The translations under genes were made by a program, and so were the position numbers. Below the pieces are notes generated by a model. That model was not told the origin of the DNA. It searched no databases and was given only the letters and a program-made list of their open reading frames with translations. Below, in pieces: positions 1 through 64,000 of a DNA stretch of 64,000 nucleotides. The stretch's first letter is position 1. Every line of letters starts with the position of its first letter. Origin of the DNA: Agarophyton chilense (taxonomy: Eukaryota; Rhodophyta; Florideophyceae; Gracilariales; Gracilariaceae); contig JARGXX010000121.1 in NCBI GenBank assembly GCA_030374765.1, forward strand, positions 372,001-436,000, in the 5' to 3' direction.

Positions 1-1758
1 TACTCTTGCGAGTACCAAGTAGGGTGTGCTCTTTTTCAAACACACCCTGATGGTGAAAGCAAACCCATTGGTTACTGGTCAAGATCGCTGAATGCAGCTG
101 AGAAGAAGTATTCAGTTTCAGAAAAGGAATGCCTTGCAGTCGTTTGGGCTCTAACCACATTGCGACCGTATCTCCAAGGAGGACGTTTTACCGTCAACAC
201 CGATCATTTGTGTCTACGATGGTTACTGTCCATTACGGACCCGTCTGGTCGTCTCACACGATGGCGCTAACGCCTTTCTGAATTCGATTTCGAAGTGAAG
301 TATAAGAAGGGATTGGCCGATGTCCAAGCTGACGCGCTATCGCAACTCAAAACACTGTGCGAAACCCAAGGCGAATTAGATGAAGAGATACCTTGCTTCT
401 ACATGGAGACCCATCCACCATCTTTTGGAGAAGAGGAACAAGAGACCCTTGATGATTATTCGGATGCAGACCCGTTCCCTGCATTAGCAGACACTGACCC
501 TTCAGTTCAACTCGAGCGAATCTCGTGCACTGAGCTCCTTAATGAGCAACACGCCGATACGTTTTGTGCGTCGATACGCTCTCGTCTTAACGGGGCGGAG
601 GAGCTCCCCTTTTCACTCGATTCACGAGGGATACTGTTAAGACATGTCGAAAAGCATGATAAAATCGTGATTCCACACGTCTTGAAGAGTCGAGTACTCC
701 ATCTGGCACACTACAGCAGGTTGTCTGGTCATCCAGGAGGAACGAAGTTGTTCAGAACTCTAAGAAAAGATTTTTACTGGCCTACTTTGGCAATGGACTG
801 CCATGCTACAGTGAGGTTGTGTACAACATGTGCGAAGAATCGCGTGAAGCTTTAAAAGAAGCGAAAACCGATGAAGTTATTCCAGGCGAAAGCGCCTTTA
901 CAATACGTCAGTATCGACATCCTAGGGGAATTGATTCGCTCAAGGCGAGGTTATCGCTACCTACGGGTAATCACCGACCGCTTCTCGAAGTATCGGGATA
1001 TGCCCCGTGGCACGCGCACACCCGTGAGTACAGAAATGGAACCTGAACGCAGGAAAGATGTTTTGGACTTTGACCCCAAGGACTTGGAAACGAGTGCACG
1101 CGAAAACGCGCCGTTGCCGCTTCAGGCTGAACCGTCAGGTGAAGCGCCACTCGCTGTTCCGCCGATATCGGCTCCCATCCCACGTGGGCAGGAAGAAGAA
1201 GAAGTCTCGCCTCCTGTTGTGGTGCAAGCACCATCAGCCACCCAACAGCGGTCAGAATCGGATAAACCGAAGGAAGTTCATCCCCGAATGGAATTGAGAA
1301 GTAGCAAGAAGTACGCTTCTATGGAACCTGTAAAACAGGATAGCTCTTTATCTGAGAAAGGTTCTCAAGGAATGAGTACACTGCCCCTTCGGGCAGAACG
1401 GCAGTTAGTCGACGAGCGAAAGCTTAGCGACGCGGAGACTGCTAACACAGAGAAGCTTGGGTCAGCACTAAGGCATTTCAAACCTGTTAACAGAAGTCTC
1501 GCGCCAACAGCGAAAGCATTGGGAAACGCCCAAGAATATGTTATGGATCGCATATGTGAACATGGCGAGCATGAAGATACCAGAGAATTATTGTATCGAG
1601 TCCGTTGGTACGGTTTTCCTCCGGAAGCGGATACGTGGGAACCTATAGCTCATATCCCCCGTTCGCAGCTCGTGCGATATCATCGACGCATGCGATTACC
1701 ACTCCCCAGGGAGATCGACTCTTCGATAGTCGGGCTCATGGGCACATCCCATTTCTAA
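1..1758 (+). pseudogene. Ty3/gypsy pol 3' portion (RNase H - truncated integrase - chromodomain), family C element
   Basis: One reading frame runs from base 1 to 1758 with in-frame TAA codons at 268-270 and 853-855. It begins inside RNase H (VGCALFQ, IGYWSRSLN, EKECLAVVWAL, NTDHLCLRWLL). The integrase HHCC finger follows (HLAHYSRLSGHPGG, then CTTCAKNR at about 820-845), then the start of the catalytic core (SIDILGEL, VITDRFSK at about 970-995). The frame then jumps straight into a low-complexity linker, so the second Asp and the Glu of the DDE triad are deleted. A chromodomain closes the protein (EYVMDRI, YRVRWYGFPPEADTWEP, about 1537-1700). The architecture is that of a chromovirus. The matching region of the family A pol in this window aligns throughout. 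The 5' part of the element lies outside the window. The stops and the integrase deletion make it non-autonomous. Confidence 0.88.
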
Positions 1759-2065
1759 GTATGGGCTACCAAGGTAGTAAAAACTCGAAAGGCGAGAAGA
1801 ATAAAAGAAGTCATGTGGAAGAAAAGTGAAAACACGCAAGCACAGGACATTTACTGATTATCACCTAGGAAAAACTCGAGAAGCGAGAAGAGATGATTGA
1901 AGAACTCGAGAAGCAAGAAGGGAAGTATGAAATTCGAGAAGCGAGAAGCGAGAAGAGATGAAGACTAGAAGATAAGAAAGGAACGTGAAGACACGAAGTC
2001 ACCGGAGTTTATTGGTATCAAGATATAACCGCAAGGCTGTTGACTAGGAGTCTTTTCTAGGATTA
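1759..2065. repeat. Purine-rich degenerate short repeats between pol and antisense ORF
   Basis: Between the pol stop and the 3' end of the antisense ORF lies an A/G-rich stretch. Variants of a motif like ACTCGAGAAGCGAGAAG recur several times, most clearly at about 1868-1965 and again near 1784. It separates two convergent coding regions. It could be an untranslated spacer, or a purine tract used in second-strand priming or transcript termination; the sequence alone cannot decide. Confidence 0.55.
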
Positions 2066-3891
2066 TCAAAGAGACGTGCGAGCACGCAGGTTCGCAACAA
2101 GCTGTGCGCGATCACCCTCAACTTGGTCCACGGGAAAGCCCGCATCTAAGAGGAACTGCCTCAGCGGATCCAAGCCTGGATCTTCGACCGGCACTGCACT
2201 CGGTTGTTGGGTAAACCCATGAGAGTACTCTTGAGCAACTCCCGCCGCTGCGGATTGATCGACGGAAGTCGCTACACCTGCCAGCTCTGGCTCGTCCTCG
2301 TATCCGAGTTCAGCCTCAGCTCCTAGCGCTTCCTCGTACGGTTCCTCTCCGTTGTCAAATAGAGTAGCATCGTACACGTATCCAGTAAGCTGGTTCAGTG
2401 GCATGTCACGCGGGTTCTCCCGAAGAAAGCGAGCCTGCTCGGAGGAGATCAACTGGCGCGTCCAGGGGTAGTACCAAACGAAATCTCCAGCACTTGCTTT
2501 TCGTCCAGGAGAACGGTCGTGGTGTCTTGCACGGGTTCCGCGAGCGGATTGATCAGCTGGCAATCCAGACCAATCGACACTGTCGATCAAATCCACAAGA
2601 TAGAGGAAGTCGGCATGGTTCGCACGGGATCCCAGGACCAGGGAAAGATCGAGTTCTCTCGCTTACTTTTGCGCTGTGGGCGGCCTGTACCAAACTCTAA
2701 AGGTATCATAAGCATCCCACAGGAGGAAGACGGCCATCTTGGCGATAAAATCGGTATAAAACACCGTCCAATATCCCGAGAACGGGTCGTTAACCAACGC
2801 GGACCCGATGTAGAAGGTCGCCGGTGGGAGCTCCACAGGGCAACCACGAAGACTCTCGATCGACGCCCAATGCTCCGGAATACCGATGTAGCGCCCGAAG
2901 CACGCGTTCCTCCGGTTGCGGTCAATCTCGATCATTTGATACGGCACCAAATAGCCCAAACGTGATCGAGTACGACGTTCCCAACTGGGATGATCCCAAT
3001 AGGGAATGTCACGCTTTCGAAGGAAGCGGAACTCCGCACGGAGAAGAGGTTGCTGAAAGCAGAGAGCTGCATCACGCACACCGCGCACACCGCGCCAACC
3101 GCTAACACGACTTCAACGAGTGTCTCGATATACGAGTAACCTTCACCGTTGGTACGGGCTTTCCAGGTATCTAGTTCCCAGTCCTGCGGGAGGAGAACCG
3201 TACTGATGAATCGGTGAAGACGCTGGTAAATCAGCTCGGTGAACCGCGTACGGGCTTCGGACAAGGGTTCCGTTGAATATCGCGCAATCGCGTTGTCTGG
3301 CAAAGCAATATGGCTCGCCCAGTCGTCACTATAAATCGCGTGTTCTGGGATACCGTCAGGGAAGCACCGACCGTGTACATACTGTTGTATCAACGCGTCA
3401 TCGCGGATAGCAACTGGATCAAACCAGGGCACCTGCGCGAAAAGTTCAACGTTGTCGAGAGGATCTCGTCCATAGAAATCCGCAGGGTGCGGGTAGCTCC
3501 GCTGAGCACGACGAGAAGGAGCTCGAATCACACCCGCATAGGCGACGTAAGCCGCGTTCGGCATCGGAGCCACGGTTGGCTGAGGTAACGTTACCGACCG
3601 GAACCCGGTGTACGGTGTGGGGAACGAACGGTATGGACAGAGTTGAGCAGTAGGCTGCGACGCACAACCAGCAGTGTTTTACGGAGCCCCAGAAGGCACA
3701 TCTTCAGAGGAGGGCTGAAACGGGTTGGACCCGGTGTTCGGATCCATCGCGAGAGATCGAGCTAAAGAGCGGTGAGGAACAGAATGCTGTTGAGAACTGC
3801 AAGAGTTGGTCGTGCGGCGAGGAATTCGTGATGACGATGAGTACCCGGAACACCAGTCCGACTGCGTATAAACGCTTCTTGCGTCCCCCAT
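2066..3891 (-). pseudogene. Antisense accessory ORF (aORF), copy 1, in family C element
   Basis: Read opposite to pol, starting at ATG 3891, 24 bp from the LTR edge, and ending at 2066. One frame covers 3891 to about 3000 with a TAA at 3679-3681. A frameshift near 3000-3088 moves it to a second frame, which continues to 2066 with a TAA at 2663-2665. Shared with the other copies: an N-terminal Pro/Ser/Thr-rich tail with SRIPR and TGFRS, WFDP...RDDALIQQY, PLLRAEFRF, YLVPYQMIEIDR, GRYI.IPEHWAS.E, VELPP.TFYIGS, and a hydrophobic stretch (AKMAVFLLWDAYD). The C-terminus is acidic and ends in a short helical motif (LRQFLLDAGF...LVANL). No known family recognised. Homology to three further copies in this window is the main evidence that it was once a gene rather than a chance ORF. 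Confidence 0.7.
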
Positions 3892-3899
3892 GGTTCGCG

Positions 3900-3915
3900 C
3901 TTAACGAGGGGGGTA
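3900..3915 (+). promoter_or_regulatory. Polypurine tract of family C element
   Basis: A G-run (CGAGGGGGGTA) lies immediately upstream of the LTR start, where plus-strand priming occurs in LTR elements. It fixes the element orientation as + and the adjoining LTR as the 3' LTR. Confidence 0.6.
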
Positions 3916-4582
3916 TGTAGTATTCTACTATGTCGGGGAATCCGATAGGATGATTTTTCGCGAAGTTGCGGTTGGAACTCCTAAGTGACTGATGTCATCA
4001 AACTTGTGATATGAAACGGCACACCGCGTAGAATGCCAGAAGGCAGCGTACATTAGTGGAACACGTGGTATCACGAGTGGAGTGGCTTGCAACGGCGCAT
4101 GTAGTGGCGATACACGTGGCAGGTTTTACTAGCCTTTGTAGCCAGACGTCCATTAGGGACCACACCCATACAGTGGTTTGGCTAAGTGGCTGACCACTGG
4201 GTATTATTTATATATTTATTTGGACACTGACCCTGGCACACAGTATATAGTGCACCAGAGGTGAGCGCCGACTCCAAGTAAAGGAGACAACATGGGCATC
4301 CTGACTATTCTGTTCCTCGCTTAGGATTCCTTAACCGGAGATCCGGACGAGCTATAATAGATAGTCAGCCCCCAACCACTTCACGAGCCGTCTCGTACCT
4401 ACGTTCCATCAAAGTTTTACAGTTGCACTGTTCACCCTCGCTGGCGAGTAGTGGCCTTACACCCCACTTCCAGCTCGCTGGTGTTGTAGCTCTACCACCC
4501 CTTTTACTTCGCCGCAAGGGACCCATCGGCAGTCCGAACGCTGTCTCAGGTGTCTGCTCTTTCCATTAGAGCGGATACTACA
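3916..4582 (+). repeat. LTR, family C (3' LTR of the element entering from the left)
   Basis: Begins TGTAGTAT and ends ATACTACA, a perfect 8-bp terminal inverted repeat. A reverse-complement copy of nearly the same length is at 33242-33907, which fixes both edges. An A/T-rich stretch (about 4203-4222) could hold promoter or polyadenylation signals. The matching 5' LTR would lie left of the window, so the target duplication cannot be checked. Confidence 0.85.
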
Positions 4583-4778
4583 ACGGTCTTTGGACGACAT
4601 GAGATCAGAATCCGAGATCAGAATCCGTCACACTTGAGTATCCAAACCCGATCGGCTAGTGGGGCCAAGAAACTTCCTCAAAGAGGGGATCTGAGATCAA
4701 CCTCAATTTGTGAGTCCTCTTTCCGATTAATCGTGACTGAGTGTGCCCGACTCAAACTTCTAAGTCGGGAGACCAGTT
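4583..4778 (-). other. 5' leader and primer-binding site of a truncated family A-like element
   Basis: No ORF of interest. On the minus strand, right after the LTR that starts at 4779, comes TGGTCTCCCGACTTAGAA (about 4758-4775). Its TGG matches the CCA end of a tRNA, so this is the likely primer-binding site. The same motif flanks family B LTRs at 6890-6906 and 46448-46465. The leader is cut at 4582 by the family C LTR, suggesting that the C element inserted into this A-like element. Confidence 0.5.
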
Positions 4779-5655
4779 TGTAGGACAAAGCTTGGAGCGG
4801 AGACACCACGAAAATGTTCGGGATCTTTTTCTCTTGAGAGACACGCCTCAAACGGAGAAGACGCGTCCCAGCGGAGCACAGAAACAGAGCCACTCTGGAA
4901 AGGCACGACGATGTCGGGTGTATGACCGAGGCCAATCCGGCGGGATATACCTAGAGTGTTTAGGTGAGCACGGCACAGTCCGGGGTGTGACCAATCCTAG
5001 GCGGAGCGGTACCACGGCGATTGTCGGAAAAGGAGCGAGGAAACACTCGTATGAGGTGCACGAGCGAGGTGAGTGAGGCGGCCTCTCACGAGAGCCAAAA
5101 AGGAGAACAAGAGGAAAACGGGGGCGAAACCCTATACAGGGGCGAGACTTCGACAAGTGTCGGCGATTACATATGAACCCACGATGGTGATAGCACTCTG
5201 GTCGACAGAGGGGTGGATGAACTAACGTGGAACGGGCGCTCACGCAGTATGCGGTGAAGACGCGCCGAAGGCGAAGCCAAGACTCCATCCTTGGGATCTC
5301 CCAAGAGGGTGTTTACTGGAGAGCAGTGCTCAACCTCCTAAGTAGTGTGGCGCGCGGCCCCTGACAGTGGGCGTGCGCCCGAAAAATAGACACTAAATAG
5401 CGATAGCGTAGCTAAATAAATACTAAAAACTACAAAATAATACTAATCATTAGGTAGAATCCGGGCCACGTGGCACGCCTCGCACTCGGGCGTCGGCATC
5501 CGTGCAGTCCACGTGTTCCACCCGTGTGCACTTCCGGTCCTAACCGGCCGTCAGCACCCAAAAGCGGTATAGCTTGTCATAGAACAAGCTAGTCCTCAAG
5601 CGAGCAAAATCTCTAAGTCATGGGAAGAAACCCCCTTGAAGGGCATTGGCCTTCA
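4779..5655 (-). repeat. LTR, family A-like (5' LTR of a minus-strand element)
   Basis: Written on + it starts TGTAGGACAA and ends GGCCTTCA, paralleling the family A LTRs at 19099-20761 and 30436-31298 (TGTAGGACAA ... GCTCTTCA). It shares their internal landmarks, including CCACGTG motifs and an A/T-rich stretch (about 5385-5450), but is clearly diverged. It abuts family B gag sequence at 5656, so it inserted into a B element. Confidence 0.65.
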
Positions 5656-6762
5656 GGTTGTGTCACCCATTTGGAAGCTGAACTTCTTGTGGTGCTTAGT
5701 AATCTTCTGAGCAATCTCTTGGGTGTATTCAGAAGACTTGTTGATCAACAGATAAGTCCTGTAATCAACCGTTTTGGTGAACATATCGTTCAACGGTTGG
5801 TGCACCTCCAGGTCCATTTCGGTGTCTGACTCAGAGTCGGGCGACTCATTGTATCGCTTTTTACCCTTTCGGTTCTTTTTCGACGACTTCTTCGTCGACC
5901 TGTTCAGTTTCTTCTTCTTCTTACCTTTACGGTCATCATCCGACGATGAACTCGTATCGGAACTGGAGTCTGACGATTCGGGGTCTGAATCATCCTCTCG
6001 ATTCTTTCCCCTCTTCGTCCTCCGCTTCTTCCCTTTTCGGTCTCTTCGTCGCTCATCCAACGAGTCAGACGAATCTTCCTTGATACCACCTCCATGGGTA
6101 TCCTTTTGAACGAAACCAGTAATTGGTTGCAGATAAATGTCTTGAAAATCTACCTTCCCCGGGACCTCTTGACTATTCCATGGACCTTGTAGTTACTCAC
6201 TATCAGTAGGAAAGTGTTTGGAATGTGTGAAATGACCCATTTGGAACCCTTGTGGTATGCGCTTTGCGATTTTCACCTGTGTAGGTCGGGATTCTGCGAA
6301 TCCCTCGGAAACCAAAAGGTCCTGCACAGCGCGGTAAACATGCTCCCTAGCATCTGTAAAAAGATACTGTTTCACCATTTCAGGTATCCTGTCCGATAGC
6401 TCTTGAGCTGCTAGGTCAACCACAATACGGGTAAATGCATCGACGTCCATTGAGGGCGGAACCATCCGGGTATCCGACTTCTCCTTTATGATTAATGCAT
6501 CCTCGACCGCGAAGGTGACGAGCGCATTCGCTCGCTCTTCGAGCTGAGGCCATAGCGCCTCTGCTGAAACCTCAATTGGTAATTCCCTTTGAGGTTCCGT
6601 TTCCATAGGCGGCGGACCATGTACCTCTCCAGTTTTGTCCCTAGGGTACCGGAGCAGCTCTCAGGGGTTTTCCAGAATCGGTTGAGCCGATGGGGCTCCT
6701 TTAAGACCTTAATGGCTTGGCGGGGCGCTTACACCACGCGTATTACTTTTAGGTCGTTCCAT
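5656..6762 (-). pseudogene. Family B gag, 5' fragment
   Basis: Almost the same sequence as the N-terminal part of the family B gag at 44738-46321, beginning at the equivalent ATG (6762). It includes the basic/acidic low-complexity block (RRTKRGKNREDDSDPESSD, KKNRKGKKRYNESPDS) and the motifs after it (LEVHQPLNDMFTKTVDYR, SEYTQEIAQ). Reading breaks between 6060 and 6193, and homology ends abruptly at about 5656 where the A-like LTR begins. Gag would form the particle and bind RNA; this fragment lacks the rest of gag, the zinc knuckle and all of pol. Confidence 0.85.
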
Positions 6763-6888
6763 TTGTGACCGATAGTCGTATCCGTTATTGCTTTGCAGGA
6801 TTTTCTAAAAACAAATAGGTGGAAGAGCGTCCAATCCTTCTCGGAATCTTGTGTGAACCGTGAAGATACGATGAGACCTAAAATTACT

Positions 6889-6909
6889 TTGTAATTCGGG
6901 AGACCAGAA
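6889..6909 (-). promoter_or_regulatory. Primer-binding site, family B copy 1
   Basis: On the minus strand the sequence after the LTR contains TGGTCTCCCGAATTAC, a variant of the primer-binding motif of the other A and B copies. It marks the LTR at 6910-7518 as a 5' LTR. Confidence 0.5.
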
Positions 6910-7518
6910 TATCGTACAATCATCTCTGGGATATGCTACTGTTTTGTGTCGGAAGCGTGGTGACGCTCAACCTCAGAAGGTAGACGTAATAGACCTCGAT
7001 GGTAACAGGGCATCGTGAAAATTCGCAGGGGCAAATGGCTGGACAACTAGCCTATACTGTGTAGGTGAACGATGGTAGGCGTCGACGCGCGGAAAAGCAT
7101 GTGTGGTAGTTTAGAAACACAAAACCAAAAGTTATAGTCGTGACCCAAGTGATGCCTGCCTTTATCAAATTAGGATGGGGGAGGTGCCATTCTTTACATG
7201 CAGTGGACTGAACTCTCCCGATCACTCGGGAGGTGCCAGTAAGGCAAGGTCTTTGACTTAGTGTCAGAGACCTGGCCAGCACTGGCTACAGTGCCAGGTG
7301 GAAACTCAACTACTGTACTAAAATACACATAATTACAATTACTATCAATAACAATTAATCAACCAGAAGGTACATGTCAACACTACACGTGGCTGACAAC
7401 ACCTAGATGGTAGCTCGCGCGAAGCTGCATGGCCGATGATACCTCGCATCCATCACCTACAAGGTCAGTGGAGTATATCGACAACCTCAAAGGTCAGACT
7501 TTCTGCCATTATACAACA
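6910..7518 (-). repeat. LTR, family B (5' LTR of the truncated gag element)
   Basis: Starts TATCGTACAATC (consensus TGTCGTACAATC) and ends TATACAACA (consensus TATACGACA). It aligns over its length with the B LTRs at 18827-19098 + 31304-31665, 35874-36507 and 46469-47759. Landmarks are GATGGGGGAGGTGC, the palindrome-like GTGTCAGAGACCTGGCCAGC and CAACACTACACGTGGCTGAC. The right flank (7519 on) is non-repeat sequence. Confidence 0.85.
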
Positions 7519-7721
7519 GCGCCCACATATTGCGCACCGTATGTTTCAGAGTGAATGTGTAATTTAACATGAGACTTTTGATATTGAAACTATGAAATAA
7601 TACTGCAACGAACAAGAAAGTTAAAAAACTGTAAGGCAAACCCATTGACTTACATTTCCTTATTGCCGCCCGTCTTTCGTGCCTTTCTGAAATACACCTC
7701 TTGATGCGCAACGCATAATTT

Positions 7722-8147
7722 GTGAACGAACTGATGGTGAATTGCCTCAAATATGTCAACAAATATTTAAAACCAGGGACACCCAACCGCGTAATCGGTG
7801 CGGGAAATGACGCAGAGCCTTTGCATGTACAAAAAATGAGGGACAAATTGGCCTCTTTGAAGTGCTCGCAGTATCCAAGGAAGTTACCAAAGAAGATTGC
7901 AAAGTAGCCGTGTTCGGAATCAGTTGAACAGGAAAACCGTGGGATTGGGGAAGCTGGAGATTGTTTGCATTTGAAGAATGACGTGAGTGGCACTGATTGT
8001 GATGATGTGCCGATTGCAAGATGGTCACGCTGCCACAGGCGAAACTCGAGGGCGCAAAATGTTTTGCGTACACTCGACGGCAATCACAACGCCGCCGAGG
8101 CGTTGGTTGCGCTTTCTGAGATTGGCAATGCGCGCAACTCGATTTGA
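7722..8147 (+). pseudogene. Unidentified ORF with one in-frame TAG
   Basis: A single frame from ATG 7722 to 8147, broken only by TAG at 7905-7907. The first half (VNCLKYVNKYLKPGTP, KKIAK) is basic. The second half has DDVPIARWSR and an alanine-rich tail (AAEALVALSEIG). I do not recognise a family. It lies in a run of broken gene copies, which makes a decayed host gene fragment more likely than a living gene, but chance cannot be excluded. Confidence 0.3.
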
Positions 8148-8263
8148 TCAACCCGGTTTCAAATTGAGCCGTGTTGTGTTTATCGACACGTGCAATTGCG
8201 CTTGTTGCTATTAGATATCGTTGATTTTGGCCACGTAAATGAAGATTTCTTTTATACCATTAG

Positions 8264-8817
8264 ATGTATCAAATTGCGCCACCGAGAAGGTTAGCTGAAG
8301 TACCAATGGAAGGTCTTGCTGTTCGCTTTTTGATGAGAGATTGAGCGGTGGTTTTGCGCGAAATCGAGGAACAAACTGACTCCAAGCTCTGGTACGACCG
8401 GCAGAAACAAGTAGTTTCTATAGAATCCCCGACCCATGAAGCTGCGTAAAGTGCTTTGAAATTCGTAGCGCAAGCTGCGGGTGATTTGGAGGTTGATGAT
8501 AAGGTCGAGACCACCGTCGTAGAGGTCAGACGGTCGTTCGCAGTGGTTCAGACCGATGCTGGTTCACAAGGAGTGCTACATGTTTCAAAGATGATGGTGA
8601 ATCCGGTTTCTGGGGCCGAACGTTTCCCGGACGCAAGGAGGATTTGGGTAGAGGGGATAGACTGGACGTGTTCATAGTGGAATCAGATCGTGAACGAAGC
8701 GTCTTCAGATTCGGGGACCCGAAGCGACCGGAACGCGCTACCCGACCGGAAAACGGTGGAGATGACATTCTTTCTGCCGTTGCTGCATCTGTTGATGCTA
8801 ATCAGGGAGGAGGTTAA
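8264..8817 (+). pseudogene. Decayed S1-type RNA-binding domain gene
   Basis: One frame from ATG 8264 reads into an S1-like beta-barrel pattern (DDKVETTVVEVRRSFAVVQ, QGVLHVSKMM, about 8485-8600). A frameshift near 8630-8640 passes to GDRLDVFIVESDRERSVF, the expected closing strands of an S1/OB fold, ending at TAA 8817. In-frame stops TGA (about 8342) and TAA (8447-8449) precede the domain. S1 domains bind single-stranded RNA in ribosomal, translation-factor and organelle RNA proteins; which parent this was cannot be told. Two stops plus a frameshift in about 550 bp point to a pseudogene. Confidence 0.5.
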
Positions 8818-9706
8818 GGTTTATGAAGTCTTGTTTTTCAAAACCCTGCAGACCCAGATTGTGTACCCTTGTAGTCTTCATCGATTGACGTTTAAGCTGA
8901 CGATGTCTCCGAGGAAAATACTCCGATTCTATGAAATCCATCTGCGAAAGCAGTTTTTGAATATGATCAGCATCCCGGTCCACACCAACGTTCAACCCTT
9001 GTTGAATCCGGCTATGTTGAGAACACATGTTTTCCTATCAATTTTCGACTGCACCGGATCACGGCATCCAGTTTGATGGATTATCGATCGGAAGTTCTAT
9101 ACTGGAAGCAAATTGTTAGGTCAAGCTCTCTTCGCTCTCACGTTTTGCAAAAAGAAACTTATGGCTGAAGGGCGATTGAAGAGTCGTTGCATGATACAAG
9201 ATTCAGACAGGATAGGGCAGTAACAAAGAGTAATCTCGTTGGATGCGCTTTTGGGTACTCTACGAGGACAGGGAAACATACCATGCCTTCATGTGAGGCA
9301 GACTCTCGGCATCGAATACGCTACCACCACACGGTGCCGGAGATGAGAACTCGCAAAAGAGAGACCTTGGTCTGCGCTCAAAGTTCTTTTCTATATCTGA
9401 ATATCGAATGCGTAGGCAGAACATTGATTCGCTTCATATTCTAATCCTGGTTTGCCCATCCATGCTGCGGTGTAAATGGAACAGTTTGTCAATCCTGACG
9501 GAGTACTTTGCGACAAGCTACGGCAAAACTCTCTGGCATCGCACATGCTCAAGCTCATGATAGTCAGTCTCAGGCTTTCTTGTGATATTCTCAAAGCCAT
9601 AACCCAAGTTCTCGTTTACGCCCAAAGCAACACAGTTGTATTTGGTTTTCGAAATCAACGCTCTTGTTGATGGCAAAAGATAAACCCGCTACTCTTCTTC
9701 TTCTTC
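8818..9706. other. Non-coding stretch with no recognised feature
   Basis: Only short ORFs without recognisable motifs occur here. A CTT/CTC microsatellite (about 9697-9720) adjoins the acidic C-terminus of the next gene. I see no repeat shared with the rest of the window. Confidence 0.4.
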
Positions 9707-11986
9707 TTACTCCTCCTCTTCAGACTGTTCCAACCATTCCAAGAAGTCAGACATAGTTTTCAGAACTGAACCATCCTCTGTTCCCATTTCCACTCGTGTC
9801 CGTTCGTCCGCTGCGCATTGCAGAATTCCAGCATCCTCCAAAAACCGCTTTTGAAACATAGCTTTAAACATGTACATCGACAAAGTTTCGTTCTTGCCAA
9901 TCCACCGCGCCATATGTGTCGCAGTCTGCCTGCTATGCTCAGTCCTTGCAGATGTGAAAGATTTAATCAAGGTCTTGAAATTCTCTAGTCCGTTGACAGC
10001 ACGCCCATAAAGCCTTGCAATGCCTTCATCTGGCTTCTCCACTGCCTCGGCAGTACCAATTGCAATAGCACCCAGAGAGGCGGCAAAGGAACTATGATAC
10101 GCAAACTTCAAAGAATTCATTTCCAATGCAGTGTTATCTACAGTGATGTCTTCTTCAAATGCGCGGTTAATCGTTTCAGTGACCTCCTCAACAAAAGTGC
10201 CCATTCTGATGCCATCATCATTATCCCCCGCGTCATCATGAAGATCAACAGTGTGCAAGCCAGTCAAAATTTGCTCAATGTTGCCATTCGCATCTTTCTC
10301 ATTGTCTTCCAAGACTCTTCCTGCCCCATCAATGAATTCATCCTCGTCGTCGTCATCCTCCTCCAGCTCCTCTCGATCATCGATTTCGTAATTGGGAGTT
10401 CTTTGATACTCAATGAAAGACGGATCCAAAGAAACCACATAAGAATACTCAACGAGTCGCCCGCTGCAAAAGCTACTCACGTCACTTCCATTCCATTCTT
10501 GACTCAAGTCAACCATTTGTTTGAGTTCGTCGTCAAGAGCTTCGTGTCCCCAACCTCACGATTTAACACATCGTCTGCGTCCTCATTTTCAACGACCACA
10601 TGCTTGTGGTCCTCCTCTTCATCTTCCTCTTCGGCGTGCTCGTCATCATCAGATTTTTGCAGTTCGTCTTCCTCCCTTTCCTGTTTGTACCCCTCCTCCT
10701 CTTCGTAGCCCTTTTCGTCGTTCCAAGCTGTTTCACGTTCGTTGTGCTCGTGCTCCGCCTCATGCGTGTCTTTTCTCGTAGTCTGGTCTTCGTCATGTGC
10801 GAAGAAAGAAAAGCGCTGTATAGAATCACAAACTGGTCCGATTCGCGGTCCGCTCTTGAAATAGCAGTTGTTAGGAATTATGGAATCCGTGAGCACAGAG
10901 CACTCGTTCTCAAGAATGCTTCGACGCACATACGAGGGACCAGAGACCTCGGAAATATCCATGATGATACTGCGTACGATGGTTACATCACTACCAATCT
11001 TGACATCATTGCCAATGACACTGTCAATAACGGTACTGCCCATATCAATGGTAACATTTTCGCCGACAGCGCTATTCTCCACAACGCAGGCAGTGTGAAA
11101 CTGATGATTTGCGCCCTACTTCGCTTGTTCATTGAACAGTTGTTGGTCACACGGTGTCATCCAGCCGTTCAACACATCAAGCGTGGTTTGCGCCAGAGAC
11201 ACCAGCGAAGTGATTTTTGACGCATACTCGCCCTGCGTAGAATCGGCAAGATGTGCTTGCATTCGGTTTCCAAAAAGCTCTGCCTCACCTCCATCCAGCT
11301 TATCCTTAATGTACGAGCGCACCTGATCGTAGTAAAAGTTCTCTCTAAACTCGAGCAAAAGCTCAGGCGAACAGATGTCAAGACCGCTATCCAACACATT
11401 ACACAAGCTTTGTTCCTGTGCACCGTTCTGCAGCTCGGTATTATGCTCCATAACATCAATGGATAGCGGTGATCTTTGATCGGTAGAATACTTGATCAAG
11501 GTACCCGTTCGTGCCTCAATAACAGCAATCAACCCTTTCCACGCAGTACCAGCGTCGCGACGAAGAACGGTGCTAATAAGCCAGTTATGATCTTCCTGAC
11601 GACGCTCCTTATGGTGCTCAACAAGCTTGGAAACATCAAGGTTGAAAATGGCTCCAGCCGTAATCAACACAAACTCATCCGTGGGACGAAGGTCATCGCG
11701 TCGGTCAATATCTCTTAAAGCATCACCCTCTCCATTCCACGAGTGCGATAAGAGCGTATACACGCTGAGTCTCCGTAACGGATCGACGTAGTGGTGTGTG
11801 ACAGCCTTGCAGGAGATGATGATAAGCTCATCAACTCCGGATCGCGCCAGTATGGCGAGTTGCCAAGTGGACATTGAGGAATTCAACAACTCCTTTCCAC
11901 CCGCCAAACTGGGCACCTCATTCAAATTGCAAGAATCAGCAAACACAATCGCCTTCAACGGCTCTTCAGCTTTATTCTTCTTCTAG
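9707..11986 (-). pseudogene. Translation initiation factor eIF2B epsilon subunit, apparently broken
   Basis: eIF2B is the guanine-nucleotide exchange factor for eIF2, and epsilon is its catalytic subunit. Order on the minus strand: a nucleotidyltransferase-like domain (LKAIVFADS, ELIIIS, FVLITAGAIFNLDV; 11958-11116); left-handed beta-helix hexapeptide repeats (VVENSAVGENVTIDMGSTV, SVIGNDVKIGSDVTI; 11082-10800); an acidic linker; and the W2/HEAT C-terminal catalytic domain (10516-9707) ending FLEWLEQSEEEE, the aromatic-acidic tail expected of epsilon. Lesions: no ATG in frame and an upstream TAG at about 11985, an in-frame TAG at 11116-11118, and a frameshift between about 10560 and 10504. No splice-like interruption of sensible size restores the frame. 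The domain order is complete, so either it decayed recently or the assembly has errors. Confidence 0.75.
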
Positions 11987-12094
11987 TCGACTTCATTTGT
12001 TTGTGCAGCTCGTCTTGTAGCCCTACTCCTGGGTTTCCTCTAATTTGAATTTGTACAACGCTCAACAACGCCCATCACACTTCCTTCCACAGTA

Positions 12095-12765
12095 TCATCT
12101 CACTCCAGATCTGAAACAATAACAACAACTGCAACCGCAATAACAACAAAAACAACAACATCTGCAACAAGCACAACAACAGCCAGGGGGTGCTCAATGA
12201 TGTAGATCATTATGTCTTAAGATGCCCGTCGAGAACTATGTCAAGAAGAATATGTTTGCCCCCTGTGCAAGAACGTCAAGGCCTAGCGGTAGACGAAATC
12301 ATCAAGAAGTGGCCAGAAAAAATACTGGTCTTCCTAGTGAGGGAACGTTTTTTTGACAAAGAACGCTCTGCACTACGTAGGAATTAGACAAGTGTGCCCG
12401 TAAATAGAGAGAGAGAGAGAGAACAACAGCCACAAAAACAACCGTATCGTCCACAACAACAATCGCAAAAACCGCCACATCCGCACACCTTCCCATCCCC
12501 CACCACAACTACTTCGCAGCCTCCACCCCGCTCCTGCCAGACATACGGCGAACACTGCCCACTGGCAACATCAACAACCACGACAACAGCCACGACAACA
12601 ACCGAATCGTCCTCAACAACAAACGCAACAACCCCCACATCAGCACACCGTCCCATCGTCCACTATAACTACAGCGCAGCATACACCCCCGCCCCTAGCA
12701 AATATCCCTCGACCAGTGCCCACCCGCATGCTCTAGCGAGCGACCTCCTTCGCAAGCACAAGTCG
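12095..12765 (+). pseudogene. Gln/Pro-rich coding remnant with CAA repeats; possible ubiquitin-protease scrap inside
   Basis: CAA/CAG-rich runs at about 12112-12188 and 12420-12650 read as poly-Gln/Pro in one frame, with two CAA-to-TAA type stops in the first run. The two halves of 12420-12650 (starts about 12420 and 12585) look like diverged direct repeats. Between the runs, 12245-12385 reads EEYVCPLCKNVKA in one frame and DEIIKKWPEKILVFLVRERF in another. This resembles the Cys-X2-Cys then (I)xxxPxxLxxxLxRF signature of ubiquitin-specific proteases with a frameshift between. That assignment is tentative. Confidence 0.3.
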
Positions 12766-13218
12766 CTGAAATACCCTTCTCAACTATCTGTCTTTGCGCA
12801 CCACCCCTTCCCGCTCATGCAAGACCACACCCTTCTCGACACCAAGCTTGCTAGTCAAACAGCCAACTCGACTGTTGGGAACAAAAATGCCCAAATGCGC
12901 GGTCACGCTAAGATTCATGCTGCTGAACCCTATCTTTCTAGCGAAACGTAACAACTGCCAATCGCGTCTGAAGCTTCGAAACAAACGCCGGACAGAAGCT
13001 CTGCCCTGCTGTCCCTAATGTTTCCCACGCCGAAGGACGAAACGGTGCTAATTTCGAATGCGCAATGCACCGATCTAATGCCGCTAACGTGGTACAACAT
13101 ACCATGGCTTGTAGTGCCGTTCATGACAGCACTAACGAGATAGAGCACAGATCATGGATCCGTCTCTAATTCCGAACCCTAGTAAAAACCCAAGCACTTA
13201 TCATCTCAATATATGCCG
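12766..13218. other. Non-coding stretch, nothing recognised
   Basis: No homology or structure noted apart from a weak open frame continuing from the Q/P-rich block to 12951 without recognisable motifs. Confidence 0.3.
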
Positions 13219-14113
13219 CTCATAAATGCTTCTTTCTCAAAGCTTCAATTAGCCCTAACATCTGCTGTCTCTTGGCACGTGCCAAGGCACGCTCTTCCTT
13301 TTCCATATCGAGCCTCCTTTCTTCAATGTTAGTTCTGCGGATGCTTTCTTCTTTCAAAGCCTAATTTCTATCGCGTTCTACTTGCGATATCTCCTATTCA
13401 ATTTCGAAACGTTTTTGTTCAAATATTTGACGCTCTTTCGCTTGTTCTGCAAGAACATCCGTCAGTTCGTCATTCAAATGTGAAGCTTCAGAACGTCGGG
13501 CGCGCTTTTTCCCACTTGATCTGGACAAATTCGGGTCTTCGTCACTACAAATATCCCTTTTTGTACGTTTCAATGCTTGATTTCGTATATTTTCTCCAGC
13601 AGAAATTAGTTTCTTCTCTTTTTTAGGAAGCTCTTTTTTCTGCATTCTTGAAACCTCGGCCTTTCTGTCAATTTTCAGAATAAGATCATCCAGAAAAACA
13701 TATTTTTCTCTGTACGTCTCCACAATATCCATTGCACACTCATTGTGTTTGACCTCCGCGCTTCGAGTTAAGACGACCCGTTTGAAACGGTCAACGAGAG
13801 TTTTGCGCGAAGGTCTATGCATGTAAAGAAGATTATGAGGCAAAAGTTTCAAGAAATTCGTTAAAAATTTGTCAAACAGAGTGTCAGTTTTACCTAACTC
13901 CGGGATATGTGCGTCTTCATCGCGCACCGCTCGGAGAAGGAAAAGATCGTACGAATCTGAAATCTAAAATCGGTTGAAAGCAAAATGAGATGATGATTTG
14001 TGAAGAGAGGTTTTGCCTTCTACGGTGCAGTTGTTCAAGTCAAGATCCAGGAAAGGTTCTACGCTGTCTTGCGCTGAATCCACAGAGTTTGGCGGTGGTT
14101 TAGAGGCATTCAT
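13219..14113 (-). pseudogene. SANT/Myb-like coiled-coil ORF with three in-frame TAG codons
   Basis: One uninterrupted phase from ATG 14113 to TGA 13219 with TAG stops at about 13962, 13392 and 13355. The central part (FLLRAVRDEDAHIP, RKTLVDRFKRVVLTRS, YREKYVFLDDLILKID) resembles a helical SANT/Myb-like DNA-binding fold followed by a basic stretch with SGKKRARRS. The C-terminus is a charged coiled coil (EERRLDMEKEERALARAKRQ). Such proteins are often encoded in multicopy, transposon-associated families; that link is inference. All three stops sit where a Gln (CAG) would fit, suggesting C-to-T decay. Confidence 0.4.
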
Positions 14114-14608
14114 GACGGCGAAACGCCGACTTGAGCTTGTGCGGAAGGCCTATGACATGCTAACGTCATACCACCAGCAACTCGTATGAAACGGTGTGGT
14201 ACAAAATTCTCGTACCATTCGTAGCCACGAAAGACAGTTGTGTGTCCTGTAACCTCTGTCTACGATAATTGTACGAGAATTGCTTTTGCGTCAAGTCTCT
14301 AATTTGGAAATCCGAAGTTTTATTCTTTCACATTGTAGAAATCCGATAAAGATGATAATTTTTTGAAAAGGTGATACAAAGTCTGTACAACTGCGAGGTC
14401 AAAACTCGAAGGGTAAACTGCTACCGCTTTCTCTTTCTAGCCCTTATCAGGATGTCATGAAGTGAGCGATTTTTAGGAAAAGAAGAGAGTTCCTCTAGTT
14501 TTATTGGAAGCGGACATTGAAAATATACCTAAGCTTCAATAGGGTTTCTTCTTTGTGGCTGAAACGAGAGACATAGTCTTTCGTTCGTCCCACACTGTGT
14601 TGAAGACT
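14114..14608. other. Intergenic stretch downstream of the kinase gene
   Basis: Sequence between the 3' end of the kinase gene (minus) and the start of the broken SANT-like ORF. No repeat or RNA gene recognised. It presumably contains the kinase 3' UTR. Confidence 0.35.
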
Positions 14609-17148
14609 TTACTGATGATCGGGCGTCTTTGCGTCGACGCGATAGCAAATGTCTTCCAGTTTTGCGGCCAGTTCCGAGAATTTTGGCCTGTCTCTGGGAT
14701 TATCGGCGAAGCACTGAACAATCATTTGCCGGATTTCGGGGATACACAGATCTGGTGGCGGAGTTTCGAGCCTTTCTCCGCGAGAACCGACTTTAAATAC
14801 GATTTGCATAGGGTGATCGTCTTTCCACGGCTTCTCGCACATCACCAGTTCCCACAGAATGACACCGAATGAATAAACATCGCTCTGCTCATCAAACGGA
14901 TCCTGACGTAGCATTTCTGGCGCCATCCATTCCGGAGTTCCTCCGGGACCGGTGCATACGTATGTATCCAAACGGAGACGACTTAATCCAAAATCAGTTA
15001 TCTTAACCTCCCGGACATTAGTCCCAAGCAGTATATTCGGCGACTTCAAATCGCGATGAATAACAACTGGATATTGGGAGTGGAGATATTTCATACCCTT
15101 CGCAATACCAAAGGCAATCCACATGGCCTTCAACAACGGGAACGGTCCCAAATTGTTACGACGTCTGCGATGAATTGATCGATATAAAGACCCGCCTGGC
15201 ATAAACTCCAAAATTATACCCAGTTTAGGTGCTGCAACTGAAGCTGCAAGGAAAGCTACTATGTTCGGGTGGTGTAATTTTGACATTAGTTTCATTTCAA
15301 CCATGAACTCTGCCATCACGGCTTGAGGATCATCATCCTCTATCTTTTGGAGAGTCTTCACAGCTACCATAGTGTTCTCCCATTTGCACTTGTATACTTC
15401 CCCAAATCCCCCAGCACCGATGCGAGGCCCAAAGACGATCTTTGAAAAGTCAGTAGACCACTGTGCGCACCATGGCTCGTCAAAGAACATAGGAGATACT
15501 TCTGAGCCATTATCTTGAATATCGGAGAGCATGTCTTCACCTTCATCGAATAGACCGGCACCAGTATCCTCGTTGTGTTGTTTAGCCATAAGTAGCTTGT
15601 CCCCCAGATTCATTTTTTGAAGTTCCCCATCGTTTTCAGTGTGTGCTCCAAAGCCGTCTTCTTCGCGATTTCCATCTCCTAGTTCCTTCAAATTTTCAAG
15701 CGCAGAGAGGATTTCATCTAAAAGCATGCAGGCTGAATTGAATGAAGACTCACGGCAGTCGACACCTTCAGTCGCGACTAATCGTCTCGCAAGTGGGGTC
15801 AGGTCGCAACTCCTCCAGAACAAAGGGATAATGAAATTTCCTTGAGAATCGAAGTCTCTACAATAGGCGAGAGAGAATGCTTCCGTACATTCCACTGAGT
15901 GGAAGTAGTCGTCTGAAAGTAGAGAGAGGAATATACGAGATTGGCTTATAGCTTCAGTTGTCTGCAGGTTCACCACACCTCTCTGGCGCACAGAAACTTC
16001 TCTGGGCTCTGCATCGTACAGACGAATGGTATGATTCTTGCTCCGAAGATACTCCATCATTTCCGTGGCAGCTTCTTTATCTCCTTCCGCGTATGAAAAA
16101 AATACGTCGTAGTTGATGTTCTGCTGGATCTGAAACTCTTTGGTGTGGGTGAATTTCATCTTCACCTTTTCGAATGTGTCTATGTCTTTGGATATGTCCG
16201 TCTCCGGAAGAAGAATTTTCACTTCTCGCACTGGTAATCCCATCTGTAACCAAGAATATGCCACTTCGACGGCAGCTTTCACGAAATGTTTGCGAAGACT
16301 TGGAGAAAGGAGGGCTCCTGATAGAGGAATGAGCACAGACTGAATTTGAACGTCACCACCTATGACGGTGGTGAGACATTTCATGATGTCAAGTACAATA
16401 TTGTCGTCCCTAGTCAATTCTTCCCCAGGATCTTCATAAACAAGGAGTCGTTTAAATTCAAGGCCCTTTGCACGAGGTTTCGGAAGCGGCCGTGACAGCC
16501 AACAGTGATAGTGTCGACGGTAAGACGGCTGAGGCTTAGTTTCCTTCTCCAGATCGGCGAGAGAGTATCCAGCACGATTGAGAGCTGCCAATGCCGAGTC
16601 CTGATTTGCCTTGTATTGGCCACGTTTTCGGAGATACACGATCAAAAGGTCAGTCTCATCTTCAGGTGCCAGCCCCTCCACAGATCCTTGGAGCAGTTCA
16701 ATACGACCGGTATAGTCCTTCCTGTTAACATTTATATAGTTCATCTGCCTCAGACCCAGCTTAGCTGGTCTGCCGTATCTTCCAATAGAGCGTGAACCAG
16801 ATTCGTTTTCATTTTCTTGGTTAGGCATTCCCCCCACATCGACAGACGAAGGAAGACGAGAATCTTCTCCAGGATTCGGAGAACGAGAACTACCTGGCAG
16901 CTGTCCTTCTGCTCCGTTTCCACTGACATTCTGTCTGCCGGGAGGAACGGCCTGTCTAGATAATCGATGAGTAGTGGTTCTCCTTTGACGACCTGTCAGG
17001 AGATTCTGATCGGTTTCATCTGGGTTCGAGTTCCGGGCACCCTTTCTCCTCGCGACTGCAAAACACTCCCGTTAGTTTTCAAATCCAGATCGAAGCGGAA
17101 ACGAGTTTATGAAAGCTTACCTTTCATCAAAGAAGACTGATTTCCCAT
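14609..17148 (-). CDS. Macro-like / TIR / TKL-type protein kinase, N-myristoylation motif, one intron
   Basis: Exon 1 is 17148-17121 (ATG then GNQSSLMK). An intron of 65 nt (17120-17056, GTAAG...GCAG on the minus strand) follows. Exon 2 is 17055-14609. The joined frame gives 824 residues. Met-Gly-Asn-Gln-Ser-Ser fits N-myristoylation, implying membrane attachment. After a disordered stretch, residues about 210-295 look like the C-terminal half of a macro-like domain (SVLIPLSG, REVKILLPE). Residues about 322-455 are a TIR domain (YDVFFSYAEGD, SRIFLSLLSDDYF, IIPLFW). Residues about 547-815 are a TKL/Raf-like kinase: GAGGFGEVY loop, VAVK lysine, HRDLKSPNILL, DFGLSR, GGTPEWMAPE, DVYSFGVILWELV. 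All kinase catalytic motifs are present. At the TIR site where NADases carry a Glu three residues after Cys, the order is CTEA, so NADase activity is doubtful. The likely role is receptor-proximal signalling; substrate unknown. Confidence 0.9.
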
Positions 17149-18278
17149 AGCTTGATTGCGTATTTGATTGCTTTCACAGTTGGGAGAATCTGGTTTGTGA
17201 CTATTTCACTTCAAGGTTTGAAGAAAAAGAGAGATGTAGAGATATCCACGACAATCTGGTCGCTCCACAATACGATTTCGCCTATTGGGGCTCCACAGCA
17301 TATGATGCACCGCAAATCGTGAGAAGGGCGATCGCTCCGATCGCGTTCACTTTTATCGTCAAACGATTACCCACATTCCAGCCGCAAGCGGTGAACTGTC
17401 GGCAGTCATGATGGCTTACTGTCTGTTCCAGTTCGACGCTGGATGCTTTTCGGATACTTTGAACACATTTTTTCCGTTTCAGACTACATCCGACGGCTCC
17501 TCGGGGCACGGCGCTCGTCACGGGGCTAAAATTCGTGCAGTGCACTGACATGACGGAATAAAGTTTTCAGCAACGTTCAAGTTTCTGGGAAGTGGAAGAA
17601 CGCCAACGAAACAGCATTGTATGTGAATAGAATAGAAAGAAAGCCAAGCATTCCGCTCATGAAGAAATGCTCAACAGAGAGGATAAGTGTAAGCGGTTCG
17701 ATTCTCTTTCACGAAGGACAAGAGCGTTACGCGGTCATACATATCTCTATTTCAATTGTCGTTAGTTGAGGTTTCATCTTTCAAGCCACCAACAAGGCTC
17801 GGGAATTCATGCTCCTGGTCTCGTCGCATAATAATACTTGAGGATAAGTTCCCTCACGTGATTTACGAAGGTAGTCTCAAAATTCGAAATCCCAAATGCG
17901 CCAGTCCTACGAATAAACAATCCAATTGAACGAAGCATGCAATCACCTAGTTCAACAAGCTCCACATGCATCCGGCTGCATCGTGAATGTGCTATACTTG
18001 TTTTCAATCGTTTACTCTTCGTGCACTGAAAGCTTTATTATCACACTGCTCACAGGCAATTTGCCCCTGGTATATTACTGGGGCTGGGGGTACCGCGTCA
18101 AAAGTTTTCAATGAAACTGGGCCAGCTTGTCCCATTCGTGTAATTATATAAAAGAGCCAATCCGCATCAGAAAAGACAAATTTTTTAATTATTTATTTTG
18201 AATTCGGCTACCATAGACGGCGAAATTCCAATACGGCAGTGCAAAGACTTCGATCCCTTCTGAACGATGTTGATTATA
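17149..18278. other. Intergenic/promoter region upstream of the kinase gene
   Basis: No coding sequence recognised. A minus ORF at 17282-17551 has no motifs and ends before the kinase start, so it is likely 5' leader or chance. The region should hold the kinase promoter, but no specific elements are claimed. No clear mariner inverted repeat was found here. Confidence 0.4.
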
Positions 18279-18826
18279 TTAGTAGTCTATCTTACTGCCT
18301 TTACTCTCCAGCACCTTGGAACAACGTTTGCGCATACTTTGCGCTAGTTTGTAACACTCTTGGGTCGCAATAATAGCCCATTTTTCTAACACACAACTTT
18401 TCAGCTCTTCCAAATTCTCAAACTGCCGTCCATTGGCGTAAACGCGTCTAGCAAGTATGCCTCATACGTTCTCAATTGGATTCAAGTCAGAACTCCGAGC
18501 AGGCCAGTCAATAACTACACCATTTTTTCTTCAAACCACTTTTTGCTACGTTTCGCTGAGTATATAGCAGCATTGTCTTGATGAAATGTCCAAGACTATA
18601 GATATTTTTCGCAAAAAAGGTATCAGGACGTTTTCAAGCGTCTCAGTGTACTTGTTCACATTTTGGTTACCAACAATAATTGCCAAAGCGCTCGTCCCAA
18701 TCTCTAAAATGCACCCCATACAATTACGCCACCACCTTCTTTCTGGAATTTTGATATGATCTTTTCATCGCGTTGTAGATCATGCGAGTAGAACTCAAAC
18801 CCATCTGGGCCGTCCAAGTTGCAATT
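18279..18826 (-). pseudogene. Tc1/mariner transposase relic (C-terminal half)
   Basis: Minus-strand reading gives classic Tc1/mariner catalytic-core motifs: LDGPDGFEFYSHDL, GGGVIVWGAF, FHQDNAAIYSAK, DWPARSSDLNPIEN, and a C-terminus LAQSMRKRCSKVLESKG. The last Asp and Glu are about 34 residues apart (DD34E type). Stops and a frameshift (near 18510-18530) break it. The N-terminal half is missing, cut at 18826/18827 where a family B LTR begins. Confidence 0.8.
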
Positions 18827-19098
18827 TCTCGTACAATCATCTCTGGGGTATGCTGGTGTCTTGTGTCGGGAGCGTAGTGAAGCTCAACCGTAGGGAGCGT
18901 GTTGACGCTCAACCTCAGAAGGTAGAAGTAGTAAACCTCGATCGTAACAGGGCATCGTGAAAACCCGGGAGTGCAAACGGCGGGACAACTAGCCTATAAC
19001 GTGTAGGTGACCGATATTCGGCGTCAACGCGCGGGAAAGCCTATGTGGTAGTTGAGAAACAATAAACCAAAAGGTATAGTCGTGACCCTAGTGATGCC
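18827..19098 (-). repeat. LTR, family B, left part (split by the family A insertion)
   Basis: Begins TCTCGTACAATC (consensus TGTCGTACAATC) and aligns with the first 272 bp of the other B LTRs. It stops at ATGCC (19094-19098) and resumes at 31304. Together with 31304-31665 it makes a normal-length B LTR. It serves as the 3' LTR of the B element whose antisense ORF lies at 31686-33140. Confidence 0.85.
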
Positions 19099-20761
19099 TG
19101 TAGGACAATGCCCCCTAGGGAGAAAACCTACGAAGACGTTCGGATCTTCCTCTCACGAGGTAACCGGCGCGGTAGAGCCCTCCCAGGGATCGGCTCGCAA
19201 TGCCGGGTGTAAGCCGGAGCCGAACCGTCGCAACGGGCGCAGGGAGGCCGAAAGAAGCCGAGAATATCCGCCAAAGCGGTGCTTGCGTATCCTCTGAGGA
19301 GGCAAAACCCACGAAAGTGGCGAGAACGACAGGTGTCAGTGCGAGCCACAAGAGCGGGAATTGCCCAATGAAGGGGAGGAAAAGGGAAGGAAAATGGGAA
19401 CGGAGGCAAGAGGGCGAGGTTGACCACGAGTCGCAAGAGAAGACTCGGGAATAGCCGGAACTGCCGGGTGTAGCAAACCGTATACACGGGCGGAACCACG
19501 TAGTGGGAATAGATACCCAACACACGAAGGCTGCTTGAACGTCCAAGTGGGTTAGGAAGCCGTGCACCATGGGAAATCCCTCCGTAAGGAGTTTTATATC
19601 CGCGCAGGCGGTTCGACCCAGAGCCAAGATCTGGAAGACCAAGATCACCGTTTTTGGAGATACTTTACTGGACCGGCGGCCGCGAGGCCGGCGGCCTAAG
19701 TACTGTAGTCACCGTAGAATAGAATAAATGAAGTCTATCCTAAATAGCTAAATGTCCGTCTAACAAAGGGGCCAATCTGGCGGCCACGTGTCGCACGGGC
19801 CCTGCGGCCACGTGTATGGCACCCGGTCCCGCCGGTGCATCACCGGCGTTCCGGCCATCGCCGTGTGAAGTGCAACTCTCGTGAGGGCCGTTTTCCAGGA
19901 CTTGGTTGTTTTTCCGCCTCGGGCGATACTTGTGAGATCTATGAGTAATACCGCTACTAGCGGGCTGGCGTAGCCAGGTATATACGCGTTGTACGCGAAG
20001 TGCACTGGCGGCCGTGCGCCGTGGCCCCGATTCGGGTGTGACTTACCCACGTGTACCACGGGTGGCCCAGGACAGGTTGGCACAGCATAGCTGGATATTT
20101 CTCTATTTATTTAGCTTTATTACACTAGGTTAGGGAGATCTCTACAGTATTCTACACTATATAGTGCCAGGGCGATCTCGCCCCGACACTCAGTAAACCT
20201 CCCCAACCAGGGTTCTTGGCTCTAAGTCTTTTTCCGCTTTCGCGAGTCTTCCACACTCTACGGAGGTGAAGCCGCGTTACTAACGGTAGACTTATCCACC
20301 ATGCGTCAACAGGAGACTCACCGCTGTTAGCGTGTATATCTTTCATACCACTGCCGTGTTCTCGCCCCAGTATTGGGTTTGATACATATTTCTTTTGGCT
20401 CTCGTGGCCCATGCCCCCGATCGCCCCCACTGGGTGGTCCCCCCTTTTATCACTTGCCCACTCCCGTGGAATACAGCTCATAGCTGGTCTGCTCCCTTCT
20501 AGCATCCCGCACTCTCCCCGCTTGGCGTGCCGGTGAACCTCGGCCTTACACCCCGACTTAGTCGTGTTCACTCCGGAGAGGCTCCATCGCCGTGCTACCC
20601 TCCTTGGAGGAAGACTCGGACATCTTCGTGTGTTTCCGCCGCCCTTGGCGTTGCACTACACCGTGAAAACGGATTACTCTTACTCATAACGAGGTTGCAC
20701 GCCGGAGGCTCCGGAAAAAGCTTAAGTCCCCAAAAACCTCCCTGGAAGACGTTGCTCTTCA
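19099..20761 (-). repeat. LTR, family A, 3' LTR (long version)
   Basis: Same ends and near-identical outer sequence as the LTR at 30436-31298, but it carries about 795 bp more (about 19866-20660). The shared short sequence CCGTG lies at both edges of the extra block, as expected for a deletion in the other LTR. The extra block has an A/T-rich core (about 20095-20165). Confidence 0.88.
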
Positions 20762-20780
20762 TATCCCCCCCCCCCCCTTA
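20762..20780 (-). promoter_or_regulatory. Polypurine tract of family A element
   Basis: A run of 13 C on + (20765-20777) reads as a G-run next to the 3' LTR on the element strand, the classic position of the plus-strand primer. It lies between the LTR and the antisense ATG at 20814. Confidence 0.75.
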
Positions 20781-20813
20781 AGACAGGGCGAACACCTCGA
20801 AGAGGAAGTCGGC

Positions 20814-22589
20814 ATGGCAGCTCGTCATGATAAGAGCGCGTCCGACACCGGGTCTCCGGAAAGCAACACACCTTCACCAAGGATCCCACGCCAGCTCTTC
20901 GCATCCGATTCCAGCCACAGCACACCAACACGTATCATGTCCAACCCCGACCGTCATAACACATCCGCGACTCCCGCCCTTTGCGGTTCCACCGGCTTCC
21001 GGTCCGCCCCCCACCCTGGGGATGTTACTAACCTCGCGTACGAGAACCGCCGTATTGGCGCCCGCTTTTGCAGACAGGCGGACCCACCGCAGTGGCCGAC
21101 CTACGACGCCTTTGTGGGTGCAAATCCGAGAACTCGGCATGGCTCCGCGATGTTGCGGTATGCGCGTTGGTTTCACCCATTGGCTGTCCGCGACGAGGAT
21201 TTGATCCAATCCTACACCGATAACTCGGAGATGCTCCCGGGCGCCCTGCCCGGCGTGGTGACCCTGTCCTGGGATTGGCGTAATCGTATCGCCATCCTGG
21301 TACACCACATACTCCGCCGACGCGGTGAATCCTCTGCGGAGGCTCAAGCCGCGCTTGTGCGGATTGCTTATCTCAGGCACCATCGGGCGCCTTTCGAGTT
21401 CCCGATACCGCCAGAGGTCGAATTCGACGTCCACCTTTACCGCACTCGCGAGGAAATGTCGTACTGTGACCGTCTTAACGGATTGGAAACCCTCGCTTGG
21501 AGGGGCACACCAATCGCTCGGCAAGAAGCCCTTTGCTGGGCACGACCGATTCTTCGGGCAGAGTTCCGCTACCAACCGCGGCAGTCGCGCTCGAGCTTCC
21601 TTCAGAACTTCATCCGCGATGAGCGGCGTTGGCGGGCCTGGACCGGGTATTTCGTACCGTACCAGAACACGGAGATTGAGCGCATCGCGCCTGCTCACCG
21701 ACGTGGTCGGTACGTCAGTCTCCCAGACTGGTGGTCCTCCTTGGAGGCGTGCTGGGGTTGCTTCATTGAGCTGCCCCCAGTCTTCACCTATGTAGGGTCG
21801 TCGTTCTTGAACGATCCCCAGTCGGGGTGGTGGTCCGTCGTGGTAAGCGAATGGGCCGTCCGCACTGCGGCCTTTATCCTCGCTGAGGCGTACGACCAAT
21901 ACCGATTGTGGTACGTGCCACCGCGTGTGCGGGCTGCGATCCGCCGTTAGGACATGCGCATCCCCCTCGGGGGCGAGGCGAACGAAGAAGAGATGCTGGG
22001 CCTCCTCGACTTTGTGGAGGGGGTCCAGTGGGATGAGGTCCCGCTGGAGAACTCCCAACGCATTCAACCGCGTCGCGGGTCTGGCCCCGGATTCGGGAAG
22101 AATACCGCGCTAGCGGGGGATTTCATCTACTTCGACCCCTGGGATTACCACGAGATCAGCCGCGGGGAAGCGGAAGCCAACCGGCATGCACCACGTGAAG
22201 TCCCGGCCGACCACCCGCGAGGGTATGTCGATTCGAGCGACTATTACCGCGGCTATGCGGATGGTGACCCGATGGTCGACAACGAACCGGAGGATTCGGG
22301 TTACGCTCCGATGGAGGATGACGAGTCCGGCGAGGCCGGTGAGGGGTCCGTTGATTACGGTGGTGCGGCTCCATTTGGGGCTGCTGATGCCGTGTGAACA
22401 GATTTCTATCCGAATCCATCGGTGGCGGGCCCGCCCGCAACTGCCGCTGGCGCGGAGTGGGGCGAGGTCATCGCGCGCTTCCTTCGGGAGGTGGGGCTTC
22501 GCCCTTCCGAGATCTCGGGTGATGTGGCCGCCATGCGGGATGCCTTAGCCAACCGCCTGGGCGGGGGTCCACCTCGTGCGGAGGAATGA
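20814..22589 (+). pseudogene. Antisense accessory ORF (aORF), copy 2, in family A element
   Basis: Read opposite to pol from ATG 20814, 52 bp inside the 3' LTR edge, to TGA 22587-22589. The phase is continuous with stops TAG 21948-21950 and TGA 22395-22397, so it may be read as three pieces of 378, 147 and about 60 residues. Conserved core: RWFHPLAVRDEDLIQSY, TLSWDWRNRIAILV, RPILRAEFRY, YFVPYQNTEIERI, RGRYVSLPDWWSS, IELPPVFTYVGSS, a hydrophobic segment SEWAVRTAAFILAEAYD, LWYVPP. The second piece is acidic with FIYFDPWDYHE. The last piece, after TGA, ends in a helix-turn-helix-like motif (ARFLREVGLRPSEI ... DALANRL). I know no family with this profile. The best-preserved of the four copies at the N-terminus. 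Confidence 0.75.
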
Positions 22590-22921
22590 CCGGAGCTTCC
22601 GGTAGAATGTAGGGCGGCGCCACTAGGGCGCCCTTGCCAGTAGTGAGAAATAAAAGAAGAGGGTCGCCTTTCCGACGCCATTTCCCAAGTCCACTTCTTT
22701 CTTTCCGGGGTACCGGCCTTCAACCGGGGTTCCGGCGTTGCAGGGAACCAGCCTAGCTGGGAGTTCCGTCTTTAACGGTGGGCGCCTCGCGCGCGGACCA
22801 GGTAACTGGCACGACCACCAACGACGTTGGGATGACGTGAGCGGTTGCTTCCTTCCCCGCGTTGGGGCATGGACGGAGATAGCGCGTGGCGCCACCAGCC
22901 ATTCCATTCCGTGTTCACGGT

Positions 22922-25900
22922 TTATCCCTCTTGGGCGTTTACCAGCGTGGCTGGGAGTGCGGTCCCCGCAAGGCGGTGGTATCGCATTACGGCGGAGCGC
23001 GGGAGGTGCTCGATGGGCTCCGGGGTGTCCCACTCCGGCCCGTATCCGTACCAGCGGGTCCGGTACTGGAGCACCCCGTGCTCATCGTAGCTATGTCCGA
23101 CGAATCGGTCGAGGACGTACTCCTGCACGTAAACTTGCCGGCCTTGCCGGGTGGTGGTGGCCCGAGCCTCAGCGCCGCGTGGTGCTGTGCTCGTCGTCGC
23201 CTGTTCCGGGTCACCCGGTTTGTCATTCCGCTCTGCGGTTATTGCCGGGTTGCTGGGGCTGCCGTACCGTTTCGCGGAATTTGCCGGCGCGGCCGGGTTG
23301 TGTTTCCGCTGGGCGGTAGGGGCTTCCCTGAAGTCCGCTCTTACCGCGAGTTTGCGGGGGTTTTTCCGTCTTGGTGACGGTTCGCTGGAGGCCTCCGCTT
23401 GATTGGCGGCCTGCGGCGTTCCCATTGGTGGGTAGTTTCCGCTGTGCGGTGCGCCGTGGGCGGTGAGTGGTTCACCGTCCCGGCGATCCGCCTCCGCGGG
23501 GTGGCTGTCAGCCAATGACCGGGATGCCGGGTGCCCATTGGTCCGATCTCCCGCCCGGGTCACGTGACCTTGAGTATGGGTGGTCGGACCGTCGCGGACG
23601 GTTGGCTCCGATTGTTCGGCAAGGGAGGCGGTTTTCGACTTGTCGTCGCGCCCCTTTTCCCCCATGGGGTTCGTACCGTTCTCAACGGAGTGGCTCGCTA
23701 GACCTGCTTGCGCAGCGCCCGCCGGAGTACCGGTATCGACCGAAACGCTCGGTGTGCCACCGCGAATGTGCGGGGAGCCCTTAGTTGCTTCCACGCGATG
23801 CGGAGCGTCCGTAGGGTCTCGCTTCCCGGCTTCGTGTCTTCGAGCGCCTTTGCCCCCCTTGCGGGATTGCGTGGCGGTCGGGTTGACCGCCGCGTCCCGC
23901 GGGAGCGGATTGGCGTCCGGCGACGATGCCGGTTGCCCGCTCGGGGGCCTTGCCCGGGGTGTCCGGTTAAACTTCCGTTGCGACGGCGATGCTTCCGCGA
24001 TTGAGCGGGTCCCCTTCCCCTCCTTAGACGGAGCGACGGGTGATGGTGGGCTAACCGCATGGCGGGTATAAATACCGCTGAGCGGCGCCCGCAAGGGTAG
24101 CTGGCCGCGAGGGCCAGGTGTTTCCGGCATTGCCGGTGGTTCCGATAAAGTCGGTATATCGGAGAGACTCCGTGAGGGGTGCGGTACCACGGCGGGGCGT
24201 GGTGCCACCATTGTGCCCGTGGTATCCGAGGCCGTTTCGACGGGGGCTGATGCGTTTTCCGCCTGCGGCGGTGGGGCGGCTACGATGCGGTCTTGTGAAA
24301 GACGTTCGTGGTCGCCGTTCTTGTCCACCACAACGGTGCCGGGGAGGGAGGACACGACCCAGAACGGACCTTCAGTGACAGGCGAGAGCTTGTGACGCTT
24401 GTCGGTCCGGGGGTTGTAGTACTCCCGGCGAACGAACACGTAGGTTCCCGGCTTGGGCGGTGCCAGTAGTGGTCCGCGTAAGCGGTTATCAAAGTCCCGC
24501 TTTTAGGCGGCCTGGGCACGTTCCATGGACTTCCGGGCGACCAGTACGAGCTTGGTATGCCAGTTCTTCCACTTGAGGCGGTATTGACCCACGGATGGGA
24601 AAGATTTGACCCTGTGTTGGGGTTCGACCGCCACTGGCGGGGGTGTCCTGGAGAGCACAAGCTCGAAGGGAGTCAGACCGGTTGTCCGGTGAACCTGCGT
24701 GTTGTAGGCGTAGGTGATAGCATCAGAATAAATTTCTCACGTCATTGGGTGATCGGATACGTAGGAGCGTAGCGACGCGAGTAGGGTGTGGTTGAAGCGT
24801 TCCACCTGCCCGTTTGCTTGCGGGTGGTAGGTGGTAGTAAACAGGTTCTTGACGTCGAGGATGCGGCAGACGTCCTGGAAGAACTTAGAGGCGAACTGCT
24901 TACCGTTATCGGATAGAACCTCTATCGGAGGGCCATAAACGAACGCCCAGTGCGTAATGAAGGCGTTCGCAACCGTGAAAGCGGTGATCTTCCGTAAAGG
25001 TACGGTGCGCACCAGCTTCGAAAAGCGGTCAGTGATAACCAAGAGGAACTTGTTTCCCTTGCGCGTTTTGAGTAGAGGCCCGAAAATGTCGATTGCGACA
25101 AACTCGAGGGGCGCCCTTGCGGGGAAAAGCTTCATCCGTTTGGAGTGCTTCCGGAGTTTCACCCGGTTCTTTGCGCATTGGGTGCAGAACTGCACCGTAG
25201 CGTAGCAATCAACCGCCATAGCGGGCCAATAAAAGACCCTTCGCAGGGTTAGATAAAGTTTTCTCCCACCGGAGTGTCCCCCGAGGGTCGAGTAGTGTGA
25301 GAGGTGGAGCACCCTGGTTTGCAGGGTGTGAGGGACCACGATCTGGGATCGGTGGTCCACCGTCCGGACGAGGTAACCGATGTCGTTTACCTCGAACGGG
25401 AGGTCCTCTCCACCGTTTAGGCGGGCCCGTATGCGCGTGCAGAACGGGTCGTCGAACTGTTCTCGGATCATCTCTTCGGTGGAGATGGGTACAAAGGTCC
25501 CGGGTACGGGTGTTTCATTCTCGCGCGCTGCGAGTAGCTCATCAATTTCCATGGTGTCTCCCCCGGTTTCGGGCCAATCCGACTCCGTCGGTGTTTCCCC
25601 TTCCAAGGTAAAGCACGGGATCTCGTCGACCTCCGGCTCCGCAAGTGCTTCACCTGTCGTAGGTAATCGAGAGAGGGCGTCTGCTTGGGTGTTCTGGACA
25701 CCCTTTTTGTAGACGACCTCGAAGTCCAATTCCGCTAAGCGGAGGCGCCACCGCATTAAGCGGCCAGAAGGATCTGCGATGTTCAGCAGCCACCTCAACG
25801 AGGCATGGTCCGTGTACACGGTGAAATGAACGCCCATGAGGTATGGGCGCAGAGTGGATAGCGCCCAGACCACTGCGAGGCACTCCTTCTCGGAGACCGA

Positions 25901-28165
25901 GTAGTTGCGCTCGTGGATGTTCAGCGTGCGGGACCAATAGCCAATTGGATTGCGTTCCCCCTCGGGGGTGGTTTGGAACAGTGCGCAGCCCACCTGGTGG
26001 TCGCTGGCGTCGGTGTCGATGGAGTAGGGAAGCCCAGGTTTGGGCAAGGATAGGATGGGAGCTGTCGTAACGGTCTTAATCAAGGAGCGAAAAGATTCCG
26101 AATGATCGGTGGTAAATGGCGCAAGCTTCGGTAGCTGGCCCTTCCGCAGTAGCGCGTTTAGCGGAGCGGCGATATCCGAGAAACTCGGTATAAACCGTCC
26201 ATAGACGTTGACCAGACCTAAAAAGGATCGGAGCTCCGTTTGAGTACGGGGCTCCTTCGCCTCACAGAGGGACTTGATAAGAACTTGTTCGATCATTAAC
26301 CGTCCTGGACGGATGACGTGCCCGAGATACTTCACCGTGTCGGTGAAGAACTCGCACTTCCTCAACTTGAGGGTTATTCCTGCGTCTCGCAGTACGGTCA
26401 TCACGTCCCGCACGTGGGTCAGGTGATCGTCCTGGTTTCTGGAAAAGACAATGATGTCGTCCAAGTAGACAAGGCACGTGCGCCACTTGAAACGCGACAT
26501 CAGTATGTCTATTGCCCTTTGAAAGGTGGCCGGTGCATTGGTTAAACCAAACGGCATCCGCTTGGAGCGGTAGGAACCCGAGTGGCAAACAAACGCGGTT
26601 TTGTCTCGGTCCTCTTCTCGGACTGGGACTTGCCAGTAGCCCCAGTTAGCATCCAGAGCCGTAAACATGGTAGCGTCCCCGAGCGAGTCTATACACTCGT
26701 CCATGCGCGGAATCGGGTAGGTGTCCCTCACGGTGACGGCATTGAGGCGGCGGTAGTCAACGCAAAACCGCCACGTGCCGTCAGCCTTGAGGGCCAGCAC
26801 CACCGGTGAAGCCCAAGGAGATTGGGCGGGCTCGATGACTCCAGCACGGAGCATCTTGTCCACCTGAAATTCTTCCTCCCCCCGAGCTTTCGGTCCCGCC
26901 CTGTAAGGGGGTTGTGCAACCGGACGTGCGTCCGGTAGCAAGTCTATCCGATGTTCGGTTGTATTGATCTCACCCAGTGAGCCGTCCCACATTGTGGTAA
27001 ACTCGCGTAGCATTCCGCGTAAGCGGTCCCGGTGTGAGACCGGTACATGACTCAGGTCCAGGTCCTCGAGGGCCTTGATCGGGTCTATCTTATCGTAGCT
27101 CGTAGGCTGTGCCCTGGTGTCAGGTGTGAGAACCGACGAGGTCGGAAGTGCATCCGTCTTGACGGTTTTATCGAGCGCCAACTGCTGTGCCTCCCCGGAG
27201 GTTTCTGCACCGGATACCGGGAGACCATCCTCGGTAAAGGGAGTTATTCCGAGTACTTCGGCAGCCGTCACCTTTGTAGGGAGCATCGCGAGCGGGTGCG
27301 GCGTCATAGACCCAATGACTTGGTTCTTTGCCAGCGTCTGGGGAGCCTTTCCCAGATTGGCAACCAACACCCTGAAAGGGGAATTCGGCGTGACTTGCAC
27401 GATTCCGTTCGCAACGGTTAACTGAAATTTTTCGTACAACGAGGGCAAGGGCTGAACAACCCGAAGACCGTGTTGACGGGAATTGACTGAAATCATAACC
27501 TGGCTCTCCGGGGGTATGGTGACTGACGAGGCAACGCGTAGCTTCGTAGAATCCCGGTTCGCCGGTGTGGGTTCCTGCGCAGCAGGTAGAGGAACGTGTT
27601 TCCTCGATGCCCGCTTCAGCGGTTGACGAACAATGGGGACGGTCGATCCGTCCTCAAGTTCCACCTGCTTAAGGCGTGGGCGGATGGCGTCGAAAAACCT
27701 GTTGCAGTAGTCACATCCCAGTATAACTGGCGCAGCCAGCGAGCGGCACAAAATAAAAGTTAGTTTAACCACCATCCGCCCTAGCCTGACGACCAGGTCG
27801 ATCACACCAACCGTTTTAAACGGGTTGTTATTGGCGTCTGAGACGTCGGGTACAGTTTCAGAACGGATGAGTGACCGCAATGGCGGGGGTAAAACCGATT
27901 CCACAATAAAGTTCGGCCCAGCACCTGTATCCAAAACAGTGAGATATCTCACCATAAACTGCGTGTGCAGACCAAGGTCAGCGTAAATCTTGTAGTTACG
28001 CTTGGCCATTACCAAGACTCTATCCGGGATCCGGTTATTTCTAATCCGTATCCACGGTCGACGCAAAACACCGAGGTTTTTAGAGTCCGCGTCTGCGGTG
28101 TCCTTCCTTGTCGGGATTTTCACCGGGGAGCGAGGCATCGGCGCCTCGGGCGTCGTCAGCCTCAA
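22922..28165 (-). pseudogene. Pol polyprotein, family A (protease, RT, RNase H, integrase, chromodomain)
   Basis: One phase throughout, broken by TGA at about 24739 (where Trp is expected) and TAA at about 24503. Order: aspartic protease (VLDTGAGPNF, near residue 80); reverse transcriptase (FCVDYRRLNAV, MPFGLTNAPATFQRA, YLDDIIVF); RNase H (DTDASDHQVGCALF, VYTDHASLRWLL); integrase HHCC finger (HLSHYSTLGGHSGG ... CTQCAKNR); DDE core (AIDIFGPLLKT, VLSDNGKQFAS, HPQANGQVERFN); a long Pro/Ser-rich linker; and a C-terminal chromodomain (QEYVLDRFVG, RTRWYGYGPEWDTPEP). All catalytic residues visible are intact; only the two stops and the gag/pol break disable it. The chromodomain would direct integration to marked chromatin in chromoviruses. 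Confidence 0.93.
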
Positions 28166-28200
28166 CTCTGAGGACGCCTCTCCCGAAGGGGAGACTCCCT

Positions 28201-30321
28201 CTATTCTTTTCCCTGTACAGGGTCCTGGTCGGGCGAAGGCCCGACTTCCTCGGCAACGAGTGCATGATTCCGTTGCACGGTAGCTACCGCAGGAGCGGGT
28301 GGAGATCCACCAGCGTGGTTTGGCGCTGGAGCGGCGCGTGCCGGCTGAGCCGGTTTGTACCGATAATTCGGAGTGTGAGCCAATGCGTTGGGGAAGTCCG
28401 TCTTCGCGCGGAGATATGACGTGAGTGGCACGGAGCCCTTCTCCTGCGGGGAGAGGACTTCGTAATCATCCACCACTCGCGCCATATCGCGTAGCGATAA
28501 AAGGCATTGCGGGAAGGTGTGCCCGCGCTCGTAGCACAAGTGGCACACCAACGTCACTCCCGCGTTTCGCGGTACGGCATTCCGAGCATTGGTGTATCTT
28601 CCGGGTTCCCGGTTTCAAACCCATCCAGGGCACTGACTTCGTGTCATTCCGTTCGAGTACGGCATACGGGGGACCGGAGTGCGGCTGTCATTAAGATAAA
28701 AGACCTGCCCGTTCTCCGTGTCCCTTGCGGTTGAGTCAACCGAGCCATCCGTCGTAGACGGTAATTCCGTTGTCGGAAAAGATAAACCATCGTGATGGAT
28801 GACATTCATATTGTCATAAACCTGTTTTGGGATGCCATCCGTCGCAAATGACGGTGAAGAAGAGTCCGACTCAAGCAGCAATGCCTTAGCGGCCTTCGAC
28901 CGGGTTCCCAGATTGCGTGCACGTAGTGCATCTCCCTCTGCGCGGGCAAACTGTACGAGTTCAAGGTAGGTCACCTTCGGCTCTTGTTCCCTGTAACGGG
29001 CGACAAAAGTCTTGATTGCTGGATCCCAGCCATCAATGAACATCGTACAGCGTTCCCCAGCGGGGTATACATTACCACAACGGTGGAAAGCCTTATTCAG
29101 GCGTACCGAGTAATCGGTCTCGAGCTCGCCGGAGCGTTGTCGAGTGTCTCGCAAAGCGAGTATCGCCGCTTGTATCGCGGAGTTGATTGCGGAGGAACGC
29201 AGGAGGTGCTGCACGGCCTCGGGCCAGCAGGTCACACCTCCTTCGGAGGCTCGCGACGAGCCCCGAACCGACAAAAACTGATCTTCAGCGACACCCCGTA
29301 GAAAGTAGGGTAGCGCCACGTAGGCTTGTCCTTCGTTCATTCCGAGTATATCGGCTTCCGCTACAAAGCGGTGTAGGAAATCCAAGACCAGAATTGGATC
29401 ATCCCCAGTAAACGACTGGTTACGAAGTGAAAGCTGCATCCGCTTGATGCAGTCTTTCACTTTACCCGTGTCACGCGGTGTCCGACCTAAAGAGGAATCT
29501 TCTAGCCGGTAAGACTGGTAGGACAGGAGTGTCCTGTCCAGAGGGTTGGTGGGCTTCAATGGTTTGAGGCCCGGATGTCGCCGACCCTTGGGGCGCGACC
29601 GGATGGCCCCGTAGGTGGTAGAGGACCGCTTTGAGCGGGAAGAGCGCCCATAACGATCCTGCGGGTCATCGCTCACCGACGAATCGGAACTCTCCGAGTC
29701 ACTCGGTTTACCATCCGACTCAGATGATGAATCGGACGGGTGTCCGTGCTTACAGTTAGAATCCCGGTTCTTCCGGCTCTTCCGGTTCCGCGACTGGGTC
29801 TCTCGATGAGAGATAACCGGTCTAGCCGCGTTCGCGGTCGAGGTTAACGTCCTCTCGACCGACTCAAGTTGGCTTCGGAGACGCTCGAAGCGATTCTCCA
29901 TACCTTCTGCGAAGGAAGACGGAGCGCGAAAACACTCGAGTAGTGTATTGACGTCCGACCGCAATACGCGGATATCCTCAGCTAACTCACTTGGAGGGAA
30001 GTTAGCGAGGCTTCCTCGTAAAGAGGTGAACTCCCTCGAGAGGGTATTGTGAGCAGCCCGCAGGGAGTGGAGCTGCTCTCCCAAGCGTACAATCCGCGCT
30101 TGGTCGACCAACCGCGGAGGCGGAGAAACCACCGTTGCGACGGTCGTTAACCCGGAATTTGGCTGCGGGTCTTCAGTGCCGGTGACCGGTATCTCCCGGG
30201 AATCCGGTGTTGGAGCCAGGGCCTGTGAAACTTTAGTGCACCTGGCATCACCACTTTGGCGGGAACGGCTGCATGTTGCAGGAGGCTCCATGCTAGGCGG
30301 TTTCCTTGGCATTGGCCACAC
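28201..30321 (-). pseudogene. Gag, family A, with zinc knuckle
   Basis: The frame runs 30321-28201 with one in-frame TGA at 28615-28617. The N-terminal part is predicted helical, followed by an Arg/Ser-rich low-complexity block (NRKSRKNRDSNCKHGHPSD). The capsid-like core has KDCIKRMQLSLRN, VLDFLHRFVAEADILGM and YFLRGVAEDQFL. After the stop comes a CCHC knuckle (CHLCYERGHTFPQC, near 28545-28505). Pol starts in another frame just downstream (28165), so synthesis of pol would need a frame change. The first ATG could also be 30291. Confidence 0.85.
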
Positions 30322-30412
30322 CGTCTCGACGGAAAAATAGAAAGCAAACCGGTGAGACCGGAGAAAACCCGTTTAACGGAAAACAACCTCAGAGAGGACA
30401 CAAGCGGTCTTG

Positions 30413-30435
30413 ACTTCTAAGTCGGGAGACAAATT
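30413..30435 (-). promoter_or_regulatory. Primer-binding site, family A element
   Basis: Right inside the 5' LTR, the minus strand reads TTTGTCTCCCGACTTAGAAG, the same motif as TGGTCTCCCGACTTAGAA in the other copies with a changed 5' end. Confidence 0.55.
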
Positions 30436-31298
30436 TGTAGGACAATGCTCCCAAGGGGGAAAACCTACGAAGACGTCCGGATCTTCCTCTCACGAGGTAA
30501 CCGGCGCGGTAGAGCCCTCCAAGGGATCGGTGCGCAATGCCGGGTGTAACCCGGAGCCGAACCGTCGCGACGGGCGCAAGGAGGCTGAAAGAAGCCGAGA
30601 ATATCCGCCGACGCGGTGCTTGCGTATCCTCTGAGGAGGCAAAACCCACGAGAGTGGCGAGCACGACAGGTGTCAGTGCGAGCCGCAAGAGCGGGAATTG
30701 CCCAATGAAGGGGAGGAAAAGGGAAGGAAAATGGGAACGGAGGCAAGAGGGCGAGGTTGACCACGAGTCGCAAGAGAGGACTCGGGAATAGCCGGCACTG
30801 CCGGGTGTAGCAAACCGTATACACGGGCGGAACCACGAAGTGGGAATAGATACCCAACACACGAAGGCTGCTTGAACGTCCAAGGGGGTTGGGAAGCCTT
30901 GCACCACGGGAAATCCCTCCGTAAGGAGTTGTATATCCGCGCAGGCGGTTCGACCCAGAGCCAAGATCTAGAAGACCAAGATCACCCTTGTTGGGGAGAC
31001 TTTACTGGACCGGCGGCCGCGAGGCCGGCGGCCTAAGTACTGTAGTCACCGTAGAATAGAATAAATAAAGTCCATCCTAAATAGCTAAATGTCCGTCTAA
31101 CAAAGGGGCCAATCTGGCGGCCACGTGTCGCGCGGGCGCTGCGGCCACGTGTATTGCACCTGGTCCCGTCGGTGCATCACCGGCGTTCCGGCCATCGCCG
31201 TGAAAACGGATTACTCCTACTCATAACGAGGTTGCACGCCGGAGGCTCTGGAAAAAGCTTAAGTCCCCAAAAACCTCCCTGGAGGACGTTGCTCTTCA
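30436..31298 (-). repeat. LTR, family A, 5' LTR (short version)
   Basis: 863 bp, same termini as the 3' LTR, lacking the roughly 795-bp block. The outer parts are near-identical by eye to 19099-19865 and 20661-20761, so the insertion is fairly young and the deletion younger. Confidence 0.9.
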
Positions 31299-31303
31299 AT
31301 GCC

Positions 31304-31665
31304 TGTCTTTATCAGATTAGGATGGGGGAGGTGCAGTTCCCTATATGCAGTGGACTGCACTCTCCAGAGCACCCGGGAGGTGCCAGCAAGGCACGGTCTC
31401 TGACCTAGTGTCAGAGACCTGGCCAGCACTGGCTACAGTGCCAGGTGGCCACTCAACTACTGTACTAAAATACACATAACTAAAATTACTATCACTAACA
31501 ATTACTCAACCAGAAGTTACATGTCAACACTACACGTGGCTTACAACACATAGATGGTGGCTCGCCAGGAGCTGCATGGCTGATGATTCCTCGCATCCAT
31601 CACCTACAAGGTCAGTGTAGTATATCGACAACCTCAAAGGTCAGACCTTCTGCCACTATACGACA
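31304..31665 (-). repeat. LTR, family B, right part (continuation of 18827-19098)
   Basis: Resumes at TGTCTTTATCAG exactly where the left part stopped, after one copy of ATGCC, and ends TATACGACA. Next to it the minus strand has GGAAAGGGTTGAG, a plausible polypurine tract, marking it as a 3' LTR of a minus-strand element. Confidence 0.88.
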
Positions 31666-31685
31666 CTCAACCCTTTCCAAACGGA

Positions 31686-33140
31686 ATGAATTCTTTTTCG
31701 GACAACAACGATCAAGTCCCTACCGGTGCGCCGAGCAACGCGGTATCATAATATCACAGTGGTTTCATATCAACTCCGCTCCGTCAGGATACTTCGCAAC
31801 CTTCCTTGAACAACCTCGTCGACGCTTCCGTGTGGAATTGTCCTCAAGCGATGCTCGTCTCAGCGAATGAATCTGGTTGGATATCGCGCGAATCGCTGGT
31901 GATGCGAGATCCTTTTCAGGGCAATTTCCTCTATTTAAGAGCTCTCTGGTTCCATCCCACTATGGTTCTCAACAATCAGCTGATCGACTCCTATGTGGAG
32001 GATGAGTACCTTCCAGGTGAACTTCCGGTTCAAATTGTCCGCTCGTTCGATTGGAGGAACCTCATCGCGGTTGACCTTAATATGCTTCTACGCAGGAGAG
32101 ATGAAAGTTTCGGTGATACGAGGTCTGCTATGGCGCGTCTGGCCGATCAGCGACTCAACCATACCTTTGGTGATTCTCCCGTACCGTCGGAGTACAACTT
32201 TGATGTTTCCTTATACAGAACTCGCGGTAAAATATCCTATGGGGATAACCTATCTGCCTATCCGGAAGCGGAGTACAATGTTACTGGTGTTCACAAGCTT
32301 TCTCCACACATGACTTGTTGGAGCAGACCGATTCTCCGAGCGGAATTTCGATATGTATCGAAGCAATCTCAGAGATCCTTTTGTCAGATGATCCGCTTCG
32401 AGCGAAAAGCCCGTTCCCGATCCGGGTGTTTCGTACCGTATCCGAACGTTGAGGTTGAACGCCTTCATCCGCGTTTTCTTCGAGGGAAGTACGTACCCTT
32501 TCCTAGATGGTGGAATCAGGTCGAAGTACCCCGTGGGTGTTACGCAGAACTTCCTCCGTGCCTTACCTACATAGGTTTACGGTTGTTAGCCGATGAGCAC
32601 TCGGGATACTGGAGCTTGCTCCTGGCCGAATGGGTGACCCTCGTTGCAGCGTTCATCCTTTGGGAGGCCTATGACCAGAACCGATTGTTGTATCTTCCGA
32701 TGGCTCTTCGGTTAACCATTCGAGCACTTAATTTTTACCCAGCGTTGGGCTCTGACGAGAATTGTCGTGAAACTCATTACTTACTGAGGGTCATCGATAG
32801 TGTCGATTGGGATACTGTCCTTCCTTTGAACCGCGCTCGCGGACAAGCTTCTCCGTATGATCGGTCTCCGGGACGTCGGCATCCAGGGGCTGGTGACTTT
32901 TTGTATGAAGACCCCTGAGAGGGTGTGGTTACAACCGCTTCCCATGCGAAGGCGTTGCGCCAACTGACTTGGGGCATCCTAGCAGGGCATCCAACTGGAT
33001 TTGTATACTCTGACACCGCTTCGGTTACCATCGATACCGATGATCCAAACGTGGATAAGGAGGATGTTGTCGCCTCTGAGGGGACCGTTCCTATGAGAGT
33101 AGCCGGTCCTAGTGGCGATACGGATGCTCCGGCGGGTTGA
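31686..33140 (+). pseudogene. Antisense accessory ORF (aORF), copy 3, in family B remnant
   Basis: ATG 31686 lies 20 bp from the LTR edge. One phase continues to 33140 with stops TAA 31749-31751 and TGA 32916-32918. Conserved motifs: LWFHPTMVLNNQLIDSY, RSFDWRNLIAV, RPILRAEFRYVSKQSQRSF, CFVPYPNVEVERL, RGKYVPFPRWWN, AELPPCLTYIG, and a hydrophobic stretch AEWVTLVAAFILWEAYD. Unlike copies 1 and 2 it reads through the junction after the hydrophobic core (LTIRALNFYPALGSDE) into the acidic part without a stop. TGA at 32916 replaces the Trp of the FDPWDYH-type motif seen in copy 2. The neighbouring pol and gag are absent. Confidence 0.72.
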
Positions 33141-33241
33141 ATATTTACGACGCTCGCACCGAGTCCGGTTGATCGGCAACTTTCAGCGAAGCGCCTTCAT
33201 CTCTAATCCATTGGTGTGGAAGTTCCTCTCAACATAGTTCA

Positions 33242-33907
33242 TGTAGTATCCGCTCTAACGGAGAGAGCAGACACCTACGAGAGCGTTCGAACTGCCGATG
33301 GGTCGCTTGCGGCGAAGTAAAAGGGGTGGTAGAGCTACAACACCAGCGAGCTGGAAGTGGGGTGTAAGGCCACTACTCGCCAGCGAGGGTAAACAGTTCA
33401 ACTGTAAGACATTGAGGGAACGTGGGTACGAGACGGCTCGGGAAGTGTTTGGGGGCTGACTATCTATTATAGCTCGTTCGGATCTCCGGTTAGGGAATCC
33501 TAAGCGAGGAACAGAATAGTCATGATGCCCATGTTGTCTCCTTTACTTAGAGTCGGCGCTCACCTCTGGTGCAATATATACTGTGTGCCAGGGTGAGTGC
33601 CCAAAAAATACGTAAATAATACCCAGTTGTCAGCCACTTAGCCAAACCACTGTATGGGTACGGTCCCTAATGGACGTCTAGCTACAAAGGGTAGTAAAAC
33701 CAGCCACGTGGATCGCCACTACGTGCGCCGTTGCAAGCCCCTCCACTCGTGATGCCACGTCTTCCAACAATGTACCCTACCTCCTGGCATCCTACGCGGT
33801 GTGCCGTTTCATATCACAAGTTTGATGACATCACTCACTTATGAGTTCCAACCGCAACTTCGTGAAAAACCAAGATATCGGATTCCCCGACATAGTAGAA
33901 TACTACA
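33242..33907 (-). repeat. LTR, family C, inverted, no adjoining element body
   Basis: Reverse complement of the LTR at 3916-4582 with the same TGTAGTAT/ATACTACA ends. No polypurine tract on the right, no primer-binding motif on the left, and no matching 5-bp duplication (GTTCA vs TCATA), so it is neither a clean solo LTR nor a clear end of a known element. It may be the scar of recombination that removed the pol/gag of copy 3. Confidence 0.8.
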
Positions 33908-34430
33908 TCATAGCCAAAAGAGTTGTCGAAGATATTGATGACGACAAGTGGCTAACAGTTTGTTTTACGCAATGAGTAATGACCTTGAACATGGAATATT
34001 AGAAAATAAAACCCGCGGACCTGGCTTTGAGCGATACATGCATCGATCATGAGCAAGTTTGCCAATCTCCGCGTATAAATTTCTATTTTACTCTTCAGGT
34101 TTCTCTTTTCTATCCTCCCATGTTCTTAACAGGAATCCCTATTACATAGTGTGCTACAAGTCTTTCTGAGATTTAGCTTTGTGTGACTCGATTTTGCTGG
34201 GCACAAGGTGCAGGTTTTAACTACTATTCGCATCGGATCGGAATTTAAAGTTCAAGTGAGAGCTGCTTTAACGCAATAAATATTGGTGGCTTTTGCCATT
34301 GATATTGATCTTCTCCATCCAGACCAAGAATGAAGATAATTTTAAGGAGCTATGATTCTGAGTTGGAAGGGCGAAGATGAACTCATCAAAAATGTTGATT
34401 ACTTCTTTTCATTTGGAGTTGTTTTTTGTT
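33908..34430. other. Non-repeat intergenic stretch
   Basis: A/T-rich sequence, no ORF or repeat recognised. It ends at the TA dinucleotide (34431-34432) that flanks the Tc1/mariner element. Confidence 0.4.
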
Positions 34431-34801
34431 TACAGTGCGCGAAATCCAATTAAAGCCACCCCTTTTTTTGTTGATGCACTGCATTGCTCTCGTGTTTCCC
34501 TCAACCAAACATCTTGAAACGCTTATAAAAAACAAACGAAGCACTTTGGACGCCAAAAATGAAACTTCTCTACTTCTCTACATCGTCAATAACACTTTTT
34601 ACAAAAAATCGCCCGAATTCTAATTAAAGTCCACTACAGTCAATTTTTTTGAACAAACGCGCGCACATTTTGACTTCAACAAAAGCTCTAACAACATTCT
34701 CCTCCAAACTTACTACAACTTCAAAGTAAAAAAACATACCCATGAGCCGTGGAAAACCTTTGACGGATAAAGAAAATAGTATTGTGCAATACTCCTCGAG
34801 G

Positions 34802-35600
34802 GGAAAACACACTCAAGGTGTTCGAAGCCTTGCTTCATTCTTAGGGGAACTCAGCGTATAGCATTCCGTATCTCCCGACTGTGGGCGTAACTCCACGGAG
34901 ACTTCAGGATATACCACGAAAGTGGGGATAGAAACGATTATGAAGTGTACAATAGCAATGCCGATAACCTTTGGAACAGGGGAAATAAAGGGATAAATAA
35001 AGGTGGAAACTCCAACGGAGTAGAAAAAAAACAGAAAACCAAGAAACAATCCAATACTGGGGCGGAGAAGAAACCTGTAACACGAAGTAAAATATAGGAA
35101 TTAAAGAAACAGTAAAACACACAAAGTGTAGTAAGAATCACTCATTAAGAGATACCGGTGGGATAACTGAACCGATGGAAATGCGAATACCCTCCGAAGG
35201 GAGTAGTAATTCTGAAAAGGCAGTCACAATTAGATCTGAACATACGGTACCCATTTACTTGGTGATGACGACAGCGAGATCGCCCGAGCCCAAGTACTGT
35301 TCTACTGTGGCCACTAGACTAAATAATTAAAATAAATAAACTAATCTAGTGCCACTCACTATATTACTACATGCCTAATTATTGTTCTTCTCATGCGGGG
35401 ATCCATTATAGCGGGGGTTCCTGCCTTCTAAATACACCACGAAACCATGGCGCCGAAATCCTACAACTTTCCTCTCATAAGTAGAGCATCCCCCACGAGA
35501 GTATCAATATTAATTTATGATTACCAGACACCAGAATACCGCCGAGGGCGTTGAAATACAAAAGTTATGATACTGACAGCTTCATTTCATTGCTGTTCTC
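34802..35600. mobile_element. LTR-like insertion (family D, probably solo LTR) inside the mariner transposase
   Basis: This block interrupts the mariner reading frame between QYSSRG and NIAWTIA. Its composition resembles the other LTRs (TACCACGAAAGTGGGG, CCCAAGTACTGTTCTACTG, then ACTAAATAATTAAAATAAA). It has no coding capacity. I could not fix its exact ends or a target duplication, so edges are approximate to about 15 bp. Confidence 0.5.
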
Positions 35601-35873
35601 CAAAAAATATTGCTTGGACCATCGCAATCTCTCGAACTGTGGTCCAAAAATTCATCAACGATCCTAAGAACTACAAAAACTCTATAGAGGCTCTAACAAC
35701 AAAAAAGAGTGTTGCAGCTACACTAGATCTACTAAGTTCGGCTTCAAACTCATGTAGATCAGCTAGGGAACTCTGTAATAATCTTTTCCTTCCGATTTTT
35801 GTCAAACGAATACAACGGTTGGTACATGATAATTTTATTTTGATCTATAAGAAGATGAGAAAGGTACTCATGA

Positions 35874-36507
35874 TGTCGTACAATTACCTCTGGGGTATGC
35901 TACTGTCTTGTCTCGGGAGCGTAGTGACGGTCAACCGTAGGGAGCGTGTTGACGCTCAACCTCAGAAGATAGACGTAGTAAACCTCGATGGTAACAGGGC
36001 ACCGTGAAAACCCGCGAGGGCAAACGGCGAGGCGACTAGCCTATAACGTGTAGGTGAACGATATTAGGCGTCAACGCGCGGGAAAGCCTGTGTGGTAGTT
36101 GAGAAACACAAAACCAAAAGGTATACTCGTGACCCAAGTGATGCTTGTCTTTATCAGATGAGGATGGGGGAGGTGCAGTTCCCTATATGCAGTGGACTGC
36201 ACTCTTCAGATCATCTGTGAGGTGCCAGAAAGGCGCAGTCTCTGACCTAGTGTCAGAGACATCGACAACACTGGCTACAGTGCCAGGTGGCCACTCAACT
36301 ACTGTACTAAAATACATATAATTACAATTACTATTACTAACAATTACTCAACCAGAAGGTACATGTCAACACTATACGTGGCTGACAACACCTAGATGGT
36401 AGCTCGCCCGGAGCTGTATGGCCGATGATCCCTCGCATCCACCACCTACAAGGTCAGTGTAGTATATTGACAACCTAAAAGGTCAGACCTTCTGCCACTA
36501 TACGAGA
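35874..36507 (-). repeat. LTR, family B, 3' LTR of the 35.9-47.8 kb element
   Basis: Starts TGTCGTACAATTACC and ends TATACGAGA. On the minus strand AAGGGGGTC next to its inner edge is a plausible polypurine tract. Full-length alignment with the other B LTRs. Confidence 0.9.
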
Positions 36508-37594
36508 GACCCCCTTCCTACCCGTGAGACACGCCCCGTGTCTCCTTCCATCAACCCATAGATGTTTAGCGAGCGACAGCGGTGCGGGCATCGGAGTGGT
36601 GTCTGCGCGCGACGCGCGATCCCTTGAGGTTCAGAACTCGGCACCAGTATCGGTTGGTGAGGGCGCGCGACGACGTCGGCGCGCGAATTGAGCGACAACC
36701 ATTCAGGTGGGGACTGTCATGAGCGCGATGCAGTGTAACTAGCGCGCTCACGGACACCTTTTCGGTAGTGGCCCTGCTTGCTTGCGATTTTGCTTCCGCA
36801 TAGCACCATGTATAACCAAGTTGGCATCTCACCTTTTCCGGTTACTCCAACTTCAGTTCCCTCCTAGGTCCCTGCGCGCGCCGTCTTGCCTCGTCGTTTC
36901 CACGGCTCGACAACCCTTCAGGTATTGCTGCCCGTAATTGGCGGCGTCGCAACCGTAACCGTGCTGTCCGGCTTTCCCTGAAGGTTTCCTGGTTTTTCGA
37001 CATTTCAGGTTTCGTCTACCTTGTAAGGATTGACTCGTGGCACCGGTGGGGCCGAAGCCTGCGTCGATACAACCATCGAGGTGTTGGCCTGGGCCCGTGG
37101 TGGGAGCTTCCAGTTGTGAGACCTTATTGGTGCTGACAGGCCCGGTCGGTAATTACGCGACCTTTTTCCAGTTTTGCATTCCGGTTTACACTTAAGGAGA
37201 TGACAGGATCGCACCGCCTCCACACACGCGTTTGAACCCATTCGGTACCACGTCGATGCACCTCGCGCCGCATCGTGCATTCGTCACCGATACCTCGAAG
37301 GGGTGGGTCGTCCCCACAAGCAGCACCAGCGCTCCAGAGACGTGAGATGCCGGTTACAATTGAGGTTGAAGACGTCGGCGACTCCGAGGGGATCGATACC
37401 CCTGCAGTTATGCCTTTAAGGTCGGATTGGTCCCGTTTCACGATACCTCAAAGGTCTGGTCCCGCTCAGAACCGCACGCCAGCCACTGTTGTACCCGAAA
37501 GGTCGGTCTGGTACTACAGGAAAGGTTGGATCCGTTGACCGTCTCCTCAGAACGGACCTAGAAGGCTCTACTTCAGAAGAATGAATAACCGCTG
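36508..37594 (+). other. Leader region between family B 3' LTR and antisense ORF
   Basis: About 1.1 kb with no clean ORF; only short frames such as 37275-37538 (+). In the three other copies the antisense ATG is 20-52 bp from the LTR, so here either the N-terminus is spread over broken frames or the region was inserted. Nothing else recognised. Confidence 0.4.
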
Positions 37595-39664
37595 GTGTTC
37601 ACCGCGGCGGTGGAGTTCGAGTCATCACTTCGTTCGTTGGGTCGAGCTACGGCCTTCCCAACCATGTCAGGTAGCTGCCCATCGCGTGGCCGTGGACGCG
37701 GTGGTATTAACAAGAGGGTGACTCGCTCGACTTCTCCAACGCCTACCAACATTGGGTTTCGCAGCATGCCCGTCCCTGCGACTCAGTTCTCCCCTGGGAC
37801 TCCGGCTGACCCAAACCAACGCAGTGGTGGACTTCCTTCGACGACTCAAACCAATTGGGCTCACAATCTCGCGTTCGGTGCGGCGAACCGGACGACGAGT
37901 CAGTATGGACCTTTTCGTATTACCTTCGACCAGGTGACGCACAGTGACCTGTTGAAGCACGATTGGCCTGTGGCGGTGGGGAATTCATCATTGCCAGCAG
38001 CTCTTACCAGACCACAATTGGATAGCTACTTGGGTTTGTCCCGTTGGGAATGCGAGCGCCTTCGCTCCGTTCCATTGCTCTTGAAGAAACGGAACCAAGA
38101 GTCTCAACCTCGTCAGGGTCGAATGGAATCTTACCAGAGTCGGCAGCGTCATACATCTTTGAGGTATTTCATCCCGCTGATATATCCGAGGGACTTGCCG
38201 TATGTGCGCATCGACCCGGAGCTGGATTATTACCGTCGATTGGTGGTGCAAGTGTGCCAGTACCCGTCTATTTCGGAGACTTACCTTCCGGTTTCACCTG
38301 ACTTGGTTTACCTGAATCGGCCTTTCACCACTATCAATTGGGCTGACCATAGTAGGTGGGACGGGGATGCAGCGACGGAGAGTCGCGTTCGCACTCGCAA
38401 CTCTTACAATCGCTTTATGCATATGTTTCATAACGTCGAGTACTTCTCACAACCTACGAAGGGCAGATGCAATTGGTACGTGCTTTGACCAAAGTGGTGG
38501 GAGTCCTATGAGGTTGCGCTAACGCTGCGCGTGCCCACTCCGCCGGTTTTGGCGTACTTTGGGAGTCAGATTTCCCGGAACCTAGAGCGGTATTACCTCA
38601 TTTGGTCGATTGCCCTCTCGGAGTGGACCGTGTTGGTTGTCATCCTGGCTCTGGAGGCCGCCCGTTACGGTATCGATTGGGATTGTCGCAATCCTGACTC
38701 TGACACATACCGAGATGGTGTTCAACCTGTAGGTCGCATCTTCTTCATACCTCCGAGGGTTGCCCAGGATATTTCTCCATTTGGTTACGAGAACATCGTG
38801 GAGGGGACCGATTATACCGTGAAGGATTTGGACTCGTATCTAGAGCAGAGCAAGAAATACCAATGGGATTCCCATCAAGGTTGGGAGGCTTTCGATACCG
38901 CAACTTGGGAGATTGTGCCTCGCCACGCCCAATATTATCCCGGGGAGCCTCTTGTTTATGGAGCTCCCGCGATCCCCGAACCTTATCACGGTACAGTGGA
39001 GACAACAGTTGGTCGTTATGCTGGTCCCTTCCCGTTCGAGCCGTTACCTCAAGGTCGTAAATCGCCTATCACTACGGGTGTGACTCCTACTCAACCGAGC
39101 TCCTCGCGGGTTGCTGGTCTGTTTCGACCTCTGTTGGCGGGTATTGCTCGTCCTCCGCCTCAAGCTATGATGGAGTCTCCGGCCGTAGTCGGTTTGCTGG
39201 CTCGAATTCGCCAGTCTTGCGTCACTAACTTTCAGAGGGCTGGGCCTACCTCCGTGGTTGCTGAATTAACGCTCCTTGAAGGTTTGCTGCCGCGTCATGC
39301 GCAATACCTGAAGACGCTGAACCAACTTAGTGAGTTCCGGAATCAGTTCCAGTTCGACATGTACCAACTGGCCTCCCGTTAGGTTGCCAATCTGGCAAGC
39401 GTCTCTGCTACTGAGCCATCTGATCCTTTGAAAGATCCCCTTCTAGGTGCTAACTTGAACCCAGCGGTTTTGCAACCTGCTCCGGCGATTCGTTTCGTTC
39501 ATCCTCTTTTGGTTTCGACTCCTCTTCCCAGTGGCGGGGCTAGCGCTCCTTCGCTACCTCTTAGGTCGATGGCTCCTAGTATTTCCGCAGGTTTTCCTCC
39601 GTGGGTAGTCAATAACACGGGTCCTTCTGATTCCATTGCTCTTAAACAGACATGTCCTTCTTAA
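37595..39664 (+). pseudogene. Antisense accessory ORF (aORF), copy 4, in family B element
   Basis: One phase from ATG 37595 to 39664 with stops TGA 38486-38488 and TAG 39380-39382. It is the most divergent copy. A Ser/Arg/Gly-rich N-terminus (GSCPSRGRGRGG) is followed by a counterpart of the core around 38489-38680 (PKWWESYE, TPPVLAYFGSQ, IALSEWTVLVVILALEAARY), matching PDWWSSLE / LPPVFTYVGSS / SEWAVRTAAFILAEAYD of copy 2. The downstream part differs from the other copies and ends in helical stretches (AELTLLEGLLPRHAQYLKTL). Homology is limited to the core, so the downstream region may be a separate domain. Function unknown. Confidence 0.62.
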
Positions 39665-39824
39665 AGTGAATTGTTTTCTCTTCTTATCTCCTCTACTGTT
39701 ACATTTGGTTGTTCTTTCGTGCCCTCCCTTGTATGTAATCTGACACGCATATGCGTCTACCTTCTGCGGAAAACGACGTCCTTTCTCCCCCTTTCTTAGG
39801 CCTGAGTACCACGAAGGTCTAAAG

Positions 39825-42800
39825 TTAGCCGTCTGCAGGCATCGGCTCCTTGCGACGGCGCCAATACCTGATACGGAAGTGTGGGGGTACTGCGGCTGGG
39901 GATTCGAGGGTGTCCCCTTCTGGGCCCGAGCCGTACCACCTGACGGTGTACTTCAGGTCATTGTAGGTTCGCTTTTGGCCCACCAGACGGTCAACGGGAA
40001 ATTCCTCTGAGGTTTGGTCCTGATCTTTCGGGGGACCGCTACCTCGAGGGTTCGTATGTTCCGAGTTGGGAGCTTTGTGTGTGGGAGCCGGGTCGGGAGC
40101 TCTCGCTGTTACCGTGTGAGGTTCCATTTCCGTCCCTGGTAGAGGGTTGTAATCCGGATCATCCCGTTGTAGCTCATCATTCACCTCAATAGGGGTGGGG
40201 TCCTCCGAGGGTCGAGTGTGCAGAGCTACCGCTCTGGGCTCTTGGGCTGAGGGGCCTGCCTCAATGCGATGTTGAACCGTTTCAGGTGCTACCGTAATAC
40301 GGTCAATTGATATCGTATTCGGTATTCCATCTTGGTCAACCGTAACGGTGTGGTCTGATGCGTTCAACACCTTATAAGGTCCCACTGATTTGGGTTGAAG
40401 CTTCGAATTAATATCTCTATCAATAGCTTCATCGTCTGCTTCATAACCCGGTCGTGATATTTAACCTAAGGTGGGTTGTCTATGTAGACATATTGTCCCG
40501 AAGATACGGAGACCACTTTGGTTGCCCTACGGTCGTAGTCGGCCTTATACCGCTTCTGGGCTGCAGTGAGGCGGCTCTCTGCATGATTGAGAGCCCTCTT
40601 CAACCTCACAAGGGTATTTCGATTGACTTTGGCAGGGGTCAGTGCGCCATCTGCAGTGCTGGTGGTATGATCGTGCTGTACTACAATACCTGGGGGGTGT
40701 CGCGAAAGAATCAAATCAAAGGGAGTGGTCTGCGTTCACCGGTGTACCTGAAGGTTATAGGAGTAGGTGAGCGGTTGCACCAGCTCATTCCACCCAGTTT
40801 GGTGCTTTTCCATATATTGTCGTAGCCTTGATCGAATGTGAGGTTAAAGCGCTCGACCTGTCCGTTCGTCTGCGGGTGATAGGCAGTAGTGAAATAGTGC
40901 TTGATACCCAAGAGGTTACAGACTGCTTTGAAGAACTTCGATGCCAGATTGGAACCATTATCGGTAAGTAGGTACAGTGGTGCACCATATGGGTAGACCC
41001 AATTGTTGAGGAACGCGATCGCTAGCGTGGTTGACTTCGTCTCCTTTAAAGGTATTGCTCTCGTGAGCTTCGAGAACCTGTCGGTGATCACTAGAATGTG
41101 CTGATACCCATTCTTGGTTTTGGGAAGTGGTCCTGTCAGGTCTATCACAACAAACTCCGGCGGACCCGCTGCTGGGAACAGCTTGAGGTACTTTCGATGC
41201 TTTCGAATACCACCGCGGGTACGAACACAAGATTTGTATTGAACTACAAAGGTATAGACATCACGGGCCATATGAGGCGAATAGAACTGTTGTTTCAAGG
41301 TGTAATACATCCTGGTGGCACCAAGAGGTCCCGATAGTCGCGGATAGTGCGCGAGATACAATATTATCGGGCGCAGTGCCTTCGGAACCACCTTTTGAAG
41401 GCTACCATCCAAGGTTGACCTTCTCACGATGTACCCATTGTTGTCCACATCGAATTGTGATCCTTTGAAACCAATATGGTCAGCCAGGGTTCTGCAGTAC
41501 GCATCCTGGGCCTGTTCTCGTAGGAACTCCTCTCGGGTTACGAGCATGACGTTCGTTTCCTCTAGGGTCAGTATCTGCGTTGCCATTTTGGTGTTCCGCA
41601 AAGCACCTTCTTCAGGGAAGTCCCAACATTTTTCCAGGTGTTCGCCGGTACCATTTTGATTTGATGACACCACAAAAAAGGGATATCATCGTCCACAGGT
41701 TCTGTCTCTAACCCTGAGGTGTTTAAACGTGACATAGCGTCGGCTATGTTGTGCTTAATACCTGGACGGTACTGTACGTCGTATTCAAACTCCGAGAGTC
41801 TCAACCTCCAACGGGCAAGTCTACCAGACGCATCTGCGAGTCCGAGGATCCACCTTAAGGCGTCGTGGTCCCTGCGCAACGTAAAGCGCTCACCATAAAG
41901 GTATGAACAGAGCATCAACGTACTCCACACTATTGCGAGACATTCCTTCTCGGTTGCCGTGTAGTTCTGCTCCACCTCATTCATAGCGCAGCTCCAGTAT
42001 CCTATAAGTAATTTGTCTCCGTTGTGCTGCTCCTGCATGAGGCAACAAGCAATTTGAGCATGGGATGCATCTGTATCCAGTGTGTATGGTAGACCTTTTT
42101 TCGGTAACGCTAAGATTGGCGGCGACAACAGCGCTCGTTTCAATTCCTCAAAGGTATCCATTTCGTCGTTCGATAGATTCTCAAACCGTCCATGTTCACC
42201 TTTCTGGAGCTTCTTGTTGAGGGAAGCCGCTATTTTCGTGAATCCCTTCCCGAATCGACGATAGACGTTACACAAACCTATAAAGGATCGTACGTCTGTC
42301 TGGGATCGTGGAAAGTTGACCTCCTGTACGGCTCCAATGTTGCTTGGCGCAAACTCTAGGCTACCAGGGCCTATGATGTGTCCCAGGTATTCAACCGTTC
42401 TGGTAAAGAAGACGCATTTGCGGAGCTTCAGCGTCACCCCCGCCTCAGCTAGGAGGGTTAGTACAGTGCGTAAGTGAGCAAAATGCTCTTCTACTGATCT
42501 GGAATAAATGATTACATCATCGATGTATACCAAGGCGGTTGTTCGTTTAACCTTCGAAAGGATCATGTCCAGCGCCCTTTGAAAGGTGGCTGGAGCATTG
42601 CACAACCCGAATGGCATTCGCGTGAAGCGAACTAAACCTGCATGGCACGTGAAGGTCGTTTTGTCTCGATCTTTCTCACATACAGGTACCTGGCAATAAC
42701 CACACTGGGCATCCAACATGGTAAATATCTGCGCATCTCCCAAGGAGTCGATGTACTCATCCATTCTAGGTATCGGGTACGAGTCCCTGACGGTCACGCT

Positions 42801-44123
42801 ATTGGACCTCCTATAGTGCACACAGAACCTCTTACGGTTATCCCCTTTCTTCTGAACCAGAACCACGAGACTAGCCCAATTTGAGTTCGTTGCTTCAATT
42901 ACACCTTCTTGGAGCATTTGCTCCACTTCTTTGAGTTCTATCTCTCTCGCCTTCGGATCTGCTCGGTATGGTTGCTGGTAAATCGGCTTCGAGTCAGGGA
43001 GCAGCTCGATGCGTTGCTGTATGGCCTTAATTTGGCCCAGATGGCCTGACCGCATGGTTTCGAACTCCTCCAGAAGGTCGATAATACGGCCCCGCAGTTG
43101 GCCGTTTTCTTCACCGATCTGGACTGTATCTTTCCATTGCCTCTCAGGGTCCGGTTTGTCTTTTTTGTCTACTGATGCCTTATCGGTTACTTTCGCTTCC
43201 AAGTTGGTAATTATCGATACCTTTGTGGTTGTGGACGCATTTGCGCACACCCTTTCCTTATCGAAGGCGACCTCGCCGAGATCAGTGTGAGCTACGGTGA
43301 AAACCCGTTGTGGTGCCGGTAGTGCGATGCCAACATTGGTATTTTTCGGCAACTTCACGTCATGACTGCTGAAGTTGCTGAGACACACCTTAAAGGGTTA
43401 ATTTGGGATGTTGTCGACAATCCCGTTGGCCATAAAGGTGAGGTGTCGATGTGCTAACCTCGGATGGTTTTGTAATATGACCAGGCCGGGGGTCGCACAC
43501 GACACCGGTACCAATATTTAGTGCATTGGCGGGATAAAAACCTGTTTGGTAATGCGCACTTTGTTGGAGACCGTTTCGGTGGATATCATCTTCTTCGGTT
43601 TGACGAACCATCCGCGTTTGGTTTTCGTATTACCTGAAATGGCGATTCGTCCCCCCTGACTTAGGGCGACTGTATGGGAACCAGGAAGGACTGCTTTGAT
43701 ATGTCTGTCAATGAAGTTCGTACCTAGTAGGCAGTCTGTCGGTAAACGGTAGACAACGAAGAATTGCAGTCTTACCTTGAGGTGTCCGAGCTGCACCAAA
43801 GTGGTGAGCATACCTCGAAGGTTTAATGGGCACTCATTGGCATCCACCAGCGGGTTTTTGTCGGGAGGTCGGCTCAAGTTCCGAAGTACCGCCTCAGGTA
43901 TGACGCGGGAGTTCAGGACGTTTGGGCCGGCCCCGGTATTCAACACGCAGGTGACCGGAACGGCAAGGCGATCGGAGAAACACATTGAAGCACGTACTTT
44001 ATAGTTGTTGTACTTCATATGACAAACCGGAACTGGTTGTGACGTGTTCTCTTCCACCTTCAAGGTTCTGGGTATCGATTGGCCTTCAAATTGCAGGTTC
44101 GGTTCGGCCATTACGCCAACCAT
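39825..44123 (-). pseudogene. Pol polyprotein, family B (broken)
   Basis: Protease segment 44123-43518 has NTGAGPNVLN, where the catalytic Asp of DTGA is replaced by Asn. RT and RNase H at 43388-41568 (FCVHYRRSNSV, MPFGLCNAPATFQRA, YIDDVIIYS, DTDASHAQIACCL, RRDHDALRWIL). Integrase is in another frame at 41673-40711 (VIDLTGPLPKT, LLTDNGSNLASKF, HPQTNGQVERFN). The chromodomain is back in the first frame at about 40385-39825 (FPVDRLVGQKR, YTVRWYGSGPEGD). At least two stops (43518, about 43389) and two frameshifts (near 41.6 and 40.4-40.7 kb). Together with the protease change, this copy is dead. Confidence 0.9.
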
Positions 44124-46321
44124 TCGGTGTCTTCCTCCTGTACGGGAGGGGTTGAGTCCAATTTTGGTGTTCCCTCAATGGTATTAACCTGTACCGGTGT
44201 ACGGGGTTGGAACCATTTTGGTGCTTGCGTTGAAGACCCATAGAGGCGTTGGTGATTCTGCATGAGAGCCTGAATCAACTGGTCTCTTATCCTTGGAGGT
44301 AAGTTAGTGCAATTGTTTGCAGAATGGTCTGTCGCGAGACAAAACCAGCAAACGATACCTCCAGTTTGGGGGTCTCGCGTTACCATTGAGGGGGGCTTCG
44401 AAACCTGGTTGGTAGGAGCAGTGGCGTAAGATGTGGATGGCGAGTTATGGAAGGTTGCTCCTGGCATTCTATGCGAGCTCACAGAACTTGGCGGCGATTG
44501 TACCGAGTTTGATGCACGCGTTGACGACCAATTTCATACCGTCGACAGTTTCGAGAACCGCCCCTGGGTCTCTACCAAGTGGATAGCAGTTCCTGTAGGT
44601 ACTTTGATGTGCGAGCTACCCTCTGAGGTTGTGGTATCTTCAATTTCCAAAACCGACCTTTTCGGTTTATCCTTCGAGATTGGAGGCACGGCTGGTCTCT
44701 TTCCCAGCCGAAGGGTATCTCCAAGTCCCTGGGAGTATCAAGCCAGCCTATTGTAGTCTACCTTTTGGTTAGTGCCCAGGTAGTTTCGTACCTGGGAACG
44801 GATCGCTTCGTCGACATTGTCGGCAAATAGCGACTTTAACCTAGAAGAAGTGAACACACTACCACAGCGGATGGCAAGATTCCACAGCCCGAGCGAAAAA
44901 TCCGATTCGGTTTGCCTAGACCTTTGATGGTAGGCGAGGGCTTCCGAATAAGCCTCTTGGGTAACCTCATCGGTGGTGTATGTTTCCAAAAGGAAATTGA
45001 CCACTTCTGGGTATGACACCAACATCTCTGTGCCATCCTCATCCATCGCTAAGATATTGCTGCGGAGCATACCCTGCAGCACGTAGTATGCTTGTCCTTT
45101 CAGGTAAAACTGAAATAGCCACATAGCAGCGCCTTTGGGAAACCCATTTTGCTCACATGCAAGCTTGAACTTCTGTAGAAACTCAATCACCGCAAGAAGA
45201 TCCGTACCTGTGAAGGTTGTGTCACTCATTTGGAAGCTGAGCTTCTTGTGGTGCTTATTAATATTCTGAGCAACCTCTTGGGTGTATTCAGAAGACTTGT
45301 TGATCAACCGATAAGTCCTGTAATCAACCGTTTTGGTGAACATATCGTTCAACGGTTGGTGCACCTCCAGGTCTATTTCGGTGTCCGACTCAGAGTCGGG
45401 CGACTCATTGTATCGCTTTTTACCCTTTCGGTTCTTTTTCGACGACTTCTTCGTCGACCTGTTCAGTTTCTTCTTCTTCCTACCTTTACGGTCATCATCC
45501 GACGATGAACTCGTATCGGAACTGGAGTCTGACGATTCGGGGTCTGAATCATCCTCTCGATTCTTTCCCCTCTTCGTCCTCCGCTTCTTCCCTTTTCCGT
45601 TTCTTCGTCGCTCATCCAACGAGTCAGACGAATCTTTCTGGGGACCACCTCCATGGGTATCTTTTTGAACGAAACCAGTAACTGGTGGCAGATAAATGTC
45701 TTGAGGATTTACCTTCCCCGGGACCTCTTGACTCTGCCTTGGACCTTGTAGGTACTCACTATCAGTAGTTAAGTGTTTGGAATGGGTGGAATGACCCATT
45801 TGGAACCCTTGTGGTATGCGCTTTGCGATGTTCACCTGTGTAGGTCGGGATTCTGCGAATCCCTCGGAAACCGAAAGGTCTTGCACAGCGCGGTAAACAT
45901 GCTCCCTAGCATCTGTAAAGATATATTGTTTCACCTTTTCAGGTATCCTGTCCGATAGCTCTTGAGCTGCTGGGTCAACCATAATACGGGTAAATGCATC
46001 GACGTCCATTGAGGGCGGAACCATCCGGGTATCCGACTTCTCCTTTATGGTTAATGCATCCTTGACCGCGAGGGTGACGAGCGCATTTGCTCGCTCTTCG
46101 AGCTGAGGCCATAGCTCCTCCGCTGCAACCTCAATTGGTGGTTCCCTTTGGGGTTCTGTTGCAATAGGCGGCGGACCATGTACCTTTAAGGTTTTGTCCC
46201 GGGGGTGCCGGAACAGCTCCTCGGGGTTTTCTAGAATCGTTTGAGCCGATGGGGCTCTTTTAAGACCTTTATGGCTTGGCGGGGCGCTCGCAACACGCGT
46301 ATTCCTTTTAGGTCGTTCCAT
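44111..46321 (-). pseudogene. Gag, family B, with zinc knuckle
   Basis: Phase 46321-44111 with in-frame TGA at about 44738 and about 44553. N-terminal region (MERPKRNTRVASAPPSHKG), coiled region, strongly charged Ser/Asp then Lys-rich block, capsid-like core (FTGTDLLAVIEFLQKFKLA, MWLFQFYLKGQAYYVLQG), and a CCHC knuckle CWFCLATDHSANNC (about 44355-44312). Overlaps the start of pol by 13 nt in a different frame, as in retroelements using frameshifting or reinitiation. Confidence 0.87.
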
Positions 46322-46447
46322 TTGTGATCAATAGTGGTATCCTGTATTGCTTTGCGGGATTTTCTGAAACCAAATAGATGTACGAGCGTCCAATCCTTCT
46401 CGGAATCTCGTGTGAACCGTGAAGGTAGGACCAAACTAAAAAAAGCG

Positions 46448-46468
46448 TTCTAAGTCGGGAGACCAAAA
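46448..46468 (-). promoter_or_regulatory. Primer-binding site, family B element
   Basis: Four nucleotides inside the 5' LTR the minus strand reads TGGTCTCCCGACTTAGAA, beginning with TGG opposite a tRNA CCA end. Identical to the motif at the A-like LTR (4758-4775). Confidence 0.6.
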
Positions 46469-47759
46469 TGTCGTACAATCACCTCTGGGGTATGCTACTG
46501 TCTTGTCTCGGGAGCGTGGTGACGCTTAATCTTAGAAGGTAGACGTAGTAAACCTCGATGGTAACAGGGCACCGTGAAAACCCGCAGGGGCAAACGGCGG
46601 GGCAATAGCGTATACCGTGTAGGTGAACAATGGTAGGCGTCGACGTGTGGGAAAGCCTGTGTAGTAGTTGAGAAACAATGAACCAAAAGGTATAGTCGTG
46701 ACTCAAGTGGTGCCTGTTTTTATCAGATTAGGATGGGGGAGGTGCAATTCCCTATATGCAGTGGACTGCACTCTCCAGACCACCCGGGAGGTGCCAGCAA
46801 GGCACGGTCTCTGACCTAGTGTCAGAGACCTGGCCAACACTGGCTACAGTGCCAGGTGGCCACTCAACTACTGTACTAAAATACATATAATTACAATCTC
46901 CCTTATAATGATTGTCATCAGTATGAGGGGGAGGCCCCTTCGCGCCAAATCTCCCTACACGTCTGACCCGTGGCACGCAAATGCACTCCCACCCAACAAG
47001 TTGCAAAGTACTTGCCTGTACGTCACTAGTGGCCGTCAAGTTGCATAGTCCGTCACTTCAAGTCTACACTGCAAGTAATAGTATTGGCGGCAGTTCAAAC
47101 GGAAATATGTGCGTGCCGCGGCCGCTGCTAAGGCGCGCAGCGCCGCTAGCGGCCGTCAAGTTGCTAAGTCCGTGCCTGTACGTCGACCCTGCAAGTTACA
47201 GTTTCGGAGGCAGTTTGAACGCCATAATATGCTACAACTGCCCCATTGCTTTTAAAAAAAAATGTCCTTAACCAAGCTCACCATACCTGTCAGAGCTCGT
47301 TTCACGATATATCTTTAATATATCGTGCACCAGCTAATGCTAAACGGCACAGCGCTCCTAGTAGCCGATAACCTGCTATGATCCATCAATGTACGTCTAC
47401 ACTGTCAATAATAGAATCTTCAGCAAGTTTGGTCTTATATATCTGCAAAAGGCTACGCTCAGAGCTCCAAACGCTACTAAAAGCTCAAGCATAGTATAAT
47501 AAGCTTCATAGAAACGAAATAGTCGAGCAGAACGACCGCGGCGCGCAGCGCCGCCTGCGGCCGAAGGCCGCTTTCTCTTGTTACTATTACTAACAATTAC
47601 TCAACCAGAAGTTACACGTCAACACTACACGTGGCTGACAACACCTAGATGGTAGCTTGCCAGAGCTAAGTTGCCGATGATTCCTCGCATTCATCACCTA
47701 CAAGGTCAGTGTAGTATATTGACAACCTTAAAGGTCAGACCTTCTGCCTGTATACGACA
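46469..47759 (-). repeat. LTR, family B, 5' LTR carrying a foreign insertion
   Basis: Starts TGTCGTACAATCACC, ends TATACGACA. LTR sequence runs 46469-46897 and 47581-47759; the middle (46898-47580) does not belong to the LTR. Confidence 0.88.
46898..47580. mobile_element. Non-coding insertion with about 120-bp tandem repeat inside the LTR
   Basis: Breaks the B LTR between TTACAAT and TACTATTAC. It contains two aligned units starting GGCCGTCAAGTTGC at 47031 and 47151 (period 120 bp) plus a partial unit near 46995, and the GC-rich motif GCGCGCAGCGCCGC at 47133 and 47541. No ORF of note and no terminal inverted repeats found. Probably a small non-autonomous element or satellite fragment. Confidence 0.5.
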
Positions 47760-48518
47760 AAGAATTATTGAAATGCATGAAAACATATTTGTATGGTTTC
47801 GAGAGGTAATACTGTTTTCCTATGCTAAGCGACAAAATAGAGGGAAATTTTTGATGCTTTAGAATGCTTTTTTTTACTATAAGTTAGGTAATTGACTTTA
47901 TTTTAACCTGTAAGATGAACTCAACTTAGTACTAGAAGGTATTGCAGAAAGAGAAGTTACGGTTTGATGCCTAACAAATTAAAGATTTTTTTCAGCAAGT
48001 TGTAACTTCTTTTCACTGTTTATAGATACTAAAAAGCGGTTGGCTGATCATAATGTTAATTTTTTTACAACAGATGGTCAGGTTTATTGATTTTAACATT
48101 ATTGAAAACATAAGGAGGGGTGTTTCACGCCGTTTTTACGCCAATCGGCGCCAATTTCAAAATGTTGGAACGCTTCTGGAATTTTGATTGAATTTTGGAA
48201 TAGTTTGAGCAAAGAGTTTATTGAATCACGTTATAGCTCTATACAGAAGCGTTGTATCCAAGTGGTAGAGAAGACGGAAAAATGACAAAGTATTGAAAGA
48301 AATAAATGTGTTTCTTTGTTTTGGTCTTTATTTAGATTTCGTTATCTTGTTTAGGATTTTGTAAAGTTCAGAAAACTGTGGGTTAGGTCTGATTCTGCAA
48401 AACTCTGAAACTAGTGTTTTAATGGTTTTCTGAGTACTGACTACGACAGCCCATTTGCCGATTGTGGATGGCAGTAAGGAGGAATAGGGTGGTGGCTTTA
48501 TCCGGATTTCGCGCACTG

Positions 48519-48924
48519 TAGAGTTCCAATTTGCCCATTTTGGTGAGACACAGTACTTGATTAATTTTTTAGAGAAAAAAATTACTTATAATCAGAAAGA
48601 ACAGTCATTTTTCGAAAGAATTCCAGAAGCTTGTCCGATGTAATGAAGCGTGGGTCGTTCTCATCCCACAATCCGACACTTCCGTTTGTCTTGATTCTTC
48701 ATCTTCTCTGACACACATCACCAGGCTTTGAGTATCCACAGCGGGGCTTGCGGCTCTGTGATCGGGACGTTTGCCTTTCTTGTCTTTTCACCACCATCCT
48801 TGGAAAACTTCAACTTCGCACTATTTGAAATTCTCGTTCCACTTGACGTGCCTGTGTTGTTTAGTCACACCGTTCCCTTGCGCGGCCTAGTCTTTGTTTC
48901 ATATTTCACCGTATTTTACGCTTC
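48519..48924. other. Intergenic/promoter region upstream of the ARM-ankyrin gene
   Basis: From the mariner TA duplication to the ATG at 48925. No motif claimed. An open frame at 48728-49006 overlaps exon 1 in another phase and shows no recognisable domain. Confidence 0.35.
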
Positions 48925-51900
48925 ATGGTTGAGTACTCACCTACTTGGGAGGATCTTCCACAGGATGCCTTACAAATTTCTCAGGATGTGCCAGTTGATA
49001 AGGTAAGTGTCTCTGATTTCGCCTTTGCTGCCCAAAATTATCGTGTTTTCGTCCTAGTCTTGTGGAGTTTCTTCCGCGTATGTGTGTTTGCCTGTGTGTG
49101 TGTGTTTGTGTGTATGTGTACCTGCGTAAGGTTTGTGTGTTTCTGTGGCTTGCGTCGAATCTCACATACCTCACCATTCTCCTCTACCCTTCCCGCCCCT
49201 TTTGGATGTGATTCTCGGTTCATATCTGTGTATTGCAACCAACCTATCAGGCGTCACATTTCCCTTTCAACATCTCGGCTGTCTTTGAGTTCAGAAACGC
49301 TGCATGGAAATTATCTTCGGTTTTGATCACAGGTACGTTTCATCGGCTTTTTGACGACACTCACCGCACCTTGCATGCTTACAATGGTTATTACCACAAA
49401 CACACACACACACACGACATTGGGTATCACCCACACAACTGGACAAAAGACAATTTGGAAACGCAAACGAAGTCCACACCGTAGAATTACGAGTTCCCGT
49501 CTTCCTTATCAAGAATGTAGCTCGCTGACACCTGTCTCTGTATTCGGCTTGCCTTCTCAAAATGTTTTGATGATCTTGCGCTCCGCGTCTCACATCCACG
49601 GTTGGAACTATCGGGGCGACGCTACTTCGTCTTTTCGTAATTTCTTCACTCATTACTGTGACCACGTCCTTCTTTGCATATCTGGGTCTACCTGAATAGG
49701 TTCGTAAATCTGCGGTCACGCTGTCCTCTCTACTAGATGAGAGACAAGAGGAACAGGTGTTGAAAGAGGCATGTTTGGGGCTGTGTCAATTATTCGGAGA
49801 TGGGATACAAAATGATAGGATTCAGGCTATTCTTGAGGCCAATGTTGTTCCTAAGCTGGTCGGTCTTCTTCGATATTCAAAAACCCGATCGGTACCCACT
49901 TCAGTTCAACTGGCAGCTCTGCAAGTGTTGGGAAACGTAGCCTGTGGTGATGATCAACAAACCCAAGTTGTTATTGACAGTGAAGCATTGCCATGTTTAC
50001 GAACTTTACTCTCCTCCTCGGATCGGCAGATTCGGAAAGAAGTTTGTTGGATTGTCTCTAACATCACAGAGTCCTCGCATCAGGTTCAGGATGTTCTTGA
50101 CGCCGATATACTGCCTCCATTGCTTAAATTATTGGACAATCAGGACGCAGCCTGTAGGGAGGATGCGACATGGGTGTTATTCAACTTATCAAGCAACCGA
50201 GTCCCAAAGCAGATTGAATACTTGGCGGGGAAAAATGGAGTGCGGGCACTTTGCAACTTGCTTACATGTCAAAAAGAACTTGATGTCCTGTGGAAGGGAT
50301 GTGGTACCGTTGCTGCTGTGGCTTTGAAAGGATTGCGCAATATTCTTATTACTGGGCAGCAAACTGCTTCGGCTACCTCTAATGGCTACAATGAGATGGC
50401 TGCCCTTGTTGCCGAAGCACATGGTGTTGAGCGAATCGAAGCGTTGACGAGTCATGCATCAGTAGACGTGCGGAACCGGGCGAGACTGATCCTAGAGCGA
50501 ATGTTCGGAACCGAACATTCAACCGGTGATATTCCACAACCATTTCCTTCACTTTCCGGTTCTACGTTTCAGAATTCAAGTTTGCACGAGTTGCCTGTCT
50601 CGGGAGGACAGGCAAGCTGCTCGTGTGACCTTTCGCGCCTTCAAGTGCGACAGCCATACACTAACCCTACAGTTTCATTTCGTCAAGCTCACGGAGTTTA
50701 TGAATTGAAGAAAGAATTAGAGCAATCGAAGTGCAGCATGCCAACGTTGTCGCGTTTTTCACCAGATGTAGTTAAACACAGTTCAGAACATGTGCATAGA
50801 GAGGCGTCTCTTGTCGATATCGGCTCAACGTCAGGGTCTTCCACCGATTCGGATCCGGAGGATGACGATTCTGATTCAGATCTGATTCCACCGCGTCCGG
50901 CACCTTGCTGTTGCTTACTATGCACGGATTCATCTCCTCTGGTAGAACGTCGTCATCGGTCAAAGGGGCTCTTAGATGAATCTGAATTTTCCAGAATGGG
51001 GATCAAAAATTCGTCTGAGGCAGATCATGTTCGTTCAATTTGCAATTTTTGTTCTGGTGGTGGACGTCTAGGTGATGGTCGAGCGGGTTTGGCCGCCAAA
51101 CTTGGGCGGGCGGTGCGACTGGGCCATTCACACTGTTTGGCAATCTTGCTGTCAAAAATGACTTGGAATCAACGAGGAGCAGCAACGGAGGCCCCTTCAC
51201 TATTACATCCTGGGGGCGGACTCCCCGATTTAGGCTCTGGAAATAGTCTGCCGCCCGTAATATTGGCAGCTCAACTTGGGAAGCCTTCGTGTCTAGGTCT
51301 GTTGTTACAGCGCTGCAGACCAGATCTAGACGTCGCGTACGGGAAAAAACGACTCACAGCGCTGGCGTGGGCAGCCCACAAAGGCTACCTAGGATGTTGC
51401 AAACTACTTCTCGAACACGGCGCAAAATCGTGGATTAAATGTGGAGACGGAGTTACAGCGCTGCATCTTGCTGCGTCAGGCGGGTTTGTTACAGTATGTA
51501 AGCTCTTATTGGATAACAAAGCTCAAGTGAACTCGAAGTCATCGAAATTGCAAACTCCGTTGTGCCTAGCAGCACAGAAAGGGTTTACGAAGACTGTAAA
51601 GCTCCTGTTGGAGCATGGTGCGGATCCCAATAATGAAGACGAAGGCAAGTACACACCATTACACCTCGCGGCATCGAATGGATTCTCTCCGACGGTTGAA
51701 ATTCTGCTTAATTATGGAACTCCTGTCGATGCGACGACGAGAAATGAGGTGACACCATTGCACTATGCTGTTCAAGAAGGGCATTCTGCTGTTGTGAAAT
51801 CCCTCATATCGGCAGGAGCGAATGTGAACTGCAACAAAAAGCCCCTTCTCTTAATTGCAGCTGATGATGGAAAACGAGATATAGTCAATTTACTGCTGGA

Positions 51901-54900
51901 TGCAGGTGCTTCTGTTGGTTGCAGAGCTAATATAAAGGCGATGTTGAACAAGGACATTGAGATATGTGATTATTTAACACCTTTGCATTTGGCAGCTTCC
52001 AAGAATCATCATGAAGTGGTTGAGGTGTTATTGAGACGGGGGGCTAATGTTAATGAACTAACTTTGAAATCAAGGTGGTCAGCCCTTGAACTCGCCGTTC
52101 TAAATGGTAACTCGGAGAGTGCGGTCAAGTTATTGCAACACAATGCCATCGTCACCGACAATTGTAAGAATATTGGTCACAAGAACTGGACTTTAGTGCA
52201 GCATGCTGCCAGTAGTGGTTCAAAAGATGTGGTTCGCCTGTTGATTCGACGCATTCAAGAACAGCGTTCTGCGTTGTCTTCAAGCACTGATATAGATTCA
52301 ACATCAACGTTCATTCAGTCTTCTTCTCTGCCGAGCAATGGTGTAGGCTTTTTGGCCGAATCTCTGAGGCAAAATGGGTGTTCGAGTACCACCTATGTTG
52401 CTGGTGACAATGGTCACACATGTAGCGCGTGCACGAAGCTTAGGAAGTCTGCTGGCATATGTGGTTCAAACTCCGAGAAGAATGCGATTGATGATGTTGA
52501 TCAAGAGCAAGATCATTTTGATTCTGGGGGAGTGGATTGCGACAAGGGTTTGGTAAACCAGTCGAATTGTTCCCTACCATCCCAAGATACATTGCAACAT
52601 CATCAATCACATCGAAAAAGAGCAGTCAGAGATGATCGGCAGAATTGTTTGCGGGCCAGAGAGATTCGAAAGCGAGAGGCTGAAGCCCGTGAAGCCCGTG
52701 ATCGCTTAGAAGAAGCCATATCTCAGCGATCGGTCGCAAAGCTTACTGAAGCAATATCCCATGTGAGTAGGCTTGTACTCCACCTTGCAACCAGCGTTGG
52801 AAACGAAAATACCAGTGGTCGTCCCGAAAAAGGAGGTGGAGGGGTTTACAACAATGAGCAGTACAATTATCCTGGGCATGCTCTCCCCTCAAATCAGAGA
52901 GCAGGCACACTAACATCCTCGAACGCTTGCTTAGTGGCAGCACCCCCAGCGATGGAAGTTGGGCTTGGAAACGAGGTTCGGAAAGCGCGAAAGATTCTTG
53001 CAAGCTTACAGGCAGAGGAGAGACGAGTCCGTGAAGAGAAAGAAAAGGAGGCTATGGATTCGAAACGCGAAAACGCACAACAAACGGTGAAGAAAGCCAT
53101 TACCACTGCTCTTGAAGGTGGCGACCCTCGTTCATTATCGAGGACAATGAATCGTGCGACCCGATCAATATTGGACAAGGACGACTCAGTTGTTATAGAA
53201 GCTCTGTCTGTGCTTTCCCTCATTTCGAAGCTGGAGCATCAAGTTCGCATTGTTCGAACTTCAACAGGTGCAGGCGATCTTGAGAGTTTAACGGAAGCCC
53301 TATCTGAGACTACAGATCTTGTAGAATGTTTGCAAAACCAGGGAGGAATGGGGACACTCATTCGTGTATTTGACTGTGCAGAACCTTCGAAAGCGCTTGC
53401 AGAGGCGGAGATAACTCTAGTCACCATGCAGGAAAATCGGAAGGTTGAAGAAGCTCGACAACTAGAGGCTATGTGTCAAGAACGGGAAATGAATGTCGAA
53501 CTTTCTTGTGCGATGAAATCCGACGATATTGTTCGTCTTGAGATTTCTCTGAGCAAGGCTCAGAAGGCCTTGTTATCGAAGGATTCTCAGCTGTCGAGCA
53601 CCATAGAAGCGGCGAAGAAAGTTATGGGAAGACGCCTAAAAGCAGAGCGTCGTAAACTGCGACAAGCGAGTAATACGAACGACTCCGAAATAATTGAGAA
53701 AGCTGCCGCGGAAGCAGAAGCATATGGACTTCATGCACTGCATCAAGATATCGAACTTACAAAGGCTTACGCTCGGAAGCTAAGAAAGCAATCAGCTGCT
53801 GTGGAAGATCTTGAACGTGCCATTTCGCAATCGGATGTTACTTCCTTGGGTAATCTCCGGGTGACGCTCACCTCATTGGGTATGTTTAATGAGGCAGAAA
53901 CGGCCCGGTCAGAGCTGGAGCAATTGCAGCGAGGAATCAGAGCTCGGAATCTTCTCCAAGGAGCGGTGAATGAATGTCAAGATGCACTCGCTTCGATGAT
54001 GGAGATATTGACCGGACCGCAAGAAGCGCGGCAAGTGATGGAGTTATTAGCAACCTGGACTTGGCCGGACGTTCAACGACTGCTTGATCTGTCTGATCGC
54101 GCCCGACAGTACGGTCCAGTTCAATACTCATTGTGCGAATCTGCAGACGAACTTTCCCAGCGATTGATGGACGTCGGCCGTCGGATCCTTGCAGTTTGTC
54201 TTGAAAGCACTGATGCAAGAGCAATCGCAGCGACTGTGGCCGAGTACGAAGAAACATTTATTCGAGTACCTAGATGCAAAGAATTTCAAAACGAAGAAAA
54301 TCTTGAGGCAGTGAAGGCGGCAAAACAACATTTGGCTCACATACAGGCAATAGAGCAAGCTTCTATTAAAGCCGAATCTGCCCAAGTGAAAGTGGAATAC
54401 GCACTGGCTACATCCCGAAGATCTTCTGCCCGGAACCGCCAGTGCAAGGGCGTTCTTTCGAAGTATGGGGGCCAGGGACGAATCGGAAGCTCTCCTCCTC
54501 GCTCTTCACATGAAAACGCAAATGATCCCATCGGTGTTTCCCGAATGCGGTCTGGGTCCCCAACTCCGTCTGAATTAGTGGGGAATGAGACTCTAGGTTC
54601 GGATTCAAATTCAACTAGACGTGTTGATAAACATGACATCCAAAGCATTCTGGAAAGAGAATTTAGTCGTCCACAAAACGACAGAAAACTACATCAGTAT
54701 CAAACAGATGAATCCACGATACACGACTCCCATAAGCTCTTTCCATTGGTCTCTTCTGAGTGTTCTCATTTTTATCTTTTCAAGGAGGGTACAACCGTAT
54801 GTTGTGCTCGATGTGGAAACCATAGAAGCTCAAGCAATCCGGAATGGCTCGCTCGGGTGAAAAAAAGAGGAAACAAGATTCCGCAGGATGTCATGGAATC

Positions 54901-55651
54901 TTCAGGTTCAGCCGACGTTTACCTCTCCCACCCACAACAAAAGAGTCACGCCAATCGATTGCAAAGTAACATCTCTCTGGATATTGTAAGGCAGAGTTCC
55001 CCGCGCTCTTCGAACGGTTCGCTCTCAGCGCAAGGATCTCAACAAAGATCAATGGCCGATCAATCAGCACATACGAGAACGAGTGCTTCAATGCCCGACG
55101 CCACATTGATGATGCAAATGCTACAACATCATTCATCCCGTCAACAAATGAATTCTGCCACGATGGCTGTGGATCATTTGAGAAATATGTATGCGAGCAG
55201 TACGTCCAATGCAAACGCCGTTCACTCTACTGGCATTTCTCTGGCAACACCCCGATCGTCAAATTTCTTAGACTCTACGCAGACTATCTCAGCGCGTATG
55301 AATCCGTTACAAGACGCGATGACATATGGAATCAGCCGAAATGATCTCAACTTGAATCCACCGACCCAAGCGAATGAGATGTCGATCAGTGGTGCCATCG
55401 GCCGACAAGACTTACGCGTTGCACATGCGAGTTCGAGGATGCATGACACCCCAATGCTGTCTGAAGAACATGCAGATGGTAGCAGAGACCTCGGTCTGGA
55501 CTTCGCAAATGAGAACTTTGGTTTTGATATAGACGCTATCGTTGACGAGCCGATACTTCCAAGCAGCAAAACAGAATCCCGCACTGGCTCCATTCTAGAC
55601 GCTGACTTATCTTTATATGATACGAATAGGCGTGACTTCTTTCAACGCTAG
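48925..55651 (+). CDS. Importin-alpha-like ARM repeat / ankyrin repeat / coiled-coil giant protein
   Basis: The main exon 49700-55651 is open throughout. Tentative upstream exons that keep phase: 48925-49002 (ATG GTT GAG; donor GTAAGT), 49251-49332 (FEFRNAAWKLSSVL; donor GTACGT) and a weak 32-nt exon 49485-49516, giving 2047 residues. The first roughly 260 residues of the main exon are importin-alpha ARM repeats (LQVLGNVACGDDQQTQVVI, IRKEVCWIVSNIT, ATWVLFNLSS). Cys clusters follow (CCCLLC, CNFC). About 9 ankyrin repeats lie at roughly 51240-52260 (TALHLAASGGF, TPLHLAASNGF, TPLHLAASKNHHEVVEVLL). Then long charged helices and a late CARC-type zinc motif (about 54800), ending in an acidic tail. 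Importin-alpha adaptors carry nuclear cargo, but no importin-beta-binding N-terminus is seen in frame, so a scaffold role is more likely. Exon 3 is the weakest part. Confidence 0.85.
49086..49140 (+). repeat. GT-rich microsatellite in intron 1
   Basis: TGTGTG-rich tract, pyrimidine/GT-rich, within the putative first intron of the ARM-ankyrin gene. A CA tract (about 49396-49416) lies in the second intron. Confidence 0.7.
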
Positions 55652-56086
55652 AATTTCCGAAATTCGTGTTGTGGTTCAAGTGCAACGGGTTCCCATTCAG
55701 CCGTTCAGAGTCTGATGAAGCTGGTGCGGTTTGAATGTCGTGGAGATGGGATTGTTCACAGTACGGTCGAAAGTCGCCATGTTTTTTAGATGAAGTCGAC
55801 CACGCAACGGAAGGATGCTCTTTTACCCTTAAAATGCTCTTTCGAGCGTCCAGTTGCACGAAAGTAACAGAATAGTATTCCATTATATCCTCCGCGCTTC
55901 ATCAGGATTAGATGTAGCACAAAATTCGAAAGTATGGAGGGTATGCATTTCCTCTGGTTTATGATGATTTTAGAAGAGTCGAATGGCATTTGTGAAGGCC
56001 AGACGTAATTCTTATTTTATCATGGACAAGGAAAGAGATTTATTTCTCTCATGTGTTGACATGACAGATTGGACTCATTCATGTTC
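55652..56086. other. Convergent intergenic region
   Basis: Lies between the stops of two convergent genes. Contains A/T-rich sequence that may hold both polyadenylation sites. Nothing else recognised. Confidence 0.4.
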
Positions 56087-57778
56087 TCAAGCTCGAAATC
56101 CTTCCGGACTTATTCGTTGACGTTTCCCCCTCGACACTGAAGATATAGATGACACTATCCTTCTCTTCTTGCGTTCAGTACAAATGCAGTCTACCGTCGG
56201 CTTCCAGATTCGACTCCTCGCATTTATGAGCCAATTGTTAACTTGGCTTATGTTCAACTTTGTTTCAAGTATTAGTTTCTTTTTGTCTTCCGAATTGGGG
56301 TATGGATTTTTAAAGTTTGAGAACAACCAGTAGCGGAGGATGTTATTCTGTTGTGTCGATAAACCCCCTTTCTTGCGTCGATTGGTGACACTCTCAATCC
56401 ATCGCCGAGTTCTAACGTAAACTCGAAACTTTTCAATTGTTTGTTCTCTGGCTGATACAAAATTTTGGACGACAAAACTAATACTTTCCACTACCTCCTT
56501 CTTGGAAACGGCTCGGAACTTTGTTTGTCCGAAAAGGATGAGCCGCATTTCCATTGCACTCGCTAACGCTCCATCTCGTATGTCACGCAGATGTTTGAAA
56601 AGTTCAGTCTTCAGTACTTCAGCACTAGGAGCCGATATTCCTTGAGCATCATAAAAGCACTCGTCCACGTCACTGTCGTCGTAAGGATACCCTAGTTCAT
56701 AGATAAAACTCTCCCGGGGAAGCCAAAATGCCTCGTGAAGTCGGGCGCCCACTACTCCTGATTGTACTGAGAGAAATGGATGTTCATTACTTCCCTTAGC
56801 ATGAGCCAATTGCTTTTCAAGAGAAATAATACGTCTTTGAAGCTCTGATGGAGTTCTAAGAAATGCGTAGTCATCACAACTTCTCTTGTAGTGGCTTGCG
56901 GAATGCATCAAAGAAGTACCTTCTAACCAGATTGGTGCCTTTCCCGAACGTCGCGAAAGTCTTTCAAAATCACCAAAAGCGAAACTATTCACCACCGCTC
57001 TGTACTGCTCAGTTGATTCCGTATTCGCTCTACGAAAAGCACCATTTGAGCAATCGCTTGTACAAGCTTCTTCGCACAGGTCGTATTGAGAACATTCCCA
57101 TAAGGCGTTACGACTTTGTTGTGGACTATCAGCCGTAATTTTTGACGTTACAATGCTTTGGACGGCAGGACCTGTTTCAACTTTCGAAGTGTCAGAGAGC
57201 TTTGAGCTGGAATTTTGATCCAGATGTTCTTGGTCGTTAACATTCAAAACATTTCTATTGCAGCGGCGGTGACAGTTACCAAACTGGATCGCAACGTGCT
57301 CACGCTTGTCTTGGTCGGACGCTTCCAATGGTAGAGAGAGTAATGGACTATTGCGACTTTCTTGATTCAATGGCTCGTTCAAAGCTCTTCCAGTTTGACC
57401 GACTGCCTGAGAACCGATATCGTCATTGCACGGACGAGAAGACCCAAGATATTTATATAAATTCATTCTCGTCCAATTAGGCCAAGAGATAACACCACCT
57501 TCAACGCTGCGCTTTTTTCCGTAGCAGAGCTCCAACAGATTTGGGTGTGTATGCACCGTTCTCCTAGTATTCGACTGGCCACACGAATGTTCCAGAAAAA
57601 CAGTTTGACTGGGAAATCTTATGCATCTGCCGTTTTCCTTATCGAGGCTGAGACAGTACCTCATGAGATAATCTGCGCTTCGTAATCGCTTTAATGTTGA
57701 CTTCGCCTCAGCCAAAACATATTTTTGTCGTCTTATTCGATCATTGTAAATCGTGAGATAGTCCTTGCACTCGATGTG
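56087..57778 (-). CDS. TALE-class homeodomain protein
   Basis: The open frame spans 57778-56087 with no ATG at its 5' end. The first in-frame residues (DYLTIYNDRIRRQKYVLAEA) continue to a TGA at 57779-57781, so the 5' exon(s) probably lie further right; a candidate acceptor is near 57760. The C-terminal homeodomain (roughly 100-35 residues before the end) has the three-residue loop extension with PYP (FKNPYPNSEDKK) and a recognition helix ISQVNNWLINARSRIW containing the invariant Trp, Asn and Arg. A long helical region precedes it (LKTELFKHLRDIRDGALA, SISFVVQNFVSAREQTIEKF) and could be a dimerisation segment like those of KNOX/BELL/PBC proteins. A basic tail (KKRRIV, RGKRQRI) should act in nuclear import. 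TALE proteins control life-cycle transitions in algae; a role here is inference. Confidence 0.82.
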   Translation of the reverse strand, partial: HIECKDYLTIYNDRIRRQKYVLAEAKSTLKRLRSADYLMRYCLSLDKENGRCIRFPSQTVFLEHSCGQSNTRRTVHTHPNLLELCYGKKRSVEGGVISWPNWTRMNLYKYLGSSRPCNDDIGSQAVGQTGRALNEPLNQESRNSPLLSLPLEASDQDKREHVAIQFGNCHRRCNRNVLNVNDQEHLDQNSSSKLSDTSKVETGPAVQSIVTSKITADSPQQSRNALWECSQYDLCEEACTSDCSNGAFRRANTESTEQYRAVVNSFAFGDFERLSRRSGKAPIWLEGTSLMHSASHYKRSCDDYAFLRTPSELQRRIISLEKQLAHAKGSNEHPFLSVQSGVVGARLHEAFWLPRESFIYELGYPYDDSDVDECFYDAQGISAPSAEVLKTELFKHLRDIRDGALASAMEMRLILFGQTKFRAVSKKEVVESISFVVQNFVSAREQTIEKFRVYVRTRRWIESVTNRRKKGGLSTQQNNILRYWLFSNFKNPYPNSEDKKKLILETKLNISQVNNWLINARSRIWKPTVDCICTERKKRRIVSSISSVSRGKRQRISPEGFRA

Positions 57779-57781
57779 TCA

Positions 57782-58976
57782 AGAATTAGTATCTCTTGCC
57801 CGGAGCGTGTGAGGCTTTCGCAAGGGTTTTTCAAACTAGTCATCAGGGGAGGGTTATTTTCCAGAGAAGAACACGGTGAAGACAGACAAAAACATTTTAA
57901 TTTTGAACACTACACCTGATCTGTACTGTAAGAGAATCTCTTCACAAAAAACCAAAAGACAAAAAGCCTTACACATTTAGTCTGCATTGCTCTTGTGTGC
58001 CCTTGCAAGGTATCTATCCCTTGCACAGAAATTTCGTAAATTTCCTTTTCGACTACAGTACACCCAATAAAAACCACATGAAGAATATCGAGTCAAAATA
58101 CTGTTTCAAAAACATATCCTAATCATATTCTCCATAGGTTCTCAGTAGTTTATTTTCGCTTCCTTAGCCTAAATGACACATTATAAAGCTTTGCATTTAT
58201 TCAATAAAACCATGATTTAAATTAGGGATATTTTGTCCTAGTAATTCGTGATACAATTTTTCAACTCAAAACCTGTATACTACTGAGTTGTCTAATTTTC
58301 CCATAAAACGCCATATCTAGCACTCCATACATGTTTTAAATAAACTTTACATCGATAATCGTCATAGGTGATCCACATCAGTCATATTTACACTATTCAT
58401 ATACTGTTTCATAATATTTTTAACTTTTTTTACTGGTGCATTATCCTACAAAACATACTAATCTGATTCATGCGTTAAGTAGAAACTGGTTTATATGAAA
58501 TTTACATTGTTTTCAATTTGCAAAAGCACTTTATCAATACTCTAATTTTCCTGTTAAGATTTATTTATCTTTTTAGATATTTGTAGACGTTCTTAGAGAT
58601 CAATAATGAAAAGTTTAGATTGTGTCATTATGTTCACCTGCCTACTTTTTTTGCTACTTTTACGTCTATCTAAACTCAACTGAAACCGAACCTAGGGTTT
58701 GGCGGGGATCCAACCCTCTCAACAGCTCTCTCCTCTTCCATCTTTAAAATCATTCACGTTCCCGCGCAAGTGCACGCCTAGCGCTGATTTTCAAGGCGGC
58801 GCGCATCAACGAGTTCACCCCATCAAGCATCAAACTTGCAGTAGAAGAGGACCAAAACGGGATGCGGAAACAGAAGTAGACAGGTCCACTCTGCTTGACT
58901 TTTTTACAAGAAAGAATAATACAACTATCGCTGCATTTAAACACTTTTCTATCACTCAACGAAGACGAATATCTAC
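57782..58976. other. A/T-rich intergenic region
   Basis: Strongly A/T-rich between about 57900 and 58680, probably promoter and 5' exon territory of the homeodomain gene. A small ORF (58699-58986, +) is without motifs. No repeat shared with the window recognised. Confidence 0.4.
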
Positions 58977-59121
58977 TGTCGTATAGTGCCATAAGGGCTG
59001 ACCTTTGAGGTTTTGGATATACTGCACAGACCTTTTAGGAGATGGATGTTGGGGATCATCGGCCATGCCACTTCGGGCGAGCTACCATCTAGTTGTTGTC
59101 AGCCACGTGTAGTGTTGACAT
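58977..59121 (+). repeat. LTR, family B, truncated, inverted relative to the others
   Basis: Starts TGTCGTATAGTG, the reverse complement of the TATACGACA end, and follows the B LTR through TGACCTTTGAGGTT and AGCCACGTGTAGTGTTGACA. It stops at 59121 where the family E LTR begins. Confidence 0.8.
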
Positions 59122-59296
59122 TGTCGTGGCCACATATGCCACGTGTTTAGGGTTACACCGTCGTTGCCACTGCTGACCGCTGCGTCACCCGGTTCGATTC
59201 CGAGGTGCGCGGGTCTTGGCGCTGCGCACGGTGCACTAATAATGACCCATTCGGGGTCCTCCCTAAAGAAAATGAGGTAGCATCGCCTTCCCGACA
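59122..59296 (+). repeat. LTR, family E (5' LTR, 175 bp)
   Basis: Begins TGTCGTGG and ends CCCGACA (TGTCG/CGACA inverted ends), very short for an LTR. The preceding 5 bp GACAT would be the target duplication. Without the 3' LTR the boundaries are provisional. Confidence 0.6.
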
Positions 59297-59313
59297 TTTC
59301 TAGCCCTCACATC

Positions 59314-59330
59314 TGGTACCGCATCCAAGG
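59314..59330 (+). promoter_or_regulatory. Candidate primer-binding site, family E
   Basis: TGGTACCGCATCCAAGG begins 18 nt inside the LTR. It starts with TGG as a tRNA-complementary site should, and differs from the A/B motif. The spacing is wider than usual. Confidence 0.4.
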
Positions 59331-59369
59331 TTCGACTCTGTTCGTATTGTTGTTGTTCTAGGTGCTACG

Positions 59370-61121
59370 ATGTCAGAGAAGATGGTGTTCGATGGTGCGA
59401 TTGGGAGTGACGTCAACCACTTCCTGTTCTACTTCGAGAACGTCGCGGAGAAGGATCTTGAGGGGGAGGCCAAGGCCCGGGCGCTAATCAGCTACATGCG
59501 CGGGCGAGCCTTCTCATTCTACTACCGCAAATTCACGGCTGGAGGGACGCTCACGAAAGCGGCCGGCGACTACGAGACTGTCGCCAAGGCCCTTCGTGAG
59601 GAGTTTGGTCGGAAGCTAGAGCCACAGGTTGTCGTGGAGAGTGCGATCAACATGGCCATTGGTAAGGGTGAAGACATGACGAGCTTCATCGAGAAGACCG
59701 AGCTGGCGTACGACGACGCCGGGTTCACGACGGAGCAGAAGTTCGTGTTCTTGACGCGCGCTGCTGTGCGCGAGGTCAACGTCAAGCAGTTCGTGGTTAT
59801 GCACAACCCGAAGGACTTTGATCAGGTGAAGTTCGTGTTGTCTGAGTACGCAGCGTCGATGAAGCACTTCGACTTCGACGATGGTGCTTCTTCAAGGGTT
59901 CATCCGAAGCAGGATGTGCGCTTCGGAGTTGACCGGGTGTTGCGAGGAGAGGTGTCCCGTCTTCAGAAAGCTGAAACGGATCACAAGTTGGATGCCATCA
60001 CTCGGCAGATGTCGGAGATGGCGTTGATGATGAAGAGAGGGAGCACTGGCGGTGTACCTCATCATCATAAGAAGCAGTGTAGATACTGCGGCAAGGACGG
60101 TCATGATGAACATGATTGTTACAAGAAGGTCAGGGACGCATTGATGTGCACTCACTGCGGGAGACACGGTCACGAAGAGGCAGACTGCTGGGCGAAGCAG
60201 CGCGGAGCACCCCCCGGAAACGGAGCGGGTCGAAACCCTGCTGAGCCTTCGCAAAACGTCCAAGTGATCGTCGAGAAGTCCGAGTTTGAGTCAGATGTTG
60301 AAGTGGCCGAAGAAGAGGGGCGTGTGGCCGCTATCCGTCGCGGACGTGATGGTGGGCCCCTTCCGAAGCAAGTTGATCTGAGGGATGGACAAGGACAGGA
60401 GTGCATGAGCATAAGGAATCTCACGCTGCCCAGGGACGACCAGACCAAAAGGAAGGAGAAAAAGAAGGCTGCACCCCGCAGGAAGGCTGGGAAGGCCTCC
60501 GTACTAAAGACTCTTACCGCTCGCGTGGAAGAGTACAACGTGGTGTCGAAGATCGCTCAGGCCAACGCAGGGATCTCAATTGGACAACTCCTTCGCGGTG
60601 ATATCCGTGAGGCGGGAGCAAAAGCCAAGAAGATCTTTGGTCGCCAGATGGTCAAGGGAGTCGTCGCAGCTGCTGATGAAGCTTATGAGCCGTACCACTC
60701 CGACTCGGAGGAGGTTGAGGACGATAAGCGACTGAAGCTCGTCGAAGCCCGCGTCTATGGATCTAGTGTCCGCGTGTTGTTTGACTCTGGCGCCGTGCCG
60801 AACGTCCTGTCTGATCGCCTGAAAGAAAAGCTGAACCTTCCGGTGAAAGAAACCAGGCGCCGCGTCACGCTCGCAGATGGGAAAGAGGCCAACGTCGTCG
60901 GTGAACTGAAGGAAGTCCCGATCAAGTTCGGAGTTGTTTCGACCCGGCTGGACTTTCTCGTCGTTGAGAAGTCGCCCTTCGACATGATCATCGGTCGTCC
61001 ATCGATGAGGCGGATGAGGACGAAGCTGGACTTCGAGCATGACACCTTGACGTTGACCCATGGCGGGAACGAAGTGAAGCTGCCCATGGAGAGTGAAGGC
61101 GTCGAAGAGATGGGTTCCTGA
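59370..61121 (+). CDS. Gag-protease polyprotein, family E
   Basis: 583 residues, ATG 59370. The N-terminal capsid-like region has HFLFYFENVAEKDLEGEAK, ALREEFGRKLEPQ and NMAIGKGEDMTSFIEK. Two zinc knuckles follow: CRYCGKDGHDEHDC (about 60080) and CTHCGRHGHEEADC (about 60147). Then a charged linker, and an aspartic protease near the C-terminus with VLFDSGAVPNVLSDRL and IIGRPSMRRM. DSG replaces the usual DTG, which is common in retropepsins. Gag would package RNA and the protease would mature the polyprotein. Open and lesion-free. Confidence 0.9.
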   Translation: MSEKMVFDGAIGSDVNHFLFYFENVAEKDLEGEAKARALISYMRGRAFSFYYRKFTAGGTLTKAAGDYETVAKALREEFGRKLEPQVVVESAINMAIGKGEDMTSFIEKTELAYDDAGFTTEQKFVFLTRAAVREVNVKQFVVMHNPKDFDQVKFVLSEYAASMKHFDFDDGASSRVHPKQDVRFGVDRVLRGEVSRLQKAETDHKLDAITRQMSEMALMMKRGSTGGVPHHHKKQCRYCGKDGHDEHDCYKKVRDALMCTHCGRHGHEEADCWAKQRGAPPGNGAGRNPAEPSQNVQVIVEKSEFESDVEVAEEEGRVAAIRRGRDGGPLPKQVDLRDGQGQECMSIRNLTLPRDDQTKRKEKKKAAPRRKAGKASVLKTLTARVEEYNVVSKIAQANAGISIGQLLRGDIREAGAKAKKIFGRQMVKGVVAAADEAYEPYHSDSEEVEDDKRLKLVEARVYGSSVRVLFDSGAVPNVLSDRLKEKLNLPVKETRRRVTLADGKEANVVGELKEVPIKFGVVSTRLDFLVVEKSPFDMIIGRPSMRRMRTKLDFEHDTLTLTHGGNEVKLPMESEGVEEMGS

Positions 61122-64000
61122 GCAACGAGTTCACTTCTGACGACGACATAGACTGGGCGGAAGGTGACGATGACAGTGATTCGTCAGCCACTGAACCTGA
61201 CGGTCTGGTGCTGTGTCTCAATGAAGAGACAGGCGAGACCCGCCAGCTTGCTGAGACCGAGGAAGAGGCTGTGCCGAATGCCGTATCCCATCTCGACGAG
61301 CAGGATCAGACCGCTGTCCGGACCGCTTTGTTCAATGGAGGATCTATTGTCGCCTGGAGTCTGGAGGAGCTGACGCAGTCGAAGGTTCCGTATCGCCACT
61401 CGTTCGAGCTCTTGACTGACAAGCCGATCTATTGTCCGACGAGGAGGCTGCCAGCCAAACACAACGACATCGTCAAGAATGAAATTGACAGGATGCTGAA
61501 GGCGGGGATTATCCAACATTCGAAGTCCCCGTGGGCTTCGCCGGTGGTCATCGCGACCAAGAGAGACGGCGAGCCACGCTTCTGCATCAACTTCCGCACG
61601 TTAAACAAGGTCATGAAAGCCGACCGCTACCCTGTCCCAAACATAGAGGAATTGTTGGAAGACATGGGCGGGTGTAAGGTTTTCAGCAAGCTTGACATGT
61701 TCTCCGGGTACTGGCAGTTGATGTTGGCCGAAGAGATGCGAGAGAAGACAGCCTTCAGGTGCAAGTACGGTTCGTTCGAGTTCGTCGTGATGCCATTTGG
61801 GCTGATGAATGCCCCGGCCACGTTCCAAAGGATGGCGAACGAACTGTTCGAAGACATGCCCTTCGTGTCGGTCTTCGTCGACGACGTAGTCATCAAGTCG
61901 AAGACGATGCGCGCACATATGCTCCACTTGGCGGAGGTATGCGAAAGGCTCCGCCAGAACAACTTGAAGCTGAAGTTAAGCAAGTGCTACTTCGCTGTGC
62001 CCAACGTGGAGGTGCTCGGCCACATCGTCAACGAAGACGGTGTCCACACTGATCCAGAGAAGGTGAAGCAGATTGTCGAAGCCCAGGCGCCAAAGAGTCG
62101 CAAAGCGCTGAGGTCCTTCCTTGGCCTTGCCTCCTTCTACCGTCGCTTCATCAAGAACTTCTCGAAGATCGCAGCCCCCTTGCACGAGTTGACCGCGACC
62201 AATGTGACCTTCAAGTGGAACGACGACGCAGAGATGTCGTTCCAGAAGCTGAAGGAGGTGATGACCTCTCCCCCGGTTTTGTGCTTCCCAGACCTTGAGA
62301 AGGTCTTCGAGGTTCACACTGATGCTTCGCTTCATGCTCTTGGTGCAGTGCTGTCGCAGAAGGACGGAGAGGGCAAGCTGCATCCAATCCACTACGCCAG
62401 CCGAGTGCTGAGCGACACGGAGCGTAGGTACAGTACCTTCGAGAGAGAAGCCTTGGCAGTCGTGTTCGCGTTGAAGAAGTTCAGACACTTCTTGCTCAAC
62501 GGGCCCTTCGTTGTCCATAGCGATCACCAAGCGCTTCGGAACGCCTTCACGAAGAAGGACGTTCACGGCAGGTTGTCGCGCTGGTTGAACCTCATGGCGG
62601 AGTATGAATTTGAGATTCGCCATGTCGCTGGGAACGCCAACGCAGTTGCTGACTTCCTCTCGAGGCCGCAGTATGGAGCCGACGCATATGGGGATGATGA
62701 CGACGATGACGCTGAAGTTGAAGCCGAGCCGAGGATCGAGGACTTCTTCGAGACGGAGGCCGTGACGGAGATCTGCGCGGTTCTCGGAGAAGGACCGACG
62801 GGAGGATACGAGCCGACTCTTGAAGCTGTGAGGCAGTACTTGATCAGCTTCAATGGAGTCTCCGTCCCAGTCCGTATCCGCAGGCAGGCCAAGTCGTACG
62901 TCGCCGTGCAAGACATCCTCTTGAAGCAAACGAAGAACGGGCTGAAGGTTGTTCCCAGGCTGGATGAGCGGACCGATGTCATCAAGGCCATGCGCGACGA
63001 CCACGGCCACTGGGCGAAGAAGTCAACGACGGACTTCGTCCAGCAGAGGTTCTGGTGGCCGGAGATGAGTCGACATGTGGGTGACTTCGTCGCGTCCTGT
63101 GCTTGTCAAGTGGCAGGACCGGTGAGCGTGTACCGCAGCACGATGAAGCAACCAGTGTCAGGGTTGTTTGACACATGGTCCATCGACTTCGCAGGCCCAC
63201 TGCCGCGCACGTGCTGTGGGAACAAGTACTTCTGCGTCGCAGTCGAACACTTGACCGGATGGCCGGTGGCAATGCCCATCAGAGACCAGACGACGGAGGC
63301 AGCGCTCCACATCTTCGAAAGCGAGATCGTCGACGTGTTCGGGGTACCGAGGTGCGTGGTGTCCGACAACGGTCCGGCGTTCAAGTCAGCCGGATGGAAG
63401 AAGGGACTGAGGAAGGCCGGGTCGCAGTGGAAGCCGATCGCGACGTACATGCCTCAGGCCAATGGCCGCGCGGAGAGGATGGTACAGACCGTGAAGCACG
63501 CCTTGTGCCGGATGCTTGTGGTGCAGGGTGGACATTGGGACGAGAAGCTGTCGGTTGTGCTGAACTCCTATCGCATGTGCAAGTCGGGGAAGGACAACAG
63601 GTCTCCGTTCTTTCTCATGTTCGGTGTTGACGGCAGGAGCCAGCCGGAAGCAAGGGCAACTAGGGCTCTTGGCCTTGATGCGAGTGGCGAGCCGACCTTG
63701 TCAGCAGGCACGAGAGACGTGCAGCTGCTTGCTCTTCAGGGCCCACGGGCCTCGCGGATTGTTGAGAGGGGAGACCGTCCGGTCGTGCAGCAGTTCAGTG
63801 TCGACCAGGCCGTGATGATGTTGAAGCCGAGGTACGAGACCTTGTCCGCCATGACACCCAAGTGGATGGGACCGCTCTGGGTTGTGAAGACCCAGCATCT
63901 CCGCTACTGGCTGCGGGATGCCAGGGACAAGCGGTCCAGGAATGGTGTGCACGTGCGCAGGCTGAAGGCCTATCGCGAACGTGACGCCTCCCCGCTGCAG
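61097..64000 (+). CDS. Pol polyprotein, family E (RT, RNase H, integrase), runs off the window
   Basis: In the -1 frame relative to gag, overlapping it by 25 nt (61097-61121), so it is probably made by -1 frameshifting. Order: reverse transcriptase (FCINFRTLNKV, MPFGLMNAPATFQRM, VFVDDVVIKSK), thumb (FLGLASFYRRFIKNFSKIA), RNase H (VHTDASLHALGAVLS, REALAVVFALKKF, VHSDHQALR). After an acidic spacer comes the integrase with an HHCC-type finger (DDHGHWAKKS ... CACQ) and DDE core (SIDFAGPLPRT, VVSDNGPAFKS, MPQANGRAERM), then the start of the C-terminal domain (GPLWVVKTQ). All catalytic residues are present and no stop occurs in about 2.9 kb, so this copy may be competent. Minus-strand ORFs here are shadows of high G+C coding. 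Confidence 0.9.

Follow-up and report, generated by a model that had tools for sequence, protein, structure and literature searches.

Analysis of a 64,000-nucleotide stretch of Agarophyton chilense DNA (the window) revealed four copies of an open reading frame, designated aORF here, next to LTRs of retrotransposons (Table 1). In elements A, B and y the aORF is flanked by pol on one side and by the 3′ LTR on the other. The original prediction had all four copies antisense to gag-pol. This holds for the copies at 20814, 37595 and 2066, and also for one family D copy, but no pol can be assigned to the copy at 31686, which belongs to family C, and pol of family C was not seen.

Table 1. Features of elements A, B and y and of the family C aORF in the window (strands as read in the window)
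Feature	Position	Strand	Remarks
aORF of element A	20814..22589	+	intact copies have 591 residues; this one has stops at codons 379 and 528
Element A LTR adjoining aORF (3′ LTR for gag-pol)	19099..20761	+	insert at ~19866-20660
TAT plus C-run (polypurine tract on gag-pol strand)	20762..20777	+	directly internal to LTR, 5′ of aORF start
Element A other LTR (5′ for gag-pol)	30436..31298	+	
Element A pol 3′ part, chromodomain-like end	22922..24439	-	Pfam Chromo 16.3 bits, below cut-off of 25.1
Element A pol: RT, RNase H, integrase	24737..28165	-	
Element A gag-like ORF	28615..30321	-	by position only
aORF of element B, remote member	37098..39664	+	frameshift near 37510, stop at 38486-38488
Element B LTR adjoining aORF, B-type (3′ LTR for gag-pol)	35873..36508	+	~590 bp before aORF start as seen
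Element B pol end	39825..40460	-	resembles a chromodomain by eye only, without a Pfam Chromo match
Element B pol pieces: RT, RNase H, integrase	40711..43388	-	
Other B-type LTR	46469..47759	+	interrupted at ~46898-47580
aORF of element y	2066..3891	-	frameshift near 3100
Element y LTR	3915..4582	-	~24 bp from aORF start, C-run between
Element y pol end with chromodomain	871..1758	+	33.3 bits, over Pfam cut-off
Family C aORF	31686..33140	+	no N-terminus; codons 22 and 411 are stops
B-type LTR, right part	31299..31665	+	left part at ~18829-19098; split by element A
Single y-type LTR beyond C aORF	33242..33908	+	

The LTR of element A that adjoins the aORF matches the other LTR at 95-97% in two pieces, and a 5-bp duplication, ATGCC, is found at 19094-19098 and 31299-31303. 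Element A was inserted in a B-type LTR, both parts of which can be recognized. This bears on the prediction that the LTRs beside the copies (A, B and C) differ completely, which was partly mistaken, since the LTR next to the 31686 copy is this split B-type LTR and not family C's own. The LTR bodies do differ, but two of the four window copies adjoin one LTR type. Independent LTR/aORF pairings in the window number three (A, B and y), and those of C and D come from other loci. The elements had also been called chromoviruses; the chromodomain of y passes the Pfam cut-off, but the chromodomain-like ends of A and B are not clear by Pfam, and the pol end of a D copy gave no Pfam Chromo match.

All four window copies of the aORF are broken. 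Positions 20814 and 22589 correspond to the ATG and the stop of intact copies elsewhere. The frame of the 37595 copy starts near 37098 or earlier, and the 31686 copy is without the N-terminus found at other C loci.

Several further features of the window were recorded. A common TTCTAAGTCGGGAGAC-type or TTCTAAGTCGGGAGACC stretch adjoins the 5′ LTRs of A and B (30400-30435 and 46440-46467). We take it to resemble the anticodon arm of tRNA-Arg(UCU) rather than the usual TGG primer site, and half-tRNA priming of the A and B elements is possible. Two long open frames are apparently host genes: one of 1964 aa at 49757-55651 (+), with ankyrin- and armadillo-like repeats by eye, and one of 742 aa at 14609-16837 (-), which by eye looks TIR-like in one stretch and protein-kinase-like at its end. 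An ORF of 583 aa at 59370-61121, in which zinc-knuckle-like and retropepsin-like stretches were seen by eye, may code for gag and protease of a different type of retroelement.

Distribution of the aORF protein family

Comparison of the window copies bore out the prediction that they belong to one protein family, for the 37595 copy only remotely. The 20814 and 31686 copies are 42% identical over 326 aa (E 2e-79). The 2066 copy was matched in two frames by queries of the A, D and P0003 types (best E 2e-83) and is closest to P0003, with 41-43% identity in two pieces lying in different frames. A plain BLASTP comparison of the N-terminal piece of the 37595 copy with the 20814 copy gave no match (E 0.39). 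The same copy was matched in tblastn by P0003 (E 5e-10) and by the transcript-derived P0013 (60% identity), and in a single hhalign comparison a B-group profile aligned with that of the remaining members with a probability of 97.7 (E 1.6e-12, 241 columns). These alignments place the 37595 copy in the family, though at a distance from the others. Motifs recognized across copies by profile comparison include YV..P.WW, PP...Y.GS, SEW and IPPRV.

The genome was searched as 79.8 Mb in 135 contigs and only the best candidates were scored, so that the following counts are lower bounds. The aORF occurs in no fewer than five families of LTR retrotransposons (A, B, C, D and y), with at least 109 matches for A, at least 133 for B and at least 110 for C and D together; by manual count, 86 of the latter are D, 19 are C loci and four C pieces, and one is a short other piece. 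No stop was present within the aligned part of 82 of the 109 listed A matches (manual count). Copies were collected via the aORF itself, a procedure that would miss elements without it. Several element families have retained the gene, which cannot be put down to one element having been copied recently, as had been argued. The suggestion of a co-opted host gene is not supported; the copies examined are linked to elements.

Placement relative to the LTR is regular. An LTR end followed by a C-run precedes the aligned aORF start by 45-54 bp at 30/30 family A loci and the aORF by 79-81 bp at 10/11 family D loci; by a strict pattern, an LTR end and C-run of their own were recognized at 6/19 C-group loci. 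At those C loci, and in A, D and y, the LTR end is separated from the aORF start by this C-run, which is the polypurine tract on the other strand. Element B has a C-run after the LTR too, yet its aORF starts up to ~590 bp further in. When 11 other C loci (L032-L042) were compared, a B-type LTR was present only at L041, and further away. Other C loci have up to ~1.09 kb in common, ending in the region of the aORF start and absent from the window copy; the C loci examined are decayed. Three A loci (L006, L007 and L008, G000:C68:3136681-3159208) have aORF copies 9,197 bp apart that are identical over 1,776 bp, which may reflect either element A units in tandem or a repeat produced by the assembly.

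Relatives of the aORF protein were found in Gracilariopsis chorda (P0001, 71%), Gracilaria domingensis (P0004) and A. chilense (P0006, P0009-P0012), with further ones in ENA and other assemblies; these protein searches reach only relatives that have exact 5-residue words in common. P0013, a single assembled Trinity transcript in EukProt, is also a relative. Protein identity is ~40-70% among families A, C, D and other genera. Families A and D are 57-69% identical in pol (over the two long pieces) and ~42% in the aORF, families A and B 45-47% in pol and 23-28% in the aORF. The order among families is therefore the same and the aORF changes at a faster pace, which suggests, as far as pairwise identities can, that the gene travelled with the elements and was not captured repeatedly.

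Selection on the aORF frame

The original prediction had proposed dN/dS as a check. Nei-Gojobori counts were summed over all pairs, with bootstrapping over codons; the within-family values mix live and dead copies. Codons 81-380 of the A aORF were taken as the core. From the 30 top-ranked A loci, L003, L017 and L026 were left out for a shifted start, L005, L011, L021, L024 and L027 for a gapped alignment, and L007 and L008 as duplicates, leaving 20 that include the window copy (L001). These gave 0.54 (0.43-0.68) for the whole ORF, 0.72 (0.39-1.36) for the N-terminus, 0.91 (0.62-1.24) for the C-terminus and 0.31 (0.24-0.44) for the core, an estimate lowered by sampling on protein score, as the top-ranked copies are those most like the query. 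The other + frames gave 1.10 and 1.15. For 20 low-ranked A copies the core value was 0.63 (0.46-0.85) and the shifted frames gave 1.05 and 1.17; with all 40 copies the core value was 0.47 (0.36-0.60).

Similar data were obtained for family D in 11 of 86 copies, a non-random sample of best matches to C: 0.31 (0.19-0.52) for the core, 0.60 and 0.82 for the N- and C-termini, and 1.43 and 1.33 for the shifted + frames. The terminal parts are thus less constrained than the core in both families (0.60-0.91). For family B, five of 133 copies, chosen non-randomly for the longest open frames, gave 0.57, with 1.12 and 0.88 in the shifted frames.

Variants found in at least three A copies had a ratio of 0.34 per site (17 synonymous, 17 not) and rarer ones 0.60 (127 synonymous, 222 not). 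A lower ratio in the commoner variants is as expected if selection acts in the active lineage and ends after insertion. The last 175 codons of A pol gave 0.74 (0.54-1.07) without the misaligned row L014 (0.84 with it), which is in no strong contrast to the 0.63 of the low-ranked aORF core; the chromodomain alone gave 0.60 (0.30-1.38).

Overall, the aORF is protein-coding, with a core of ~300 residues under purifying selection in families A and D and, less firmly, in B. Sense-strand coding as a cause of the conservation, another refuting outcome that had been named, was rejected: the opposite frames contain stops and have dN/dS of 1.02-1.60, except for the mirror frame, in which third positions coincide and which gave 0.62 with 20 stops on average in A and 0.37 with 11 stops in D.

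Protein features and LTR words

In the aORF protein a basic core rich in Arg and Trp is preceded by a loose N-terminus, which in A, B and P0001 contains the motif GFRSxP, and followed by an acidic C-terminal part; in A the core has a net charge of +11 and 13% Arg, and the C-terminal part a charge of -22. As predicted, the protein is unlike known families, for neither family libraries nor PDB gave a match over any cut-off. Pfam returned only matches below cut-off (DUF3905 with E 0.088 in D, SH3-A_UBE2O with E 0.15 in P0003). With hmmscan there was no match to PF04195 in the aORF proteins scanned, and none in Pfam to bZIP, the domain of HBZ. The PDB sequence search yielded one match at chance level (E 1.1), PHROGs one for B only and not over cut-off (E 0.24), and among viral contigs 17 pattern matches included no relative. 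Two AlphaFold runs (12 and 13 sequences) gave mean pLDDT of 34.9 and 37.0, too low for use, so no fold backs nucleic-acid binding.

Given its position, transcription of the aORF would have to begin in the 3′ LTR or close to it, and an antisense promoter therefore most likely lies in that LTR. The LTR bodies differ among families; the end GTTGCTCT followed by a CTCC/CCC tract is common to A, C and D. No TATA-like word was found in the A LTR or in the D LTR stretch examined. In a word scan that used copies keeping it (C copy L037 and one B copy), the 8-mer TACACGTG/CACGTGTA was present, as a raw count, in 5/5 LTR families; the word had been noticed before counting. The inner 300 bp of all five LTRs have seven hexamers in common, including CACGTG (shuffled mean 0.24, largest 6), and CACGTG reached 5/5 families in none of 1000 Markov-shuffled sets. 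There were 24 8-mers common to at least three families against a shuffled mean of 7.2 (largest 24). CACGTG is absent from C copies L032 and L034 and from the B copy at 35873; with such copies included its total was 6 against 1.04 (0.0004 of simulations) and the family count was not striking (0.049). Across the whole window it occurred 27 times against 16 expected (1/100 shuffles). Within LTRs, CACGTG words were noted at 19785-19814, 31122-31151, 4062-4118, 7386, 31533, 33705 and 47628, mostly 130-265 bp from the LTR edge on the aORF side. The G-box-like word apparently common to the LTRs is a lead only; being palindromic, it could serve transcription both ways.

Possible function and relation to known antisense genes

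On balance, the aORF is probably an old accessory gene of Ty3/gypsy-type elements of the Gracilariaceae, chromodomain-bearing or chromodomain-like, which is read antisense and codes for a selected protein that most likely acts in trans on its own element. As described above, the frame runs opposite to gag-pol between pol and the 3′ LTR in A, B, D and y, and it begins just past the polypurine tract in A, D, y and some C loci. In the proposed scheme its mRNA would be initiated at or near that LTR from an antisense promoter, and the protein may act in trans on the nucleic acid or the transcription of the element, a mode of action known for HTLV HBZ and proposed for GENE23 of Grande and the TRP28 proteins of Retand. 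The most likely role would be that of a regulator or replication helper acting on its own element, a regulator proper being possible rather than probable.

Several other explanations were considered. A particle or replication helper, such as an RNA chaperone or a factor for nuclear import of the preintegration complex, instead of a transcription regulator, is rather unlikely as the specific role. It would agree with the RRxR clusters in the Arg-rich core of the A, D, P0001, P0003 and P0005 proteins and with the gene being kept with the elements, but support for it is as weak as that for a regulator, there being no fold.

We are more doubtful about a separately evolved loop resembling that of HBZ, in which the 3′ LTR would fire the antisense mRNA via the palindromic G-box TACACGTG, the protein would control the LTR, and sense and antisense output would be balanced by a two-way promoter in at least five families.

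It is also improbable that the antisense RNA matters more than the protein, the convergent transcript forming double-stranded RNA with the 3′ end of gag-pol and damping the element through small RNAs. The layout is indeed convergent, the stops of aORF and pol being separated by ~330 bp in A and ~160 bp in B, and such a role has been proposed for plant antisense ORFs (PMC7264820). However, a function of the RNA only would leave unexplained both the lower dN/dS in the aORF frame and the protein identity retained among A, C, D and other genera. The hundreds of copies and the divergent families provide variation enough to test protein against antisense RNA.

The idea that the aORF encodes a surface protein, Env-like or of movement type, in reverse has slightly less still to recommend it. 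The aORF occupies the place of env, between pol and the 3′ LTR, and contains one conserved hydrophobic stretch (SEW...AFIL), which peaks in the B group (KD 1.75 and 2.05), where hydropathy makes a membrane span borderline in B_L062 and P0013. Against this, the orientation is antisense, no Pfam match was over cut-off, and with a maximal KD19 of 0.90-1.45 the A, D, P0001, P0003 and P0005 proteins show no membrane span clearly; by such hydropathy, spans are unlikely outside the B group. Finally, a decaying remnant without present function, conserved through shared element ancestry, would fit the four broken window copies and the decayed C loci, but it is very improbable given the stop-free majority of listed A matches and the dN/dS below 1 even in low-ranked copies (0.46-0.85).

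No report of a red-algal antisense aORF was apparent from titles and the beginnings of abstracts in the literature searched, a collection with most subscription journals outside it, and the accessible part of the Gracilaria sex chromosome paper (PMC12502185) has no mention of LTR, gypsy or retrotransposon. Extra ORFs as such are described in rotifer elements (PMC5408684). Antisense genes before the 3′ LTR are on record for flowering plants, one fungus and deltaretroviruses, mostly without an assigned role.

The plant Gypsy lineage Retand has TRP28 (PF04195) as an antisense ORF between pol and the 3′ LTR in 97% of clusters (PMC11963269). This is like the red-algal aORF in position and orientation, but Retand is a non-chromovirus lineage from flowering plants, and the red-algal proteins scanned are without PF04195. 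A genome search for PF04195 gave no match either, but it carries no weight, as the control genomes likewise gave none. In maize Grande (GENE23) and rice RIRE2 an antisense aORF adjoins the 3′ LTR; the GENE23 region is transcribed antisense and its protein is nuclear (PMC7264820). The placement is again similar; no sequence relation surfaced in the protein searches. Boty of Botrytis, a fungal LTR element, carries the antisense extra gene brtn (PMC7264820, PMC8365987), which likewise resembles the aORF in being an extra gene read antisense. The protein searches gave the aORF no fungal-named match, several matches being without an organism name. HTLV-1 has the antisense gene HBZ, and the antisense promoter of HTLV is located in the 3′ LTR (PMC11963269, PMC7264820), but this is another virus group, and the red-algal proteins are without bZIP or another Pfam domain.

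Compared with these systems, the position and orientation of the red-algal gene are known ones; what appears to be new, as judged by sequence comparison, is a protein without detectable relatives in known families and a different host lineage. That a protein with no detectable relation to those of the other systems is under selection in several red-algal element families suggests that this position before the 3′ LTR has been used repeatedly for an accessory gene.
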